DNA of 64,000 nucleotides from Thermoplasmatota archaeon (GTDB taxonomy: Archaea > Thermoplasmatota > Penumbrarchaeia > Penumbrarchaeales > Penumbrarchaeaceae). The notes under the pieces were generated by a model. That model did no database searches and was not told where the DNA came from. It saw nothing but the letters and a program-made list of their open reading frames with translations. Every line of letters starts with the position of its first letter. Position 1 is the stretch's first letter. A program made the position numbers and the translations under genes. This document shows, in pieces, positions 1 to 64,000 of this stretch. The DNA lies in the NCBI GenBank assembly GCA_029762535.1, contig JARVGK010000012.1, forward strand, positions 1 to 64,000, in the 5' to 3' direction.

Positions 1-589
1 ACATCCGGTATTCGCTCGTCGGCTGTGTCTCGATCGTTAGAGGATCGGTAGCGTTGGGGACCATGACGATGTACGAGCCGTCCGGTCCGGTCGTCGTTCC
101 CTGATCGAAATAGGTCCTGTAAACGCTGTGGCCTTTAACGTTGACCTGTATCCCTGAAAGAACAATGCCGGTGAGGCGGTCCTTCACCGTTCCCCGAACG
201 GTATTGATGTTCGAGAGGGCGTTGCCCGATCTCAAATTGACCGATATCCTGTCATCAGGTCCCGCCTCGAACTCCTGATAATCGTGAGCTACGGAGTCGA
301 TCAGCAATCTCACGCTGCAAAGCCCCCAGTTGGAGGCGGTTATGGTGATGTCCACCATCCCCGAGGCGTTGGTCGAGAACATGGGTGAACTGTGGTAGCT
401 CCTGACGTTCTTGAACTGGATCTTGGCGTTCTCCACGGCCGCACCTTCGTGGTCCGTGACGGTTATGGTCGCTACAGCATCATGGTAGGAGATTATCGGC
501 TCTCCGCGATGGGATCCAGACCCCATCATGCTCATCGACGGTATCACAAGCAGTAGCGCTAACGTGATCATTATCATCCTTTTCATCAT
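1..589 (-). CDS. Partial secreted protein with carboxypeptidase-regulatory-like domain (C-terminus off the left edge)
   Basis: The frame opens at an ATG at 589 and stays open to base 1, so about 196 N-terminal residues are present and the stop is missing. Residues 1 to about 22 form a signal peptide (MMKRMIMITLALLLVIPSM). The mature part starts with a beta-rich segment, then a module around residues 130-190 with the NTVRGTVKDRLTG opening and a TTTGPDGSYIVMVPN loop, which are the hallmarks of the carboxypeptidase-regulatory-like (transthyretin-fold) domain. It lies directly downstream of the large surface protein at 679-4614 on the same strand but has its own TATA element. Likely an exported or surface-anchored structural protein; no catalytic residue is visible. 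Confidence 0.8.
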   Translation of the reverse strand, partial: MMKRMIMITLALLLVIPSMSMMGSGSHRGEPIISYHDAVATITVTDHEGAAVENAKIQFKNVRSYHSSPMFSTNASGMVDITITASNWGLCSVRLLIDSVAHDYQEFEAGPDDRISVNLRSGNALSNINTVRGTVKDRLTGIVLSGIQVNVKGHSVYRTYFDQGTTTGPDGSYIVMVPNATDPLTIETQPTSEYRM

Positions 590-630
590 ATCATGACCCC
601 ACATGGTTCGTACTTCTATCGATTATACTG

Positions 631-642
631 CTCATATATAAA
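631..642 (-). promoter_or_regulatory. TATA-box promoter of the partial gene at 1-589
   Basis: On the minus strand the bases read TTTATATATGAG. The centre is about 47 nt before the ATG at 589, so with the usual archaeal TATA-to-start distance of about 25 nt the leader would be about 20 nt. The upstream gene ends at 679, so this is an independent promoter. Confidence 0.5.
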
Positions 643-678
643 TCCAATCTATCGGATGCATGTTCTGGACCTATGGCA

Positions 679-3600
679 TCATTCCTCGGCCTTCATGAGG
701 GAGCGCTTCTTTCCCCTTAACACGAGGATGAGGACGATTATCAACATTAGAAGGAAAACGACCAGCGCGAAGCAGCCGATCCCGCAGTATGCCAGGTAGC
801 TGGGACCTTTTGAGGCGCCCCTTTCCGGAGTCCTGAGGTTCCCGTTGAAGGACTCATACCCCTGCATGGGATCCCCGCCGGACCTGTCGGAGAAATGATA
901 GGAGTATTCCACGTCGTATTCGAAATTGTCACCTGGTATCATAAGTTCGTATCTTCCCGGATCCCCTTCGATGATCTTGAAGGATCCCACACCGGATATG
1001 ACAACGTAGATATCCAGACCGGCTCCGCCCTGGACCGATACGTCCCAATCCTTGTTCTTCAAAACGGTCACAACAGCGGAGGTGATGTGCCACGTACCGG
1101 GCGGAAGAGCGGGTTCCTCCGGGGTTCTGAAGGTCCCGGAAAGGATAGGTGCCAGGTCCTCTCCATCAGAGGCGTTCGAGAAATGATAGGAGTACAGAGC
1201 GTCCCAGGCGAAGTTCGTCCCGGGGATCAGGGCCGAGTAAGAGCCGGGATCCCCCTCGGAGACCGGGAACGACCCGATCCCCTGGATGATGATGTACACA
1301 TCCATAGCTTCTCGGCCAAAGACGTTCACTGAAACGTTCTTATGATCGTTCACCCCCACATACGCCGAGTAGATCTCCCACAGAAGGATACCCTCCCCCG
1401 TCGTGAAGCTCCATGATAGGCCTTCCCCTTGCCACAAGGGATAGCCCTCGACCGATATCACCGTCGGTCCGATGATAACACTATAAGTCGTATTCGGTAG
1501 GAACAGGTCATGGTCGATCCTGACGGTCCTCCCATCTTGGTCATCAATGTATTGTATGGTGGCGTTCTCCAGTTCCGGATCGATGATAATGGCTCCCTGC
1601 AAAGAGGCGATGTTGACGGCGTGGGAGAAACCTATTAATACGGGGGCATCCAACGAGATGCCCGAACCTTTCGGCGAGTAGTTGGTGATGTTCAGGTATT
1701 CCGAGGGAGTTGTGACCATGTACTCGAGCTGCGCCTCCATGCTGGCGGATATCTCCTCGAGGCTTATGTTCACCTCCTGAACCACGTAGCCGGACCTGAC
1801 CCCGTCCACGAACGACAGGTGCTCCGGTGGGGAGACCTTGAGGACGTGATCGCCGAAAGGAATGTTCTCGAGGACCAGATTTCCCTCATCGTCCGTTGTT
1901 CCAGCAGCGAGGAATGCTTCGTCTCCATCGTTGACCTCGACGAGGGCCTGCGGGATCCCGTCCGCGAAGGGTCCGCCGCTGCCGGTCACCTTCAGAGAAA
2001 CGTCCCCAGTTGACCTGTTCGAGAGGACGATGCTTAGATCCTTCTCTTCCCATCCGTCGACCGTGAAAGGATCGGAAACGTAGCGATCATAGATGTCGGA
2101 CCTGGCCACGACGATCCTGTATGTCCCGGCAGGTGCCATGAACTGCACCCCGCCATCGGAGTCCGTCTCCTGTATTCCGAACTCGACGTGATCGGATCCC
2201 TCCTGTAGCTCGAGCGTGACCATGGCGCCTGCCACGGACATTCCGAGGAGATCCCCGACATGCACACTTATGAGCGATCTCGGAACGAGATAGAGCATCA
2301 GGTCATCGACGTCGGTCAGGACCTCGATCCCGATGGAATCGTAAAGCGTATCGTTGCCGTAATGGATGGTGAAGTTGCCCGGATAGAGGTGAAGGGCGAA
2401 CTCTCCGTTCTCACCAGTCGTGTTCCATGCGATCTCGAAATCCGGATGCTCGTCGTCAACGACATAAACGTATCCCTCAACGGGATCCGAGTCCTCGTCA
2501 AGGAGGGTTCCGTTCACCCAAAGGCTGAACTCCGGGACGGGCATCAGATATATGTCGTGATCGATAGCTCTCGTCCCCCTCATCTCGAAGCGCTCGTTGA
2601 CCGGGAAATAGCCCTCCTTGTATGCGTGCAGGAACGTGGTGTCCTTCCCCCATACGCGGTAGAAGCCCTCATGTGAGGAGCGAACGTTCATCTGATGGAT
2701 AGGGGCCGCCCTCACGTCGTAGCTCATCATGTTCCCGTCGTATGCCTCCAGCAATCTTACGGAGTAGGTCTCGATGTTGACGTTCTTCAGATCCTCTCCG
2801 GTCCTGGCGTCGAGAACGCTCCCGTGAATTGGCTCGAGCGGACCGGTCCTGTATGCTGTTATATCGGGAAGCGATCCGCCGGTCCCATCGAGGTCGAAAC
2901 TGGTCAGGGGTATGCTCCAGCGACCCCGCTCGTAATACGTGCCCTGATATGTGAACAGTTCAACGGGGCCGATCCCCTGATGGAACCTCAGGATCCCGTC
3001 CTGGTCCGTCATCAGAGTGTTCCACGTCTCCGGGTCCGAGGTCCATATATAGAACGTCGAGAAGGGCACGGGATCCCCTTTTCCATCGACGATCCTGACG
3101 CTGTAGGTATTCTTCACCTCCGGCGGCCAGCCGAGATCGTATCTGGTCAGGGGGATCTCGAGGTCGGGGTTGAGGCCTTCCTTTATAGTGACATTTTCGA
3201 GTACCGCGCTTCCAAGCGAACCTATCACTTCGATGAACCTGTACGTGCCCGCAGGGACCTCGCCGGTGAAGACGCCTGTGGTGTTCGTCTGCTTGTAGAA
3301 ATATATCCATCGTCCTTCATCGGACTCTCCATCCCCGGAGATATATGCAGGAACGGAGAATCCTGTCTCCGGGTCTATCGGCGTCATCGTTATGGACCCG
3401 ACCTTATGTGGTATCGCCTCCGCCTTTTTCAGGGTCACGTTGAGCGTTTGGGTCTCCGGATCGACCTTGATGTACCTTGCTTCATATCCGAACTTATTGA
3501 AATCGATCTCCACCTGAGCATCGGTGGGGATCCCAACCTGCGCCTTGCCTCCTGCGTCCGTGCTGGTACTGCCGCGCACGTGATCTCCATCGATATAGTG

Positions 3601-4614
3601 TATATACGAGACATAGACGTCCTGCAACGGGGATGTGTCGTTCCATACCTCCACTTTCAATAACGAGAGATCGGGAATGCCCACTGGTATCTCGATGTTC
3701 GTGGGGACCGTCGATGGGAATATAGAGGATTCGAAGCGGATGGTGCAGTTGTTTCCCATCGGGTAGGACCTCTGAAGGATGTATTCCCCCGGACCGAGAC
3801 CGACGTCGAAAGCGCCGGTTACGTCCGGTTCGAACGAATACCAGTAACTGTAGGAGTGGTCGAGCTCCGTTTGGTATCCCCTGATATCCATATAGCCTCC
3901 GAGGAGTAATTCATCGCTCTTTTTGTCCAGGAACGATATCGTTGAGTTCTCGGAAGCTGAGTATTTCGGCGTGAGGTCAAGGTCGAGAGTGTAATCCCTC
4001 TGTCCCGATATGAACACCAGGTTCGCCGAGAGCCCGAAATGGTCGCTGTTATGAGCGTATAACGAGAAGGACCTTGAGGAATTAGGGAAATCGATGGCGT
4101 ATCTGCCGTCCGCCCCCGTGGTCGTCGATCTGGAGAAGGAGTTTCCGATCGGGTTCTGGCCGTAAAGGGTGACGGAAGCTGACTGTATCGGAAGGCCGGT
4201 GGACTTGTCGGTTATCCTCCCGTTGATGTTGTTGATATCCGGGTCGGGATCTCGGATAGAGATGTTGGCATAGTATACCCCGTCCGGTTCGATGAAGATA
4301 TGATGATAGTCAAGCAACTTGTAGTGGTTCGTCATTACAAAGAACCTGACGGGGCCCCACATCCCCGGGAGAAGATCGAACTTCACCTCTCCCCCCTCGT
4401 CCGTCGTCAGCGTAAGACCGTTCCCGTTCTTTAGATGTGACGCAGAAACGTACAGGTCCTTGCCAGGCGTCCCGTTCGTATGCGTCACGTTCACGTAAAC
4501 GGTGGCATTGTGGTAAATGGTCATCAGCCGGGTCGGATCCGATGATGCGACGATCCCGGTAAAAATGCTCATGATAAAGAGCGCGCTCAGCAGAAAGGCT
4601 CCAGTTCTCCTCAT
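679..4614 (-). CDS. Large cell-surface protein with carboxypeptidase-regulatory-like repeats, Big_5-like domain and C-terminal membrane anchor
   Basis: The 1311-residue product has a signal peptide (residues 1-23, MRRTGAFLLSALFIMSIFTG) and many N-glycosylation sequons. Several carboxypeptidase-regulatory-like modules follow, for example NNINGRITDKSTGLPIQSAS and later a TGADGRY loop. Residues about 980-1070 look like a bacterial Ig-like (Big_5/SbsA) domain, with FSHAVNIASLQGAIIIDPEL and a LPNTTYSVII strand. Two related C-terminal repeats follow (VYIIIQGIGSFPVSEGDPG and VYVVISGVGSFKIIEGDPG). One transmembrane helix at about 1272-1299 and a short basic tail (RGKKRSLMKAEE) anchor it. The whole plan matches the 1319-residue protein at 39648-43607, so the two are paralogues. 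Probably an envelope or adhesion protein; no enzyme motif is visible. Confidence 0.85.
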   Translation of the reverse strand: MRRTGAFLLSALFIMSIFTGIVASSDPTRLMTIYHNATVYVNVTHTNGTPGKDLYVSASHLKNGNGLTLTTDEGGEVKFDLLPGMWGPVRFFVMTNHYKLLDYHHIFIEPDGVYYANISIRDPDPDINNINGRITDKSTGLPIQSASVTLYGQNPIGNSFSRSTTTGADGRYAIDFPNSSRSFSLYAHNSDHFGLSANLVFISGQRDYTLDLDLTPKYSASENSTISFLDKKSDELLLGGYMDIRGYQTELDHSYSYWYSFEPDVTGAFDVGLGPGEYILQRSYPMGNNCTIRFESSIFPSTVPTNIEIPVGIPDLSLLKVEVWNDTSPLQDVYVSYIHYIDGDHVRGSTSTDAGGKAQVGIPTDAQVEIDFNKFGYEARYIKVDPETQTLNVTLKKAEAIPHKVGSITMTPIDPETGFSVPAYISGDGESDEGRWIYFYKQTNTTGVFTGEVPAGTYRFIEVIGSLGSAVLENVTIKEGLNPDLEIPLTRYDLGWPPEVKNTYSVRIVDGKGDPVPFSTFYIWTSDPETWNTLMTDQDGILRFHQGIGPVELFTYQGTYYERGRWSIPLTSFDLDGTGGSLPDITAYRTGPLEPIHGSVLDARTGEDLKNVNIETYSVRLLEAYDGNMMSYDVRAAPIHQMNVRSSHEGFYRVWGKDTTFLHAYKEGYFPVNERFEMRGTRAIDHDIYLMPVPEFSLWVNGTLLDEDSDPVEGYVYVVDDEHPDFEIAWNTTGENGEFALHLYPGNFTIHYGNDTLYDSIGIEVLTDVDDLMLYLVPRSLISVHVGDLLGMSVAGAMVTLELQEGSDHVEFGIQETDSDGGVQFMAPAGTYRIVVARSDIYDRYVSDPFTVDGWEEKDLSIVLSNRSTGDVSLKVTGSGGPFADGIPQALVEVNDGDEAFLAAGTTDDEGNLVLENIPFGDHVLKVSPPEHLSFVDGVRSGYVVQEVNISLEEISASMEAQLEYMVTTPSEYLNITNYSPKGSGISLDAPVLIGFSHAVNIASLQGAIIIDPELENATIQYIDDQDGRTVRIDHDLFLPNTTYSVIIGPTVISVEGYPLWQGEGLSWSFTTGEGILLWEIYSAYVGVNDHKNVSVNVFGREAMDVYIIIQGIGSFPVSEGDPGSYSALIPGTNFAWDALYSYHFSNASDGEDLAPILSGTFRTPEEPALPPGTWHITSAVVTVLKNKDWDVSVQGGAGLDIYVVISGVGSFKIIEGDPGRYELMIPGDNFEYDVEYSYHFSDRSGGDPMQGYESFNGNLRTPERGASKGPSYLAYCGIGCFALVVFLLMLIIVLILVLRGKKRSLMKAEE

Positions 4615-4693
4615 TATACTACCCCATCCGATAGGACAGTGTAACCTTGGAAGATGTATATCAAATTTTAGAGTAAAATCAAGGCCTGTTCCA

Positions 4694-5206
4694 TCATGCC
4701 TTCTTCCAGGGGCAGTCCCTGGACTGGGGGCATGTACTGCATCCTTTGTGCCTCGCTGAAATAGGCAGCCAGACGAAGGCGACGAGAATGAATACTACCA
4801 TGGCAAGGACCAGTGGCAGGTCCAGCGGGGGATATCTAAAATCGAGGCATGCGATCCCCGCCCCGAGCGGTAGGAACCATTGTATCGCCACGGACCAGAT
4901 ATGTTTCTTAAAGGCCGTTTTGAAGGGTATGTCCCTCCTTCTGTCGAACATCCTTGCCGAGAGTATTCCATAACCGCTCGGGCAGCCCATCGAACCGTAT
5001 CCGAAGCATCTGGTGCATATGTTGTAGAGAAAGTACAGCATGGAGGATGCGGCGACCAGCGCGTAAACCGGAGCGAGAAGGATGTGACACATCCCGAATA
5101 TGACCACGCCCAGGACCAACGTGATCATGTGCGGTATGGAATGGACCAGCCTACCGGACGCTCCTATCGCCATTTTTCGATCGGCACGACCGTCCGAGGC
5201 CATCAT
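4694..5206 (-). CDS. Membrane protein with two cysteine-rich motifs, translationally coupled to the surface protein upstream
   Basis: I take the start at the ATG at 5206, which overlaps the stop of the preceding gene as ATGA; a second ATG at 5203 is the alternative and sits better spaced from GGAGG. The longer frame upstream is only the shadow of the neighbour. The product of about 170 residues has about four hydrophobic segments. A conserved-looking motif (CTRCFGYGSMGCPSGYG) lies after the second one, and the C-terminus ends CSTCPQSRDCPWKKA. The clustered cysteines suggest metal binding or disulfides. I do not recognise the family. The coupling implies it is made together with the FG-GAP/PKD protein, whose cytoplasmic tail is a zinc ribbon. 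Confidence 0.75.
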   Translation of the reverse strand: MMASDGRADRKMAIGASGRLVHSIPHMITLVLGVVIFGMCHILLAPVYALVAASSMLYFLYNICTRCFGYGSMGCPSGYGILSARMFDRRRDIPFKTAFKKHIWSVAIQWFLPLGAGIACLDFRYPPLDLPLVLAMVVFILVAFVWLPISARHKGCSTCPQSRDCPWKKA

Positions 5207-8200
5207 TCCTCCCCTTTTGCGCAGCTGGGGCATCTGTAGGCGTCGAAGTCCTGATCGCGCTCCATGACGGAACCGCACTCGGGGCATATGTTATCCTCGA
5301 CGTCCTCTTTCGCCCTTTTTGAGAACAGCAGGAACGAGACCGCAAGCACCACGATAACCATCAATACGGCGAGGCCCAGGAGGAGCGCTATGAGGTAAGG
5401 GAACCCCTTTTCCGGAGGATCCTCCGGCTCTGGACCGAGGGGATCGTCCACGGGTGCCCTCGGGATCGGCCCCGTAGTATAGGTCACGCTGCCATCGTCC
5501 CTCACCCACACCTGGAATGGGGAAATGACTTCCTCTCCTTCGATGGAGGCGGAAACCGTGTAGTTCCCGGGAGGGACCCCCTGGGAGAACAGCACGTTCC
5601 CGGAGGCGTCCGTGATCGCCGAGAAGGAAAGGGAGCCAGACGTCAACGTGACCCTCGCCCCCTGCATGGGTACGCCGTCCTCGTAGAGGAACGGACCGAT
5701 GGCAGGGGTCACGTTCTCGGGTTCCTCGGGGGGAGGGTCCGGTAAAGCCATGACGGTCACGTTCACCATATCGGGAGGGCTTGATGCCCCCTCGTCGTCC
5801 ACCACGACCAGGGTGAAGGAGTAGGGTCCGGGCGATGCAGGGGTGAAGTAGGGATGGGCGCCATCGCTATCATATATTTCCACTTCATGGGTCGTGCAGT
5901 TCCAGATGTAGAAGTCTATCGCCCCGTCCGGATCGAAGCTCGCGGATCCGTCCAGAAGAACGGTCTCCGAAACGTTCACGGTCATGTCCCGCCCGGCGTT
6001 GGCGACGGGAGGCTCGTTCACGTGAACCGCGAGTATCGTCACGCGCACTGTATCGTTCTTCGACCAGGCGGAGAGATTGTCCATGACCCTCAGGGAGAAT
6101 AAATAGATGTCAGGGTCTTCGAGGACGATCGATGGGGAGGAAGTGTTGGCGTTCGTCAGGACCATGTCCTGATGGCTTATGCAACTCCAGTCCCATGTGA
6201 CGATGTGTCCGTCCAGGTCGTAGCTGCCGCTGCCATCCAACTCCACCATGTCTCCCTCGTAATGGACGGAATCGTAGCCTGCATCCGCGGTGGGAGGCAG
6301 GTTCTCGCCAGGTCTTACGACGGTGACATGCACCTCGGAGGGTTCACTGAGAGTGAGGTTGTCGTCCATCACGATGAGCGAGAAGCCGTAGGTCCCCGCC
6401 TCCAGTGGTATGAAGCTCGGCGTGGCGGTGGTCCTGTTGAACATCTCGATATCATGCGTATCACACGTCCAGTTGAACTCTATTATGGTCCCGTCCGGGT
6501 CGTAGCTCCCGGTCCCGTTCAGGGTGATGGTGGTGTTCAACACCCCTGCAAAGGATTTTCCCGCACGAGCGACGGGGGGTTCGTTGGGTTTAATCACCTG
6601 GATGGATACCTCATCGGTGGTATTGGACCATTTCCCGAAGCTGTCCTTCACGGAAAGGGTTAGGATGTATTCTCCCGGCACATCCGGAACGAAGTAAGGG
6701 GTGCTCACTTTGTCAGAAGGGGACAGGCTCCCGTCCCTGATGAGGGATCCCGGCGGATACGAGGTCACGTTCCAGTCGAAAAGGACGTCGTGCCCGTCCG
6801 GGTCGTAGCTCCCGGTCCCGTTCAGGTGAACGGTATGTCCCAGCATCACGCTGGTGTCGTTCCCGGCATCCGGCACGGGGGCGGTGTTGGTCCCCGAGAC
6901 GGTTATCGTCGCCTCGTCGCCTTTGTTGGACCATTTGTCTTTGCCGTCCCTAACCGCAAGCGTGATATTGAATATCCCTTCCGCATCCAGGGTAAGTTTG
7001 ACGCTGGCGTTCTGGTCATTGGGGGAAAAGGATGCGTCGTCCAGAGCGGATGCGCCGGGTTTTCGCGTCAGGTTCCAGTTGTAGCTCAGCAGGGTCCCGG
7101 TCGGATCCCCGGAGGGCGCATCCTCGGGGTCCGATGAAGTGGTCCCCGAAAGGTAGATCGGGGATCCAAGCACGGCACTGCCTCCTCCCGATATCCTTGG
7201 CTTCGGTGGCTCGTTCGCGGTGTCGATGATGGTGAAGTTGGATCGGTACACCTTGACCCCGGATCCCCACGTCGACCCGGCGATGTCCAGCACACCGTCG
7301 TTGTCGAAGTCCAGGAAGGCCGCCCCGACGTACGTCCCGGTCGTTGGCAGTCCCTTGTCAGTGACCTGGGTGAAACGGAAATTGGTACCCTGGGCGACGG
7401 TTCCATTGCCCAGAAACAGATGGAGTCCCCTGCTCTGTTTCGGGGCCAGTAGGTCCAGGTCGCCGTCGCCGTCGATGTCCTTGAAGGTTATCTGGAAAAA
7501 ACGGCTGGAGCCGAGCGCGCTCGGCAGGTTGGAGGACACATCGGTCCACGTGAAGGAAGTTCCCGTAGTGCCGCCGCCGTTGCCCAGCAGCAGTTTCAAT
7601 CCTCCGTTCGATCGCGAGAATAGAATGTCCACATTGCCGTCGTTGTCCACGTCACCCAGGACGACACTGTCCACGTTCCCGCTCTGATAGGTGCTCGGAA
7701 GGCTCGATGACCTGTCCGTCCATCCGTTGCCCGCAGCGTTCTGTGTATAGATCTTTAGCCCCGCACTGCTGTAGCTGCCGGCGGCAAGGTCGGGCAGCCC
7801 GTCGTTGTTGATATCGGCGATATCTATACCGGTGTACTCGCCGGTCGTCGGCAGGCCGTTGGAGTTCGCCGTCCATGTTATGGGGGAGGATCCCGATCCA
7901 TAATAGACCTTGATCCCCTTCGTGTCCCGGTTCGAGTGCGTGAAGGCGATGTCCAGTCCGGGGCCCTTGGTGAAGTTCAGCACCTTGAGGTCGTTGACGT
8001 TTCCGCTGGTGTAAGGCGAGGTTATTCCCGTCGTGGACCACGATCCGGAGGAATACTCCCAAGCGCCGACGCCCCTGATCGTCCCGGAGTAGGATCCCCA
8101 TCCCTCATTGCCAGCATACAGTTCTATCTTTCCGTCCCCGTCCGCATCGGCAAAGGCCACGCCGCCCCAGGAATCGGAGGTGGGAAGGCCAGTGGAGGCT

Positions 8201-8469
8201 GACTGCCATGTCCCGTTCCCGAACCCTCTGTAAACGTAGAGTCCCTGGGTGTTGGCGGAGCCGTAATCGTCCCCCCCGAAGGCCATATCCTCATTACCGT
8301 CACCGTCCGCGTCAGCATGGGCGATGGCATTGTAATCCCCGGATGTGGGCAGGTTCTTCATATGACCCGTCTCGAAGCTGTTGATGGTGACGGTCCTGTC
8401 CCCCAGGACCTGTGTGAGAGGAAGGAAAAGGGCGATCGTCATCAAAGATATCACGGCGATCCGTTTCAT
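5203..8469 (-). CDS. Surface protein: FG-GAP/VCBS propeller, five PKD domains, membrane anchor and cytoplasmic zinc ribbon
   Basis: The start is the ATG at 8469, nine bases after GGAGG; the in-frame TTG at 8478 would leave the SD too close. The product is 1088 residues. Residues 1-23 are a signal peptide. Residues about 20-415 hold FG-GAP/VCBS repeats with DADGDGNEDMAFGG, DINNDGLPDLAAG and DIDGDGDLDLLAP, calcium-binding loops of integrin-type propellers. Five PKD domains (about 420-905) repeat the form GTGSYDPDG. One carboxypeptidase-like module follows, with a transmembrane helix at about 1028-1050. After it comes a zinc ribbon (CPECGSVMERDQ..YRCPSC). A zinc ribbon inside the cell on a secreted propeller is unusual and suggests signalling or recruitment across the membrane; that role is an inference. 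Confidence 0.85.
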   Translation of the reverse strand: MKRIAVISLMTIALFLPLTQVLGDRTVTINSFETGHMKNLPTSGDYNAIAHADADGDGNEDMAFGGDDYGSANTQGLYVYRGFGNGTWQSASTGLPTSDSWGGVAFADADGDGKIELYAGNEGWGSYSGTIRGVGAWEYSSGSWSTTGITSPYTSGNVNDLKVLNFTKGPGLDIAFTHSNRDTKGIKVYYGSGSSPITWTANSNGLPTTGEYTGIDIADINNDGLPDLAAGSYSSAGLKIYTQNAAGNGWTDRSSSLPSTYQSGNVDSVVLGDVDNDGNVDILFSRSNGGLKLLLGNGGGTTGTSFTWTDVSSNLPSALGSSRFFQITFKDIDGDGDLDLLAPKQSRGLHLFLGNGTVAQGTNFRFTQVTDKGLPTTGTYVGAAFLDFDNDGVLDIAGSTWGSGVKVYRSNFTIIDTANEPPKPRISGGGSAVLGSPIYLSGTTSSDPEDAPSGDPTGTLLSYNWNLTRKPGASALDDASFSPNDQNASVKLTLDAEGIFNITLAVRDGKDKWSNKGDEATITVSGTNTAPVPDAGNDTSVMLGHTVHLNGTGSYDPDGHDVLFDWNVTSYPPGSLIRDGSLSPSDKVSTPYFVPDVPGEYILTLSVKDSFGKWSNTTDEVSIQVIKPNEPPVARAGKSFAGVLNTTITLNGTGSYDPDGTIIEFNWTCDTHDIEMFNRTTATPSFIPLEAGTYGFSLIVMDDNLTLSEPSEVHVTVVRPGENLPPTADAGYDSVHYEGDMVELDGSGSYDLDGHIVTWDWSCISHQDMVLTNANTSSPSIVLEDPDIYLFSLRVMDNLSAWSKNDTVRVTILAVHVNEPPVANAGRDMTVNVSETVLLDGSASFDPDGAIDFYIWNCTTHEVEIYDSDGAHPYFTPASPGPYSFTLVVVDDEGASSPPDMVNVTVMALPDPPPEEPENVTPAIGPFLYEDGVPMQGARVTLTSGSLSFSAITDASGNVLFSQGVPPGNYTVSASIEGEEVISPFQVWVRDDGSVTYTTGPIPRAPVDDPLGPEPEDPPEKGFPYLIALLLGLAVLMVIVVLAVSFLLFSKRAKEDVEDNICPECGSVMERDQDFDAYRCPSCAKGEE

Positions 8470-8523
8470 TCTATACAACCTCCGGTAGGAGAGCTGTGAT
8501 GAGAGACGGTATTAGATAATCTT

Positions 8524-11500
8524 TTACCCTTCATTTCCCTCTCCGACCTCTATCGCCCCGTCCTGGTATATCACCATCCCCTTGGCATTATCTCCGGTGA
8601 TCCTGCTCACCGCTCGAACGTATCTTTGGACCTGTTCTTCGTGATGGGGCTGCCTGGAACCGGTCTTGAAATCGATGACGACCCATGATCCGTCCCTCAT
8701 CTTCAGCAGCCTGTCGATCCTCCCTCTCATCCGCTCACCCTCGACGGAAGATAGAAGGGAGATCTCATCGAAGGATCGGAGGGCCCCTTCCGGAACGAGG
8801 CTTTCCATGCTTTGGGCCGTGGGTCCTATACGAATTTCCTCCTCGGGATATCCCATCTCAAGGGCAGCCCTGTGCGGGTCCTTGCCGCTGAGCACCTCGT
8901 GCACCATGGTCCCGAACTGGTCCGGCGAGCATATGCCCCCGGCGTCAAGGTGCGTTCCATCGACCGTTGAGGGATCGGTCTCGCTGGGCCTGATGATCAC
9001 CTCGTCCCCCGACGTTTTGATCGGCAGGACCAGCTTTTCATTTACCGTTCCGGTCCGGGTCGTCCTGACGGTCTCGGTCGAATCGTCCTCGACGATCCGA
9101 TCATGCGCGATCAGCTCCAATTCCAGCCCGCTCCATTCCAGTTTCCCCTCCTTCATCGCGTTCCAGTCGATCGGAACGGATCCAGTGAGAAGGGCCATGA
9201 GCCCCTTCGGATTCATGTCGTTGTCTCCGGGGGCGGGGATCCGTCCCGAGAGGACGAGATGGTCCTTGGCCCTGGTGCAGGCGACGTACAGCAGCCTCTT
9301 TGCCTCCTCGCCCTCCAGTTCCTCCCTCGAGAGCGCGGCCTCGACGTGCGAAGGGGTCCTTACGGTCTCTCCTGTATCGGGATCGAAGACCTTTACGGTC
9401 AGACCCCGGTCCGGATCGACCCTGACGAAGGAGCGGTCGGAACCCTTCGGAAGATGATGCATGCCCATGAGGACAACCATTGGCCATTCCAGACCCTTGG
9501 CGGCATGTATGGTCATGAGCGAAACGGCGTTCTTTGACGAGAGCGGGGGTTCCCCCTCACCGGACTGGCCCTCCGCCATCTCCCTGAGCTCGTCCCTGAG
9601 ATCGAACAGGGTTCCTCTGGTCTGCGTGACGATCTCGATGAGCCTGTCAAGGTTCCTGCATCCCCTCCTCCCGTCCATCATGGCATACATCGCACCGTCG
9701 GATATGATCTTGCCAACGGCGACGTGGGCCGGGTATGTCCGGGCCAACTTTATGTATTCCAATAGCCTGTCACCATGAGGAGAATGGTCCGGAGAGGACC
9801 GCAGTTTTTGGAGAAGGGTAAGCCCGGGGAACGAGGACATCCTGAAGAGTTCCTCGTCATCAAGGGAGAACAGCGGACCTTTGAGGACAGATGCCAGGGC
9901 AACGTCGTTCACGGGACAGCAGAGGAACTCCAGAAGCTGTATGACGTCAGAGATCTCCTGCCTCTCGAAGAACCCCTTTCCCTTGTATACCACATAGGGC
10001 AGTCCCTCGCTCCTGAAGCCCCTTTCATAATGCTCGAGCCTGGTCCTGCCCCGGACCAGTATCGCTATGTCCTCGATCTCGATCGGCCTTTCATCGCCTT
10101 CATTTCCATCGAGGACCGGCCATCCCTCCCGGAGTGCCCTCTTCAGCAGCCGGGCGACCGCGACCCCCTCCCGGAACTCCTCCTCCTCCCTGCCGGCGAC
10201 CCCAATTATGTTCAACCTGGCCCCATCGCTCTTGACGGCATCGAGAGGCTCGAAGGGGACCCCCCATCTCGAGCCGCCCTCGCCCATGACGGACGGGAAC
10301 AGCGAGTTGGCGAACTCCATTATCTCCCTCCGTGACCTGAAGTTGCGGTCGAGGACCACGGAGTCGCCCTCGAGCATTTCCCGGGCCTCGGAGAATATCC
10401 GCACATCGGAGGACCTGAAACCGTAAATGGACTGTTTCGGATCTCCGACCAGGAACAGCCTGGCCGTGCCTCCCTCGCCTCTGATAAGTCTAACCAGTTC
10501 CCACTGTCTTGGATCCGTGTCCTGGAACTCGTCTACCATGATGTGGGAGTATTTACTCCTCAGAGCTTCGAGGGCCTTGATCCCCGGCCCCTTCAAGAGC
10601 CTCAAGGCCAAAGAGACCATGTCGTCGAAGTCCAGCGCCCTCTTCGCCCTCTTCGCCCTGGCGTATTCGTTCTCGAGCGACGCATAGACGGCCGCCAGGT
10701 CCGAGATCGTCCTTCTCGTCCTTCGATCGAGCCCGTCCTTCATGTAGGAAAGGAGGTCCTTATTATCGAAGGCGAAGTCCACGACGGTCCCCAAATGCGT
10801 CCTCATGACATCGATGGAGCCCTTCCAGACCTCCTTTTTTCCCAGGACCCTCGGCGACCTCTTCTGCCCTTTACCGGTCAGAAAGAGCCTATGCACCCTG
10901 GAGAAAGCGCGAACGATCGATCCCGGGTCCTCCTCTTGCGATACCATATCGATGACCCCGGATAGAACCTCCACAAGCCGTGTGGCATTGTCCTCTCCAG
11001 CCGGGCGCGGGAGGGATCCCAGCTCCCTGATGGCCCTGGAGAGCGTCGGGAGCCCATCCTCCGCCGTGCCCATCATGAGCCTCAAGGAAGCGTCGAGGAA
11101 GGAGAGGCTTCTATGTATCGCTTCTTCCGAGGATAGATCGATCCTTGAGGACCCCCTGCATGCGATCATACCGTGCATGGCCTCACGCAGCATCAGGACG
11201 CCGTGATCGACTATCAGCCTCCTGATGGACGCGGAGTGGTCCCCGCTCTTTCTCAGGAGTTCGTTGAAGGCCTCGTCGAACAGTTTTCTCGCCCCGGCCT
11301 CCGAGAGCACCTCGGGGTCGGGGTCCAGCCCGAGTGACAGCGGCTCGGACCTGACGATCCTGGAACAGAACGAGTGTATGGTGGATATGTCCGCGCTCAG
11401 AAGGTCGTCAAGCATCGGTTCGTACCTAGCAGGATCCGCTGCTGACATATCCCTCAAGGCCTTCCCGACCTTCGCTCTCATCTCAGCTGCGGCCTTGTCC

Positions 11501-11670
11501 GTGAAGGTCAGGGCGAGTATATTGCCTGGGCGGAGCTTCGGGTCGTCCCTGAGTATGGAGATGTACCTCTGGACGAGGACCCATGTCTTGCCGGACCCCG
11601 CACCGGCGGTTACGACCCGGTCCCTCTCGAGCACAAGAGCGTCCCTCTGCCGTGGTGTTGGGCCGTTCAT
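8524..11670 (-). CDS. UvrD/RecB-type helicase-nuclease, AddA-like
   Basis: The 1048-residue product is a superfamily 1 helicase with a C-terminal nuclease. Visible motifs in order: Q-motif region TPRQRDAL, Walker A GAGSGKT (residues 22-28), motif Ia ALTFTDKAAAEMR, motif II VDEFQDTDP (about 375), motif III VGDPKQSIYGFR, motif V SLMTIHAAKGLEWP and motif VI LLYVACTRAKDHL. The C-terminus has VVIDFKTGSR (about 995) and QVQRYVRAV, the RecB-family nuclease core. Length and order fit the AddA subunit of AddAB. The start ATG overlaps the stop of the AddB-like gene (ATGA), so the pair is co-translated. Role by family: DNA double-strand-break end resection. Archaea usually use HerA-NurA, which makes this pair notable. 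Confidence 0.9.
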   Translation of the reverse strand: MNGPTPRQRDALVLERDRVVTAGAGSGKTWVLVQRYISILRDDPKLRPGNILALTFTDKAAAEMRAKVGKALRDMSAADPARYEPMLDDLLSADISTIHSFCSRIVRSEPLSLGLDPDPEVLSEAGARKLFDEAFNELLRKSGDHSASIRRLIVDHGVLMLREAMHGMIACRGSSRIDLSSEEAIHRSLSFLDASLRLMMGTAEDGLPTLSRAIRELGSLPRPAGEDNATRLVEVLSGVIDMVSQEEDPGSIVRAFSRVHRLFLTGKGQKRSPRVLGKKEVWKGSIDVMRTHLGTVVDFAFDNKDLLSYMKDGLDRRTRRTISDLAAVYASLENEYARAKRAKRALDFDDMVSLALRLLKGPGIKALEALRSKYSHIMVDEFQDTDPRQWELVRLIRGEGGTARLFLVGDPKQSIYGFRSSDVRIFSEAREMLEGDSVVLDRNFRSRREIMEFANSLFPSVMGEGGSRWGVPFEPLDAVKSDGARLNIIGVAGREEEEFREGVAVARLLKRALREGWPVLDGNEGDERPIEIEDIAILVRGRTRLEHYERGFRSEGLPYVVYKGKGFFERQEISDVIQLLEFLCCPVNDVALASVLKGPLFSLDDEELFRMSSFPGLTLLQKLRSSPDHSPHGDRLLEYIKLARTYPAHVAVGKIISDGAMYAMMDGRRGCRNLDRLIEIVTQTRGTLFDLRDELREMAEGQSGEGEPPLSSKNAVSLMTIHAAKGLEWPMVVLMGMHHLPKGSDRSFVRVDPDRGLTVKVFDPDTGETVRTPSHVEAALSREELEGEEAKRLLYVACTRAKDHLVLSGRIPAPGDNDMNPKGLMALLTGSVPIDWNAMKEGKLEWSGLELELIAHDRIVEDDSTETVRTTRTGTVNEKLVLPIKTSGDEVIIRPSETDPSTVDGTHLDAGGICSPDQFGTMVHEVLSGKDPHRAALEMGYPEEEIRIGPTAQSMESLVPEGALRSFDEISLLSSVEGERMRGRIDRLLKMRDGSWVVIDFKTGSRQPHHEEQVQRYVRAVSRITGDNAKGMVIYQDGAIEVGEGNEG

Positions 11671-14645
11671 TCCTCATCCCTCCTGCATACGTCCTTGAAC
11701 TGGCAGTAAGTTCTATTGGGGCATCTGTCCGGGGTGTCGAAGGCCCCGCTCCTCACCGAACGTGCTATGTCCAGGGCGGTATCCAGGGCCCTTTCCATGG
11801 CTGAAATGGAACCGGAGGCATCGTATTCCAGACCTTTGCCGGAGCCTCCCATGACGTATTCCCTCTCGACCCCCCCTCTTTTTCCGACCCAGTAATATCC
11901 CCCTCCCGCGGCCGACCATCCTTCGTGCAGGCTCCGTATCGCTGCGGAGTACAGGGGCACCTGAACGGACCTCTTCCCATCGAAACTCGACCTGCTCCCC
12001 GTCTTGTAATCCCATATTCTGAAAGCATTCGCTCCTTCGATGTTCGCCGAATCGACCCTGTCTATGAAACCACCGAATAGGATCCCCCCCCCATCCTTCG
12101 AGAGGGTCAGGGGCTCGGACCTGCCGAAGGATAGCTCCGTGTACCTGACAGAGAAGGGGCCGGTCTGCGCGCATTCCTTTTCCAGGTACTCCCGCAGCAG
12201 GCCCTTTTCCCCTTCTGCTCCCACCAGGAGGTCCGAGAGAGCATCCCAGAATGGGCCGTTGTAGGGATAGGAGGAGATCACCTCCCTGGCCGAGGCGAGC
12301 ATAAGGGGCCAAGCCTCCTCTATCTTTTCCGGGCCCAGTGATGCTTCCCCCTTCTCGTTCCATCTCCTGTGGAAACCTTCCAGGATGGAATGGATTATCG
12401 TCCCTTTCCGATCCGGAGGCACGTCCGGGTCCAGCTTCTCCACCGGGGATATTCCCAGCACGTAGCGGACGAAGAAGTCGTAGGGACATTTCCGGTAGCT
12501 CTCCAGCTGGGATGCGGACCATATATGGTCGGGGCCGAACCTCCGCTCGAGCACTTCGAGGAGCGATGTGTCGATCAAGGGACCTTTTCCCCTGCAGTTG
12601 ACCCCGTCGAGGAGGGCCGCCCTCTTGCGGTACCTTCCCAGGACCTCCTCTCCACCATCGATGATTTCGAGGGAAGTGGAAGGGTCTATGGGCGCGGGCC
12701 CGGACCCGCTGAGGTCCGATGCGTCCTCTCTGTAAGATGATATGCGCCTCAGGAGCTCGGTCCTCCCAACGGGTTGCTCTCCGAGATCGTATGGTCTCGT
12801 CTCCAATGCTTCGAGGAAAGGGCTGAGCTGAACGGGGGATCCCCCTTCGGTCATGTGATGCGATATGAAGACCCTGTCGCATGTGGTCATGCAGATGGCG
12901 AGGTCCTCCAGCTCCTCCCTCCTCTCCGGATGTTCCCTGAGGCCCAGTGCCGACCTTTCTGCGCTGTCCATGGGTCTGAAGTCCGTCGGCCTCATCGGGA
13001 CCTCTCCTTCGACCGGGGACTGGACCACCAGTACTCGAGCCCTCCTTGAGGTCTGCTGTTTTATCTTCCCCACCCACACGCCGGAGGTTTCCCTGCCCAC
13101 CTTCCTGCCCTGGACCCTGCGGCGAAGCCTCTCGACGATCTCCTCCATCCCCAATGAAGCATTGTGACCTGGCTCGATCGAGGGCAGCTCGGATATGGCC
13201 CTGTCAAGCATGGACAGAGCCCTATGTCCTATATCCTCCTGGTCCCCGGCGGTGGGCCGACAGACCCTGAGTTCGGAGAGGATCCGCCGGATATCCCTGG
13301 CCCTCTCTCTGTGGTCGATGCCGTTGACGTTGAGGCCTTCCAATCTCTTCAGGAGCCACTCCAGGGCCGGTATCGCTTTACCGCAGAGGTCCTTGTACCT
13401 CCCGTCAGGCCGCGACAGATGGTCCTCAAGGGGCTCGATCCAATCCTTTTCAATATCCCTGCCTCCGAAGACCATCGCCTCCCTGAAGAGCAGGTCCATC
13501 TCCTCTCCCGATACCTTATTTTCGTCCTCGGTTCCGATCTGTACGTTCATGAGGGTCAGCGCACGGGTCAATTCCTCCGACCTCATACCTTCACGGTGAG
13601 GTGAGATCAGCTCGAGGAACCCTGACACGGCTGGGACCTCGATCAGTTTAATGAAGGGATCGGAATCGAAAGGGATGCCGTATTCGTCGAATATGATTGG
13701 GATGAACCTCTCGTATAGGTCGCCTCCCGGGGTGACCATGGATATGTCCTTGGGATCGAGTTCTTCCTCGACGATAAGCTTCTTGATGAGCTTGCAGGCG
13801 CACCTGAGCGATGATATGCGGTCCTCGCCCTGGATGGAGTGTATGGTGCCATCATAGGATATACTGTCTCTGAACGCGGTCCCTGCTATGGGGACCCCCA
13901 CCGCGCCGCAGGAGGATTGCGGAACGTGAATTCCGTCCAGATACGAGGGGCATGATCTCAGAGGATGTTCCAAGCACACAGCGTTCGAGCAGTTCCTCAG
14001 TACGCATCGCATCATATCCGAGTAGGAGGGGTCCATATTGCCCAGCATGTACGTCTTGAAACGCAGGTTCGCCGTTATCGACGGATCGTCCACTATCATC
14101 CTCACAACGGCATCGGGCACCATCTCCTCATCTATCATACCTTCCCTTTCAAGGATATCCAGGTATTCCCGATATATCGAGCATAGCTCCGAGGACCGAC
14201 CCGTAGAGGCGATACTGTCCAGATCCGCAGGCGACGTTCGGTTCATCAACAGTTCCTTCAACGCCTTGGACACGTATCCGGCGACCCCCTTGATCCCGCC
14301 TCCTTCAGGGCGCAGATGTACTATTCGCATACCCTCCATGATCCTAATGACCATGGCCTCCCTGAGATCGTCGTCCTTCACCGCCCTTTCGCCGCCGTGA
14401 AGGTCGTATAGATGGATGGCTAGCTTCCCGACGGTCAAGAGCCTGCCGGTGAAGGCCTCTCCAAGATCTCTTGAGATCTCCTTGACCATCCTCTCGGATT
14501 GCAAGATAAGATACGTACTTCCGCCGGGAGAGCGCAGGTCCTCTCCCAGGTCCTTGGCCATCGCCATCGCTCCGTCGGAAGGATGGGCGTATCCGACGGA
14601 TATCCCGGCGTCCGCTTTTATTGGAGTATCGGTTCCTGAGTGCAA
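11667..14645 (-). CDS. PD-(D/E)XK nuclease with iron-sulfur cysteines, AddB-like partner
   Basis: The start is a TTG at 14645 with GGAGGAGA upstream; no in-frame ATG gives a complete N-terminus. The 992-residue product has a long divergent helicase-like N-terminal part without a clear Walker A, as in inactivated AddB subunits. The C-terminal third is a RecB-type nuclease: SYRKCPYDFFVRYVLG (about 720), IIHSILEGFHRRW, and IWDYKTGSRSSF (about 878) with VQVPLYSAAI. Cysteines in CPNRTYCQFKDVC (about 975-988), with the cysteine at about 723, would ligate a [4Fe-4S] cluster, as known for AddB nucleases. It is the first gene of the pair and overlaps the AddA-like gene by four bases. Assignment as AddB is by architecture and context. 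Confidence 0.85.
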   Translation of the reverse strand: MHSGTDTPIKADAGISVGYAHPSDGAMAMAKDLGEDLRSPGGSTYLILQSERMVKEISRDLGEAFTGRLLTVGKLAIHLYDLHGGERAVKDDDLREAMVIRIMEGMRIVHLRPEGGGIKGVAGYVSKALKELLMNRTSPADLDSIASTGRSSELCSIYREYLDILEREGMIDEEMVPDAVVRMIVDDPSITANLRFKTYMLGNMDPSYSDMMRCVLRNCSNAVCLEHPLRSCPSYLDGIHVPQSSCGAVGVPIAGTAFRDSISYDGTIHSIQGEDRISSLRCACKLIKKLIVEEELDPKDISMVTPGGDLYERFIPIIFDEYGIPFDSDPFIKLIEVPAVSGFLELISPHREGMRSEELTRALTLMNVQIGTEDENKVSGEEMDLLFREAMVFGGRDIEKDWIEPLEDHLSRPDGRYKDLCGKAIPALEWLLKRLEGLNVNGIDHRERARDIRRILSELRVCRPTAGDQEDIGHRALSMLDRAISELPSIEPGHNASLGMEEIVERLRRRVQGRKVGRETSGVWVGKIKQQTSRRARVLVVQSPVEGEVPMRPTDFRPMDSAERSALGLREHPERREELEDLAICMTTCDRVFISHHMTEGGSPVQLSPFLEALETRPYDLGEQPVGRTELLRRISSYREDASDLSGSGPAPIDPSTSLEIIDGGEEVLGRYRKRAALLDGVNCRGKGPLIDTSLLEVLERRFGPDHIWSASQLESYRKCPYDFFVRYVLGISPVEKLDPDVPPDRKGTIIHSILEGFHRRWNEKGEASLGPEKIEEAWPLMLASAREVISSYPYNGPFWDALSDLLVGAEGEKGLLREYLEKECAQTGPFSVRYTELSFGRSEPLTLSKDGGGILFGGFIDRVDSANIEGANAFRIWDYKTGSRSSFDGKRSVQVPLYSAAIRSLHEGWSAAGGGYYWVGKRGGVEREYVMGGSGKGLEYDASGSISAMERALDTALDIARSVRSGAFDTPDRCPNRTYCQFKDVCRRDEE

Positions 14646-14714
14646 AGATGGATCTCCTCCAGCGGGAGATGCTGATGTGATGTTATTAATCTTCGCGGGC
14701 AGGGGTCGGTGAAA

Positions 14715-15161
14715 TTAAAAGTTGTCCACCAGAGACATTATGTCCTGGGGTATGATCAGGACAGGGACATCGCACTGCATCATCAGCTCGGAGACGACCC
14801 AGGGTGCGATGACCCCGCCGGAGGAGGCGCCTATGAGTATCATGTCGAAATCGTTGTCCCTGGCGAAGGTTAGCAGCGTTGGGACCAGATCGCCGCTGAC
14901 ATAATGCGAGCTGACGTCGACTCCCATCTCCTTTCCCTTTTCCTGGAAGTACCTTAGGGCCTCCCACGCCTCGGATTCCTTGCTGGTCGCGAGTATGAAG
15001 TTCGGGTCCCTGATGTGAAGGACATGAATGTCAGCCTCCAGCCTGGAGGCCACCTCCAGGATGTATTCGGACCTCTCCTTCGCCGCCAGGTAGCCGGACG
15101 TGGGGACCAGTATCTTCTTGCCCGTCTGCTTCATGTCGACTTGCAAGGCTTCTATCTCCAT
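14715..15161 (-). CDS. Universal stress protein (UspA) family
   Basis: The 148-residue product has the UspA alpha/beta fold: a KKILVPTSGYLAAKERSEYI first strand and helix, an ADIHVLHIRDP second strand, and the ATP-loop region FDMILIGASSGGVI followed by CDVPVLIIP. The nucleotide-binding loop is degenerate compared with the G-2x-G-9x-G-(S/T) consensus, so ATP binding is uncertain. The ATG at 15161 is used; the ATG at 15134 (MKQTGKK) is equally possible and closer to the usual family start. It follows mptA by 12 bases on the same strand and is probably the last gene of the prs-mptA transcript. Its specific role cannot be read from sequence. Confidence 0.8.
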   Translation of the reverse strand: MEIEALQVDMKQTGKKILVPTSGYLAAKERSEYILEVASRLEADIHVLHIRDPNFILATSKESEAWEALRYFQEKGKEMGVDVSSHYVSGDLVPTLLTFARDNDFDMILIGASSGGVIAPWVVSELMMQCDVPVLIIPQDIMSLVDNF

Positions 15162-15173
15162 AAACGTTTCGAG

Positions 15174-16100
15174 TCATGTCCTCTCGTGCCTCGAGCCGAC
15201 CCTCAGCTCCCCAAGGGTCGAGACCCTCTCCGCAAGGGCATCGTGCTTGTGTATGGACTCCTCGGAGACCGAGCGGACCCTTATAACGACATCGTCATCG
15301 AGCTCGGGATGGGATCCCAATAGGTCATCGATGATGTCCCTGACTATGTCCTCGACGAACTTGGGCCTCCTGTGGGCTTCGAGGACGACCCTTGCCTCAC
15401 CCATTCTCTTCAGGATCTCGTAGGTGGGGGAAGAGAGGTTCCTCTCGACGATGTCGATGAGCTCGTCGGCGTCCATCATGACCCCGTCCGTGGAGGACAG
15501 GAAAAGCTCCACCCGGTTCTTCTGATTGTGGGTGGGGACCGGGATCAGATCGAGAACCTTTATCTGTTCAGGGGTCGCCCCTCCCTCCGAGAGCTCCTCG
15601 GACAGGAGCTTCCTGACGGTCTCCATCGCGCAGGGGCATGCGCTCATGCCCGACACCTCGACCCCGATCGTTCTCAGTGGCCTCGCATCGCCCCGCCTGA
15701 CCGAAGCGTTGGCGGCGATGACGTAGTTCTCGAGGACGGCCTTGCCGTCTGGCGAGGTCCTCTCCCTGAAGTAATCGGCCCTGAGCCCTATCTCGGCATA
15801 TGTGGCATATTCGTGCGACTCGAGAAGGGATAGGGCTATCCTCTCAACGAACGCCTCCAGGGAATCGTTCTCCATGTCGAGGGCGGAATCGACGGCCCTG
15901 TGTATGACCTCTACGTGCCTGGACATGTGCGATCCCCGCTGCTGGGCCGGGAGGTTGACCATCACGTCTATCGAGGGGACGAGGCTCACGTCCTTTCCCG
16001 GGCGGTGAATGGTGACCGGACGTTTGATCCCCTTTACGCCCACCCTGCTTAGGTTGTAGCTCGAGAACAGTTCCCTTCCCTGCACGTCCGGCAGATCCAT
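15174..16100 (-). CDS. mptA: GTP cyclohydrolase MptA (GTP cyclohydrolase IV, FolE2 family)
   Basis: The 308-residue product belongs to the COG1469 (FolE2/MptA) family, which opens the GTP ring in the first step of pterin synthesis, in archaea toward methanopterin-type C1 carriers. Visible marks are YNLSRVGVKGIKRPV near the N-terminus, the metal-site region QQRGSHMSRHVEVI, the conserved cysteine/histidine motif GMSACPCAMETVR, and THNQKNRVEL. The length fits the family. The ATG at 16100 lies two bases after the prs stop; a GTG at 16109 would overlap prs by eight bases. It is coupled to prs, so nucleotide-sugar supply and pterin synthesis share a transcript. Confidence 0.9.
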   Translation of the reverse strand: MDLPDVQGRELFSSYNLSRVGVKGIKRPVTIHRPGKDVSLVPSIDVMVNLPAQQRGSHMSRHVEVIHRAVDSALDMENDSLEAFVERIALSLLESHEYATYAEIGLRADYFRERTSPDGKAVLENYVIAANASVRRGDARPLRTIGVEVSGMSACPCAMETVRKLLSEELSEGGATPEQIKVLDLIPVPTHNQKNRVELFLSSTDGVMMDADELIDIVERNLSSPTYEILKRMGEARVVLEAHRRPKFVEDIVRDIIDDLLGSHPELDDDVVIRVRSVSEESIHKHDALAERVSTLGELRVGSRHERT

Positions 16101-16101
16101 C

Positions 16102-16971
16102 TCATGCACCGCCCGTCAGTTCCTTAACTGCCCGCGCAACCGGTGCGGTGGCCGAGAAAGCGGTGGTCTGGTTCTCGATCGTGTCAGAGGAGAAAAGGCC
16201 GTCGAGGATGTGTTCCAACCTCTCCCGTCCCCCTCCGGTGAACAGGCCGTGGACGCAGCATGCGAAGACCTTCCTGGCCCCCTGCTCCCTAAGAGCCTCA
16301 GAGGCCCTGGCGATGGTCGAGCCCGTGGCGATAATATCGTCCACTATGCACACGTCCTTTCCGTCGACGTCCAGTTCCTTTCTCGCCATCGTGACGGTGG
16401 AGCCGTCTATCCTGGTCTTTTCCAGGTGGTCGAAGGGGCACCCGGCCGTTCTCGCCGCCTCGGCCGCATAGGTTATGGCCCCCTTGTCCGGTGAGAGTAC
16501 CAGGTCCAACCTGCCCTTCATCATTCCCCCCAGTTCGCTCATCACGGAGACGTTCCTTTTTCCGACCGCTGTTCCGAACTCCTCCAGGGTAGCCTGTTTG
16601 TGCAGATTGACGCAAATAACGTCGCTCAGAGAGAGGGATAGATGCCTGGCCATGGTCCGTGCCGCGAAGGATTCTCCTTCCTTGAAGACCCTGTCCTGCC
16701 TGGCGTATCCGAAGTATGGAATGACCCCGATGACCCGCGACGCGCCGTTGTCACGTGTCATGGATGACAGCATAAGCATCTCCAAAGCGTTATCGTCGGG
16801 GTAGGTGGATTGGACGATTAGAACGGTCTCGCCGGTGATATCCTCGAGCAGCCTGGCATACAGCTCTCCATCGGGGAATCGCCTGATGTCAGCATTCAGA
16901 ATTCCGGCATCCAGCTCCTTGGAGAGGGATGTGCACAGGGATGGATTGGAGCTGCCGCAGAGGATTCGCAT
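16102..16971 (-). CDS. prs: Ribose-phosphate pyrophosphokinase (PRPP synthetase)
   Basis: The 289-residue enzyme transfers pyrophosphate from ATP to ribose 5-phosphate, giving PRPP for nucleotide, histidine and pterin-related synthesis. Visible family marks are RRFPDGELYARL near the N-terminus, the ATP-site region VIPYFGYARQDRVF, the divalent-cation site VNLHKQATLEEF, the catalytic flexible loop EKTRIDG with its lysine and arginine, and the PRPP loop CIVDDIIATGSTIARA. The length is that of archaeal class enzymes, shorter than bacterial Prs. It has a strong SD (AAGGAGGG) and is 39 bases from the enolase gene on the same strand, in a housekeeping cluster. Confidence 0.95.
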   Translation of the reverse strand: MRILCGSSNPSLCTSLSKELDAGILNADIRRFPDGELYARLLEDITGETVLIVQSTYPDDNALEMLMLSSMTRDNGASRVIGVIPYFGYARQDRVFKEGESFAARTMARHLSLSLSDVICVNLHKQATLEEFGTAVGKRNVSVMSELGGMMKGRLDLVLSPDKGAITYAAEAARTAGCPFDHLEKTRIDGSTVTMARKELDVDGKDVCIVDDIIATGSTIARASEALREQGARKVFACCVHGLFTGGGRERLEHILDGLFSSDTIENQTTAFSATAPVARAVKELTGGA

Positions 16972-17010
16972 GGATATTTGCCCTCCTTAGATAACATATC
17001 ATCTTCCGAT

Positions 17011-18210
17011 TCAGAGGATCTCCTCGATCCTCATGAGCTCGTTGAGCTTCGCGATCCGCTCGCCCGAGACGGCCCCCGTCTTGATGCATATGGAACCGAA
17101 GGCCACGCCCATATGCGCGATCGCCGAGTCGGTCGTCTCCCCCGATCGATGCGAGATGACGGTCTGATAGCCGGCGTCCCTTGCGAGCCTGACAGCTTCC
17201 ATGGTATCAGTGAGGGTACCTATCTGGTTCGGTTTGATGAGGATGGCGTTGCAGGACCCCTCCTCGATCCCCCTCTCCAGCCTCTCGACGTTGGTCACGA
17301 AGATATCGTCCCCGATGACCAGGCATCGATCGCCGATATTTTCGGTCAGGATCGAATAGCCCTCGTAATCCTCCTCCCAGAGCGGGTCCTCGACCGAGAA
17401 CAGCTCGTATTTGTCGACAAGCTCGCCCACGAAGGCGATCTGCCCGTCACGGTCGAGCTTCCTGTCGGCATAGACGTACCTGTCCTTCTTGTAAAAGGAG
17501 GATGAGGCCAGGTCCAGTCCCGGCTGCACCGGGAAACCGACCTCGTCGGACACCTCCTGGCATGCCGCAAATAGGACCTCGAGCGCCTCTTCATTGGCGA
17601 TGGAAGCCACCCAGGCGCCCTCATCGCCTTTGCCGAGGGCGCGGTCGGGGTATCTCTTCTTGAGCATCTCGGCCACCTTGGCGTGAACGGCCGCGCCCGC
17701 GAAGGCCGATCCTCTGAAGGTCTCGCCCTGGGATATGGCGAGGAACTCCTGTATGTCCGTGCCTCCAATGGCGTGCTTGCCCCCGCCGATGACGTTGCCC
17801 ATGGGGTAGGGCAGATCGCAGGCCATCATGCCTCCGAGATATCTGAAATACGGTATCTCCAGCGATTCCGCCGCCGCCCTCGATGATGCGATGGACAGGG
17901 CCACTGCGAGGTTGCCCCCGATCCTGGACAGGTCATCCGTCCCGTCCACGTCGCGTATGATATCGTCGATCCCCTCCTGATCGAACACGTCGAGCCCCAT
18001 GACCTTGGGCGCGAGCTCGTTCTCGAACAGCTCCATGGCCGCATCCAGCCCGGCCTTGGGTACCGCCACGGCCTCATGCTCGCCGGTGGATGCCCCGCTC
18101 GGGGCCGCGAACATGCCTCCCGCCTCCATTGTCCATACCTCGACCTCCACGGTGGGCTTCCCCCTGCTGTCCAGTATCTTCCTTATGACTATGTCCTCTA
18201 TCTCCGACAT
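17011..18210 (-). CDS. eno: Enolase (phosphopyruvate hydratase)
   Basis: The 399-residue product interconverts 2-phosphoglycerate and phosphoenolpyruvate in the cytoplasm. I choose the ATG at 18210 (MSEIEDIVIRKILDSRGKPT), the normal family start; the upstream in-frame extension is not conserved in type. Motifs in order: DSRGKPTVEVEV, the flexible-loop PSGASTGEHEAV, DGTDDLSRIGGNLAVALS, the magnesium ligands in FSVEDPLWEEDYEGY and VIGDDIFVTN, the catalytic lysine in ILIKPNQIGTLTDTM, and VISHRSGETTDS. All key residues are present, so it should be active. It is divergent from the MazG-like gene across about 100 bases that must hold both promoters. Confidence 0.97.
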   Translation of the reverse strand: MSEIEDIVIRKILDSRGKPTVEVEVWTMEAGGMFAAPSGASTGEHEAVAVPKAGLDAAMELFENELAPKVMGLDVFDQEGIDDIIRDVDGTDDLSRIGGNLAVALSIASSRAAAESLEIPYFRYLGGMMACDLPYPMGNVIGGGKHAIGGTDIQEFLAISQGETFRGSAFAGAAVHAKVAEMLKKRYPDRALGKGDEGAWVASIANEEALEVLFAACQEVSDEVGFPVQPGLDLASSSFYKKDRYVYADRKLDRDGQIAFVGELVDKYELFSVEDPLWEEDYEGYSILTENIGDRCLVIGDDIFVTNVERLERGIEEGSCNAILIKPNQIGTLTDTMEAVRLARDAGYQTVISHRSGETTDSAIAHMGVAFGSICIKTGAVSGERIAKLNELMRIEEIL

Positions 18211-18311
18211 GGCAACGCCTCGATGGGACCATGACACCCCTGCGTAAAAGGTTTTTGGATGGGTCGATACCCGCCATCATCTATTTCTCCCGAGAATTCC
18301 TTCTCCCCCTC

Positions 18312-18653
18312 ATGCCATCGGACGGGACGAGAACGATCGATCGGTTCAAGGACAGGATAGCCGCTTTCATAGACGAGAGGGACTGGGGAAGGTTCCACAG
18401 GCCCAAGGATGTGGCCGCGGCCCTATCGATCGAGGCCTCGGAACTGCAGGAGCTCTACCTGTGGGACAGGACCCCATCCAGGGAGGACCTGGAGGACGAG
18501 ATCGCGGACGTTCTCTTCTTCCTTATAGACCTTGCAGCAAGGGAAGGGATCGACATCTCCGACGCTTTCGACAGGAAGATGGAGAAGAACGAGGAAAGGT
18601 ACCCGGCCGGGAAGGTCAGGGGAAGCGATAAGAAGTACGACAGTTATGAATGA
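18312..18653 (+). CDS. MazG-like nucleotide pyrophosphohydrolase
   Basis: The 113-residue product is a single-domain MazG/dCTPase-type NTP pyrophosphohydrolase. The metal-binding helices are visible: ALSIEASELQELYLW carries the EExxE-type acidic set and LEDEIADVLFFLIDLA carries the ExxD set. The start is the ATG at 18312; upstream codons would run into the divergent enolase promoter. Family members hydrolyse non-canonical or excess (d)NTPs to NMP and pyrophosphate. The stop overlaps an in-frame-looking ATG of the kinase gene at 18650, but that gene has its own TATA box and a better start, so co-translation is doubtful. Confidence 0.85.
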   Translation: MPSDGTRTIDRFKDRIAAFIDERDWGRFHRPKDVAAALSIEASELQELYLWDRTPSREDLEDEIADVLFFLIDLAAREGIDISDAFDRKMEKNEERYPAGKVRGSDKKYDSYE

Positions 18654-18676
18654 GCCCTCGTAGACATCCTCAAGGC

Positions 18677-18687
18677 AAATTTTATAG
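18677..18687 (+). promoter_or_regulatory. TATA-box promoter of the histidine kinase gene
   Basis: The bases AAATTTTATAG lie 24 bases after the MazG-like stop. The predicted transcription start is near 18708, and the ATG at 18743 has GGGGAG upstream. This placement argues against translation from the ATG at 18650. Confidence 0.5.
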
Positions 18688-18742
18688 AGGCAGGAGTCCG
18701 CTTAAGGATGCCCGTGCGGGGCGATCAGGGGAGAACGCGGTC

Positions 18743-20779
18743 ATGAGCGAAGGCGCATCCGGAAAGGGCGGGATCGAAGACGTTCATAATGGAATACCGG
18801 ACATCCCTACCGGGGAATGTCCATACCTCGAACGCCTCATCGACGAGGTCACTCCTAAGCTGTTCAAGATCCCATCTGAGCAGATAGACCGGTCCATAAT
18901 GGAGATACTATCTGCGGTGGGGGAGAACATCGGGGCGGACAGGTCCTACATATTCCTCTTCAACGAGGACAGGACGAGGATGACCAATACACATGAATGG
19001 GTCAGGCTCGGGGTTGTCGCACTCAAGGACCGTTTCCAGGACATTCCGGTCCTGGCGTACCCCTGGCTGGCAGGAAGGATACTCAACGGTGAGATAATAA
19101 CCAACACCGGGATGGAGAAAAGCGCACATGGTTCGGTCCAGGGAAAGAAGGAGCTGGAGAGCCAGGGGGTCCTGACCTTTTTGAACATACCCATCAAATA
19201 CCAGGGGTCCGTCGTGGGTTTCATAGGGTTCGGAACGGCGTTCTCCACCAGGACATGGTCGGAGCAGTGCATACTGCTCCTGGGATCGATCGGGGACATG
19301 ATCGTCAACGTTCTTTCCAGGAAGTGGATGGAGGAGGAGCTCCAGTTCAGCAGGGAGAAGTACAAGGCCTTGTTCGATCTCTCCCCTCAGGGAATAGCGA
19401 TACTGGACCTTGACGGGCGCATCATAGAGTACAACAATGCGATGGGATCGCTCTCGGACATGCCCAGGGACAGCATCATAGGCAGGCCCTTTACGGACCT
19501 CGAGATCGTCGAGAAGGAGGACATGCCCAGGCTCGTGGGGATGATGATGGACCTTATGGACGGTAAGAGCGTGGGCCCCGTGGAGGTCCGACTGAATATG
19601 CCAGGGAGGCATGTGTGGATCGAGGTCCACTCAGGCCTCATCAGGATGAACGATGAGGTAAGGGGCATACAGATACTTTCGCTCGACATCACAAGGAGGA
19701 AGCAGGCCGAGTTCGAGACCATGAAGTTCAAGTCGGTCTTCGACAACGCCAGCTTCGGAGCGGTCCTGACCGACATGGAGGGCATAATCGTCTATGCCAA
19801 CGATAAGATGGCCCGCATGCACGCTTATTCGGTCGGAGAGCTTTTGGGGAATCACATTTCCATGTTACAAGAGGGTATGGACCCCTCCGTTATGGAGGGG
19901 ATCACGGAGGGCATGATGAAGAAGGGACGTTCCAACGCGATGGAGCTCAGGCAGTCCAGGAAGGACGGCAGCGAATTCCCTGTCCTCATGAACGGGACCC
20001 TTATTATTGGCCCGGAAGGATCGCCCACTCACATAGCCGCTACCATGGTGGACATCACCGAGATATACGAGGCCCGCGAGCTGATCAAGGAGGAGAGGTA
20101 TCGGGCCGAGTTCTACCTGGACCTTCTCAGCCATGATATAGGCAACCTGCATCAGGGGATCTCCTCATGGACGGCCTTCGCAGTGGACCCTGGATCCGAT
20201 GACGATAGGAGGAACCTCGCCCTCAAGCGAATAGACGAGCTGCAGAGAAGGGCGCTCAAGCTCGTCAGGAACGTCCTTCTGCTCTCCAGGCTCAAGAACA
20301 TGAAGGTGGACCTTAGAGAGATAGAGCTGATGGGTATGATCAGGCGCTCCTCGGACGATGTCGCCGGTATGTTCCCGGACAAGCACGTCCACGTCGAGAT
20401 CGTATCGGAGAAAGATGAGGTCAGGATAATGGGAGAGCAGTTGATGGAGGAGATATTCTTCAATCTCATACAGAACTCGTACAAGTTCATAGAGAAGGGA
20501 GAGGGGCGGATCACGGTCCGTGTCGATCACGGCGATGATCGGACGGTGATCACATTCTGCGATAATGGACCGGGTATACCGGACGATCTCAAATCCGAGG
20601 TTCTGAGCCGGATGGGCCGCAGCGGAAAGCACCGCAACACCGGAATAGGCCTGTCTCTCGTGAAGGAGCTGGTGGAGAGGTACGGTGGAACGCTGACCAT
20701 CTCCGACCGGGTCCCGGGAGAACATTCGGATGGAGTGTGCTTCACAATGGACCTTCAAAACGGCGGGAGGGATCGATAG
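18743..20779 (+). CDS. Soluble sensor histidine kinase (GAF-PAS-PAS-HisKA-HATPase)
   Basis: The 678-residue kinase starts at the ATG at 18743 behind GGGGAG. There is no membrane segment, so it senses inside the cell. Residues about 50-195 are a GAF domain (IGADRSYIFLFNEDRTRMTN), about 215-320 a first PAS (ALFDLSPQGIAILDLDG) and about 340-455 a second PAS (FDNASFGAVLTDMEG). The phosphoacceptor is in LLSHDIGNLHQG at about 462, the archaeal SHDIxN form. The ATPase has the N box FFNLIQNSYKF, the G1 box FCDNGPGIPDDL and the G2 box GIGLSLVKELVERYGG. No receiver domain or response regulator is nearby, so the partner is unknown. It abuts hutI and heads the four-gene run. Confidence 0.9.
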   Translation: MSEGASGKGGIEDVHNGIPDIPTGECPYLERLIDEVTPKLFKIPSEQIDRSIMEILSAVGENIGADRSYIFLFNEDRTRMTNTHEWVRLGVVALKDRFQDIPVLAYPWLAGRILNGEIITNTGMEKSAHGSVQGKKELESQGVLTFLNIPIKYQGSVVGFIGFGTAFSTRTWSEQCILLLGSIGDMIVNVLSRKWMEEELQFSREKYKALFDLSPQGIAILDLDGRIIEYNNAMGSLSDMPRDSIIGRPFTDLEIVEKEDMPRLVGMMMDLMDGKSVGPVEVRLNMPGRHVWIEVHSGLIRMNDEVRGIQILSLDITRRKQAEFETMKFKSVFDNASFGAVLTDMEGIIVYANDKMARMHAYSVGELLGNHISMLQEGMDPSVMEGITEGMMKKGRSNAMELRQSRKDGSEFPVLMNGTLIIGPEGSPTHIAATMVDITEIYEARELIKEERYRAEFYLDLLSHDIGNLHQGISSWTAFAVDPGSDDDRRNLALKRIDELQRRALKLVRNVLLLSRLKNMKVDLREIELMGMIRRSSDDVAGMFPDKHVHVEIVSEKDEVRIMGEQLMEEIFFNLIQNSYKFIEKGEGRITVRVDHGDDRTVITFCDNGPGIPDDLKSEVLSRMGRSGKHRNTGIGLSLVKELVERYGGTLTISDRVPGEHSDGVCFTMDLQNGGRDR

Positions 20780-22033
20780 TTGCATGGCGATCTGGTCGTT
20801 CATAACATCGGAAGATTGCTGACCTTTCCTGGGGATGGCCCTGTGGGATGCCCGGAGGTCGAGTCCCCCGTCACCGTGGAAGGTGCCGCGGTCCTGATCA
20901 GGGGAGGAAGGTTCAGCTTCGTGGGGGCGGAGAAGGACCTCTGGGATATTGCGGAGATCCCTCCGGACTGTCGATGCATCGATGCCGGTGGTAGGTGCGC
21001 CGTTCCCGGGTTCGTCGATCCTCATACGCATGCCGTGTTCGCCGGATCGCGTGAGTTCGAGCTGCCCATGAAGCTCAAAGGGGCATCGTATCTGGACATA
21101 CTCCGCGCCGGCGGCGGCATACTCAGGACGATGGAGGAGACCAGGAAAGCCTCCGTGGATGAACTCGTCAGGGGAATGGACGAGAGGCTCGACCGCATGA
21201 TGCTCTACGGGACCACATGTGCGGAGGTCAAGACGGGATACGGGCTGGACGAGCGTTCGGAGATGAGGCTTCTTCGAGCCATAGGCGCATCGGAGCACCC
21301 CGTTCACAGGATAGCTACCTTCCTCGGCCCCCACGCCGTCCCCCCCGAGTACATGGGAAGGCCCGACGATTACATCGATCTGATGATATCCATGCTTCCG
21401 GGGATAGCCGGCGAGGGCCTCGCCACCTATGCCGATATTTTCTGCGAGAGGGACGTGTTCGATGCCGAAATGTCGATGAGGTTCCTCGCAGCGGCAAAGG
21501 AGGCCGGGCTCGGAACGAAGATACACTCCGATGAGATAGAGAACCTTGGCGGTACGATGGTTGGAGCCGAGCTCGGAGCTGTGAGCGCGGAACATCTGCT
21601 CGTCTCCGAGCGACACGACCTCGAAGCGATGAGGAGGTCGGGAACGATCCCGGTACTACTTCCAGGCACGCTCATGACAATATTCGAGGAGAGGGTCCCG
21701 CCCGTTACCATGATGAGGGAGTTGGGTCTGCCCATCGCCCTAGCGACCGACCTCAATCCTAACTGCATGCTCGAGTCAATGCAGCTCGTTCAGGCCCTTG
21801 CCTGCTACAGGCTGAGGATGACACCGAACGAGGTCCTGGCCGCATCCACAGTCAACGCGGCATATGCCGTCGGGATGGGCGGGAAAAAAGGCAGCGTGAC
21901 GCCCGGTCATGACGGCGACCTGCTCATTCTAAAGGATGATTCGTTCGATCACGTCCCTTATCATTTCGGGTCCAACCATGTGGACAGGGTCATCATCGGC
22001 GGGAATGTTATGATAGACGCAGCGGGGTGGTGA
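20780..22033 (+). CDS. hutI: Imidazolonepropionase
   Basis: The 417-residue amidohydrolase opens 4-imidazolone-5-propionate to N-formimino-L-glutamate in histidine degradation. Ligands are visible in order: GFVDPHTHAVFAGSRE (HxH), KTGYGLD, KIHSDEIENLGG, VSAEHL and ATDLNPNC. The C-terminal TPGHDGDLLIL strand is typical of the family. The start is a TTG at 20780 directly after the kinase stop, with GGGAGGG upstream; an ATG four bases on is out of frame. HutH and HutU are not in the window, so either they lie elsewhere or the enzyme serves another imidazolone. The tight link to a sensor kinase is unusual. Confidence 0.93.
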   Translation: MHGDLVVHNIGRLLTFPGDGPVGCPEVESPVTVEGAAVLIRGGRFSFVGAEKDLWDIAEIPPDCRCIDAGGRCAVPGFVDPHTHAVFAGSREFELPMKLKGASYLDILRAGGGILRTMEETRKASVDELVRGMDERLDRMMLYGTTCAEVKTGYGLDERSEMRLLRAIGASEHPVHRIATFLGPHAVPPEYMGRPDDYIDLMISMLPGIAGEGLATYADIFCERDVFDAEMSMRFLAAAKEAGLGTKIHSDEIENLGGTMVGAELGAVSAEHLLVSERHDLEAMRRSGTIPVLLPGTLMTIFEERVPPVTMMRELGLPIALATDLNPNCMLESMQLVQALACYRLRMTPNEVLAASTVNAAYAVGMGGKKGSVTPGHDGDLLILKDDSFDHVPYHFGSNHVDRVIIGGNVMIDAAGW

Positions 22034-22035
22034 CC

Positions 22036-22494
22036 ATGGAGCTCTGGTCCGCTATGAGCAAAAGGAGATCAGTGAGGAACTTCTCGATCCTGCCTCCTTC
22101 CGATGCGATGATAGAGAAGCTCTTGGAGGCCGCAAGGGCCGCACCTTCGGCGGGAGGGCTTGGGTCTAGGAAGGTCTTCGTCGTGAAGGCCGAGTCCAAG
22201 AGGAGGGCCCTGGCCGACGCTTGCCATGGACAGGAGTTCGTTGCCCAGGCGCATGTGGTACTCCTCTTCTGCGCGGACCTGGATCGGATCACTCCTTACG
22301 GCGACAGGGGCAGGAACCTCTACTGCATACAGGACGTCGCCGCTTCGGTACAGAACGTTCTGCTTCGTGCAGTGGACATCGGCCTGGGAGCCTGCTGGGT
22401 CGGGGCCTTCGACGAGGGAACGGTGTCCGAAATAATCGGCTTGAAGGAGGGCATAAGGCCCTTAGCGTTGGTCCCGGTGGGTTACGAGGCATGA
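22036..22494 (+). CDS. Nitroreductase-family flavoprotein
   Basis: The 152-residue product has the small nitroreductase fold that binds FMN. Visible are the KRRSVRNFSILP opening (FMN phosphate-binding arginines), AARAAPSAGGLGSRKVFVV, the central IQDVAASVQNVLLRAVDIGLG helix region in two parts, ACWVGAFDEG, and the closing RPLALVPVGY. The ATG at 22036 is two bases after the hutI stop; a GTG at 22027 overlapping hutI is possible. The family includes NAD(P)H-dependent oxidoreductases with broad substrates, and nothing in the sequence fixes the natural one. It overlaps the Nudix gene by four bases. Confidence 0.85.
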   Translation: MELWSAMSKRRSVRNFSILPPSDAMIEKLLEAARAAPSAGGLGSRKVFVVKAESKRRALADACHGQEFVAQAHVVLLFCADLDRITPYGDRGRNLYCIQDVAASVQNVLLRAVDIGLGACWVGAFDEGTVSEIIGLKEGIRPLALVPVGYEA

Positions 22495-22880
22495 GCATGT
22501 GGGTCTATTCGATAGCGTTCAGGAAGGATGCGGATCCTGGAAATGCCCCTTTCATGATGGTAAGGTCAAAAAAACGGGGTGCATGGGAGATGCCGGGCGG
22601 GCGGGTCGAGGTCGGTGAGGGTCCCCTGGAAGCCGCTGTAAGGGAGTTCCTAGAGGAGACGGGATTGAGGCTCGAAACAGGGGAGAATATGTGCATCGAG
22701 TATGAAGGTGGACGCGTTTTTTGTGGGACCTTTTCGGAGGGAACCCCCTCTCCCCGATGCGATGATGTGTTCGAGGCCAGGGAGTTCAGCGAACTTCCAG
22801 AAGACCTCGCATTTCCCTTCGTGGAATACGCCCCGATGATCGAGGTATGCAGGACCATGTTTAGAAATACCGTCACATGA
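22491..22880 (+). CDS. Nudix hydrolase
   Basis: The 129-residue product starts at an ATG at 22491 that overlaps the nitroreductase stop as ATGA. The Nudix box GX5EX7REUXEEXGU is complete: GRVEVGEGPLEAAV followed by REFLEETGL, preceded by GAWEMPGG. The family hydrolyses nucleoside diphosphates linked to another group. Substrate is not predictable, although the neighbours (MazG-like enzyme, flavoprotein) would fit nucleotide-pool cleaning. The 3' end overlaps the convergent FtsZ-like gene by eight bases, so the two 3' ends constrain each other. Confidence 0.9.
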   Translation: MSMWVYSIAFRKDADPGNAPFMMVRSKKRGAWEMPGGRVEVGEGPLEAAVREFLEETGLRLETGENMCIEYEGGRVFCGTFSEGTPSPRCDDVFEAREFSELPEDLAFPFVEYAPMIEVCRTMFRNTVT

Positions 22881-23907
22881 CCATAGGAACGTCCCATCTA
22901 CCCGGGTCGCCTTCAGGCTGCGGACGGGCCTGTCTCTCCTTTACCGCGTTTGAAAGTGTGAACTTCTCCTGATCGATCCCGGTGGCGATCCCGAATATGT
23001 CGACCTGGCCGGATGGCTCATCGCATCTGAGCGACGTGATGAAGACCGTCCTGCTCCTGTCCCCCAGTTTGCTGAATATCTCGTCCAGTAACCCCTTCAT
23101 GGACGAATCCGGAGCTCCCTTGGGCACCGTCATCTGCAGGAGCAGCCCCTTGCTCGCCCTCACGTCGGCCTTCATCATTATCCGCGATAGGAAGGACGTT
23201 GCGGCGGCCGAGGCGTCGCCGAGATCGTAATCCCCGACGAGAACTGTCCCCTCTCTCCCCTCTTTGAACAAAGTCCTGAGATCGGAGATGGTGATCCCTC
23301 TTTCCGGATGGCCGTACAGGGCCTGGGCAAGGGAGGTGACGACCCCGGATATCAGTATGTCCAGAGCTTGCAGGCTCCTGTGTATAGGGGCATTGCCGTA
23401 TATCTCGAGGAACCTGTCCTGGTCCACGGTGACCATGTTGAAGCCCCTGCGCAGCATGTTGTTCCGGGTGTGGTTGGCGACGGTCCTCGGAAGCGACTCC
23501 AGAACGGCCGACGGTATCGTGCATATATTGATCACGAAGGATCCGGTTGACTCCGCCAAAGATGAGATCACGGGCATCGCTCCCGAACCTGTACCCTTTC
23601 CTAGGGTTCCTATGACTACTGTCAGGTTGTAGTCCTTCATGTATGGTTCTATATCCCTCTTCGCATCCTCGGCGGCCCTCTCCCCCAGCTCGGGGAATCC
23701 GTTCGCTCCCTTTCCTCCGAACAGTCTGTTGCCTATTAGCACCTTGTACCTCGACGAGGCCCTGGAGAGCGAAGACCTGTCCGTCGTAATGAACATGGTG
23801 TCCGCTGTGTCGGATGCGGAATCGTGGACGTGGCGGAGTATCCTGGCGGTGCCCCTTCCCACGCCCACGACGAGTATGCGCCTGCTGGCCGATATCAGTT
23901 GGAACAC
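22873..23907 (-). CDS. Divergent FtsZ/tubulin-superfamily GTPase
   Basis: The 344-residue product starts at a GTG at 23907, four bases after the preceding gene. It keeps the FtsZ nucleotide-binding core: T1 loop ILVVGVGRGTARIL (11-24), a FITTDRSSL strand, the KGANGFPELGERAAEDA helix (66-82), and the tubulin signature IGTLGKGTGSGAMP (99-112) in place of GGGTGTG. Later DLRTLFKEG and ASKGLLLQMTVPKG match the FtsZ C-terminal domain. The T7 loop, where FtsZ has NxDxxD, reads RGITISDLR (203-211), so the asparagine and first aspartate are missing. There is no FtsZ-type C-terminal peptide. GTP binding is likely and hydrolysis doubtful. The operon partners are a tandem RHH protein and a small helical protein, pointing to a DNA- or membrane-linked filament rather than the main division FtsZ. 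Confidence 0.85.
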   Translation of the reverse strand: MFQLISASRRILVVGVGRGTARILRHVHDSASDTADTMFITTDRSSLSRASSRYKVLIGNRLFGGKGANGFPELGERAAEDAKRDIEPYMKDYNLTVVIGTLGKGTGSGAMPVISSLAESTGSFVINICTIPSAVLESLPRTVANHTRNNMLRRGFNMVTVDQDRFLEIYGNAPIHRSLQALDILISGVVTSLAQALYGHPERGITISDLRTLFKEGREGTVLVGDYDLGDASAAATSFLSRIMMKADVRASKGLLLQMTVPKGAPDSSMKGLLDEIFSKLGDRSRTVFITSLRCDEPSGQVDIFGIATGIDQEKFTLSNAVKERQARPQPEGDPGRWDVPMVM

Positions 23908-23911
23908 CGTC

Positions 23912-24106
23912 CTACTTCAACGAGTAGACCAGGGGTTCCATACCCGAATATCTCTGCTCCAGAACGTGCAGGGCCTGAGTGTACATCGCTGTGGCCCTGA
24001 TGTACTCCGGAGTGTTCATGGTGTTCTTGCAGTACATGTCCATCTGCTCCAGATAGAGCAGGTCGCTCGTCATCCTCTCGCTCAGTTCATTTTCATTTTC
24101 TGGCAT
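23912..24106 (-). CDS. Small acidic helical protein between the RHH and FtsZ-like genes
   Basis: I prefer the ATG at 24106 (MPENENELSERMTSDL), 64 residues, because AAGGGG sits nine bases before it; a GTG at 24166 would give 84 residues but its SD is too close. The product is predicted mostly helical, with regular leucine and methionine spacing (MTSDLLYLEQMDMYCKNT, then ALHVLEQRYSG), and no membrane segment or known motif. It lies within 4 bases of the FtsZ-like gene and downstream of the RHH gene. A linker or adaptor for the filament protein is plausible by position only. I do not recognise the family. Confidence 0.6.
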   Translation of the reverse strand: MPENENELSERMTSDLLYLEQMDMYCKNTMNTPEYIRATAMYTQALHVLEQRYSGMEPLVYSLK

Positions 24107-24178
24107 ATGTCCCATCCCCTTCATATTCCACTGCACGGAAATTTCCACGAAAGGCCGTTCTTCCACTCCTTATCTGGC

Positions 24179-24565
24179 CTACCTCTGGTTCAAAGCCGCC
24201 GTCTGCAAGTCCATCGCGTCCGCCTCCGACGCCACCCTCTCGAGCTCCAGTTCGTTCTGTCTCCTGCGGATGTACTCCGATATGAGCGCATCCAGTCCAG
24301 GTTCGACCGCCTTTTCCAGGAGCTCCGGGATCGAGGAGGCGATCCCCTTTTCGTGGACCAGCTTCGCGGCCCTTCTCTTCACATCGCGTGGGATAGTTAT
24401 GGTGACAGTCGAGGCTGCGGATCCCGTCCCCATCTGACCGAGAAGCTCCAGCGCTTTTTGTATTACATCGGTTTTCGAAAGCTCGAGCTCCGATGAAAGC
24501 TTCTCGAGGATCCCGAGATGTTCCCCCGAGATCCTGGCAGATACCGTTACCACCTTCTCCGACAC
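24179..24565 (-). CDS. Tandem ribbon-helix-helix DNA-binding protein
   Basis: The start is the GTG at 24565 (VSEKVVTVSARI) with AAGGGG upstream; codons further up fall before the predicted transcription start. The 128-residue product contains two CopG/Arc-like halves. The first is VVTVSARISGEHLGILEKL followed by LSKTDVIQKALELLGQM. The second is TVTITIPRDVKRRAAKLVHE followed by ASSIPELLEKAVEPGLDAL. Each has the short beta strand then two helices of a ribbon-helix-helix, so one chain could form a pseudo-dimer. The C-terminal helix is charged (EYIRRRQNELELER). A perfect inverted repeat lies over the predicted transcription start, which fits autoregulation. It is the first gene of the FtsZ-like operon. 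Confidence 0.8.
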   Translation of the reverse strand: MSEKVVTVSARISGEHLGILEKLSSELELSKTDVIQKALELLGQMGTGSAASTVTITIPRDVKRRAAKLVHEKGIASSIPELLEKAVEPGLDALISEYIRRRQNELELERVASEADAMDLQTAALNQR

Positions 24566-24589
24566 CGTATTTATTCCCCTTGAACCCCC

Positions 24590-24607
24590 GTAATACGAGA
24601 GTATTAC
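24590..24607. promoter_or_regulatory. Perfect inverted repeat, candidate RHH operator
   Basis: GTAATAC (24590-24596) and GTATTAC (24601-24607) are exact reverse complements around a 4-base spacer. The TATA element of the RHH operon lies at 24626-24632, which puts the transcription start near 24604, inside the repeat. A protein bound here would block initiation or anchor the complex on DNA. Confidence 0.6.
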
Positions 24608-24625
24608 ATGGAATAGCATAGGGGG

Positions 24626-24632
24626 TATATAT
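24626..24632 (-). promoter_or_regulatory. TATA element of the RHH / FtsZ-like operon
   Basis: On the minus strand an A-rich run leads into ATATATA just before CCCCC. The spacing to the inverted repeat and to the GTG at 24565 fits a leader of about 40 bases. Confidence 0.55.
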
Positions 24633-24698
24633 TTTTTTTTACGGAGGTATCGGCCCGGGCAAGGATGGAAGGGTGGATGTTTTGACATGTGCAGGTAA

Positions 24699-24710
24699 CG
24701 TATATATACG
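24699..24710 (+). promoter_or_regulatory. TATA element of the first GLUG surface-protein gene
   Basis: CGTATATATACG is itself a 12-base palindrome. It is about 75 bases before the ATG at 24785 and divergent from the RHH operon promoter 70 bases away, so the two units share one control region. Confidence 0.5.
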
Positions 24711-24784
24711 CTGATGGACGCTTTTTGGAGCGATCCCCAACGGGGACGGACCCTTGAAGGGGATATGTGGTTGGAGCATCCGAA

Positions 24785-27460
24785 ATGAGGTCAAGGGCAG
24801 CTTTGGCACTGTTGATGTTGCTGTCGGGATCGATCCTATTCATGATGGACCCCCCCGTCGGGGGGATGGGAATGGACGGGTCGGGGACGGCGGGGGATCC
24901 CTACGTTATAAGAGACCTGTGGGACCTGCAGAAAATGAGAGAGGACCTTTGCGCCCACTACGTCCTCGGGAACGACATTGATGCTTCGGATACGTATAAC
25001 TGGTATGGTGGGAAAGGCTTCCTCCCCGTGGGAAATTACGAGAACAGGTTCAGGGGGAACCTCGACGGCAGGGCCCATATCATTCGGGAACTTTACATCA
25101 ATCGCTCGGATATGAACGATGTTGGACTCTTCGGTTACATCGTTACGGCGGGCTCCATCAGGAACGTCAAGATGTTTATGGCGAACATAACCGGGAACGA
25201 TCGCGTGGGCGCTCTGGCGGGAGAGTTGTCCTATCTCAAGGTGGTCTCGAACTGCCACGTTTCAGGTGAGATATATGGCAACAGATACGTAGGGGGCCTT
25301 GTCGGATATATAGACAGGGCCACTGTCTCGGACTGCTCTTCCAGGGCGGAGGTCAGGGGAGTGTCCTACGTCGGAGGGCTTTTGGGATATATCTGGTTCG
25401 GAAAGGTTCATACCTCCTGCGCTAAGGGTCTGGCGAACTCGACCGATCTCTTTTCAAGGGTAGGAGGTCTGGTCGGTTACAACAAGAACGGCACCGTATG
25501 CAACTGTTATTCCACGGCGACGGCCCAGGGTATATATCGAGTAGGGGGTCTATTGGGTTTCAACAATCACGGAACGGTTTCCAGATCCTTTTCCGCGGGA
25601 CGGACCGAGGGTGTGGACTGGCACGTGGGGGGACTTATCGGGACCTGCTACGAAGGGATCGTCACGGACAGCTTCTGGGACTGCAACAGCACAGGCCAGG
25701 GGAACAGCTCCGGGGGGGCGGCCAGCACCACGGTGCAGATGAGACATAGAAGCACATTCCTTGATGCGGGGTGGGACCTGGATGGGATGTGGTGCATGGT
25801 CGAGAACGCGACATATCCCTTCTTTCGATGGGAGGATACCGAGGACCCGGTCGCCGATGCGGGACCTGACCAGACCATCGAGGTCGGGCGTTACGCTTTT
25901 TTTAACGGTGGAGCGAGCCATGACGACACTTTCGTGTACGGCCATACTTGGCGTTTCGAGGATAAGGGCCCGGTCGTGTTATTCGGGGTCGAGGCGTTCC
26001 ACAGGTTCATGGACATCGGGACGTACATCGTTACGCTGTATGTTCGGGATCCTCTCGGAAAGCACGGCACCGACGAGATGAGCGTCGAGGTCAGGGATTT
26101 TACCGATCCCTACGCCGACGCCGGGAATAACCTGTACGTCGATGAGGGGACAGTCGTCACCTTGGATGGCAGCAACAGCCGAGACAATTACGGAATAGCG
26201 AACTTTACGTGGAGCTTCATCGACGGGTACGCCATCATCCTTTTCGGAGCGACTAACACATACAGGTTCGATGATCCAGGCCAGTACCGGGTAACGCTCA
26301 AGGTGACCGACCTCTGTGGTAATTGGGCCGTCGATACGGTCATGGTCACCGTTTTGGATACGACACCTCCTACGCCGATCGCGGGCCCTGACCGTGTAGT
26401 CAGAGGGGATACCACCATCGTGTTCGACGGGAGCGGCAGCTTCGACAACGTAGGGATCACCGGCTATACCTGGTCGTTCCATGACGGGATCGAGCATGTC
26501 GTGCTACACGGACCATCCCCGGCGCATATATTCGTCGTACCGGGGACGTACACGGTCACTCTCACCGTCATCGACGAGGTTTATAACAGCATGTCCGACA
26601 CCATCACCGTAACTGTCCTGGACCACATCCCTCCGGTGGCCTACGCCGGGGAAGATAGGACGGTCCCCGCTGGGAGGGAGGTGGTGCTTAATGGGTCTCT
26701 GTCGAGCGATAACATCGGGATCGAGAAATACCGGTGGTCCCTCGTTTACGATGAAGAGGAATTGATATTTCTTGAAGAGGAGTTCAGATCCACATTCGAT
26801 GTCGGTGGCGTATATCGGGTGTCTCTATATGTGTTCGACGCTGAGATGAATCACGACGAGACGTTCGTGACGCTGACCGTGTTGGATACCGGGGTCGTTC
26901 GAGGGACGGTCGCGGATGCCGATTCGAAAAGGATAGGGGGCGTGGACGTCGATATAGTCGCATCCGACGGGAAAATGTATTCCACGAGGACGAGGGCCGA
27001 TGGGAACTTCTCGATAGAGGTCCATTACGGGCCGTTCGAATGGACGATCTCGAAGAAGGGCTACAGGTCCATCAATGGGAGCTCGTATCTGAACGCGATG
27101 GAGGACGAATACCTGGACCTTGATACTACTCCCTTGATATGGATAGGAGGGGATGGCCCCAAAAACCCCCTGCCCTATATACTGTCATCTTTCTTCCTGA
27201 TCGTGTTGATCATCTCGATATCCGCCGGATCGGTCATGTTCTTTACCCTGAAGAGGCCGACAGGAAAGAGGGTGGATGCGGACCCGGAGGGAGATTATAA
27301 AATCCACGAAGATGTTGATCGGACCAATACCGGGTATATCCCTTCGCTTTACAAGGAGGAAGGGGTATGGACCAAGGATCCCTATACGGGATCATATCCT
27401 GAATACCGTTCATATAACCATGAGGATCCAGCGGAGGATTTGATAGAATGTCGATGGTAG
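24785..27460 (+). CDS. Surface protein with GLUG repeats, PKD-like domains and C-terminal membrane anchor
   Basis: The ATG at 24785 follows GGAG by about eight bases; the upstream GTG at 24767 would add six residues before the signal peptide. The 891-residue product has a signal peptide (MRSRAALALLMLLSGSILFM). GLUG-type repeats at about 100-320 have the form VGGLVGYNKNGTVCNCYS and VGGLLGFNNHGTVSRSFS, which build a beta-helix. About four PKD-like domains follow (about 355-700), for example FDGSGSFDNVGITGYTWSF. A carboxypeptidase-like module comes next, then a transmembrane helix at about 797-820 and a 70-residue charged cytoplasmic tail. Its first 90 codons are close in sequence to those of the next gene, so the pair arose by duplication. 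Adhesion or envelope role is inferred. Confidence 0.85.
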   Translation: MRSRAALALLMLLSGSILFMMDPPVGGMGMDGSGTAGDPYVIRDLWDLQKMREDLCAHYVLGNDIDASDTYNWYGGKGFLPVGNYENRFRGNLDGRAHIIRELYINRSDMNDVGLFGYIVTAGSIRNVKMFMANITGNDRVGALAGELSYLKVVSNCHVSGEIYGNRYVGGLVGYIDRATVSDCSSRAEVRGVSYVGGLLGYIWFGKVHTSCAKGLANSTDLFSRVGGLVGYNKNGTVCNCYSTATAQGIYRVGGLLGFNNHGTVSRSFSAGRTEGVDWHVGGLIGTCYEGIVTDSFWDCNSTGQGNSSGGAASTTVQMRHRSTFLDAGWDLDGMWCMVENATYPFFRWEDTEDPVADAGPDQTIEVGRYAFFNGGASHDDTFVYGHTWRFEDKGPVVLFGVEAFHRFMDIGTYIVTLYVRDPLGKHGTDEMSVEVRDFTDPYADAGNNLYVDEGTVVTLDGSNSRDNYGIANFTWSFIDGYAIILFGATNTYRFDDPGQYRVTLKVTDLCGNWAVDTVMVTVLDTTPPTPIAGPDRVVRGDTTIVFDGSGSFDNVGITGYTWSFHDGIEHVVLHGPSPAHIFVVPGTYTVTLTVIDEVYNSMSDTITVTVLDHIPPVAYAGEDRTVPAGREVVLNGSLSSDNIGIEKYRWSLVYDEEELIFLEEEFRSTFDVGGVYRVSLYVFDAEMNHDETFVTLTVLDTGVVRGTVADADSKRIGGVDVDIVASDGKMYSTRTRADGNFSIEVHYGPFEWTISKKGYRSINGSSYLNAMEDEYLDLDTTPLIWIGGDGPKNPLPYILSSFFLIVLIISISAGSVMFFTLKRPTGKRVDADPEGDYKIHEDVDRTNTGYIPSLYKEEGVWTKDPYTGSYPEYRSYNHEDPAEDLIECRW

Positions 27461-30400
27461 AAGGGATGAGGATGATAAAAGCGAGTAATGTGATCATTAT
27501 TTTGCTGTCCACTGCCATTATTCAGCTACTTGTCTTGCCAGGGCCCACCTCCCTGGGGGATCCGATCCCGGAGCAATCCTTCGGGGGCGGATCGGGGACG
27601 GCGGGGGATCCCTACGTCATCGAGGACGTGTGGGATCTCCAGAATATGAGCAAGGATCTCAGCGCCCACTACGTCCTCGGGAACGATATCGACGCCTCCG
27701 ATACGATCAATTGGAACTCGGGGGCGGGATTCGATCCGATCGGGACCAAAACGATCAATTTCAAGGGAAGCCTGGATGGAGAGGGACATTCCATCAACGG
27801 CCTGTTCATAAATCGTTCTGAAGAGGATTACGTAGGTTTGATCGATATATTATATTATGGAGGAAGGATCATCGATCTGAATATATACGATTCAAATATA
27901 ACCGGCGGATCCTATGTTGGAGGTCTGTCCGGGTATAACTTAGGTTATATTGAAAATTCGTCCTTTTCAGGGAGGGTCAGTGGTAAGAACTATACTGGGA
28001 TGATAACAGGATATAATATTGGAAGTATATCAGGTTCTCATACTTACGGGATCATGATCGGAGGAAATTATGTTGGAGGTATCGTAGGTTTCCAATATTC
28101 ATATTATCATTATTATTCTGGAAAGATCGAGAATACTTTTTCTGAAGCGAATGTGATAGGAAAATCGCATATCGGAGGGTTATGTGGTTCCAACACCGGA
28201 CCGATCATAGATTCTTTTTATACTGGAAATGTATCTGGCGATAAAGCTGTAGGAGGTATACTTGGCAGTATAGGAGAGGACGGATACGTCTCGAATTCCT
28301 TCTATGATGTGGATAATGTACTCATCAACGGTCGGAATCATCTGACCATCGGCGGATTGTTCCATGATGAGTATGAGGATTGGTTTAGAAACAATAGGAC
28401 CTTGAACATTTCACACTATAATGATACTTTGATACCTTCCGGAGACCATTATGAGATAAATGCTGTAGATGGAATGAAAAAATTGCTCGTTTTCTCTCAT
28501 ATCGAAGATTATAAGTTCAGATTGTCTTCGGACATAGATCTTATTATATTCCCCGGGCTACATATCCCTTTCTTTCGCGCAGCGGAATTCAATGGGAACG
28601 GATACAAGGTATACAACCTATGTCTGGATCAGGATTTTTCATATTATACTGGACTCTTTGGATTTAATTCAGGAGGTTTTATCTCAAATTTATCCATGGT
28701 CGATGTTAATGTGAAGGGTGATAATAATGTAAGTGGTTTGATAGGTTATAATCATAAGGGTGACGTCAAGGATATTCAGGTAAATGGAATCATATCTGGT
28801 AAGAATAACATTGGAGGTGTCATCGGATCAAATTATAATACGAATGTCATAAGCTCTTCAAATTTTAATGGAACCATAAATGGGGCATTCTCTGTCGGCG
28901 GTATTGTTGGTAATAATCTTGGAAATGTTTTCAATTGTTATTCATCTGTTAATATTTATGGACGGAGAAACAATATTGGGGGAATATGCGGGTCGAATAC
29001 CGGTTCGATCAAGAACTCGAACGTTTACGGGAACCTGAGTGGCGATCATAACGTCGGTGGAATAGTTGGATCGACCTCCGGTCCTGTCTCTTTTTGCAGG
29101 TCATATTCATATGCTACGGGAAACAGGTCCATAGGATGCATTGCAGGAACGAATACAGGAACTATATCGGATGTGCTATCGGAAGGATTCGCCCATGGTG
29201 ATCTATCTGTCGGTGGGATTTCGGGCAAAGCGAATGGACATATAATGAGGTCCAGATCTAAATCAAACATCGATGGTCGTTCATCTATAGGCGGAATTGC
29301 CGGAAACAGCAATCGGATTATCATGGATTGTGCGTTCTCAGGAAAGATTGTTTCGACCGGATATTCTTCGGGTGGAATAGTTGGGGACTTGCAGGGTTCA
29401 AATTGGGATAATTCCGGGTACGTGATGGATAGTGTATCCTCTGGGGAGGTAGATGGACATATTTCTGTCGGGGGAATAGCTGGTTACAGCAGCGGAACCA
29501 TCGTTGATTCATGTTCATTGACAAATGTTAGCGGTATTCTGCATGTCGGTGGCGTTGTCGGTTTGTACAGAGGAATTGTGAATAATTGTTATTACAATAT
29601 AGATAAGGTACTAATCAACGGCATACATCAGGTTACATATTGTGGCCTGTTCGATCGCCAGTATTTGGATTGGATCCAAAGCAATAAGGTTTTGAACATT
29701 TCGGATTACGGCGAATGGTTGGTTCAAACACATGATGGCTATGATGTGTCATCCATAGATGGATTAAAATATCTTCTCGGTTTTTCCCATGAAAATAATA
29801 TCCGTATAAGCATAATTGCAGATATCGATCTGTCCAATAAATATAATCTCCACATCCCATATTTTTCGGGAGAGGAATTCGATGGGAACGGTCACAAATT
29901 ATTGAATTTGACAGTAGACCAGGATTTCTCTAATTATCTCGGTTTGATAGGTTACAACGATGGCGGGACGATCAGGGACCTATCCCTCTTCCATCTGAAT
30001 ATTACTGGCCAAAGATATATTGGGGGAATTACAGGATACAACAACGGAGGAAAGATCACCAATGTATTGGTCGATGGTGCCATATGTGGAAAGGATGAAC
30101 ACACAGGCGGAATAGTCGGATACAATTCAGGCAACCTTCACAATTCTTCCTCAAGTGGAATGCTCTCTGGAAAAAATGTTGTAGGCGGTTTGATAGGAGA
30201 ACACTGGGGTTCATTGACGGATTCATATTCATCGATGAATATCAATGGCGAAGGGTCCATAGGAGTATTGGTCGGAAGAAATCATGGAAAGATATTCAAC
30301 TCATTTTATAATATAGATCAAGTTGAGATAAATGGAATGAATCATATTTATAGAGGGGGGATCTTCGATCGACAGTTCAACGATTGGATAACGAATGATA

Positions 30401-33400
30401 GATCACTTGACATCAATGATTACAAAGATTCACTTCCATTTTCGAGAGGGTTTTATGAGATATCGTCCGTTCAGGGGATCAGGGATGTTTTGGGCTTTTC
30501 GTCATCTGAAGGGCTGAGGTTTAGAATGGTTTCGGATATCGATCTCAAGGATGAGTCGGGTTTACACATCCCTCATTTTTCCGCGGAGGAATTCGATGGA
30601 AATGGTTTTACAGTATCAAACTTGAATATGGAAAATAATTTTTCAGAGAAGATCGGTTTTTTTGGAGAGGTGTCCAGAGGAAATATCAGAAACGTAGTTC
30701 TAAAGGATGTAAGGATAACCGGAACGAACCACGTTGGTTCGTTGGCGGGATCGAATAATGGCAACATATACCATTCATATTCCGAAGGTTCTATCTCGGC
30801 ATGGGACAATGTGGGCCTTTTAGTGGGAAGTAATTCAGGAACGATCTTGAATTCAAGAACGGAGGGAACCTTGAATGGAAGAAGTCGTGCAGGTCTTATT
30901 GCTGGTATGAATTATGGAGCAATTTTAGATTCATCCGTTGAAGGTATATTAAAAGGAAAGGACTTTATTGGGGGATTGGCCGGTGAGAATCGAGGTTTTA
31001 TAAATAGATCCTTTTCAACAACCCAGGTCAAAGGCAGTGTAGAGTGTGTGGGGGGCATATGTGGTATGAATACAGGATCGATCTCAGAAACCTGTTCAAA
31101 CGGAGAGGTAAAAGGTTCTGAGAAAGTAGGTGGTCTGGTGGGATATAATGGTATGTTCGGAAAAATTAAGGATTCATATTCAATATCATCGGTCGAGGGA
31201 AATAAGAATATTGGAGGTTTGGTAGGAGCCAATGAATTATATTCTTTAATATCGAATGTATATTCTTCAGGAAGGATTGTAGGCAATATGAATGTCGGCG
31301 CCATCACAGGATATAACGGTGGGACAATCAAGAACAGTTTCTGGGACAATGAGTCTTCCCTTCAGACCTCAAGCGCTGGAGGAATGGGTAAAAGCACATC
31401 GGAACTCATGAAAAACAAGACCTATACAAGCGCAGGATGGGATATGGATGACGTTTGGTGGATGATTGATACGGCCACGCGGCCAATATTGAGGATGGAG
31501 TGGTCTGAAAGTATATCCAATATACATCAATTACAGATGATGGCAGCTAATTTAAGCGCTGATTATGAACTCGTGAGCGATCTGGACCTATCATCGATCA
31601 CAGAAGAGTCGGAAATTTGGGGAACGAATCTTTCATCTGGTAAGGGATTTTTCCCAATAGGGGATATGAATGGACCATTTTTAGGCACCTTCGATGGTTT
31701 GGATTATGAGATCAAAAATTTATATATCAATAATGCCGATAAGGACAATGTTGGATTGTTTGGTTATATTGGGAAAGGAGGGGCCTTGACAAATGTAAAG
31801 ATATCTGATGTATATGTCATAGGTAATTCATATGTCGGTGGGATCGCCGGGTATATTTACTATGGATATTTGACTTTTTCATATTCGAAAGGATTTATTA
31901 AAGGAAATGAATATGTTGGAGGGATAACGGGCAGTCTATTGGGCACGACGATATCACACTCTTTTTCAGAAGGGAGCGTTAAAGGTCATGGTATCGTTGG
32001 AGGACTGGCGGGTTCGAATAATGCTGCTGGAGTGATATCGAATTCCTATTCCAATGTTGTATGTGATGGTATCATACGGGTAGGAGGTATGGTAGGATAT
32101 AATGCGGGTAAAATATACAATTCATATTCATCCGGGAGAGTAACAGGAAATGAGAGGATAGGCGGTATGGTCGGATCGGATTATGGGTTGGTAATATTGA
32201 GTTTCTGGGATAATGAAACATCAGGACAAACCAGCAGCCCGGGAGGGATTGGAAAGAATACTTCAGAGATGAAGATTAGAATAACCTTCTCAAATGCTCA
32301 TTGGGACCTATCAAATATCTGGTGTATTGCGGAAGGTTTGACATATCCACTTCTGAGGTGGCAGGATAAGGCACCTCCAATAGCCAATGCGGGAAATGAT
32401 ATAACCATCGACCAGGGAACGTTATTGAAATTTAACGGAAGCGCCAGCTATGACGATCTGATGATAGCTCAATTCGAATGGACATTTAATATCGATGATT
32501 ATGCGGTTGTATTATATGGTAAAGGTCCCACATATCTGTTCGATAGACCGGGGACCTTCCTGGTCACTTTGACCGTCATTGATGTTGTTGACCTTATCGA
32601 TAGCGATACCATTATAGTGAATGTAAGAGAGGTCGAAGGTTACGATCCGTTCCCTCCTGTTGCTAATGCGGGAAATGATATTATTATTGTCAATGGAAGT
32701 AAGGTTACTTTTGACGGCAGTGCATCTTATGATAATATTGGTATCGTCAATTATACCTGGACCTTATACGACAATAAAACGATCTTCCTTTATGGTGTGA
32801 ACCCAACGTATATTTTCAACTTTGTTGGATCATATTGTGTTACATTGAATGTAAGTGATGCTTGGGGGTCTTGGAGTGTCGATATGATCAATGTGACCGT
32901 CATTGAATTGCCATATGTCGATGAAACGTCTCCCATCTGCATAGCAGGATCTGATGTGGAGATTAATGAAAGAGAGAGAGTCTATTTCGATGGAAGAGGA
33001 AGCCACGATAACGTCGGGATCGCAAGCTATACCTGGACCTTCTTCGACGGGATCGAGGACGTGGTCCTTCAAGGGAGCACTCCCTCCCACATATTCACCG
33101 TTCCCGGAAGATACACCATAACTCTCACCGTCATGGACGAGGCGGGGAACTCCGGATCCGACACGATGACCGTGTCGGTTCGGGACATAACCCCTCCCAT
33201 CGCGAACGCCGGGGAAGATCTCGTAATTGATGAGGGATCCCCTGTCCAGTTCGACGGAAGCGAGAGCTCCGACAACGTGATGATAGTGAACTACACATGG
33301 ACCGTGATATCGGGGTCCCGAAGGACCTCCCTCTATGGCGTGGACCCTGTCCACGTCTTCGGGGATCCGGGAGTGTACGTCGTGACATTGGAGGTCCTTG

Positions 33401-33837
33401 ACGGGGCAGGTCTCACCGACAGCCATGCCATAATGATCACCGTTCTTGATGCAACACCCCCTGCCTCTGTCGCCGGTCCGGATCGGACCGTGGATGTCGG
33501 CACCCTGGTGATTTTCGACGGCAGCGGAAGTTCCGACAACGTCGGGATCGTGAATTACACCTGGACCTTCAACGACGGATCGGCCAATGTGATACTTTAT
33601 GGAATACATCCATCTCACACATTTTCGATCCCCGGGACATATACCGTCACATTGACCGTAAGGGACGAGGCGGGGAACGAGGGGATCGACTCATTTTCCG
33701 TGAATGTGATCGCCGAGGAAAAGGCAGATGACCATCTCGCCGCTCAGATCGCTGCCATGGTCATGCTGGTTCCCCTTTCAGTCCTTGTCCTCTATCTTCT
33801 GGTCCGATCGAAAAGGAGGAGGGGGCCCGAGGAATGA
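27448..33837 (+). CDS. Giant GLUG-repeat surface protein with PKD domains and C-terminal anchor
   Basis: The 2129-residue product starts at an ATG overlapping the previous gene by 13 bases, with GGAGG ten bases upstream; ATG 27466 is an alternative. A signal anchor (about residues 12-35) precedes the shared motif GSGTAGDPYVIEDVWDLQNM. Residues about 120-1640 hold dozens of GLUG repeats (GGLSGYNLGYIENSSFSG type). A larger unit carrying the FDRQYLDWIQSNKVLNISDY and EEFDGNGHKLLNL type sequences occurs three times. Five PKD-like domains lie at about 1645-2085, then a transmembrane helix (about 2099-2121) and a basic end (RSKRRRGPEE). The core is AT-rich: bases 28621-28680 hold 20 G+C of 60, while 33001-33060 hold 34 of 60. 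The switch at about 33000 falls between PKD repeats. A large adhesin-like beta-helix is the likely form. Confidence 0.85.
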   Translation: MSMVEGMRMIKASNVIIILLSTAIIQLLVLPGPTSLGDPIPEQSFGGGSGTAGDPYVIEDVWDLQNMSKDLSAHYVLGNDIDASDTINWNSGAGFDPIGTKTINFKGSLDGEGHSINGLFINRSEEDYVGLIDILYYGGRIIDLNIYDSNITGGSYVGGLSGYNLGYIENSSFSGRVSGKNYTGMITGYNIGSISGSHTYGIMIGGNYVGGIVGFQYSYYHYYSGKIENTFSEANVIGKSHIGGLCGSNTGPIIDSFYTGNVSGDKAVGGILGSIGEDGYVSNSFYDVDNVLINGRNHLTIGGLFHDEYEDWFRNNRTLNISHYNDTLIPSGDHYEINAVDGMKKLLVFSHIEDYKFRLSSDIDLIIFPGLHIPFFRAAEFNGNGYKVYNLCLDQDFSYYTGLFGFNSGGFISNLSMVDVNVKGDNNVSGLIGYNHKGDVKDIQVNGIISGKNNIGGVIGSNYNTNVISSSNFNGTINGAFSVGGIVGNNLGNVFNCYSSVNIYGRRNNIGGICGSNTGSIKNSNVYGNLSGDHNVGGIVGSTSGPVSFCRSYSYATGNRSIGCIAGTNTGTISDVLSEGFAHGDLSVGGISGKANGHIMRSRSKSNIDGRSSIGGIAGNSNRIIMDCAFSGKIVSTGYSSGGIVGDLQGSNWDNSGYVMDSVSSGEVDGHISVGGIAGYSSGTIVDSCSLTNVSGILHVGGVVGLYRGIVNNCYYNIDKVLINGIHQVTYCGLFDRQYLDWIQSNKVLNISDYGEWLVQTHDGYDVSSIDGLKYLLGFSHENNIRISIIADIDLSNKYNLHIPYFSGEEFDGNGHKLLNLTVDQDFSNYLGLIGYNDGGTIRDLSLFHLNITGQRYIGGITGYNNGGKITNVLVDGAICGKDEHTGGIVGYNSGNLHNSSSSGMLSGKNVVGGLIGEHWGSLTDSYSSMNINGEGSIGVLVGRNHGKIFNSFYNIDQVEINGMNHIYRGGIFDRQFNDWITNDRSLDINDYKDSLPFSRGFYEISSVQGIRDVLGFSSSEGLRFRMVSDIDLKDESGLHIPHFSAEEFDGNGFTVSNLNMENNFSEKIGFFGEVSRGNIRNVVLKDVRITGTNHVGSLAGSNNGNIYHSYSEGSISAWDNVGLLVGSNSGTILNSRTEGTLNGRSRAGLIAGMNYGAILDSSVEGILKGKDFIGGLAGENRGFINRSFSTTQVKGSVECVGGICGMNTGSISETCSNGEVKGSEKVGGLVGYNGMFGKIKDSYSISSVEGNKNIGGLVGANELYSLISNVYSSGRIVGNMNVGAITGYNGGTIKNSFWDNESSLQTSSAGGMGKSTSELMKNKTYTSAGWDMDDVWWMIDTATRPILRMEWSESISNIHQLQMMAANLSADYELVSDLDLSSITEESEIWGTNLSSGKGFFPIGDMNGPFLGTFDGLDYEIKNLYINNADKDNVGLFGYIGKGGALTNVKISDVYVIGNSYVGGIAGYIYYGYLTFSYSKGFIKGNEYVGGITGSLLGTTISHSFSEGSVKGHGIVGGLAGSNNAAGVISNSYSNVVCDGIIRVGGMVGYNAGKIYNSYSSGRVTGNERIGGMVGSDYGLVILSFWDNETSGQTSSPGGIGKNTSEMKIRITFSNAHWDLSNIWCIAEGLTYPLLRWQDKAPPIANAGNDITIDQGTLLKFNGSASYDDLMIAQFEWTFNIDDYAVVLYGKGPTYLFDRPGTFLVTLTVIDVVDLIDSDTIIVNVREVEGYDPFPPVANAGNDIIIVNGSKVTFDGSASYDNIGIVNYTWTLYDNKTIFLYGVNPTYIFNFVGSYCVTLNVSDAWGSWSVDMINVTVIELPYVDETSPICIAGSDVEINERERVYFDGRGSHDNVGIASYTWTFFDGIEDVVLQGSTPSHIFTVPGRYTITLTVMDEAGNSGSDTMTVSVRDITPPIANAGEDLVIDEGSPVQFDGSESSDNVMIVNYTWTVISGSRRTSLYGVDPVHVFGDPGVYVVTLEVLDGAGLTDSHAIMITVLDATPPASVAGPDRTVDVGTLVIFDGSGSSDNVGIVNYTWTFNDGSANVILYGIHPSHTFSIPGTYTVTLTVRDEAGNEGIDSFSVNVIAEEKADDHLAAQIAAMVMLVPLSVLVLYLLVRSKRRRGPEE

Positions 33838-33843
33838 TCCCGA

Positions 33844-35634
33844 TCAGATCCTTCTGGTTCGGTCCTTCAACCATTTCCTGGTATCCGGATCCAGCCTTCG
33901 GGTGAGGCGGTGGTACACGTCCCTGTGATAGTTGTTGAGCCACTTCCTCTCTTCGTTGGTAAGGAGATGGACGTTGATAAGCCTCCTGTCTATGGGGGCC
34001 AAGGTTATGGTCTCGAAGCGAAGGAAAGTGGTATCCTCCGTCGAGAACTCCTCGTCCCTGACGACCACTATCACGTTCTCTATCCTCATGCCGTACTCGC
34101 CGACCTTGTAGAAACCCGGCTCGTTCGATAACACGTTCCCATCGGCGAGAGGGACGCCCGTATCCCGAGGAGTTATTCCCATCGGTCCCTCATGGACGTT
34201 TAGATAATGTCCGATGCCATGCCCCGTCCCATGATTGTAGTTCATACCGGCATCCCATAGCGCCCTTCTGGCGAAAGCGTCTATCTGCTTTCCTGAGAAC
34301 CCCTTGGGGAACCTCAAGGATGCGATAGCTATATGCCCCTTCAGTACCCGGGTGAAATGGTCCTTCTGCTCCTCGGTCACATCTCCGGTCGTCACCGTCC
34401 TGGTTATGTCCGTCGTGCCATACAGGTACTGACCGCCTGAATCGAGAAGGAATATCCCTTTGCCAACGGGGATGTTCGTCTCCTCCGTCGGCTCGTAATG
34501 TATTATAGCGCCGTGCTCACCGAACGATGCTATTGTTGAGAAGCTCGGCCCGATGTGGTCCTTGTTCTGGGCCCTGAACTCCTCGACCTTACGAGCGGCA
34601 TCGAGCTCGGTGACCGTTTCGCCCATCCTCAACGATCTCTCGAGCCATCGCAGGAACCTGCACACCGCGATCCCGTCATGTACGTGTGCCTTCTTGAAGC
34701 CCTTCAACTCTCTATCGTTCTTGATGGATTTGAACTCCACCACAGGGGACCTATCCCTTATCAGACCCTTCGCCTCGCCGAGCTTGAGCTCTATCCATTT
34801 GTTCGTGACCTTCTCATCGGTCCAGATCCTGCCCTTCTGCTTTCCCAACCCCTCGAGGAACATTCCAATGTCCCTGTAATCGTGGATCTCAACATATCTC
34901 TTGAGCTTCTTCCTCATCCTGGCGTTCACCTTTTGGAGATCGATGAAAAGATGGGACCTCCTGGGTCCAATGACAGCGTAGGATATGAACACGGGGTTGT
35001 ATTTGACATCGCTCCCCCGCAGGTTGAAGGTCCATGCGACGGCGTCCAGCTGCGTGAGTATCATCGATGTCGCATTGTTCTTCTTCATCCTCTCCCTGAT
35101 CCTCGTAAGCTTGTCAGGCATCGATTCTCCGGCGATGCTCGTGGGAAGTATTGAGATCGGGTCCGAAGGCAGCTTCGGTCTATCCTCCCAAAGCTCATCG
35201 ACGAGGTTCCTCTCGACATATCTGAACGAGATGCCCTTCTTGGAGAGCCGGCCATCCAGCTCTTTCGCCCTCTCCATGGACAGAAGCCTGGGGTCTATTC
35301 CTACCTTATCGCCCCTGGACAGTTCTTCGATGAGGAACTCCTCCATCTTGGGCACATCGGGCATCCCCATCCTGTAGAGGTCGATCCCCGATCCGGAAAG
35401 CTGCTCCTCGGCCTGAACGAAGTACCTGCCGTCCGTCCAGAGTCCAGCCTTGTCCATCGTGACGACGACATCTCCGGCGGACCCTGTGAAACGGGAGACC
35501 CACGCCCTTCTCTGCCAGCATTCCGGGACGTATTCGCTTTGATGTGGGTCCGTGCTCGGTATCAAATAGGCCGAGAGCCTCTCCGTCATCATCAGGTTCC
35601 TCAAGGCCTCGATCCTTTCAGATGTCCCTTTCAT
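33844..35634 (-). CDS. Xaa-Pro aminopeptidase (M24B)
   Basis: The product has 596 residues from the ATG at 35634; a GTG at 35643 would add three. It is a long three-domain form of creatinase-fold aminopeptidase P. Two creatinase N-terminal domains (ending about 330) precede the catalytic domain. Metal ligands are seen in LLDSGGQYLYGTTDITRT (two aspartates), HGTGHGIGHYLNVHEG (histidine), NEPGFYK (glutamate) and MRIENVIVV (glutamate). By family it removes N-terminal residues before proline, in the cytoplasm; no signal peptide is present. It is convergent with the giant GLUG gene with only six bases between stops. Confidence 0.93.
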   Translation of the reverse strand: MKGTSERIEALRNLMMTERLSAYLIPSTDPHQSEYVPECWQRRAWVSRFTGSAGDVVVTMDKAGLWTDGRYFVQAEEQLSGSGIDLYRMGMPDVPKMEEFLIEELSRGDKVGIDPRLLSMERAKELDGRLSKKGISFRYVERNLVDELWEDRPKLPSDPISILPTSIAGESMPDKLTRIRERMKKNNATSMILTQLDAVAWTFNLRGSDVKYNPVFISYAVIGPRRSHLFIDLQKVNARMRKKLKRYVEIHDYRDIGMFLEGLGKQKGRIWTDEKVTNKWIELKLGEAKGLIRDRSPVVEFKSIKNDRELKGFKKAHVHDGIAVCRFLRWLERSLRMGETVTELDAARKVEEFRAQNKDHIGPSFSTIASFGEHGAIIHYEPTEETNIPVGKGIFLLDSGGQYLYGTTDITRTVTTGDVTEEQKDHFTRVLKGHIAIASLRFPKGFSGKQIDAFARRALWDAGMNYNHGTGHGIGHYLNVHEGPMGITPRDTGVPLADGNVLSNEPGFYKVGEYGMRIENVIVVVRDEEFSTEDTTFLRFETITLAPIDRRLINVHLLTNEERKWLNNYHRDVYHRLTRRLDPDTRKWLKDRTRRI

Positions 35635-35801
35635 ATTATGCACAACCTTTTTATGCCCAATTACCGCCTTTTATATCTTTATTTTGGATATTATTAGCTT
35701 GAGCAACTATCATGGAAGGTCCGTTTGAGAACTCTGAGAGGAACAGGTATTCAATTATAGATGAATCTATATCCAAAATATGATTAAAGCGGTGATAAAA
35801 C

Positions 35802-35811
35802 GCTATATATC
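35802..35811 (+). promoter_or_regulatory. TATA element of the small membrane protein / YbjQ pair
   Basis: GCTATATATC is centred about 26 bases before the ATG at 35833, and no SD is seen before that ATG. This predicts a leaderless transcript. The rest of 35644-35832 is AT-rich; I see only this and a TATA-like GATATAAAAGG on the minus strand for the aminopeptidase. Confidence 0.5.
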
Positions 35812-35832
35812 AATTCGTGTCATTACTGAAGC

Positions 35833-36060
35833 ATGTCTCGGAAAGGTCTCTGGTCCTGGATCGCCGTCGCGGGGTTGGTCCTTCTGATAATTGGCAGCTT
35901 CCTTCTGTTCATTCCTTATCTTGGACTGGTAACTCTCGGTCTGGGGACGATCCTCATGTTCATCGGCATCATAGCATTGATACCGATACTTATCAGGGAG
36001 ATGAAAAAGGACGACGCCGAGATGAGAGAGGCGATATCCGAGAGGGAGTTGAGACCGTGA
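35833..36060 (+). CDS. Small two-helix membrane protein coupled to YbjQ
   Basis: The 75-residue product is two transmembrane helices (WIAVAGLVLLIIGSFLLFIP and LVTLGLGTILMFIGIIALIP) with a charged cytoplasmic tail (REMKKDDAEMREAISEREL). Its stop overlaps the GTG start of the next gene (GTGA), so the two are co-translated. It probably tethers or accompanies the YbjQ-family protein at the membrane; the family itself is not one I can name. Confidence 0.75.
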   Translation: MSRKGLWSWIAVAGLVLLIIGSFLLFIPYLGLVTLGLGTILMFIGIIALIPILIREMKKDDAEMREAISERELRP

Positions 36061-36380
36061 AGGTGAGCAACAGGGACAGCATAGCGGGTTACGAGATAAC
36101 AGAGGACCTTGGTTTGGTCCGGGCCAACGTCGTGAGGGCCAAACACATAGGCAAGGACCTCATCGCGGGGCTGAAGAACGTGGTGGGAGGCGAGGTCAGG
36201 GAGTACACTGAAATGCTCTCCGAATCCAGGGAGATCGCCCTCAAGAGGATGGAGAAGAAGGCCGAGGAGATGGGTGCCGACGCCGTGGTCAACGTCCGCT
36301 TCATGACCTCGGCGATAGCGGGATCCGCCGCCGAGATCATGGCCTACGGGACGGCGGTCAGGTTGAGGAAGATAATATGA
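36057..36380 (+). CDS. YbjQ-family (UPF0145) protein
   Basis: The 107-residue product starts at a GTG overlapping the preceding stop. It has the YbjQ pattern: a IAGYEITEDLGLVRANVVRA opening strand pair, KDLIAGLKNVVGGEVREYTE, a helix rich in REIALKRMEKKAEEMGADAV, and closing strands VVNVRFMTSAIAG and EIMAYGTAVRL. Family members form ring-shaped pentamers; heavy-metal binding has been suggested but is not established. The upstream two-helix membrane protein suggests membrane association. Confidence 0.9.
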   Translation: MKVSNRDSIAGYEITEDLGLVRANVVRAKHIGKDLIAGLKNVVGGEVREYTEMLSESREIALKRMEKKAEEMGADAVVNVRFMTSAIAGSAAEIMAYGTAVRLRKII

Positions 36381-36491
36381 AGCATACAAAAGATACATGT
36401 TCCCGTTAGTACATCCCCAAACATTGGACCCCGGTCCGCCCCAGCTTGATGGCATTTCGCTGGGCAGCGGATCCCATTCGGGAGATGACCC

Positions 36492-38156
36492 ATGAGGAGG
36501 ATATTGACCCTCGATCTGATAAGGGGATCGAGCATAATCTTCATGATAGGCGCCCATATGTTCAGGGACCTGTACGACAGTTCATGGGTTGGAACGGAGC
36601 TGGCCCATTCGAAGTCCCTTCTCGAGGTCATGTTCCTCTTTTTCATGACATATCTGGGCGGTTTCGCCGGATTGTTCATCATGGTGTCCATCACCTCACA
36701 CACCCTATCTATCCAGGGTCAGTTGGGGAAAGGGGCCGAACTGAGGTCCGTGATGGTCAGGCAGTTGGTGGGCGGGTTCATACTTCTCGCATTCGCGTTC
36801 CTGGTGGAATCCACCATAGGGCAGTATGGCTTCCTGGGCCGGATGGCCTATTTCGATCCCGCGGGTCCATTGACATTTGGCGAGGCCGTCGGTTCGAACC
36901 TGTCCCGCATATACTACAGGGGATTCCACTTCATGACGCTTCATGTGATAGCGTGGTCCATCATATTGAACACTATCATACAATGGATACTGTATCGGAA
37001 CGGGGGGGTCCATCGGATCAGGAGGAACGTTATCATCTACGGCGTACTGATCATCGTAACACTGATGTTGACCCCGCTCATGTGGGAACTGGCCGGTACG
37101 CTGGTACCCGGCTATCCTTTCGCAACTTATCCAGGTTCGTTCAGGAGGGTGCAGTATCCAATGGAAGGCGTCACAACGCCCTTTCAAATGGTCCTGCTGT
37201 TCTTCATGGGCCCACTGGCCGGCCAGACCGAACCATTGTTCCCCTTCTTCATCTTTTCATTGATAGGTGCGATCATCGGGATATACCTGGGCATGGACCG
37301 CCCGCCCCGGGCCTTCTGCGCGAAGGGCTTGATGATAGGGTCGATCCTGATCGTGACGGGGATCATCGGGACCTTTCTGTTCTGGAGGTTGGGATCGGAT
37401 ACTTGGTCCGATCTGATGGAGAACACTTTCATAATCATGAAGATGAACGGATGGCTTTGTTTGATAATGCTCGTCTGCGGAGGAATGCTGATCCTGTTCT
37501 TCGGAGCGCTTCGGCTGATCGAGTACAGAGGCGTCTCATACGAGATCGCGAATAGGTTCAGTTTCGTAAGGCGCTTCGCGGCCGCTTCCCTGACGGTGTA
37601 TACCTTTCAGTATCTGGATGCCATCCCGAGGTTGCTGCTTTCGAGACTGCCCTGGATCACGGTGGGGTCCAAGGGTACGGGATTGTTCACCACCCTGTTC
37701 GCCATACTTCTCGTTGTCGTCCTATGGGATCTGGTACTTCGCGTCTGGGCCAAGATGGGATTCGCGGGAAGCGTCGAATGGTCACTAACCCTCATCCAGG
37801 GGATGTTCGCTCGAAAGGACACTCGAAAAGTCACGGGGCGTAGATGGTATGAGGTCCCCAAGCTCGATCTGTTAAAGAAGGACCCCGGCATCGAATGGAT
37901 ACAGTATATTGAAAATGAGCGCGGTTCCGAAAGGAACGTGATCAAGGAATCCACTCTGGCCCGGGACCTATCTTTACTGGGGATCATCTTCTTTCCGATC
38001 TCATTTCTGGCATTGTGTATTTCCCTTCCTCTGATGAAAAAAGGTCACCGGAACGGGAGTTTGGTGTTCTCGATAGCATTGTCGAAGATCGGGATCGCCT
38101 TGGGCGCCGTGGAGTTGATCATACTTTCGTACATCGACAATCCGATCGTTACATGA
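36492..38156 (+). CDS. Polytopic membrane acyltransferase-like protein (DUF1624/acyltransferase-3 type)
   Basis: The 554-residue protein has about 11-13 hydrophobic segments. The N-terminus RRILTLDLIRGSSIIFMIGA is the LDxxRG motif that opens DUF1624 / HGSNAT-like and acyltransferase-3 proteins, with a histidine in MIGAHMF as in those families. A soluble loop near 470 (KVTGRRWYEVPKLDLLKKD) precedes the last two helices. The likely activity is transfer of acyl groups to surface sugars or lipids, which is inferred only from the first motif and the topology. It stands alone after a 111-base gap. Confidence 0.65.
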   Translation: MRRILTLDLIRGSSIIFMIGAHMFRDLYDSSWVGTELAHSKSLLEVMFLFFMTYLGGFAGLFIMVSITSHTLSIQGQLGKGAELRSVMVRQLVGGFILLAFAFLVESTIGQYGFLGRMAYFDPAGPLTFGEAVGSNLSRIYYRGFHFMTLHVIAWSIILNTIIQWILYRNGGVHRIRRNVIIYGVLIIVTLMLTPLMWELAGTLVPGYPFATYPGSFRRVQYPMEGVTTPFQMVLLFFMGPLAGQTEPLFPFFIFSLIGAIIGIYLGMDRPPRAFCAKGLMIGSILIVTGIIGTFLFWRLGSDTWSDLMENTFIIMKMNGWLCLIMLVCGGMLILFFGALRLIEYRGVSYEIANRFSFVRRFAAASLTVYTFQYLDAIPRLLLSRLPWITVGSKGTGLFTTLFAILLVVVLWDLVLRVWAKMGFAGSVEWSLTLIQGMFARKDTRKVTGRRWYEVPKLDLLKKDPGIEWIQYIENERGSERNVIKESTLARDLSLLGIIFFPISFLALCISLPLMKKGHRNGSLVFSIALSKIGIALGAVELIILSYIDNPIVT

Positions 38157-38240
38157 TGTATCGATCGTGGCAGATATTAAAGCAAAATGGGGTCCACCCG
38201 ATGCTCTCACTCATCATCAACTTGATCTTCGAAATACAGT

Positions 38241-39506
38241 TCAACGTTCGTGTATGAGTGTCTCTATCGGATCGTTCTTTCCATTGAGGATCATCCTCGA
38301 AGCGAACAGTAGCGACCCCATTATGCAGATCGACCCGCCAAAACCGAGCGTTAGCGGAGCGCCGAAGCGGTCCGCAAAAAACCCCATGAAAAGGCTTCCC
38401 AAGGGGAAGATCCCGACTATCGCCAGAGCATAGAAGCTCATCACCCTGGCCCTCTTGTCGTCGTCCACGATCGTCTGAAGTATGGTGTTGCTCGACGCTG
38501 TCAGGAGTATCATCCCGAGGCCGATGAATGACATGAGTACCAGGGAGAGCACCAGCCACCTGGATAACGAGAACGCCACGAGAACGATGGAGAAGCCGAC
38601 GGACGAACCCGCGATGATCCTCGTCAGCCCTCTGGCATCCTTTCTCGAGGCCAGGTAGAGCGCCCCGATCAAGGCACCCGCCCCCATGGCCCCCATCAGG
38701 AAACCGTATGTCCTCGGACCGCCCATAAGAACATCCTTGGCGAATACCGGCATCAGAACGATGAAGGGCATTCCCATGAAGCTGAGGAGGGCAAGGAGGA
38801 CCATTATGTTCCTCACCGGCGCGAAACCGAACGTGTATGCGAAACCTTCCCTTATGACCCTCATCACGGCCTGCCCCTTTCCGTGCAGTTCCTTTTCCCT
38901 GAGGTTCATCGCGAGCAGAGAACCTATGACGAAGATGAAGCTCGCCCCGTTGACAGCGAAGCAGATACCCTCGTTCGTCAGGGCTATCATGATCCCCGCC
39001 ACCGAGGGTCCGACGAGGCGTGCGGCATTGAACATGGAGGAGTTAAGCGCGATCGCGTTGCCCAGGTCCTTCCTGTCATCCACCATATCGACGACGAAGG
39101 ACTGCCTCGCCGGAATGTCGAAAGCGTTGATGCATCCCAATAACAGGCTCAGAGCGATCAACACAAGCGGGTCCGATCCCCCCGTGAAATAATATACCGA
39201 CAAGGCCAGAGCCTGTGCCATGGAGAGGACCTGGGTCCATAACAGCACCTTGTAGCGGTCCCATCTGTCTATGATCGCCCCGGCCACAGGTGATAATATG
39301 ATGGCAGGGATCCACCCCGCAAAGGAGACAACTCCCAGAAGGAAAGGGGATCCGGTCAGGCGGAATACATACCAGGGCAAGGCGATCCTCTGGATCCATG
39401 TCCCCATCAAAGACACGCCCTGTCCGGCGAAGAACAGCCGGTAGTTCCTGTATCTGAGGGAGCGGAACGTGCTTCTCAACCACGTCTTCCCCCAAATATC
39501 GCTCAT
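38241..39506 (-). CDS. MFS transporter
   Basis: I place the start at the ATG at 39506 (MSDIWGKTWLRS), giving 421 residues; the track upstream is non-hydrophobic and unlike the family. Twelve transmembrane segments can be counted. The start LRYRNYRLFFAGQGVSLMGT is typical of the MFS_3 / enterobactin-exporter-like subfamily, with the loop-2 motif GAIIDRWDRYKVLL and FDIPARQSFVVDMV in the third-to-fifth helix region. Family members are proton-driven exporters of drugs or siderophores; the substrate is unknown. It is divergent from the surface-protein gene at 39648. Confidence 0.9.
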   Translation of the reverse strand: MSDIWGKTWLRSTFRSLRYRNYRLFFAGQGVSLMGTWIQRIALPWYVFRLTGSPFLLGVVSFAGWIPAIILSPVAGAIIDRWDRYKVLLWTQVLSMAQALALSVYYFTGGSDPLVLIALSLLLGCINAFDIPARQSFVVDMVDDRKDLGNAIALNSSMFNAARLVGPSVAGIMIALTNEGICFAVNGASFIFVIGSLLAMNLREKELHGKGQAVMRVIREGFAYTFGFAPVRNIMVLLALLSFMGMPFIVLMPVFAKDVLMGGPRTYGFLMGAMGAGALIGALYLASRKDARGLTRIIAGSSVGFSIVLVAFSLSRWLVLSLVLMSFIGLGMILLTASSNTILQTIVDDDKRARVMSFYALAIVGIFPLGSLFMGFFADRFGAPLTLGFGGSICIMGSLLFASRMILNGKNDPIETLIHER

Positions 39507-39592
39507 GATACCACCTCGATGATCCGCGATCCAATAAACATTCGGGAGAGTCCGATCCTGCATATTAGCGTTGCTGGGGGGGCATTCACAAA

Positions 39593-39604
39593 ATGTATAA
39601 TAAT
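39593..39604 (+). promoter_or_regulatory. TATA element of the surface-protein gene at 39648
   Basis: ATGTATAATAAT is centred about 49 bases before the ATG, with AGGGG close to the start codon. The predicted leader is about 23 bases. Confidence 0.5.
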
Positions 39605-39647
39605 ACCCTCAACGTTGCAATAGCGGGGAATCCCAGGGGACACTTCT

Positions 39648-42600
39648 ATGGACAGGTCGTTGAAGCTAGCCGCTTTTATAGTTGTTTCTTTGATGTTGAT
39701 CACGCCTTTGTTGTCATCGGCCGACTCGTTCCCGGTCACAAGGGCCTCGTATCCGAAGATGGCACAGGTCACGGTCCGCCTCACATATCCGAACGCCACT
39801 GTAGCTAAGGGATGCAACGTTTATGTACACAAATTCGATAGTGGATACGGCTACACCCACTCATCTGGGGTGACGGATGTTACGGGAATGGTCGAGATAG
39901 ATGTCACTCCTTACGAACTGGGACCATGCTATATAACGGCCCAAAACGAAACTGGCCTGAGGTTCGTAAGGGAACAGATATACATCGAGCCGGGAGGAGT
40001 TTACGAGAGGAACATGGTCCTTTGGGAGGGCATGCCCTTCGATTACAATATACACGGGACCGTAAGGAACCTGAAGACGGGTGGGACGATTTCGGGAGCA
40101 AGCGTACAGATATACGGATCGGATGAGATGACCCGCAATATAAACATCAACCGAAAAACAGGGTCCGATGGGAGATACTCATTGTATGTCCCATATTCAC
40201 CTTATCCATACAGCATCCAGGTAGGAATGTCCGGCATTCCCGGGATGAGGTCCTATTCATCGACCCTATACCTGAACAGGTCGATTACCAGCTATCAGAT
40301 GGATGTCGATCTGAGGTCCGATCCGCCCACGAACCCGCTGAACATCAGGTTCCTCGATAGTTCGACGGGACAGCCTATAGAGTTTCCTAACATTGTGGTA
40401 AGCGGGACCAAGGCATACGACGATCATATACCATATTATTATGACTCATATTTTGGGCTCGGCTCACCATGGTGGCTTAACCTGTCTTTGGGGAAGGGAG
40501 AGTACGTCTATAGCTTTCACAAGTCTGTATATCGCGGGGGCGGAAGTATGACCTTCTCTACGAATTACGGGGTCATCATGGAAGACATTCCGATAACAAG
40601 GGAGGTCTCGGTTCCCATAGTCCATGATCTCAGGAACGTCACCTTCAGGGTCGTTACCAAGGGAACGGGAGTGCCGATCCCATCGGTCAACATATTCTCA
40701 AATGAGGTCCATTACGAGGATCTGGGAATACTGATGAGGACCATCTCATCCGGTTACACCAACGCGACCGGCCATGTGACCATGCCGATGCTGCCCGGAA
40801 GGGAATACGAGTTCAGATTTTCGAGATACTCCTATGATGAAACGTCGATCACAATTCCCGCCGGCCCCGTTACCGATCACAGAAATATCGAGGTGGAGAT
40901 GGAGCATCGTCCGAAACCATCACCTGGTTCGGGTAACATATCCATACTGGCGAAGGATCAGGCCACAGGCAGGATACTTCCGTATGTCACTTTGACCGGC
41001 AGAAGCGATGATATGTATTTCGTGGGGAACACTATGGAAGATGGCTACATGAACATGTCCGTCCCGGCGGTGAGATACTACGAGATAGAGCTCAAATGCG
41101 GCCTGGGAACGGGGACGGTCAACGATGTTTTGGTCCAGAAGGACGGGACAACCACCTTGACAATGTTCCTCACTGAAAGGAGGACCTTCTATGAGAAACC
41201 AAGATATGAATATTCATTCAGGCTCGTGAACGAGGCGGGGGATCCCCTGCCCAACAAGTACGTCCCGATCACGAAAGAAGTTGATGGCGGCGGAGGTTGG
41301 TGGCTTCTGAGCTCCCATTCTGATGGGGACGGATCGGTCCGCATTATCTGGGAAGAGGGTGATTATGAGATATTCAAGACCGAAGTTTATGGCCGATACG
41401 ATATCATGACCCAGACCAGAACACATCACGTTCCCGCCGTTGGGGACGGGTTCACGGTAGGCGCCCCGGGCGGGATGGGGCCGGACATAACGCTCTACAG
41501 CGCCCATCCGTTCACCGACGTCTCGGGTACTGTTAAAGAGCTTGGAAGCGGGGATCCGATCTTCAACGCGGGGATAGAGTACAGCACAGGAAGGGGTCTG
41601 GACGAGGATCCGGGCCTGGATGTGGTGTACATGAAGAGCCGTTTCTCATCGACCACCGAGGGCAGATACAGGATGTGGGGCAAGGACGAGATCGAATACA
41701 GATGCACGAGGCCGGGTTATTTCCCTAAAAGCGGCATGGTCGATACATCCTCCAGAGGCCCCACCATGGACATATTCCTCGAGCCCCTGCTCGAGATGAT
41801 CACGTTCGTCAACGGCACACTTGTGGACTATATGAACGTGACCAGTAGCGGTTACGTGGAGATATACGATCTTGACAGGGACCTCTACGAGGTGGGTGTA
41901 TACATGCCCTCGGAGGATGGACTATTCTCCATACCGGTATATCCGGGCAGGTTCGAGATCAGATACGGGAACGATACGATCCACGAGATCGTCGAGATCA
42001 CCGTCGGCGAGGATGGATTGGAAGATTTGCTTCTGGTCATGACGCCGGAGACAGTTATCGAGGGCATGGTGGTGAACTGGAGCGAGGATCCCCTCGAGGG
42101 GATCGATGTGGACCTGATATCGGGCGATGATGTCGTGGATACAGCCACGACAGATGGAGAGGGCCATTACATTTTCGAGGCCCTTCCCGGGACATATCAC
42201 CTAATAGTAGCCGGCAGCGAGCTCTACGAGGAATACATGAGCGAGGACATAGTGGCGACGGGATACAATGCATTCACTATCGACATCACGCTCATGAACC
42301 GTACAACGGGAGATCTCCAAGGAATGGTCATCGGCGACTCACCAATTGGCCAAGGTCCGATCATCGGAGCCCTCGTTGACCTCATGATCGGATCGAACGA
42401 TACGGTATCGTCCACAACGACAGACGAGGATGGCCTCTTTTCGTTCGCCGATGTGGAATATGCTTCGGGTTACCACCTTCATGTCGAACCTCCCGCGAAT
42501 ATGACATACGATGAGGAGGAACGAATTCCCGGGTACCTTCCGACTATCCATGGTCCCTTCGATCTGATGACGATGGACCTATTGATCGAGGTAGAACTGG

Positions 42601-43607
42601 AGTATCGTGAGATCGAATATCCCGGGTATTACAACATCACGACCTATTCTCCATCAGGTAGCGATGTTTTCCTGAACGAGCCGATCTGGATGAGGTTCTC
42701 CCACGCGATCAACATATCGACGTTCAACGACAATGTGATCGTCCATCCCGAACTGGCGGAACCGGTTGTGGTGTGGAGCGAGGGCAACACGAAGCTGATG
42801 ATCGATCATTTTGGTTTCACGCCCAACACCACATACACGGTGAGGGTCCTTCCGGGGCTCCTGTCCGTGGAGGGCTATTCGCTCTTCACCAGACCTTACT
42901 TTGTCTGGAACTTCACGACCGGTATGGAGGAGATCACCTGGCGCCTGGACAACAAGGTCATCTCCATATTCGACAACAGGACCGTTCAGGTGTCCGTAAC
43001 TGGGCTTGAGGGTTTGATCGTGTACTTCGTTATCGAGGGTATCGACTCATTCCCGCTCACCGAGGAGCCCCTCGGCACATACAGAGGCTTCGTTCAGGGA
43101 TCGCTTCTGGAATGGGATACGGAGTATGATTACCATTTCTCCGATGCGGATGGAGGTCCCGACAGAGCACCGGCCCTCGCCGGCAGCTTCATGACGCCGG
43201 AGGAGGTAATTCCATGGAAGCTGGATTCCGCCAGTGTGAAAATAGACAAGGACGGCAACTGGGTCGTGAAGGCCGAGGGCAACCCCGGTCAGGACGTTCA
43301 CATCGTGATAGATGGAGTTGGGTCCTTCAAGCTGACGGAGACGTCTCCCGGCATCTACGAGACAGAGATCCAGGCCAGGGAGTTCGATGAGGGCGAGGAA
43401 TACGATTACTGGTTCTCCGACGCCGTAGACGGCGAGGACAAGGCCCCTGCGCTTTCCGGGTCATTGAAGGCCAAGGCCGAGGATCCCGCCGGAGGGATGT
43501 GGTGGCTATGCTGCCTCGCAGGCCTGGTCAGCGTCATACTCCTTATGCTTGTCGTAATCATTGTCCTTGTTCTCAAGAAGGGAAAGGGATCCGACATCGA
43601 GGAATGA
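39648..43607 (+). CDS. Large cell-surface protein, paralogue of 679-4614
   Basis: The 1319-residue product has a signal peptide (LKLAAFIVVSLMLITPLLSS) and repeated carboxypeptidase-regulatory-like modules (YNIHGTVRNLKTGGTISGAS; TTTDEDGLFSFADV). A Big_5-like domain lies at about 1000-1090 (FSHAINISTFNDNVIVHPEL; TPNTTYTVRVLPG). Two C-terminal repeats follow (VYFVIEGIDSFPLTEEPLG and VHIVIDGVGSFKLTETSPG), then one transmembrane helix at about 1284-1308 and a tail KKGKGSDIEE. Domain order and many short motifs match the 1311-residue protein at 679-4614. Sequons (NxS/T) are frequent, which fits a glycosylated envelope protein. No catalytic motif is visible. Confidence 0.85.
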   Translation: MDRSLKLAAFIVVSLMLITPLLSSADSFPVTRASYPKMAQVTVRLTYPNATVAKGCNVYVHKFDSGYGYTHSSGVTDVTGMVEIDVTPYELGPCYITAQNETGLRFVREQIYIEPGGVYERNMVLWEGMPFDYNIHGTVRNLKTGGTISGASVQIYGSDEMTRNININRKTGSDGRYSLYVPYSPYPYSIQVGMSGIPGMRSYSSTLYLNRSITSYQMDVDLRSDPPTNPLNIRFLDSSTGQPIEFPNIVVSGTKAYDDHIPYYYDSYFGLGSPWWLNLSLGKGEYVYSFHKSVYRGGGSMTFSTNYGVIMEDIPITREVSVPIVHDLRNVTFRVVTKGTGVPIPSVNIFSNEVHYEDLGILMRTISSGYTNATGHVTMPMLPGREYEFRFSRYSYDETSITIPAGPVTDHRNIEVEMEHRPKPSPGSGNISILAKDQATGRILPYVTLTGRSDDMYFVGNTMEDGYMNMSVPAVRYYEIELKCGLGTGTVNDVLVQKDGTTTLTMFLTERRTFYEKPRYEYSFRLVNEAGDPLPNKYVPITKEVDGGGGWWLLSSHSDGDGSVRIIWEEGDYEIFKTEVYGRYDIMTQTRTHHVPAVGDGFTVGAPGGMGPDITLYSAHPFTDVSGTVKELGSGDPIFNAGIEYSTGRGLDEDPGLDVVYMKSRFSSTTEGRYRMWGKDEIEYRCTRPGYFPKSGMVDTSSRGPTMDIFLEPLLEMITFVNGTLVDYMNVTSSGYVEIYDLDRDLYEVGVYMPSEDGLFSIPVYPGRFEIRYGNDTIHEIVEITVGEDGLEDLLLVMTPETVIEGMVVNWSEDPLEGIDVDLISGDDVVDTATTDGEGHYIFEALPGTYHLIVAGSELYEEYMSEDIVATGYNAFTIDITLMNRTTGDLQGMVIGDSPIGQGPIIGALVDLMIGSNDTVSSTTTDEDGLFSFADVEYASGYHLHVEPPANMTYDEEERIPGYLPTIHGPFDLMTMDLLIEVELEYREIEYPGYYNITTYSPSGSDVFLNEPIWMRFSHAINISTFNDNVIVHPELAEPVVVWSEGNTKLMIDHFGFTPNTTYTVRVLPGLLSVEGYSLFTRPYFVWNFTTGMEEITWRLDNKVISIFDNRTVQVSVTGLEGLIVYFVIEGIDSFPLTEEPLGTYRGFVQGSLLEWDTEYDYHFSDADGGPDRAPALAGSFMTPEEVIPWKLDSASVKIDKDGNWVVKAEGNPGQDVHIVIDGVGSFKLTETSPGIYETEIQAREFDEGEEYDYWFSDAVDGEDKAPALSGSLKAKAEDPAGGMWWLCCLAGLVSVILLMLVVIIVLVLKKGKGSDIEE

Positions 43608-43652
43608 TGTTCCGGCAAGAAAAAATAATAGTATACATGCCATGCACCCGTT

Positions 43653-44453
43653 ATGCCAAGCTGCGCCCTGCTCTACACATCGACAACTATGAATACGAAG
43701 CTCGCATGCGAGCACCTCACGAGGAGGATCCCCCAGGTCGAGTTCGAGCTGTTCGACATGCGGGACCTCACCGGTTTCGACCCGCAAAGGTACACCTTTG
43801 TGGGCTTTGCATCATACGTCGATCATCAGGCCCCGCCCCTTTCTTTCATGGAGGCATTGTCGGGACTCGGGGATGCGGGGGGAAAGGAGGCTTTCGTCCT
43901 GCTCACATATGCGGCGCTGCAGGGGACGGCGCTCCTGCGCATGGCTGATGCGGTACGGGGCAGGGGATACAGGGTCATTCACGGCCACGCACTACCTATG
44001 CCGGAGAACTATCCCCCGCAGCGTAAGCGGGGTATGAAACTGGACGAGAACCCCAAAGATGTTGAAATGGATAGATTCAGGCAGTTCATAAGGGAGATCG
44101 GGGACCTCATCGTCACGAGGGAGCTCAAGGGAGAGGTCCGACCGAGGAAGATCTCCGTGGGACTGGTGAACTCCCTGTTCAGGAAGGGCGTGAGGAAGGA
44201 TGGGGCCAAGGGCATGGGCAAAAAGATTGTCGATGGGGATCTCTGCACTCGCTGCGGGGCATGTGAGAGGAACTGCCCTTACGGGGCGATACGTATGGAG
44301 GATGGCCCGATATTCGACGAGGATCGATGCCATTCCTGTTTCTCCTGTTACAATCACTGTCACGTTGGCGCCATCACATCGGAGAAGGTCAGGACATCGG
44401 ATCACAGGTATTCTGGTCCATCCGAGGAGCTGAAAAAGAGGATGAGCTACTGA
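43653..44453 (+). CDS. EFR1-type flavodoxin/ferredoxin fusion protein
   Basis: The 266-residue product has an N-terminal flavodoxin-like domain (MPSCALLYTSTTMNTKLACE, with later FVLLTYAALQGTALLRMADA) and a C-terminal two-cluster ferredoxin domain. The first cluster motif is CTRCGACERNCP. The second is CHSCFSCYNHCH, where the usual proline after the last cysteine is a histidine. Both can hold [4Fe-4S] clusters. Proteins of this plan (EFR1) are cytoplasmic electron carriers of unknown partner. It has a TATA-like AATAATAGTATAC at about 43624-43637. Neighbours give no clear pathway. Confidence 0.85.
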   Translation: MPSCALLYTSTTMNTKLACEHLTRRIPQVEFELFDMRDLTGFDPQRYTFVGFASYVDHQAPPLSFMEALSGLGDAGGKEAFVLLTYAALQGTALLRMADAVRGRGYRVIHGHALPMPENYPPQRKRGMKLDENPKDVEMDRFRQFIREIGDLIVTRELKGEVRPRKISVGLVNSLFRKGVRKDGAKGMGKKIVDGDLCTRCGACERNCPYGAIRMEDGPIFDEDRCHSCFSCYNHCHVGAITSEKVRTSDHRYSGPSEELKKRMSY

Positions 44454-44558
44454 TGGTCCTATCGATAATGAAAGGGTCCAGGTCGAAGTTGTAAGGAATA
44501 TGCGGATAAGTAGACGGATACGCGTATATTCTTCATAAAAAGAGGAAAAGGCATAACT

Positions 44559-44774
44559 ATGAAAAGAAACAAGAATATCAATATGTACGGAAAAGAAGAT
44601 ATCGAAAATATCATCGTGGAATATGAAAGAGCACTTCGCAGCTCGAAGGATCCCTTCAGCGAAGATCAGGTCCGATCCCTGAAGACCGCTTTTGGAATGG
44701 GGATCACACAAGCTCTCCTTCTCATCGAGAGGCGTATAGAGGCGGCTCCCAGCTCGATAAGGACGATGAAATAA
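44559..44774 (+). CDS. Small hypothetical protein
   Basis: The 71-residue product is hydrophilic and probably helical (EDIENIIVEYERALRSS; QVRSLKTAFGMGITQALLLI). It has a plausible promoter (GCGTATATTC and CATAAAAAGAGG just upstream), so expression is likely. No known motif is visible. It is convergent with the Lrp-type regulator, six bases apart. Confidence 0.6.
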   Translation: MKRNKNINMYGKEDIENIIVEYERALRSSKDPFSEDQVRSLKTAFGMGITQALLLIERRIEAAPSSIRTMK

Positions 44775-44780
44775 AGGAAG

Positions 44781-45224
44781 TTAAGGGATCTCGAAGAGGG
44801 CATCCTTGACCCTCTTCATGACTATCTGGACCGAGCAATCCGCAACGCCGCAGGAGAGGAGCCTCGATGTGACGAAGGTGTTGAGGTCCTCCATGTCGGA
44901 GAAGAAACCTATGGCCATTACCGAATGGTCTCCGGTTATCTGATATATCGATACCAGCTCCTTGAATTCCTTCAGCTGTCTGATCATCTTTCCACTGTTG
45001 TCTCCCTGCACTTTGATCATGAGGACCGCCTGGACCCGCCTGTTGAACTTGGTAGGATTGAGTATCGCTGTATACCCTTTGATGTGTCCGGTCCTCTCCA
45101 GCTTCTCGAGCCTGTACCTGACCCCGTTCTCGCTGAGCTGTACCTTTCTCGCTATATCGGATATGGTGATCCTGGCGTTGTCCTGCAGCAGTCTGATGAT
45201 CTCCGTGTCGATCCTGCTTGCCAT
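44781..45224 (-). CDS. Lrp/AsnC-family transcription regulator
   Basis: The 147-residue product has the N-terminal winged helix (IDTEIIRLLQDNARITISD, ARKVQLSENGVRYRLEKLE) and a C-terminal RAM domain (VQAVLMIKVQGDNSGKMI; IYQITGDHSVMAIGFFSD). The family senses amino acids through the RAM domain and usually controls neighbouring genes and itself. It is divergent from the PLP enzyme-GNAT fusion across 159 bases, so that operon is the obvious target. The ATG at 45224 has GGTGAT upstream. Confidence 0.93.
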   Translation of the reverse strand: MASRIDTEIIRLLQDNARITISDIARKVQLSENGVRYRLEKLERTGHIKGYTAILNPTKFNRRVQAVLMIKVQGDNSGKMIRQLKEFKELVSIYQITGDHSVMAIGFFSDMEDLNTFVTSRLLSCGVADCSVQIVMKRVKDALFEIP

Positions 45225-45351
45225 CCTATCACCAATGGTCGAGCATGTCGTTCATGATAGATTAGGATTCCGCAGAAAAACGGAACAAAAACCTCCGTAT
45301 CCTCAAAGAATCTATTTAAAACAGAAACCAGAACCCCATGAAGATATGAGA

Positions 45352-45364
45352 AAATAAAAATATC
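45352..45364 (+). promoter_or_regulatory. TATA element of the PLP-enzyme/racemase operon
   Basis: AAAATAAAATATC-type bases centred about 26 bases before the ATG at 45384 predict a leaderless or near-leaderless transcript. A second TATA-like ATTTAAAAC lies at about 45315-45323. The Lrp regulator gene begins at 45224 on the other strand, so its binding site should be in 45225-45383. Confidence 0.45.
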
Positions 45365-45383
45365 TCAACGGTGGGGCGAGCAT

Positions 45384-46757
45384 ATGGACGAACGTATAGA
45401 AAAGAAACTTTACAACCGCAGGGTGGGAAGGACGCCTCTTGTCAGAGCAAAGGGCCTGGAGAAGGCTCTGGACATGGAGGGTCTATACTTGAAGCTCGAG
45501 GGCACGAATCCCTCCGGGCATAAATGCGACCGCAGGTCCATATACACGGTCAAGCAGGCAAAGATAAGAAAGGCCGCGGACCTGACCATAGGTACCATCG
45601 GGTATATGGCCCGGTCCCTATCTGTACTCTGCCAGATGCACGATATCGATTTCCATCCATTCATCGCCTCGGGATATCCGGATGTCGAGGTCCCGGAGGG
45701 AGGGATCAAGGTGAAAGGAACTCTCGAGGACGCCGTCAAGAAGAGCATGGAGGCCGCGAAGGCGAACGGATGGTACGATGCAAATTCGCAGATGCCCCAG
45801 AGCCTGGACGATCTCGCCTACTCCTCGATATCCCGGGAGATACATTCGTCCCTGGGACTGATACCCGCTTGCATCTCGATGTCCGTATCGTCCGGGTCAA
45901 TGGCCTATGGCATACACGCAGGGTTTCTCGAGATATCGGTGCTTGAGGATGCGCAGCGGATGCCTGTGATGATAGGTGGGACCAGCAGGTATGGGAACGC
46001 CGTTCTGGCATCATATGAAAAGGGAGCGGACAGGGTAGAACACATGGTCATCGATATCCCATCGATGAAGAGCCCGATGTCGCCGCTCTTCCATTCCGGA
46101 GGTCAGGACGGTTCCCAGGTACTGGATGCTTTCAGGGACACCGGCGGTGGCATCTTCGGTTTCGAAAGGGAGCAACTGACGGCGACGAGAACGCTTCTGC
46201 GCAGGAAGGAGGGTATAGACTGCGATCTCTATTCCATTGCGGGATTGAACGCCTTGATAAAGGCCAGGGAGAACGGCCTGATCGGAAATGGCCCGAACAT
46301 CGTCGTCCTCTCCACGGGAAGGCCCGATACCGTTGTCAGAAGGATGGCGGGATCCGAGATCGACACGCATGATCTGGCATTGACATTGGATTCCTGGCTT
46401 GGAAGGTTCACCGACCCCATCGAGGAGATCGAGGATGCCGTCCAGAACGCTTTCGATGAGGGATTCGTCATCGGAGCCTACCGGGGTGATGACCTCAGCG
46501 GGATAGTGATACTGTCCAGGATGCATTTCGATAGCTTCTTTCCAAAATATCATCTATCCTACATAGCCTCGGACCCGAGGTCCACCGGCAGGGGGATCGG
46601 CACCAGTTTGATGGACAAGGCGATCGAGCTGACCGACGGTGATTTCTCGCTTCATGTGGAACCGGACAACCGAAAGGCGATAAACGTCTACAGGAAGATG
46701 GGTATGGACGTCAAGTACCTTCGTATGCATTTCAGGAAGCCCAAGGAGGAGGCTTGA
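45384..46757 (+). CDS. PLP fold-type II (threonine-synthase-like) enzyme fused to a GNAT acetyltransferase
   Basis: The 457-residue product has two parts. Residues 1 to about 335 resemble threonine synthase, TrpB and OrtB-like lyases: GRTPLVRAKGLE, the PLP-lysine region KLEGTNPSGHKCDR, the asparagine-type region TIGTIGYMARSL and the phosphate loop IGGTSRYGNAVL. In threonine synthase the core is NPTGSFKDR; here the lysine sits one position earlier (GHK), as in TrpB. Residues about 345-457 are a GNAT domain with the acetyl-CoA loop RSTGRGIGTSLMDKA and VEPDNRKAINVYRKMGM. The fusion suggests making and then acetylating an amino acid. The stop overlaps the racemase-like gene (TGATG). The exact reaction is unknown. 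Confidence 0.8.
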   Translation: MDERIEKKLYNRRVGRTPLVRAKGLEKALDMEGLYLKLEGTNPSGHKCDRRSIYTVKQAKIRKAADLTIGTIGYMARSLSVLCQMHDIDFHPFIASGYPDVEVPEGGIKVKGTLEDAVKKSMEAAKANGWYDANSQMPQSLDDLAYSSISREIHSSLGLIPACISMSVSSGSMAYGIHAGFLEISVLEDAQRMPVMIGGTSRYGNAVLASYEKGADRVEHMVIDIPSMKSPMSPLFHSGGQDGSQVLDAFRDTGGGIFGFEREQLTATRTLLRRKEGIDCDLYSIAGLNALIKARENGLIGNGPNIVVLSTGRPDTVVRRMAGSEIDTHDLALTLDSWLGRFTDPIEEIEDAVQNAFDEGFVIGAYRGDDLSGIVILSRMHFDSFFPKYHLSYIASDPRSTGRGIGTSLMDKAIELTDGDFSLHVEPDNRKAINVYRKMGMDVKYLRMHFRKPKEEA

Positions 46758-47803
46758 TGCCCCCGAGGGTAAGGATAGACCTCAAGGCTATAAGCGACAA
46801 CGCCCGGATGTTGATGGAACTGTGTTCCAAACGATCGATATCGATATCCGGCGTGACCAAGGCGAGCGCCGGAAGCATGGAAGTGGCTCAAGCGATGATC
46901 GATGGAGGGGTAAGGGAGATCGCCGATTCACGCATCGCTAATCTGATGAGGTATTCAAAACTCGACGTTAAGAGGATGCTCTTGAGGCCCGTGACCCCGG
47001 AACAGGCCGGACCCGCAGTTGAGGCATGCGATACGAGCCTGAACACGGAACTGGAGACCATCAAGTCGTTGGGCAGAGAGGCCCTTCGAAGGGGTGTGGA
47101 GCATCGTGTGATCATCATGGTGGACCTGGGTGATAGGCGCGAGGGTGTGATGCCCCGGGATGCTACGGCGATCTGCGAGGAGGCCTCGAGCATCGATGGG
47201 ATCGATCTCAGGGGCATAGGGACGAACCTCGCATGTTTCGCGGGGATCATCCCGACCCCGGTGAAGATGGCCCAGCTGAGCCATATCGCCGAGATGGTGG
47301 AGGACAGGATCGGGCTCCCACTCGAGACAGTGTCCGGTGGAAACAGCGCCAATCTGGGAATGGTCCTGAAAGGATCGAACCATCACAGGGTCAATGATCT
47401 CAGATTGGGGGAATCCATACTCCTGGGCCTCGAGACCGTTAACAGGACTCCAGTGCCAGGTCTGAGAACGGACGCCTTCATCGTCTCGGGTGACCTCATC
47501 GAGGTCAAGGAGAAGCCCTCCAAACCCGATGGCGATGTCGGACAGGATGCTTTCGGGAACACCGTGGAGATAAAGGACGAAGGCATGCAGATAAAGGGGA
47601 TAGTCAACCTGGGTCGGCAGGACGTGGACCCTTCCGACCTCGTACCTGTCGGTGACGTGAAGGTCCTTGGCGGGAGCAGCGATCACACTTTGCTGAGCTT
47701 GAGACGATCGCTGAAGGTGGGTTCGAGCATCGGTTTCATACCCGGGTACGGATCACTTCTGCGCTGTATGACATCGCCCTATGTGGAGAAGGTGTACGTA
47801 TGA
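46757..47803 (+). CDS. Alanine/ornithine racemase-like PLP enzyme
   Basis: The 348-residue product starts at the ATG at 46757, sharing a base with the preceding stop and behind GGAGGAGG. It has the alanine-racemase N-terminal barrel: RVRIDLKAISDNARML, the PLP-lysine strand ISGVTKASAGS, REIADSRIANLMRY, MVDLGDRREGVMP, and VSGGNSANLGMV for phosphate binding. The C-terminal VLGGSSDHTLLSLR and FIPGYGSLLRCM are typical of the ornithine-racemase / YhfX branch rather than true alanine racemase. It therefore probably inverts ornithine or a related amino acid, or handles the product of the partner enzyme. It overlaps the zinc-ribbon gene by four bases. Confidence 0.85.
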   Translation: MPPRVRIDLKAISDNARMLMELCSKRSISISGVTKASAGSMEVAQAMIDGGVREIADSRIANLMRYSKLDVKRMLLRPVTPEQAGPAVEACDTSLNTELETIKSLGREALRRGVEHRVIIMVDLGDRREGVMPRDATAICEEASSIDGIDLRGIGTNLACFAGIIPTPVKMAQLSHIAEMVEDRIGLPLETVSGGNSANLGMVLKGSNHHRVNDLRLGESILLGLETVNRTPVPGLRTDAFIVSGDLIEVKEKPSKPDGDVGQDAFGNTVEIKDEGMQIKGIVNLGRQDVDPSDLVPVGDVKVLGGSSDHTLLSLRRSLKVGSSIGFIPGYGSLLRCMTSPYVEKVYV

Positions 47804-47949
47804 TGGATGATGAGAAGATATGCCCCAAGTGCGGGAAAAGGAGTGCCCAGAGAAGGTTATTGAACAACAGGAAGTACATCATCGTCTGCTCCATTTGCGG
47901 ATACTCATCCGATGAGCTTCCAGTATCCGGCGGAAAGGACGTGGTCTGA
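47800..47949 (+). CDS. 49-residue zinc-ribbon protein
   Basis: A short ORF starts with ATG at 47800, overlapping the racemase stop as ATGA, and ends at 47949 right against the convergent membrane-protein gene. The product has two CxxC pairs: ICPKCGKRS at residues 8-11 and IVCSICGYSS at 30-33, spaced as in rubredoxin-fold zinc ribbons. No other domain fits in 49 residues. Its tight coupling to the racemase suggests a regulatory or structural role in the same pathway; that is inferred from context only. Confidence 0.75.
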   Translation: MMDDEKICPKCGKRSAQRRLLNNRKYIIVCSICGYSSDELPVSGGKDVV

Positions 47950-48636
47950 TCAGAACAATATGAACAGGACCAGGATCCAGCATACGGCGCTGACGGCTGT
48001 GGAAGTTCCGAAATATACTTTCCTGTCTATTTTCTGTATTTCCACGTGCAGGTTGTCGTATAGGGCGAACACCGGAACGGAGATCCCGCCGAGGAGGGCA
48101 GCATAGAAGGCCCTCCCGGCGATCAGGGGGAGAATGTTGACGACATCCATGATGACGAGCGTTGCCCCGGTGAAGACCGGGGTTAGTATCTGGGTCGTAA
48201 CGTATCCTATCGAGAACACCGTGAAACCGCTGATCACTCCCAGGGACGCGAGCGCCCGGACATCCTTCCTGCCCCAGAGGTTATCCATGAACACTTTTCG
48301 GCCGACGATCATTTCGAAGACCATGCCCTCGACAGCGATCGCTATCGCCGAGCATATCACGCAGGACCCTATGGGCGCGAAATATCTCATTATCGAGGCG
48401 ACAAGAGCGACAAGGAAGACCGCTCCCGTGAAGTTGAACATCCTCCTTGCAAGTATCATGAACCCAAGCCCGAACAGACCGGCCATGACCGCACCCATGG
48501 ATATGTAAAGCCCGGAAACGCTCCATTTGAGGCCTCCCAGAGTGCATTCGAGCAATCCCCAGATGGACCCCAGGAGGACAATCCCGGCAAGGACCATGGC
48601 ACGATCGATGGCGGACCTGCTCACTTTCATGTTCAT
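47950..48636 (-). CDS. Polytopic membrane protein, ECF-S-like topology
   Basis: The 228-residue product has about six transmembrane segments (MVLAGIVLLGSIWGLLECTL; GAVMAGLFGLGFMILA; GAVFLVALVASIM; GVISGFTVFSIGYVT and a final WILVLFILF). A central segment PIGSCVICSAIAIAVEGM carries two cysteines. Size and topology recall substrate-binding S components of ECF transporters, but no ECF ATPase or T component is in the window. The ATG at 48636 overlaps the stop of the lipoprotein gene, and GAGGTGAT precedes it, so it is coupled to the two exported proteins upstream. Function unknown. Confidence 0.75.
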   Translation of the reverse strand: MNMKVSRSAIDRAMVLAGIVLLGSIWGLLECTLGGLKWSVSGLYISMGAVMAGLFGLGFMILARRMFNFTGAVFLVALVASIMRYFAPIGSCVICSAIAIAVEGMVFEMIVGRKVFMDNLWGRKDVRALASLGVISGFTVFSIGYVTTQILTPVFTGATLVIMDVVNILPLIAGRAFYAALLGGISVPVFALYDNLHVEIQKIDRKVYFGTSTAVSAVCWILVLFILF

Positions 48637-49355
48637 ATCACCTCTATCTCCACGATGTCAGATATATGGAACTTCTTGGACAGATGAGGGAAGAAGCTTT
48701 TCCTACCTTCTTCGACGAGTATTCCCTGGGTCATGTCCTCCCAGCTCACTGTCCTGTTGTAACCGTCGCTGCCTATGATATTGTAAGTGTGTGAGGCCTG
48801 ATCGTTGGCTATTGTCAGGTTGATGACCTGGGACAGGTAAACGCCTTCTATGTCGTTCTCGTCGGCGTCCTTTAGCGTGACGGTATCGTCGATCATGTGG
48901 AAGGGCTGCTTCCATGTGAAGAGGTGGTCGTTCACCAATATTGTGGGGACGCTGACGGTCTCGATCTCGACCACGTTCTTGACCCTATACTTACCCGGCA
49001 GCCCTGGGAACGCGGTCATGGTATCCTCTTCCACAAGGACCCCCTTCATCATATCGTCCCAGGTGACGTCCTGATAATAATCGTCATCTGCTGTTATGCG
49101 ATACTGATGGTCCCCGGGCGAAGCGAGCCCCGTGCTGTTAACGATATTGCTGAGAGGGACACCGGTATAATCTTTACCCCCCGTGTTAACGGTAATAGTC
49201 CCGTATCCCTCGAACATCTCATCGAGCGAGATCTCCTCGCCGTTGAAGAGTATGGTCGGCCCTTGTCCCTCTTCGCTTTCAAGGCATCCGGCCACGAGAA
49301 CGGTCAAGAGGACCAAGGCCGCGGATGCCGCCAGATATATCTTTCCATCTTTCAT
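48633..49355 (-). CDS. Lipoprotein with two molybdopterin-oxidoreductase-like domains
   Basis: The 240-residue product has a lipoprotein signal (LVLLTVLVAGCLES) with the modified cysteine at about 24. Two similar domains follow, at about 30-125 and 130-240. Each ends in the same pattern: GVPLSNIVNSTGL, a DDYYQDVTWDDMMKGVLVEE stretch and KYRVKNVVEIE in the first; GVYLSQVINLT, SDGYNRTVSWEDMTQGILVE and KFHISDIVEIEVI in the second. This is the layout of the Oxidored_molyb (sulfite-oxidase/YedY) fold, but the catalytic cysteine and cofactor contacts are not visible. A binding rather than redox role is likely. It precedes the polytopic membrane protein (four-base overlap). Confidence 0.75.
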   Translation of the reverse strand: MKDGKIYLAASAALVLLTVLVAGCLESEEGQGPTILFNGEEISLDEMFEGYGTITVNTGGKDYTGVPLSNIVNSTGLASPGDHQYRITADDDYYQDVTWDDMMKGVLVEEDTMTAFPGLPGKYRVKNVVEIETVSVPTILVNDHLFTWKQPFHMIDDTVTLKDADENDIEGVYLSQVINLTIANDQASHTYNIIGSDGYNRTVSWEDMTQGILVEEGRKSFFPHLSKKFHISDIVEIEVI

Positions 49356-49356
49356 C

Positions 49357-49791
49357 TCATATCACCTCTATCTCCACTATATCCCTGACCCAGAAGGCCT
49401 TGGCCATACCTGGCAGCACGACCTTCTTCTCCTCGATGACTATGAATCCGTTACCTATGTCCTCTCCGGGCACCTCCTTGCGGTACCCGTCGGCCCCTAT
49501 GAACCTGAAGGACCTCGAACCCACGTCCTTGACCCCGGCATCCTCGAGGAGGGCCACCAGTGAGATCCCGGTCCTGCCCTCGTGCTCGATCATGGGAAGA
49601 TCTCTTTCGAGGGATCCCCAATCATACTCCTTATCGTTCACGATGAGCACATCGGTTTCCTCGGTGCTCATGGCGTTGTACACCAGAGCGCTGAACGATC
49701 CGATCAGAATTATCAGCGCAAGGACAGCAAGGATAAGATTGATCCTCGTTCCGAAGAAGCGTATCCTGCTCCCGTTTTCCTTCCCGAGCAT
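49357..49791 (-). CDS. Membrane-anchored single molybdopterin-oxidoreductase-like domain
   Basis: The 144-residue product has one N-terminal transmembrane helix (INLILAVLALIILIGSFSAL) and one outside domain related to those of the next gene: GISLVALLEDAGVKDVGS, a IGADGYRKEVPGEDIG strand pair, a FIVIEEKKVVLPG turn and the end WVRDIVEIEVI. The last residues VEIEVI are identical to those of the lipoprotein. One base separates the two genes. It is the first gene of the three; a TATA-like GATTATAGTC lies upstream at about 49838-49848. It probably forms part of one surface complex with the two downstream products. Confidence 0.75.
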   Translation of the reverse strand: MLGKENGSRIRFFGTRINLILAVLALIILIGSFSALVYNAMSTEETDVLIVNDKEYDWGSLERDLPMIEHEGRTGISLVALLEDAGVKDVGSRSFRFIGADGYRKEVPGEDIGNGFIVIEEKKVVLPGMAKAFWVRDIVEIEVI

Positions 49792-49962
49792 ATGCCCACC
49801 TCAGAGACCATCTGGCCGCTTCGGGATAGAGATTAATCGACTATAATCTTTACCATCGGCCTCTGTCAAAACCCACATCGATATCGGTCAGGGCTGCTCC
49901 CATCAGGTCATGTTTGGGGGCTGGAATCAGCAGGATAGATGACCATCCCTCCTGATTATCGT

Positions 49963-50682
49963 TCATTTTTCCCCATCATCTTCCCGTCGATCCCAAAGGG
50001 AACCATCGATGTCCCAAGAACTCTGGAGCAACATCAGTCCGGAGACCAGGTGGAAGTAAGGGGCGATCAGAAAGACCGCGATCACGATCGTTTCCTCCTC
50101 CATGATCAGCAGGCAGAAAGAGAGGAAATAGAGTATCATCAGGTTCAGACCTATACCTATCCACAGACCCACACCTCTCCTGATGAACTGCAGCTGCAGT
50201 CCGATCCCGAGAAGGAACAGGGCGGGACCCATCATCGTAACCAGAAAGATATGTTCCGAATCCAGATGGTATGTCATGAATGGGCCCGAGATGAGTATCA
50301 AAGCTCCCGCATAAGAGATCCATCTCGCGATGCGGAAATGCCATCTATCGATCTCTCCCAAGGCATGCGTCAGCTCGTGCATCTTGAAGAGAATGAATAC
50401 CGATACCCCCATCAGGCACAGTATCATAACGACAAGTGTGATACCCATGAGCGGGTAAAGGCCCGATAGCATCATGGGATACAGCGATATATCCAGAAGG
50501 ACGATCGTTTCGATAAGGACCAATATCCCAAGGGCCAGCGTGAATACGATAAGTCCGCGATAGAGGATCCTGGACACTTTATGTGGAGGGCGGCTTACTT
50601 CTGTGATCCCGGGATCGGATATGCCCATGACCTTGGAGAGATCGTAGGATGACGAGTCCAAATGAACACCTCTTCCATCCAT
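49963..50682 (-). CDS. Polytopic membrane protein of unknown family
   Basis: The 239-residue product has a hydrophilic N-terminus of about 40 residues and six hydrophobic segments (LIVFTLALGILVLIETIVLL; LMGITLVVMILCLMGVSVFI; ISYAGALILISGPFMTY; GLNLMILYFLSFCLLIM among them). The C-terminal tail is acidic (DRREDDGEK). I do not recognise it. It has a TATA-like element on the minus strand at about 50774-50784, and it is separated from the preceding exported-protein operon by 171 bases, so it is probably its own unit. Confidence 0.65.
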   Translation of the reverse strand: MDGRGVHLDSSSYDLSKVMGISDPGITEVSRPPHKVSRILYRGLIVFTLALGILVLIETIVLLDISLYPMMLSGLYPLMGITLVVMILCLMGVSVFILFKMHELTHALGEIDRWHFRIARWISYAGALILISGPFMTYHLDSEHIFLVTMMGPALFLLGIGLQLQFIRRGVGLWIGIGLNLMILYFLSFCLLIMEEETIVIAVFLIAPYFHLVSGLMLLQSSWDIDGSLWDRREDDGEK

Positions 50683-50824
50683 CTTTCGAGCCCACGGCCC
50701 CGACCATGGGGACGACCATCCGAAGGACCATAAGGATCCTTTTCAAGGACGCGAACACATCATCCCATAACGTGCTATAAATAATCTACCAGTGCCTGGA
50801 TCCCTATATGCTGGAGGATCCCCC

Positions 50825-52324
50825 TCATCGGGATCGATATTTACCCTGCCCGGACCTCTTCTTTCGTCCGTTGGGATGGGTTCGATGTGAATTGAAGCTG
50901 TTCGATCTTTCATTCTTTCCCGGGCGGGCCCGATCCCCTCTTGGAGCATCGCGTTCGAATGCTGGTTTGGAACTTTTATTGAAAGTGTGCCTATTCTCCT
51001 GTCTTTCGGAGTGTGTCCTGTTCCTGTGGGGGGTGTCGAACACGATATCCTCCTTTATGCTCGCACCGAAGGACTGCCTCAGAAGCGCTGATACAAGGTC
51101 CTCGGCGGATCCCTGACTCAGGAGATCCCTGGCCAGGAGCCTGAATTCATCGTCTATGTCTCCGGAGCGGATCCCGTCCCTGATGGAGTTGATGCGTTTC
51201 TCCATTATCTCCTTCTTGCCGGGGACATTGACCCTCCTGATGTCGGATCCTATGAACCTGACGATGGCACCGAGCTTCCTGTTCTCGGACGGGGTCACGA
51301 AGGTTATTGCAACCCCTTTGCTGCCGGCCCTGCCGGTCCTCCCTATCCTGTGAACGTAGGATTCGGGGTTCTGGGGCATGGAATGGTTCACGACATGGGT
51401 CAGATCCTTGACATCGATGCCCCGGGCGGCCACATCCGTCGCGATCAATACCAGGACCTGCCTGTCCCTGAACCTGGCCAGTATCCTCTCCCTTGTGGGC
51501 TGGGCTATGTCCCCATGTAGACCTTCCGCTTTGTAACCCCTATCCTTGAGCCGGGCGGAGAGCGTATCCACATCCGCTCGGGTCTTGCAGAATACGATAC
51601 CGTAGAAATCCTTCTCCAGGTCCAGGATACGTGAGAGAGCCTCCTCCCTCTGCTCCGCCCGGACCTCATAATAAATCTGCTCGGTCAGATCGGTGGTCAT
51701 ATCCTTTTCTGACCTGATATATGCGCTCTCGCCCATGTATCTCGAGGCCAGCTTCTTGATCCTGTTGGGCATCGTCGCCGAGAAAAGCAGGGTTCTCTTT
51801 CTCTTGGGGGTATGACCTATGATGGTCTCTATGTCCTCTATGAACCCCATATTGAGCATCTCATCGGCCTCGTCGAGGATGAGGAACTCCATACCTTCGA
51901 GAGTAAGCCTGCCACGTCGAATATGATCGAGGATCCTCCCAGGGGTCCCCACAACGATGGAGGGCCCCGCCTTGAGGCCCCTGAGCTGGATCGAATAGGG
52001 GCTCCCTCCGTATATCGGAAGCACATCTATCGGAGCCTCCCCCTTGAGAGAATCGATCTCGGCGCATATCTGAAGGACCAGCTCCCTGGTGGGGGCGAGT
52101 ATCAATGCCTGGACATGGCCGCACGGGAAGAGTTTCTCTATAAGCGGCAGGGCGAAGGCCGCGGTCTTGCCCGTTCCGGTCTGGGCCTGGGCGATGATGT
52201 CCACTTCGTTCTTCATAAGTAGAGGGATCGCCATGGATTGGATCTCCGTGGGTTCCAGGAAACCCTTCTTTCTGAGCGTCAGAAGGTTCGCCTCCGACAG
52301 GCCCAGTTCTCTGAAATCTTTCAT
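50825..52324 (-). CDS. DEAD-box RNA helicase
   Basis: I place the start at the ATG at 52324 (MKDFRELGLS), giving 499 residues; the six upstream codons are not family-like. Motifs in order: Q motif GFLEPTEIQ, motif I AQTGTGKT, Ia PTRELVLQ, GG, Ib TPGRILDH, II LILDEADEML, III FSATMP, IV IVFCKTRADVD, V ATDVAARGIDV and VI HRIGRTGRAG. The C-terminal tail (about 440-499) is basic and disordered (NSHRTHPNGRKKRSGQGKYR), as in CsdA/DeaD-type helicases that act on structured RNA or ribosomes in the cold. All catalytic residues are present. Confidence 0.95.
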   Translation of the reverse strand: MKDFRELGLSEANLLTLRKKGFLEPTEIQSMAIPLLMKNEVDIIAQAQTGTGKTAAFALPLIEKLFPCGHVQALILAPTRELVLQICAEIDSLKGEAPIDVLPIYGGSPYSIQLRGLKAGPSIVVGTPGRILDHIRRGRLTLEGMEFLILDEADEMLNMGFIEDIETIIGHTPKRKRTLLFSATMPNRIKKLASRYMGESAYIRSEKDMTTDLTEQIYYEVRAEQREEALSRILDLEKDFYGIVFCKTRADVDTLSARLKDRGYKAEGLHGDIAQPTRERILARFRDRQVLVLIATDVAARGIDVKDLTHVVNHSMPQNPESYVHRIGRTGRAGSKGVAITFVTPSENRKLGAIVRFIGSDIRRVNVPGKKEIMEKRINSIRDGIRSGDIDDEFRLLARDLLSQGSAEDLVSALLRQSFGASIKEDIVFDTPHRNRTHSERQENRHTFNKSSKPAFERDAPRGDRARPGKNERSNSFNSHRTHPNGRKKRSGQGKYRSR

Positions 52325-52379
52325 TACGAGGCCGGCCCACACAGGATGGTGTATTTATACTTGTCCTAGTTATCGGACA

Positions 52380-52541
52380 TCAGAACTTTCCTGGGTCCCA
52401 CGCTCGGGTCTTGACGATCTCGCTTTCCTTCAAATGATCCTCGCCCCTCTTGTAGCCTACGATCCGCGGGATATATCGTTGCTCACAGGTATGAAGGACG
52501 ATCTCTGCAGATTCATGACAGCCCCTCAATGATGCTTCCAA
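52380..52541 (-). CDS. Possible small protein of 53 residues starting at TTG
   Basis: In the 343 bases between the helicase and the VWA gene, one minus-strand frame is open for about 60 codons and reads like a protein: CHESAEIVLHTCEQRYIPRI followed by VGYKRGEDHLKESEIVKT and RAWDPGKF. The only start is TTG at 52541, and no SD is clear. Two cysteines and two histidines could bind a metal. The even residue composition favours coding, but the missing start signal keeps confidence low. It may be a remnant of a longer gene. Confidence 0.35.
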   Translation of the reverse strand: MEASLRGCHESAEIVLHTCEQRYIPRIVGYKRGEDHLKESEIVKTRAWDPGKF

Positions 52542-52608
52542 GAGTTCTTTGCTTTTCGTGGTTAAAATTTTTCAATGAACATAAATAATTAAAATTTATA
52601 ACGTTAAT

Positions 52609-52620
52609 ATTTATATATTA
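52609..52620 (+). promoter_or_regulatory. TATA element of the broken VWA gene
   Basis: ATTTATATATTA in a strongly AT-rich stretch (52560-52625) is centred about 53 bases before the ATG at 52668. An 8-base palindrome TAACGTTA lies at 52599-52606. GGAGGA precedes the ATG by eight bases, so the expression signals are intact although the reading frame is not. Confidence 0.45.
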
Positions 52621-52667
52621 TATTTGGTCGATATAACATCACAGGACGTGAAAAGGAGGAAAAAAAT

Positions 52668-53265
52668 ATGACATAACGGAACAGGACGGAAGTAGTGTTC
52701 ATCATCGACCGTTCCGGATCGATGGAGATGATAAAGGACGACGCCATCGGCGGGTTCAACAATTTTCTCGAGGAGCAGAGGAAGCTTCCCGGGGAGGCGA
52801 CCGTCACGCTCGTGATGTTCGATCACGAGTACGAGATCTCATACCAGAGCGTCGATCTCTTGAAGGTCGAACCTTTGACGGAGAGAACATATGTCCCCCG
52901 GGGGAACGACCGCGCTCCTCGACGCGGTGGGAAGGACGATAAACGATGTGGAGGCCAGGATGGCCAAGGCGGAGGATCGACCCGACAAGGTCATGATCTG
53001 CATCCTCACCGACGGGATGGAGAACGCATCCAGGGAGTTCAGTAAGGACAGGATAAAGGAGATGATCGAGGGCAAAAGGAAGGACCAGGGTTGGGAGTTC
53101 GCCTTCCTCGCCGCCAACCAGGATGCTTTCCAGGAAGGAGGAAACATGGGGATCGCCCTGAACATGATAGCGAAATTCGACGCGACGAAGGAGGGCACCA
53201 AAGGTGCCTTCCATCACATGAACGTGCTCACAACGGATTACCGGACCAAGGATAGGTCCAGGTGA
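52668..53265 (+). pseudogene. VWA-domain protein with an early stop and a frameshift
   Basis: The intact-looking ATG at 52668 behind GGAGGA reads ATG ACA TAA, so codon 3 is a stop (52674-52676). The same frame then gives TEVVFIIDRSGSMEMI (MIDAS DxSxS motif) and ends in VEPLTERTYVPRG near 52900. At the run CCCCCGGGGG (52895-52904) the homology shifts by one base to GGTTALLDAVGRTI, LTDGMENASREF and the rest to 53265. Removing one G would restore TYVPRGTTALLDAVG, the expected VWA sequence. So two lesions interrupt one gene of about 198 codons. It may be a decayed gene, or the lesions may be sequencing errors in a homopolymer. Metal-ion-dependent protein binding would be the role if intact. Confidence 0.8.
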
Positions 53266-53320
53266 GAAACGCTTCTTCATTTGTTGGATCAATCGCATCG
53301 AGATGTGATCCCAATACCTG

Positions 53321-53338
53321 TTTGTTCTTTTTTTCTCT
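53321..53338 (+). terminator. T-rich transcription terminator after the VWA gene
   Basis: A T-rich stretch with a run of seven T (53328-53334) lies about 60 bases after the VWA stop, in a gap of 220 bases before the next gene. Archaeal termination at T runs is well known; the match here is by sequence only. Confidence 0.35.
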
Positions 53339-53498
53339 ACATAAAATGTATTCTCATGATGGATTTCGATCCTCCAAAGGGTGGGCCCCTCCCAGAAGAG
53401 GATCCCCTCGGACACGAATCCCCTGAACATATTCAATCCGACCTTGATCGGATTGAAACAATTATTTAGTTGGATGCATATACGGAATGGGGATAATC

Positions 53499-55625
53499 AT
53501 GAGGGCCGGATGTTTGGTCACAGCAGTATCTTTGATGGTTCTGACAATGATGCCTATGGTCTCAGCCGACAATGACCCTTTGAAGGTCGTGCTTACCATA
53601 GAGGAGGAAGAGTTCGCCATAAACTCGACCATTCATTTCAAGGTCCATGTCTTTTACAGGGGAGAACCGGAGGACCCGGACGAACCTCCATGGGTCAGGT
53701 TCGGCTCTATGGGACGCAACAACATATCCGTCACCAGGATGGGAAAAGGCATCTATTCGGGCGAGGCCAAATTGATCCCCGAACTGGTCGGTGGTGATGA
53801 GTTAGTGACGCTCTGGGCTTCAGCAACAAAGGGAAAGGAAGGGGCGGAGGATAAGGTCTATGACATGAATGCGGACCCTGTCACACTTCTGGTTATGGGT
53901 ATTGGTGTGAACGTCGAATGCGAGATAGTATCCCTATCTGACAGCGTGGTCAAGGTAGGGACCAAGGCGGTCTTCAGGGCAAGGGTGATGAAGCACGGGG
54001 TTCTGTTCGATCCCGACAGCTTCGTTTTCACCCTTTTTTACAAGAACTCATCAAGGAAAAACGTCGAGGTCGAAATGCCCCATGAGAAGATATCCGTGGG
54101 AAGATACGAGACCACATTGACGGTCCCTGATGCAGGAAGTGACACGGTATTCACGGTCACAGGAGAGGCGAGGGATAACTACCAGGATTTTAGCGGGTCT
54201 GCCTCCATCTTCTATGACCCTTTGACCGTCATCTACCACATGGTGGACAGGAAGGTGTTCGATGAGGTATCCTCCCAGTATCTGACCCGGTTCGACCTGT
54301 ATGTGGGGGATGGGAACGGCGAGGTCGTCGAGGGTGCCAGGTTCGATCTCGAATACTATCCCAACTCCAACATGTACGATGCAAAGTATCTGGAGGACAT
54401 AGAACCTACGGGACCTGACGGCAGAACAAGGGTCGAGATCCCGCTGACCGATCGCATCAGGGATATCTTCGTCAAAGGAAAGGTCAAAAGCGGTGGAACG
54501 ATCCAATCATTGGGAGGGACGATATTCATCAAGGTACCGACACCTTCTACCGGGACCGGAGGCTACATCGAACCGGATGAGAGGCCTGAACCGAGAGGGG
54601 GGTATCATTCATTCTGCGCCCAGCACTCATCAGGTAGTGGCGGACAGACGTATGGATCCGGAGAGAAGGTCACAAGGAAGCTATGGGTATACAATGATTC
54701 CATCCCCTGGGCAAACAAGGAGGTCTATGTCTATATACTATCAGGAACGAACCCTGACTACACCTATAGCTGGATGTATCTCAGAAAAAGTGTGGAAGCG
54801 AGGAAGATGATGACCGATGGAAGCGGCAGGCTGAACATAACCGTTCAGACGGAAAAAGATAAGGATGTCGATCACAGGATCCATATAGTCAGTGCAACTG
54901 GAAGCCATCCGACCCTGGAGCAGCGCTTCAACCATGAGAGCAACGACGGTCTGTACTACAATAAGGCGGAGGACTATTTCTACACAAGAAAGGAGGGTAG
55001 CTCTCCAATGACCGGGGTCGAGATAGGTGATGTGAAGGCCGGGGAGACCGTCCGGATAACCTACCCCGCCGAAGATGGCGATCCCGACATCGCCGTTGCC
55101 CAATGGTTCGTCAATGTCTATGCCGAAAAGGAGGAGTACGGTGAATGGAGCGTCTGGGCTGGTCCATATTCGTACCTGACCAAAAAGGATGGAAAGTTCG
55201 AAGGTAGCTTCATGGTGCCGTCATTCATGCCCTCCGATATGGATTATCTTGTCAGAACGGAGGTTCTAACCGGGAAGGAGCCGCGGTCGGCCTATTCGAT
55301 CCCTGTTGGCGGCAAGGGGGTGGATGACGACCCAAATAACGGGAGATCTCCGTTATGCTACATATGCTGCGGTGCGGCGATCCTGATCATCCTGGTGATA
55401 GCCGTTGTAGTCGCCATCATGGTGATCTCGAAGAAGAGGAACAACGACGAGGAACCGCGGACCTCTGAGGTTGAAATGAAGGATCACATAACAGCAGGTG
55501 ACGGGATCGGAATGGAGGGAGGGAAGGAGAATGATCCCCACCCGAAAGTGGATGACGCAAATGATCAAGATAAAGATCAGGAAGATAGGGTGGATGATGT
55601 TTTGAATAAAGAGATCGAAGAGTGA
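53499..55625 (+). CDS. Secreted, C-terminally anchored surface protein of unknown type
   Basis: The ATG at 53499 has GGGG at suitable distance; the ATG at 53487 would add four residues. The 708-residue product has a signal peptide (MRAGCLVTAVSLMVLTMMPM) and several beta-rich Ig-like segments (VVLTIEEEEFAINSTIHFKV; TDRIRDIFVKGKVKSGG). There is a transmembrane helix at about 615-640 (AAILIILVIAVVVAIMVISK) and a long acidic tail (DDANDQDKDQEDRVDDV). No enzyme motif is visible. The domain family is not one I can name. It lies in the accessory stretch and has a TATA-like ATTATTTAG at 53461. Confidence 0.75.
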   Translation: MRAGCLVTAVSLMVLTMMPMVSADNDPLKVVLTIEEEEFAINSTIHFKVHVFYRGEPEDPDEPPWVRFGSMGRNNISVTRMGKGIYSGEAKLIPELVGGDELVTLWASATKGKEGAEDKVYDMNADPVTLLVMGIGVNVECEIVSLSDSVVKVGTKAVFRARVMKHGVLFDPDSFVFTLFYKNSSRKNVEVEMPHEKISVGRYETTLTVPDAGSDTVFTVTGEARDNYQDFSGSASIFYDPLTVIYHMVDRKVFDEVSSQYLTRFDLYVGDGNGEVVEGARFDLEYYPNSNMYDAKYLEDIEPTGPDGRTRVEIPLTDRIRDIFVKGKVKSGGTIQSLGGTIFIKVPTPSTGTGGYIEPDERPEPRGGYHSFCAQHSSGSGGQTYGSGEKVTRKLWVYNDSIPWANKEVYVYILSGTNPDYTYSWMYLRKSVEARKMMTDGSGRLNITVQTEKDKDVDHRIHIVSATGSHPTLEQRFNHESNDGLYYNKAEDYFYTRKEGSSPMTGVEIGDVKAGETVRITYPAEDGDPDIAVAQWFVNVYAEKEEYGEWSVWAGPYSYLTKKDGKFEGSFMVPSFMPSDMDYLVRTEVLTGKEPRSAYSIPVGGKGVDDDPNNGRSPLCYICCGAAILIILVIAVVVAIMVISKKRNNDEEPRTSEVEMKDHITAGDGIGMEGGKENDPHPKVDDANDQDKDQEDRVDDVLNKEIEE

Positions 55626-55757
55626 ATTGGGATAAGGTCAAACTCTGAAAATCAATGATGTTATGGATCGACGATGTTCATCATTCCAATATTCGATCGC
55701 CAAATACGCCTTACTCAGGGGATCTCCCTTATTTCAAGGAGAAGCCCCCATATCGTT

Positions 55758-55777
55758 GTGGGGATCCCTCCCCGCAG
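55758..55777 (+). repeat. Intergenic GGGATCCC-TCCCCGC element, copy 1
   Basis: GTGGGGATCCCTCCCCGCAG in the spacer before the ATPase gene. Similar sequences occur in the next three spacers. GGGGA and TCCCC can pair around a 4-base loop. Confidence 0.45.
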
Positions 55778-55849
55778 AGGAACGATGACCAGAACTTTAA
55801 TATGTAGGTCCAATTGGTTAAATTATCAGATTAACGCAAATGAAAACCA

Positions 55850-55862
55850 CATAAATATATAC
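55850..55862 (+). promoter_or_regulatory. TATA element of the DUF4143-type ATPase gene
   Basis: CATAAATATATAC is centred about 28 bases before the ATG at 55884. No SD is seen, so a near-leaderless transcript is expected. This supports the start at 55884 over the longer open frame from 55674. Confidence 0.5.
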
Positions 55863-55883
55863 TATAATGATTATTCCGTTTGC

Positions 55884-57239
55884 ATGAACAAGGAAGAGCT
55901 CTTCATTCATCTCAAAACGAACAACTATTGGTGGTCGGGAACGCCCGTCAAGGATGAGGACAAAGGGATTTCTCGCGAATACATAGGCAACATAGAGAGG
56001 GGGTTCGAACTGGACAGGATCGTTTGCATATCGGGTATAAGGAGGTCGGGAAAGACGACCATATCCTACCAGTATATCGATCATCTCATCAAAAAGGGGA
56101 TCGATCCTGAACGTATAGTCCATGTCAAGGTCGATCTCGTTTCAAGGTACATCGACGACCTCAGGCAGATAATCTCGGCATATACGGAGCTCACGGGAGT
56201 GGATCCCCGAACAGAGGAGGTCCATCTTATCCTTGATGAGGTCCAGACGATGGAGGATTGGCAGGTCCAGGTCAAGGAGTTCATCGATATGCGTATGAAA
56301 TTGAAGACCATCGTCCTCGGTTCCTCGGTGACCTTGATGTACCTGAACGCCTCCGAGAGCCTTGCAGGCCGTATAACCTTCATCAACGTCAAACCGCTCT
56401 CCTTCCGTGAGTTCCTGACATTCGAGGGTCTTTTAATACCCCAGACAGACGATATGGTATCACTTTACAATATCCTTTTGACCGATAGGGAAAGGATACT
56501 CTATCATTTCAACGAGTACGTAAAGGCCGGAGGTTTTCCGGAATGGTTCAGGGTCAAGGACACGGAAAGGTGGTACCGGGTCCTATTCGATGAATACCTG
56601 AACCTGATACTTATGAAGGATATCGTCAGGGTCTTCAAGGTCAAGGACCCAAGACTGCTCGAGAACCTGGTCAGGGAGATCGCCCTCCTATCCTGCGAAC
56701 GATTCTCGTACAAGGGACTCGCTGACAGGCTAGATGCCGACCGTGAGACATTGAAGCTCTATCTTTACTATCTAAGATCGGCTGGCCTTGTTCACGTGAT
56801 GCAGATATACTCGAAAAAGAAGATATCCCGGGAGAGGACCGAGAAGAAGATCGCATTCTTCGACGAGGGCATGAGAAGGGCTCTCACTCTGGATTTCGAA
56901 AGCCTCAGGTTCACCGAGACGCTGGTGAACGCCCACCTGATCTCGATAGGAAAAGGATCCACGCATCTATTCGAGCCTTATTATTGGAAGAACGACTGCG
57001 AGGTGGATTTCATATACGATGACGGGAAACATCTTGTCCCGGTAGAGGTCAAGTATCGCAAAGATCCCACCGATACCAAAGGTATCGTCGAGTTCATGGA
57101 AGATCTCGACTGCAAGAGGGGTATCGTGGTTACGAAGGACCTATTTGGATCGGACGATGTGGGATTGTCGAGGACCGTGGATTACGTACCTCTGTGGTTC
57201 TTCCTGTTGTGCGACGGCAAGATGTTGGGACTATTGTGA
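55884..57239 (+). CDS. AAA ATPase with DUF4143 C-terminal domain
   Basis: The start at ATG 55884 (MNKEELFIHLKTNNYWW) fits the promoter and the family. The 451-residue product has Walker A SGIRRSGKTT (about 50), Walker B VHLILDEVQ (about 115-123) and the sensor-1 region TIVLGSSV. A winged-helix-like segment (FSYKGLADRLDADRETLKLY) follows. The end carries FEPYYWKNDCEVDFIYDDGK and LVPVEVKYRK, the DUF4143 part that resembles a PD-(D/E)XK nuclease core. Such ATPases are abundant and strain-variable in archaea; defence or mobile-element roles are suspected but not proven. Confidence 0.9.
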   Translation: MNKEELFIHLKTNNYWWSGTPVKDEDKGISREYIGNIERGFELDRIVCISGIRRSGKTTISYQYIDHLIKKGIDPERIVHVKVDLVSRYIDDLRQIISAYTELTGVDPRTEEVHLILDEVQTMEDWQVQVKEFIDMRMKLKTIVLGSSVTLMYLNASESLAGRITFINVKPLSFREFLTFEGLLIPQTDDMVSLYNILLTDRERILYHFNEYVKAGGFPEWFRVKDTERWYRVLFDEYLNLILMKDIVRVFKVKDPRLLENLVREIALLSCERFSYKGLADRLDADRETLKLYLYYLRSAGLVHVMQIYSKKKISRERTEKKIAFFDEGMRRALTLDFESLRFTETLVNAHLISIGKGSTHLFEPYYWKNDCEVDFIYDDGKHLVPVEVKYRKDPTDTKGIVEFMEDLDCKRGIVVTKDLFGSDDVGLSRTVDYVPLWFFLLCDGKMLGLL

Positions 57240-57300
57240 TCATAGTTCTGGTTCAGGATTATGGATATTATATTTCCAGGAGGAGCATCCATATCTTTTG

Positions 57301-57320
57301 GGGCGGGGAGGGGATCCCTT
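57301..57320 (-). repeat. Intergenic GGGATCCC-TCCCCGC element, copy 2 (reverse)
   Basis: On the minus strand the bases read AAGGGATCCCCTCCCCGCCC. It lies in the spacer between the ATPase and the HTH gene, in opposite orientation to copy 1. Confidence 0.4.
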
Positions 57321-57359
57321 GGGTATCGAGGCGATACTACATCCCCAAGAGGTTGAAAA

Positions 57360-57370
57360 AATTATAAATA
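57360..57370 (+). promoter_or_regulatory. TATA element of the HTH / membrane-protein pair
   Basis: AATTATAAATA is centred about 50 bases before the ATG at 57416. The predicted leader is about 25 bases and holds a weak AAAGG. Confidence 0.5.
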
Positions 57371-57415
57371 GTAACATTTCTATCAACTTATGTAAGATTA
57401 CAAAGGTTGACACAT

Positions 57416-57868
57416 ATGTCAGAGAATCGGTTCGCGAACGAAGCACAGTTCATTTATTGGAACCTCAGAAGAGGAATGTTGTCGCAATCCGGCATTGCAA
57501 GAAAGTTCCATATAACAAGACAGTCGGTATCCAAATCCGTCAAGATACAGGAAAGGAATGTCGTTATACGATTGCTAGATTGCGCCCAGGTGTCCGGTAT
57601 TATGCCTACTTATTATGATCCGGTACTCGGCATCCTGATCGGCTTGATCCCTCCCCTGGGAAACCTGAGGTGCATCCTTGTGATAGACGACAAGAACGAT
57701 TCAAGGATATTCTATGACCCGGCAGCCAACCCCGACATCGACTCCAGTCTCTCTACACAAAAGGAACTGAACGGCATATTGAACACCGTATGCCTAACGA
57801 AGGATTTCGACGGGATGAACTTCGAAAAAGCGATAGATCACCTGAAGAAGATTAAGAGAGGTGTTTGA
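57416..57868 (+). CDS. HTH-domain protein, regulator of the downstream membrane protein
   Basis: I choose the ATG at 57416 (MSENRFANEAQFIYWNL); a TTG at 57407 is possible. The 150-residue product has an N-terminal helix-turn-helix (LSQSGIARKFHITRQSVSKS) of the kind seen in phage-type and XRE-like regulators. The C-terminal part, from GILIGLIPPLGNLRCILVID to the end, is a small alpha/beta domain of unknown type. Its stop is directly followed by the ATG of the membrane-protein gene. Regulation or signalling for that partner is likely by position. Confidence 0.7.
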   Translation: MSENRFANEAQFIYWNLRRGMLSQSGIARKFHITRQSVSKSVKIQERNVVIRLLDCAQVSGIMPTYYDPVLGILIGLIPPLGNLRCILVIDDKNDSRIFYDPAANPDIDSSLSTQKELNGILNTVCLTKDFDGMNFEKAIDHLKKIKRGV

Positions 57869-59344
57869 ATGAGCATTGGTCCCGGCTCTCCGAGAAATAC
57901 ATGGAAGCAATATCCAATGTTGGTCGTCATTCTTGGATTGTTCTTCATATCAATATATGGTGTAGGTGCATCAGCTCAGGTCGAGCCCCCTCCGATCGAG
58001 AGCATTCGAGAACAACTCCCAACTGCTACACTGCTGAAAAGGGATGTAAAGGTAAAAGGAGAAGTGACCCTCGATCAAAACAATAGTGTTTTCGACCTCT
58101 ATAAAACATCGATAACGCCAAGTATGTCATTTCCACCGCGCAATGATTACATCTATCTTAACATAGAGGGGAACGATCCGGCAAACGGCAGGATCAATGT
58201 AATATATTTGTATGATGACCTAACCCCAGGTTCCGACAGCTATGATCTATGGATAGAATCTGATTCGACATTGAATGTTGCTATCTCAACTAAGGAGCCA
58301 TTCGAGAACTGTACAATCTATTTCATCATTTACGGCGATGGAGAATATACCATCGAGATATGGGGCCCTCCCTATTCGAGCTTCTTTTGCTTTCTGGTCC
58401 CGTTATTCTGCTGCTTTATTCCTTTCATGTTGCTCATTCTCGCGATCATTGGACTGGTGATTTTTTTACCATTCTGGTCAGTGAAAAAGAAAACGGAACA
58501 GAGAAGGGAAATGATAAGAAGAAAGGAAAAGATAGTGATACCTCAAGAGTTGAGTGACCCAATGGGGTATTTCAGGTCCAGCAGGAACATGATGAGATAC
58601 AGAAGCTTCCTGAACATTGTGATGATCGTATTGGGATTGATTGGGGGGTTGATTATGTTCATCGGCTTCACAATTTCAATAACCCAACCCGAATCTCTAG
58701 TTTACTTACCATTGATAGGTATAGGTTACCTCATGATCATCGGTTCAACTGTCTTGATGTTGCTCCTTTTGATAGAATCGATATCCCAGAGGACTCAAGT
58801 CCCTCCATATGAAAGATCGATCGGGGTGAACAATGCATGGATGAAACCGTTCAAGGAGATCCTTCCAAATCGTATGGTGGTAATACCCCCCATCTTTTTG
58901 TTGTTCCTTTTCTTATTCATACAGATAATTTTCTATCTATCGGAGGTTTCTATACCCTCTCTCATTATCATTGAATTCCTGGTGATAGGTCTCTTGTCGG
59001 CTTTCATCATTCCTGTTTTTTCATTTTTCAATGTTCGGGCAATGGATGACAGGATCGAATTCCATTTCGGTCCGAGGAGTTTGTGGAATAACATGAGATT
59101 TCTGGGTAAGACCTTAATGATAGACGGTATCTATTCGATAACCCCTGTATCCGTTAATCGATTAAGGGATTATCACATAGGAACCTGGTGGGTTGTGATC
59201 GGTGGAAGAGGAGAGTATGGATACCTGACGAGCGACCGGACCGGGGTTAGCATCATCACCAAGGATGGCAAGGAGTACGTGATCTCAACGAGAGACCCCA
59301 TGAGGCTGGTCAAGTTCGTCCAGGAACGACAGAGCGATAATTGA
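57869..59344 (+). CDS. Multi-pass membrane protein with outside domain and C-terminal PH-like domain
   Basis: The 491-residue product starts right after the HTH-gene stop. A signal anchor (MLVVILGLFFISIYGVGASA) precedes an outside domain of about 130 residues (about 40-168). A transmembrane segment follows (FFCFLVPLFCCFIPFMLLIL and onward), then a cytoplasmic linker (KKKTEQRREMIRRKEKIV). Four more helices come next. The C-terminal part, from MDDRIEFHFGPRSLWNNM to TKDGKEYVISTRDPMRLVKF, resembles bacterial PH-like domains (bPH type). Sequence composition is more AT-rich than the housekeeping genes. Function unknown; a membrane sensor paired with its own HTH protein is a reasonable reading. Confidence 0.7.
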   Translation: MSIGPGSPRNTWKQYPMLVVILGLFFISIYGVGASAQVEPPPIESIREQLPTATLLKRDVKVKGEVTLDQNNSVFDLYKTSITPSMSFPPRNDYIYLNIEGNDPANGRINVIYLYDDLTPGSDSYDLWIESDSTLNVAISTKEPFENCTIYFIIYGDGEYTIEIWGPPYSSFFCFLVPLFCCFIPFMLLILAIIGLVIFLPFWSVKKKTEQRREMIRRKEKIVIPQELSDPMGYFRSSRNMMRYRSFLNIVMIVLGLIGGLIMFIGFTISITQPESLVYLPLIGIGYLMIIGSTVLMLLLLIESISQRTQVPPYERSIGVNNAWMKPFKEILPNRMVVIPPIFLLFLFLFIQIIFYLSEVSIPSLIIIEFLVIGLLSAFIIPVFSFFNVRAMDDRIEFHFGPRSLWNNMRFLGKTLMIDGIYSITPVSVNRLRDYHIGTWWVVIGGRGEYGYLTSDRTGVSIITKDGKEYVISTRDPMRLVKFVQERQSDN

Positions 59345-59522
59345 TGATATGATCGATGGTATGCATTCTTAATAATGATCATCTTGGTTCTTTTGATCGT
59401 TCGTGATGTGGGTTTGAGCGATGTTCCATCTCGTTCCCGGAACGGGAGGATGTACCTCGGATCAAGACATCGAATTTATTATCTGCCCTCCTCTTCATTG
59501 TATTGTTCTTTATCCAATATAG

Positions 59523-59541
59523 GTGGGGACCCCCCCCGCAG
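59523..59541 (+). repeat. Intergenic GGGATCCC-TCCCCGC element, copy 3
   Basis: GTGGGGACCCCCCCCGCAG matches copy 1 apart from the central bases. Confidence 0.4.
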
Positions 59542-59626
59542 GAGACCTCCCCGACGGGAGATCTCTGTGGAAGATGGCTTCTTTTATCCGATCCTGTTAT
59601 CGGTTGTCGTATCGGCAAATGTAATT

Positions 59627-59646
59627 TTATACCGACACCGGTATAA
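59627..59646. promoter_or_regulatory. Perfect 8-bp inverted repeat upstream of the Fic gene, candidate operator
   Basis: TTATACCG (59627-59634) and CGGTATAA (59639-59646) are exact reverse complements around ACAC. The left arm overlaps a TATA-like AATTTTATA, the right arm abuts TATAAAATATAT, and the ATG is 24 bases further on. A bound regulator would block TBP/TFB access. No regulator gene is adjacent, so it may be the Fic protein itself or a distant one. Confidence 0.55.
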
Positions 59647-59648
59647 GC

Positions 59649-59660
59649 TATAAAATATAT
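59649..59660 (+). promoter_or_regulatory. TATA-like element of the Fic gene
   Basis: TATAAAATATAT lies only 10 bases before the ATG at 59670, which would place the start of transcription past that ATG. Either the TATA inside the palindrome is used, or translation begins at the in-frame ATG at 59694. Confidence 0.4.
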
Positions 59661-59669
59661 CGGGACTAC

Positions 59670-60599
59670 ATGAATAAAGCCGATACCGATACGATGTTAA
59701 GATCGATACATCGGGCGGATGCGCTCAGGAAACAACTGGACGATCACAGGCCTCTTCCTCTGGATGCGGTTCGAAGGCTTCAGAAGGAGATCAGGCTCAG
59801 GCATACCTATCATACCGATGCCATAGAGGGTAACACTCTGACCCTGAACGAGACCAGACTGGTGGTCGAGGAAGGGATCACGATAAGCGGGAAACCTCTG
59901 AAAGACCATATAGAGGCCAGGAACGGCCACGAGGCCTTCGGCACGATGATGGACATGGCCACGAAAAAGGAGAGGATAGGCCATGTTCCGGTCCAGAAGT
60001 TACACGAGGCCGTGACGAGGGGGGTCCTCCACGATCCAGGCAGGTACAGGACCACCAACGTGAGGATAACCGGATCCACGATCACTCCTCCTCCATTTAT
60101 TAAAGTGGTAAAGGAGATGGATCGCTATTTCGAGATCGTGAACTCGTCACAAGGCCATCCTGTGGAGGTATCCGCCCTCATACACCACGGTCTTGTAAGG
60201 ATACATCCCTTCACGGATGGGAACGGAAGGGTAGCAAGATTGTTGATGAACCTCCATCTGATGAGCGAGGGTTATCCTCCGATCGTTCTGAGAAAGGAGG
60301 ATAGAAAAAGATATTATCTCTCTCTCAGAAGAGCCGATGGAGGGGATCTGTCCTATCTGACGGATATGATAGCCAAGGCGCTTCAGGGATCGCTCCTTCT
60401 CTATCTTTCGGCGCTATCGGACGATCATCATCTGAAACCCCTGAATGAACTGTCGAAAGGTACGAAATATTCTCAGGAATACCTCAGCCTCCGAGCGAGG
60501 CAGGGAAGATTGGATGCGGTCAAGATCGATGGGACCTGGTACTCTTCAAATGAGGCTTTGAAGAGTTATCTGCTTGGGATCGGTCAATATTCCTCCTAG
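59670..60599 (+). CDS. Fic-family protein (probable AMP transferase)
   Basis: The 309-residue product has the Fic core motif HPFTDGNGRVARLL (about 186-199), complete HxFx(D/E)GNGRxxR, so AMP or other nucleotide transfer to a target hydroxyl is expected. The N-terminal helix carries the inhibitory motif TDAIEGNTLT (about 49-58), of the (S/T)xxxE(G/N) type, which marks it as a class II, self-inhibited Fic. A C-terminal winged-helix-like part (ELSKGTKYSQEYLSLRARQG, then LDAVKIDGTWYSSNEAL) resembles DNA-binding domains and could bind the palindrome upstream. No antitoxin gene is next to it. Confidence 0.92.
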   Translation: MNKADTDTMLRSIHRADALRKQLDDHRPLPLDAVRRLQKEIRLRHTYHTDAIEGNTLTLNETRLVVEEGITISGKPLKDHIEARNGHEAFGTMMDMATKKERIGHVPVQKLHEAVTRGVLHDPGRYRTTNVRITGSTITPPPFIKVVKEMDRYFEIVNSSQGHPVEVSALIHHGLVRIHPFTDGNGRVARLLMNLHLMSEGYPPIVLRKEDRKRYYLSLRRADGGDLSYLTDMIAKALQGSLLLYLSALSDDHHLKPLNELSKGTKYSQEYLSLRARQGRLDAVKIDGTWYSSNEALKSYLLGIGQYSS

Positions 60600-60634
60600 T
60601 GGGGGATTTCAAGGCTGTTTTTCTGGTATGCTAG

Positions 60635-60649
60635 CAGGGGATCCCTCCC
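60635..60649 (+). repeat. Intergenic GGGATCCC element, copy 4 (partial)
   Basis: CAGGGGATCCCTCCC lies in the short spacer between the Fic gene and the convergent surface-protein gene. It matches the first part of copy 1 only. Confidence 0.35.
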
Positions 60650-60650
60650 A

Positions 60651-63600
60651 TCACTCTTCGTGACGTAACATTATTGAGGTCTCATGGGCCTTCTTATTCC
60701 TCTGGTAAAGGAATCCCATGATGGCGAGGCCGGATACAAGTATCATGATCACCACTAATGCGACTATCGCCTCGGTCAGGGTCTCCTTCTCATTTCCGGA
60801 TCCCCCTGGCGGGTCCTCTTCGTCTATGGGGTCGGATATCGTGATCTCTATCCAGGCGCTCACGTTGTGGGACCCATCGTCCGCGAACAGGGAGATCCTA
60901 TGCACTCCTTTGGGAAGCGTGACCTCGACCATAAAGCCGGATCCCAGGTATCCCGATCGGTTCGATGTCCATGTGAGCAGAACGGGATCGTGTGCCCCTA
61001 TACCATCGTCCCTGGTGCCCGCGGCGGAGAGGACTATAGGGGTTCCGGTGTTGAACCTTGAACCATTGGCGGGAATTGATATGATCGGCGTCGGAGGCAG
61101 GTTCTCCGGCGGGACTGTCACCGACAGTTCGAACGATGCGGTCCCGATGTTGCCTGCCAGGTCACGGACGCGGTACCGGATCTTCACCTCACCCTCGGGT
61201 AGTGTCAGGTCCTGGGTCACTATCCAGGGATCGCCAGTGTATTCGTATGGCAATGGGGTCCATATATCGTCGTTGCCGAGACCGAACTCGAGCGAGTCCG
61301 GATCCGGCCCGGAATCCATGTCCCGCACTCGGATGGATACTCGATAGGGAGGTGAACTTTCGAACCTGCCATCACCCGGGGACATGAGCAGGATCTCGGG
61401 AGATGCCGTATCGACCCCTATCGAGATAGGTCCCGAAGCCCCCTTGTTCCCGGCCAGGTCCAACACCTCCATATCGATCCTTCCTCTGAACCTGGGACCA
61501 AGTTCTGGCGAGATCAGCGCGGTGAAGGAGACCATCCTGTCCTCCATCATGACGGCATCGTCGATCCTCACATCGGAGTCGATCCAGGTGCCGAAGGCCT
61601 CACCTTCATCGAGTACCCTGTATCTGAACGAGAACTGGTCCAGGCCGATGTCATCCGATACAGGTATCCTGAAAAGAGGTGATGTCTCGTTGGTCCAGGA
61701 GGGGATCCCGGTCGCATCGATCATCGGCGGGGAGAGGTCCAGTTCCGCGGTGGCGGATCCCCGATCCGAGGAGATCCCGACCCAGTCGATCGCTTCCACG
61801 GCCCAGGTGGTGTCGGAAGGTCCATCTATCTCGATCATGGTACTGTTCGTCGGGCCGTACAGCACATGGGAAGGGACCACCTCGACGGTCCCGTTGTCAT
61901 CCTTCCACCATAGATGTATGGAGGGGGACTGATCCTGGTCCCTGTGAAAGTAGTATATCACGACCTCATGCAGATCCTCTGAGGACAGGTAAAGGTCCGT
62001 GGTCCCCGGTCCCAGCGTGAGATCGTCCATCGGGATCGCCACATCACCGTCCAGTAGCATCATCCCCTCGCCCCTGCCCCTGAGCTCCAATTTATACATT
62101 CCTGTGTTATCGACCCTGATGTAGCCGTGCCATCTTGCGGAGAAACCCTTCGGCGGCAATATCTGCAGTTCGGGATAAGGCCCCCACAGGCCCCAGTCTT
62201 TGTCCAATCCATCCTCATCGATGGAAAGGCCATGTTCCCTCATATCCATGTCCATGTAATATGTGGCATGGAGCCGCCCGCTCTCGAGCATCGGTGTTGA
62301 GCCGCCACTGTCGATCATCCTGTATTCCTTCACCCCGGATCCATCGGAATCGTACTCCGGACCCAGCCCCCCTTCGCACTCGAGCTTCCAAGCCCCTATT
62401 TTACCCAGGTCCGCTCTCTGCGTGAGCGTTACCGATGGCTGATCGGGTTTGGTCCCGTCCACGGGGAACCTCATGGCATGCCCTTTCTCAAGCATGGGTG
62501 AATTGATAGGTGTTTCTCTCAGTTCTATATCGAGTGAATAGACCTGCTCAGGCTGGGTCACAAGGACATCCTCGAACTCCCACGATGGATGGTAAAGGAT
62601 GGAGTCATCCCCTATCCTGATCGATGCCTCCCCTGCCGGGACCATCCTGTCGTAACCCGTGTACACTATGGGGATCCCGGAGATCCGGACCTCATCCCCC
62701 AAACCTGCCCAGATACCCCTCGCGGGGATGTCGATCCCATTTATGGTGATCGATCCCCCTTCACCGAAGGAAAGGTCCCTGGCCACCATGAAAGCGTTCC
62801 TGTACGTCCGGGTCACATGGCATCCTTCGGCATCGGTTACCGTGAATGCTATATCGGTCAGGTCCTGGGGGAAATCCCACGTGAACTCACATTCGAACCA
62901 GGCCGTTGTGCCCCCGATCCCTCCTGAGGGATCATTGAAGAAATGATAAGAAACGATATCCTGCACGTCGATCATCATACCTCCGATCTCCACTTTGAGG
63001 CCTGTCAAGGGGATCGATGGACGGTCGTTCTTGATCGGTATCTCGAACCGGACCCTGCCCCCGGATGCGAATATCGTCCCATCCTCGTGTCCATCCCCCG
63101 TGATCGATAGTCCTTGAAGCCTGATGTGCGAGGAGTAGATGACGAACATCTCCCCGCACTTGCCTCTGTCGTTCCCGATACCGTCGGCGCTCGGGGCGCC
63201 TATAAAGATATCGTCCAGGCCGTCACCGTTGAGGTCACCCGTTCCCAGATGGAAACCCAGGCCGTCCTCGAGGTCCATGCCCTCGATGGTGAAAAGACCC
63301 GAGGGGTTCCCGAGACGGACCACGCGTGACCCGAACGCTGTGGAATGGTCGTAGAAGAGGACGACCCCGGCCATATATCTCGGATCGGTCCCGATGGAGG
63401 GCAGGTCCTGTCCGTGAACGGTGGTGATCAGGTCCAGTTCACCATCGCCCGTGAGGTCCGTGATCGAGAACTGCCTGCCAAGCTGGAATCCAGATCCCTG
63501 CCTGTTGACGGGATCCTCGGCTCCCAGGACCAGCAAGTCGAAGCTGTTCTCGTCATACATTTCGGACGGGAACCCAATCTTCGGTCTGCCGTTGAATATG

Positions 63601-64000
63601 AATATGGCCCCGCAGTCACGGGTGTCGTCTCCCGGGCCGTCGTTGTTTGGTGATGACGCTATCACATCGTCCTTACCGTCGCCGTTCAGGTCCCTGAGCA
63701 TGACGGAGTATCCCAGCTGGTCGTTGTCGCCGGAACCGTGGATCACCGTCTTGCGGGAGGTATCGTATCGCTCGAGCCTCACATCCCTCAGTCCGGTGAT
63801 GTTGAAGTATATGCTCACGTTACCGCACTGTTTCAGCATTTCCGTGCTTCCGAGCGGGGTCCCAACTGCCATATCCAGGTATCCGTCCCCGTCGATGTCG
63901 CCGATGTCCATGGAAAAACCGAAACGATCGTAGTTCTCCTTGTAGATGACAGTCAGCTCCATCTCATCGTGTGGCCCTCCCCAGATGATCCTAACGTTGC
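60651..64000 (-). CDS. Partial surface protein: FG-GAP repeats, PA14 domain, Ig-like domains, C-terminal anchor (N-terminus off the right edge)
   Basis: The frame is open beyond the ATG at 63962 to the window edge (reading VRIIWGGPHDE there), so at least 1116 residues are visible and the true start is outside. The N-terminal part holds FG-GAP repeats (MDIGDIDGDGYLDMAVG; LRDLNGDGKDDVIASSP; GTGDLNGDGLDDIFIGA), likely an integrin-type propeller. A PA14 domain follows at about residues 590-700 (ILPPKGFSARWHGYIRVD; VIYYFHRDQDQSPSIHLWW). Further Ig-like domains lead to a single transmembrane helix (EAIVALVVIMILVSGLAIMG) and a short tail. A glycan-binding surface protein is plausible because PA14 domains often bind sugars. 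Confidence 0.85.
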   Translation of the reverse strand, partial: NVRIIWGGPHDEMELTVIYKENYDRFGFSMDIGDIDGDGYLDMAVGTPLGSTEMLKQCGNVSIYFNITGLRDVRLERYDTSRKTVIHGSGDNDQLGYSVMLRDLNGDGKDDVIASSPNNDGPGDDTRDCGAIFIFNGRPKIGFPSEMYDENSFDLLVLGAEDPVNRQGSGFQLGRQFSITDLTGDGELDLITTVHGQDLPSIGTDPRYMAGVVLFYDHSTAFGSRVVRLGNPSGLFTIEGMDLEDGLGFHLGTGDLNGDGLDDIFIGAPSADGIGNDRGKCGEMFVIYSSHIRLQGLSITGDGHEDGTIFASGGRVRFEIPIKNDRPSIPLTGLKVEIGGMMIDVQDIVSYHFFNDPSGGIGGTTAWFECEFTWDFPQDLTDIAFTVTDAEGCHVTRTYRNAFMVARDLSFGEGGSITINGIDIPARGIWAGLGDEVRISGIPIVYTGYDRMVPAGEASIRIGDDSILYHPSWEFEDVLVTQPEQVYSLDIELRETPINSPMLEKGHAMRFPVDGTKPDQPSVTLTQRADLGKIGAWKLECEGGLGPEYDSDGSGVKEYRMIDSGGSTPMLESGRLHATYYMDMDMREHGLSIDEDGLDKDWGLWGPYPELQILPPKGFSARWHGYIRVDNTGMYKLELRGRGEGMMLLDGDVAIPMDDLTLGPGTTDLYLSSEDLHEVVIYYFHRDQDQSPSIHLWWKDDNGTVEVVPSHVLYGPTNSTMIEIDGPSDTTWAVEAIDWVGISSDRGSATAELDLSPPMIDATGIPSWTNETSPLFRIPVSDDIGLDQFSFRYRVLDEGEAFGTWIDSDVRIDDAVMMEDRMVSFTALISPELGPRFRGRIDMEVLDLAGNKGASGPISIGVDTASPEILLMSPGDGRFESSPPYRVSIRVRDMDSGPDPDSLEFGLGNDDIWTPLPYEYTGDPWIVTQDLTLPEGEVKIRYRVRDLAGNIGTASFELSVTVPPENLPPTPIISIPANGSRFNTGTPIVLSAAGTRDDGIGAHDPVLLTWTSNRSGYLGSGFMVEVTLPKGVHRISLFADDGSHNVSAWIEITISDPIDEEDPPGGSGNEKETLTEAIVALVVIMILVSGLAIMGFLYQRNKKAHETSIMLRHEE

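Follow-up and report, generated by a model that had tools for sequence, protein, structure and literature searches.

We propose that a small set of genes for predicted cell-surface proteins in uncultured archaea encodes a candidate import system for the pterin-based tungsten/molybdenum cofactor (Tuco/Moco), because nearly all of the organisms that carry it possess enzymes that require this cofactor but lack the genes to make it. The inference is based on predicted folds, gene linkage and the pattern of gene presence and absence, so that we hold it only as somewhat more likely than not; activity of the system remains to be proven, and no importer of this kind is known in microbes. The locus was identified in a 64,000-nt stretch of DNA from a Thermoplasmatota archaeon (hereafter, the window), where it comprises the following features:

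49357..49791, minus strand: 144-aa protein with an N-terminal TM anchor and one PruR/SUOX-like domain (dC, about 49360-49680), the counterpart of the single-domain partner found in every homologous locus.
48633..49355, minus strand: 240-aa lipoprotein (lipobox LVAGC, Cys24) with two PruR/SUOX-like domains, dA (residues 29-136) and dB (residues 135-240).
48636..48959, minus strand: domain dB, which was used for structure prediction; near-invariant family positions are G39, D65, Y67, V71, W73, G79, F90 and I105 (domain numbering).
47950..48636, minus strand: 228-aa six-TM membrane protein with a predicted S-component-like fold; invariant residues are G23, W26, G27, E30, G34, A80, P88, G90, C95, A99, I100, E103, F107, G133, G144, T148, Q149, T152, P170 and W220, whereas C31 and C92 are nearly invariant.

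The first two genes are separated by a 1-nt gap and the second and third overlap by 4 nt (ATGA), so that the observation of a coupled operon made in the original prediction is confirmed, with the correction that the three domains reside on two separate surface proteins and not on the membrane protein itself. The flanking genes on the left are convergent, encode amino-acid enzymes and appear to be unrelated to this system: a threonine-synthase-like PLP enzyme fused to a GNAT domain (45384-46757) overlaps an ornithine-racemase-like gene (46754-47803; NF040742, 352 bits, below its cut-off), possibly representing an unknown D-amino-acid pathway. Elsewhere, the window encodes several giant surface proteins, including a very large (2129 aa), repetitive predicted surface protein with a C-terminal TM segment (27448-33837), and two adjacent genes of about 1000 aa which, by eye, resemble a bacterial AddA/AddB-type helicase-nuclease pair (8524-14645).

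The three domains detect one another in phmmer searches (dA/dB about 1e-15, dB/dC about 1e-11). None contains a cysteine (apart from the lipobox cysteine of the lipoprotein) and no cysteine is conserved in the domain family. Pfam yields only a sub-threshold hit to Oxidored_molyb (PF00174; E = 0.018, 15.1 bits against a cut-off of 24), although 26 of 84 homologous domains hit this family at E <= 0.1, with the best E-value of 8e-4. An AlphaFold model of dB built on 84 domains has a pLDDT of 96, and a Foldseek search of PDB with this model retrieved, at probability 1.00 and with TMq of 0.67-0.75 for most matches, PruR pterin-binding proteins (7kp2, 7kom and 7rkb, the latter with neopterin), followed by YedY/MsrP (some with tungsten cofactor) and sulfite oxidases. 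Thus, the sulfite-oxidase-type fold without the metal-ligating cysteine that was called in the original prediction is supported by structure prediction. Compared to YedY/MsrP and sulfite oxidases, the domain is short (about 105 aa) and lacks the catalytic cysteine. The closest functional parallel is PruR, a cysteine-less, exported protein of the same fold that binds small reduced pterins (PMC13259868). Like the domains described here, PruR of the proteobacterial PruR-DcpA signalling system is located outside the cytoplasmic membrane and is encoded just upstream of its membrane partner. However, the partner here is not a DcpA-type GGDEF/EAL protein but the six-helix membrane protein, which has no signalling domain; furthermore, the domains can occur in three copies, and the system is linked to AOR and to the loss of Moco synthesis rather than to c-di-GMP.

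The membrane protein has no match in Pfam or NCBIfam and, in particular, matches no known S-component family. Searches of PDB sequences with either the domain or the membrane protein alignment gave nothing, so that these relationships rest on structure alone. The AlphaFold model of the membrane protein has a pLDDT of 88.7. In the Foldseek search of PDB, the high-probability matches are S components of ECF transporters (5edl, 1.00; 4dve, 0.85; CbiM 5x3x, 0.84; 4huq, 0.82; 7nnt, 0.77), but the best E-value is only 0.059, and the TM-scores are modest (0.38-0.65, about 0.5). A fold search in a viral library was uninformative apart from a vitamin-uptake-type match. Loop charges indicate an N-inside topology (K+R 17.7% in inner compared to 2.8% in outer loops), and 17 of the 20 invariant residues lie in the outer half, where S components hold substrate, given outer/inner boundaries that we assigned from the helices of the model. 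ECF ATPases are not neighbors of these genes, and an EcfT-type component (PF02361) was detected in only 5 of the 25 related genomes that carry the pair (see below) and not in the genome of the window, so that a classical ECF transporter with a shared EcfT is not supported. Solitary S components that transport without ECF modules, such as BioY and BtuM, have been described (PMC11109136). With these and with ECF S components, the membrane protein shares conserved outward-facing residues, a micronutrient context and, usually, the absence of EcfT in the genome, and its predicted six-helix fold may be S-component-like, although the structural matches are weak; it differs in that there is no sequence-family match and that a separate extracytoplasmic domain protein is obligatory, and no member for molybdopterin is known. 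The CbiMN/NikMN metal ECF modules also combine an S-component-type membrane protein with a small accessory membrane-anchored protein, but in the present case the accessory protein has a predicted pterin-binding fold and no CbiQO neighbors were seen.

Among 97 related genomes, 25 encode the membrane protein, and the domain protein was found in the same 25 and, at contig ends, in two more. A profile search for the membrane protein in 14 genomes lacking it, performed without a positive control, found nothing. A scan of GTDB genomes yielded 59 further loci, a lower bound given that a single seed motif was used, mostly from Thermoplasmatota but also from MAGs labelled Anaerolineae, Clostridia, Altiarchaeota and an unclassified bacterium. 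The domain gene is located immediately upstream of the membrane protein gene in all 58 loci with upstream sequence. The minimal form of the system consists of one anchored domain and the membrane protein (the pair), whereas the trio is an expanded form found in the family of related genomes denoted f1, in three other relatives (genomes G016, G017 and G028) and in one further GTDB locus (L081).

Downstream of the pair, there is commonly a ferredoxin with several (four) 4Fe-4S clusters and an AOR-family protein (AOR in 33 of 46 loci with enough sequence), and in 11 other loci, a THEP1-type P-loop NTPase (e.g., locus L086, 8305-8826). Upstream or nearby are MobB (18 loci), a Bud32/APH-like kinase (25 loci; e.g., locus L088, 8426-9145), EamA transporters, and a second, diverged PruR-like anchored protein of about 200 aa, which is encoded upstream of the pair in 14 loci (e.g., locus L094, 8011-8619) and matches the domain family in a profile search (E = 1.7e-7). 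The kinase-like and THEP1-type genes never occur together. A Clostridia MAG has MobA directly upstream and RnfC downstream of the pair. The AOR aligns with the Pyrococcus furiosus enzyme over 600 residues, including the DxxGLD motif and the FeS cysteines.

The linkage to AOR and ferredoxin is compatible with the possibility that the pair is a membrane anchor or electron-transfer partner of AOR at the surface, in line with the scaffold for a surface redox complex suggested in the original prediction. However, in ten pair genomes, including that of the window, where the AOR-ferredoxin module is on another contig (contig C5 of genome G000), AOR was not found beside the pair and is often of a different type, and several of these genomes have the canonical short AOR type; the Clostridia locus contains MobA and RnfC instead of AOR; the domains contain no redox ligand, the membrane protein has no conserved histidine, and no haem or FeS ligands are conserved in the pair. 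We therefore consider this possibility very unlikely. Hence the interpretation given in the original prediction is partly supported: re-use of the fold as a putative binding module for a transporter-like membrane protein is supported, whereas the redox scaffold is not. What could not be seen from the sequence of the window alone is the loss of the cofactor pathway in the genomes that carry the system.

The main evidence comes from the distribution of the cofactor biosynthesis genes in the same 97 genomes. MoaA, MoaC, MoaE and MoeA are each absent from all 25 pair genomes but are present in 43, 45, 42 and 45 of the 72 others, respectively (Fisher p 3e-8 to 7e-9; these p-values ignore relatedness), and yet 23 of the 25 pair genomes encode an AOR-family tungstopterin enzyme. 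Among the 55 AOR genomes, 23 have the pair and neither MoaA nor MoaC, 23 have MoaA/MoaC and no pair, none has both, and 9 have neither. Switches occur within a single genus (g28), in which genome G032 has MoaA, MoaC and MoeA but no pair, whereas G057 has the pair and none of the four genes, and within a single family (f9; G027 vs G016). Of 45 further pair genomes, 43 lack MoaC. Nevertheless, exceptions exist: pathway loss is not always accompanied by the system, given the nine AOR genomes with neither MoaA/MoaC nor a detected pair (G001, G004, G006, G008, G009, G018, G022, G054, and G036, which carries the domain gene at a contig end), the first eight of which may possess another cofactor route, and two pair genomes (G101 and G126) have MoaC. 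Moreover, nearly all of these genomes are draft assemblies from metagenomes, and related genomes are not independent.

The absence of the pathway could also be explained if these organisms make molybdopterin by an unrecognised route and the pair is an accessory with another role. Orphan molybdoenzymes without the pathway are a recognised puzzle for which new biosynthetic components have been suggested (PMC6147048), ThiF-like proteins are encoded near AOR in 8 loci, and one MoaD/ThiS-like ORF, identified by eye, follows an AOR in G016. However, four unrelated pathway families vanish together, no candidate replacement enzyme set recurs in the loci, and cofactor import requires fewer assumptions, so that this alternative appears unlikely.

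Similarly unlikely is the uptake of the metal itself (tungstate, molybdate or thio-forms), with conserved cysteines of the membrane protein as ligands. The linkage to tungsten enzymes and the conservation of C31, C92 and C95 are compatible with this possibility. So is the lack of an identified WtpA among the hits to the oxyanion-binding-protein family (PF13531) in pair genomes: these were read one by one, and some were typed by NCBIfam and the rest by eye as phosphate (PstS), sulfate or thiamine (ThiB) types. A strong hit in the genome of the window (contig C32) proved to be sulfate-type, whereas WtpA was confirmed in two genomes without the pair, one with the pathway (G032) and one with MoeA (G054). 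However, metal without molybdopterin would be useless to organisms that lack the synthesis and insertion genes, the predicted domain fold is that of a pterin binder and not of an oxyanion binder, and C92 is replaced in loci L055 and L056. The WtpABC, ModABC and TupABC systems also supply tungsten/molybdenum enzymes, but these are ABC oxyanion importers, and the PF13531 hits read in pair genomes look like other substrate types, which also counts in favor of uptake of the cofactor.

Independent support comes from Pelolinea (locus L093), where a Moco/Tuco riboswitch (RF01055, 69.8 bits; 9377-9496, minus strand) is located in the divergent region beside the pair, 5' of a gene for a single lipoprotein with a PruR/SUOX-like domain (8769-9215, minus strand). 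This riboswitch lacks the P3 stem, the form associated with tungsten cofactor (PMC2408646); its position upstream of this lipoprotein gene suggests that "sulfite oxidase" genes under P3-lacking Moco RNAs in other bacteria may encode pterin-binding rather than catalytic proteins.

Taken together, these observations lead us to hypothesize that the organisms that carry the pair are auxotrophs for the tungsten/molybdenum pterin cofactor and that the pair is the uptake route for tungstopterin/molybdopterin or a late precursor. In this view, PruR-like domains, anchored outside the cell by a TM helix or lipid, would capture the pterin and pass it to the outward-facing pocket of the S-component-like protein, which would carry it inside; there it would be loaded into AOR-family and some DMSO-reductase-family enzymes, with nucleotidylation by MobA/MobB where needed. 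The absence of MoeA favors, by inference only, import of a metal-loaded or otherwise late form, and the nearby kinase-like or THEP1-type proteins might trap the imported compound by phosphorylation, although the latter is speculative. The analysis itself shows the folds (by prediction only, with modest match scores for the membrane protein), the obligate gene pairing, the absence of the pathway genes, the presence of cofactor-using enzymes and the riboswitch at one locus, whereas the ligand and its binding by the domains, transport and its direction, the energy source, for which no energising module was identified, and the role of the kinases are inferred. Against this hypothesis, the pocket of PruR is thought to be too small for Moco (PMC13259868), and free Moco is very unstable outside proteins (PMC9793310). 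It therefore remains possible, albeit rather unlikely, that the pair takes up or senses another pterin, such as a reduced monapterin/neopterin-like compound or a folate/methanopterin-like molecule, and is only indirectly tied to AOR. This alternative is in line with the domain fold match and with the small pterins bound by PruR, the closest match with a known ligand, but does not explain the absence of MoaA, MoaC, MoaE and MoeA in all 25 pair genomes, the Tuco-type riboswitch or the MobA/MobB neighbors, and no signalling domain is seen on the membrane protein.

The components of the system have known folds, and S-component-like micronutrient uptake is itself an established theme; the assignment of such a system to this cofactor would be new if proven. 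In the literature searched, we found no description of this pair and no prokaryotic Moco importer. The cofactor is regarded as too unstable to be shared, uptake of exogenous Moco has been shown only in Caenorhabditis elegans, by unknown means (PMC9793310), and the membrane passage of pterins is stated to be unknown (PMC13259868). Surveys list several hundred organisms with part of the Mo trait, many with molybdoenzymes but no complete pathway, and offer no explanation (PMC6147048). It is conceivable, although we put this forward tentatively and as somewhat less likely than not, that the pair is the first prokaryotic importer of the mature tungsten/molybdenum pterin cofactor and accounts for at least part of these orphan molybdoenzyme organisms. 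A defined two- or three-gene surface system that replaces the pathway would make that question testable and would imply cofactor exchange between cells in anoxic communities, in particular, cross-feeding in anoxic sediments.
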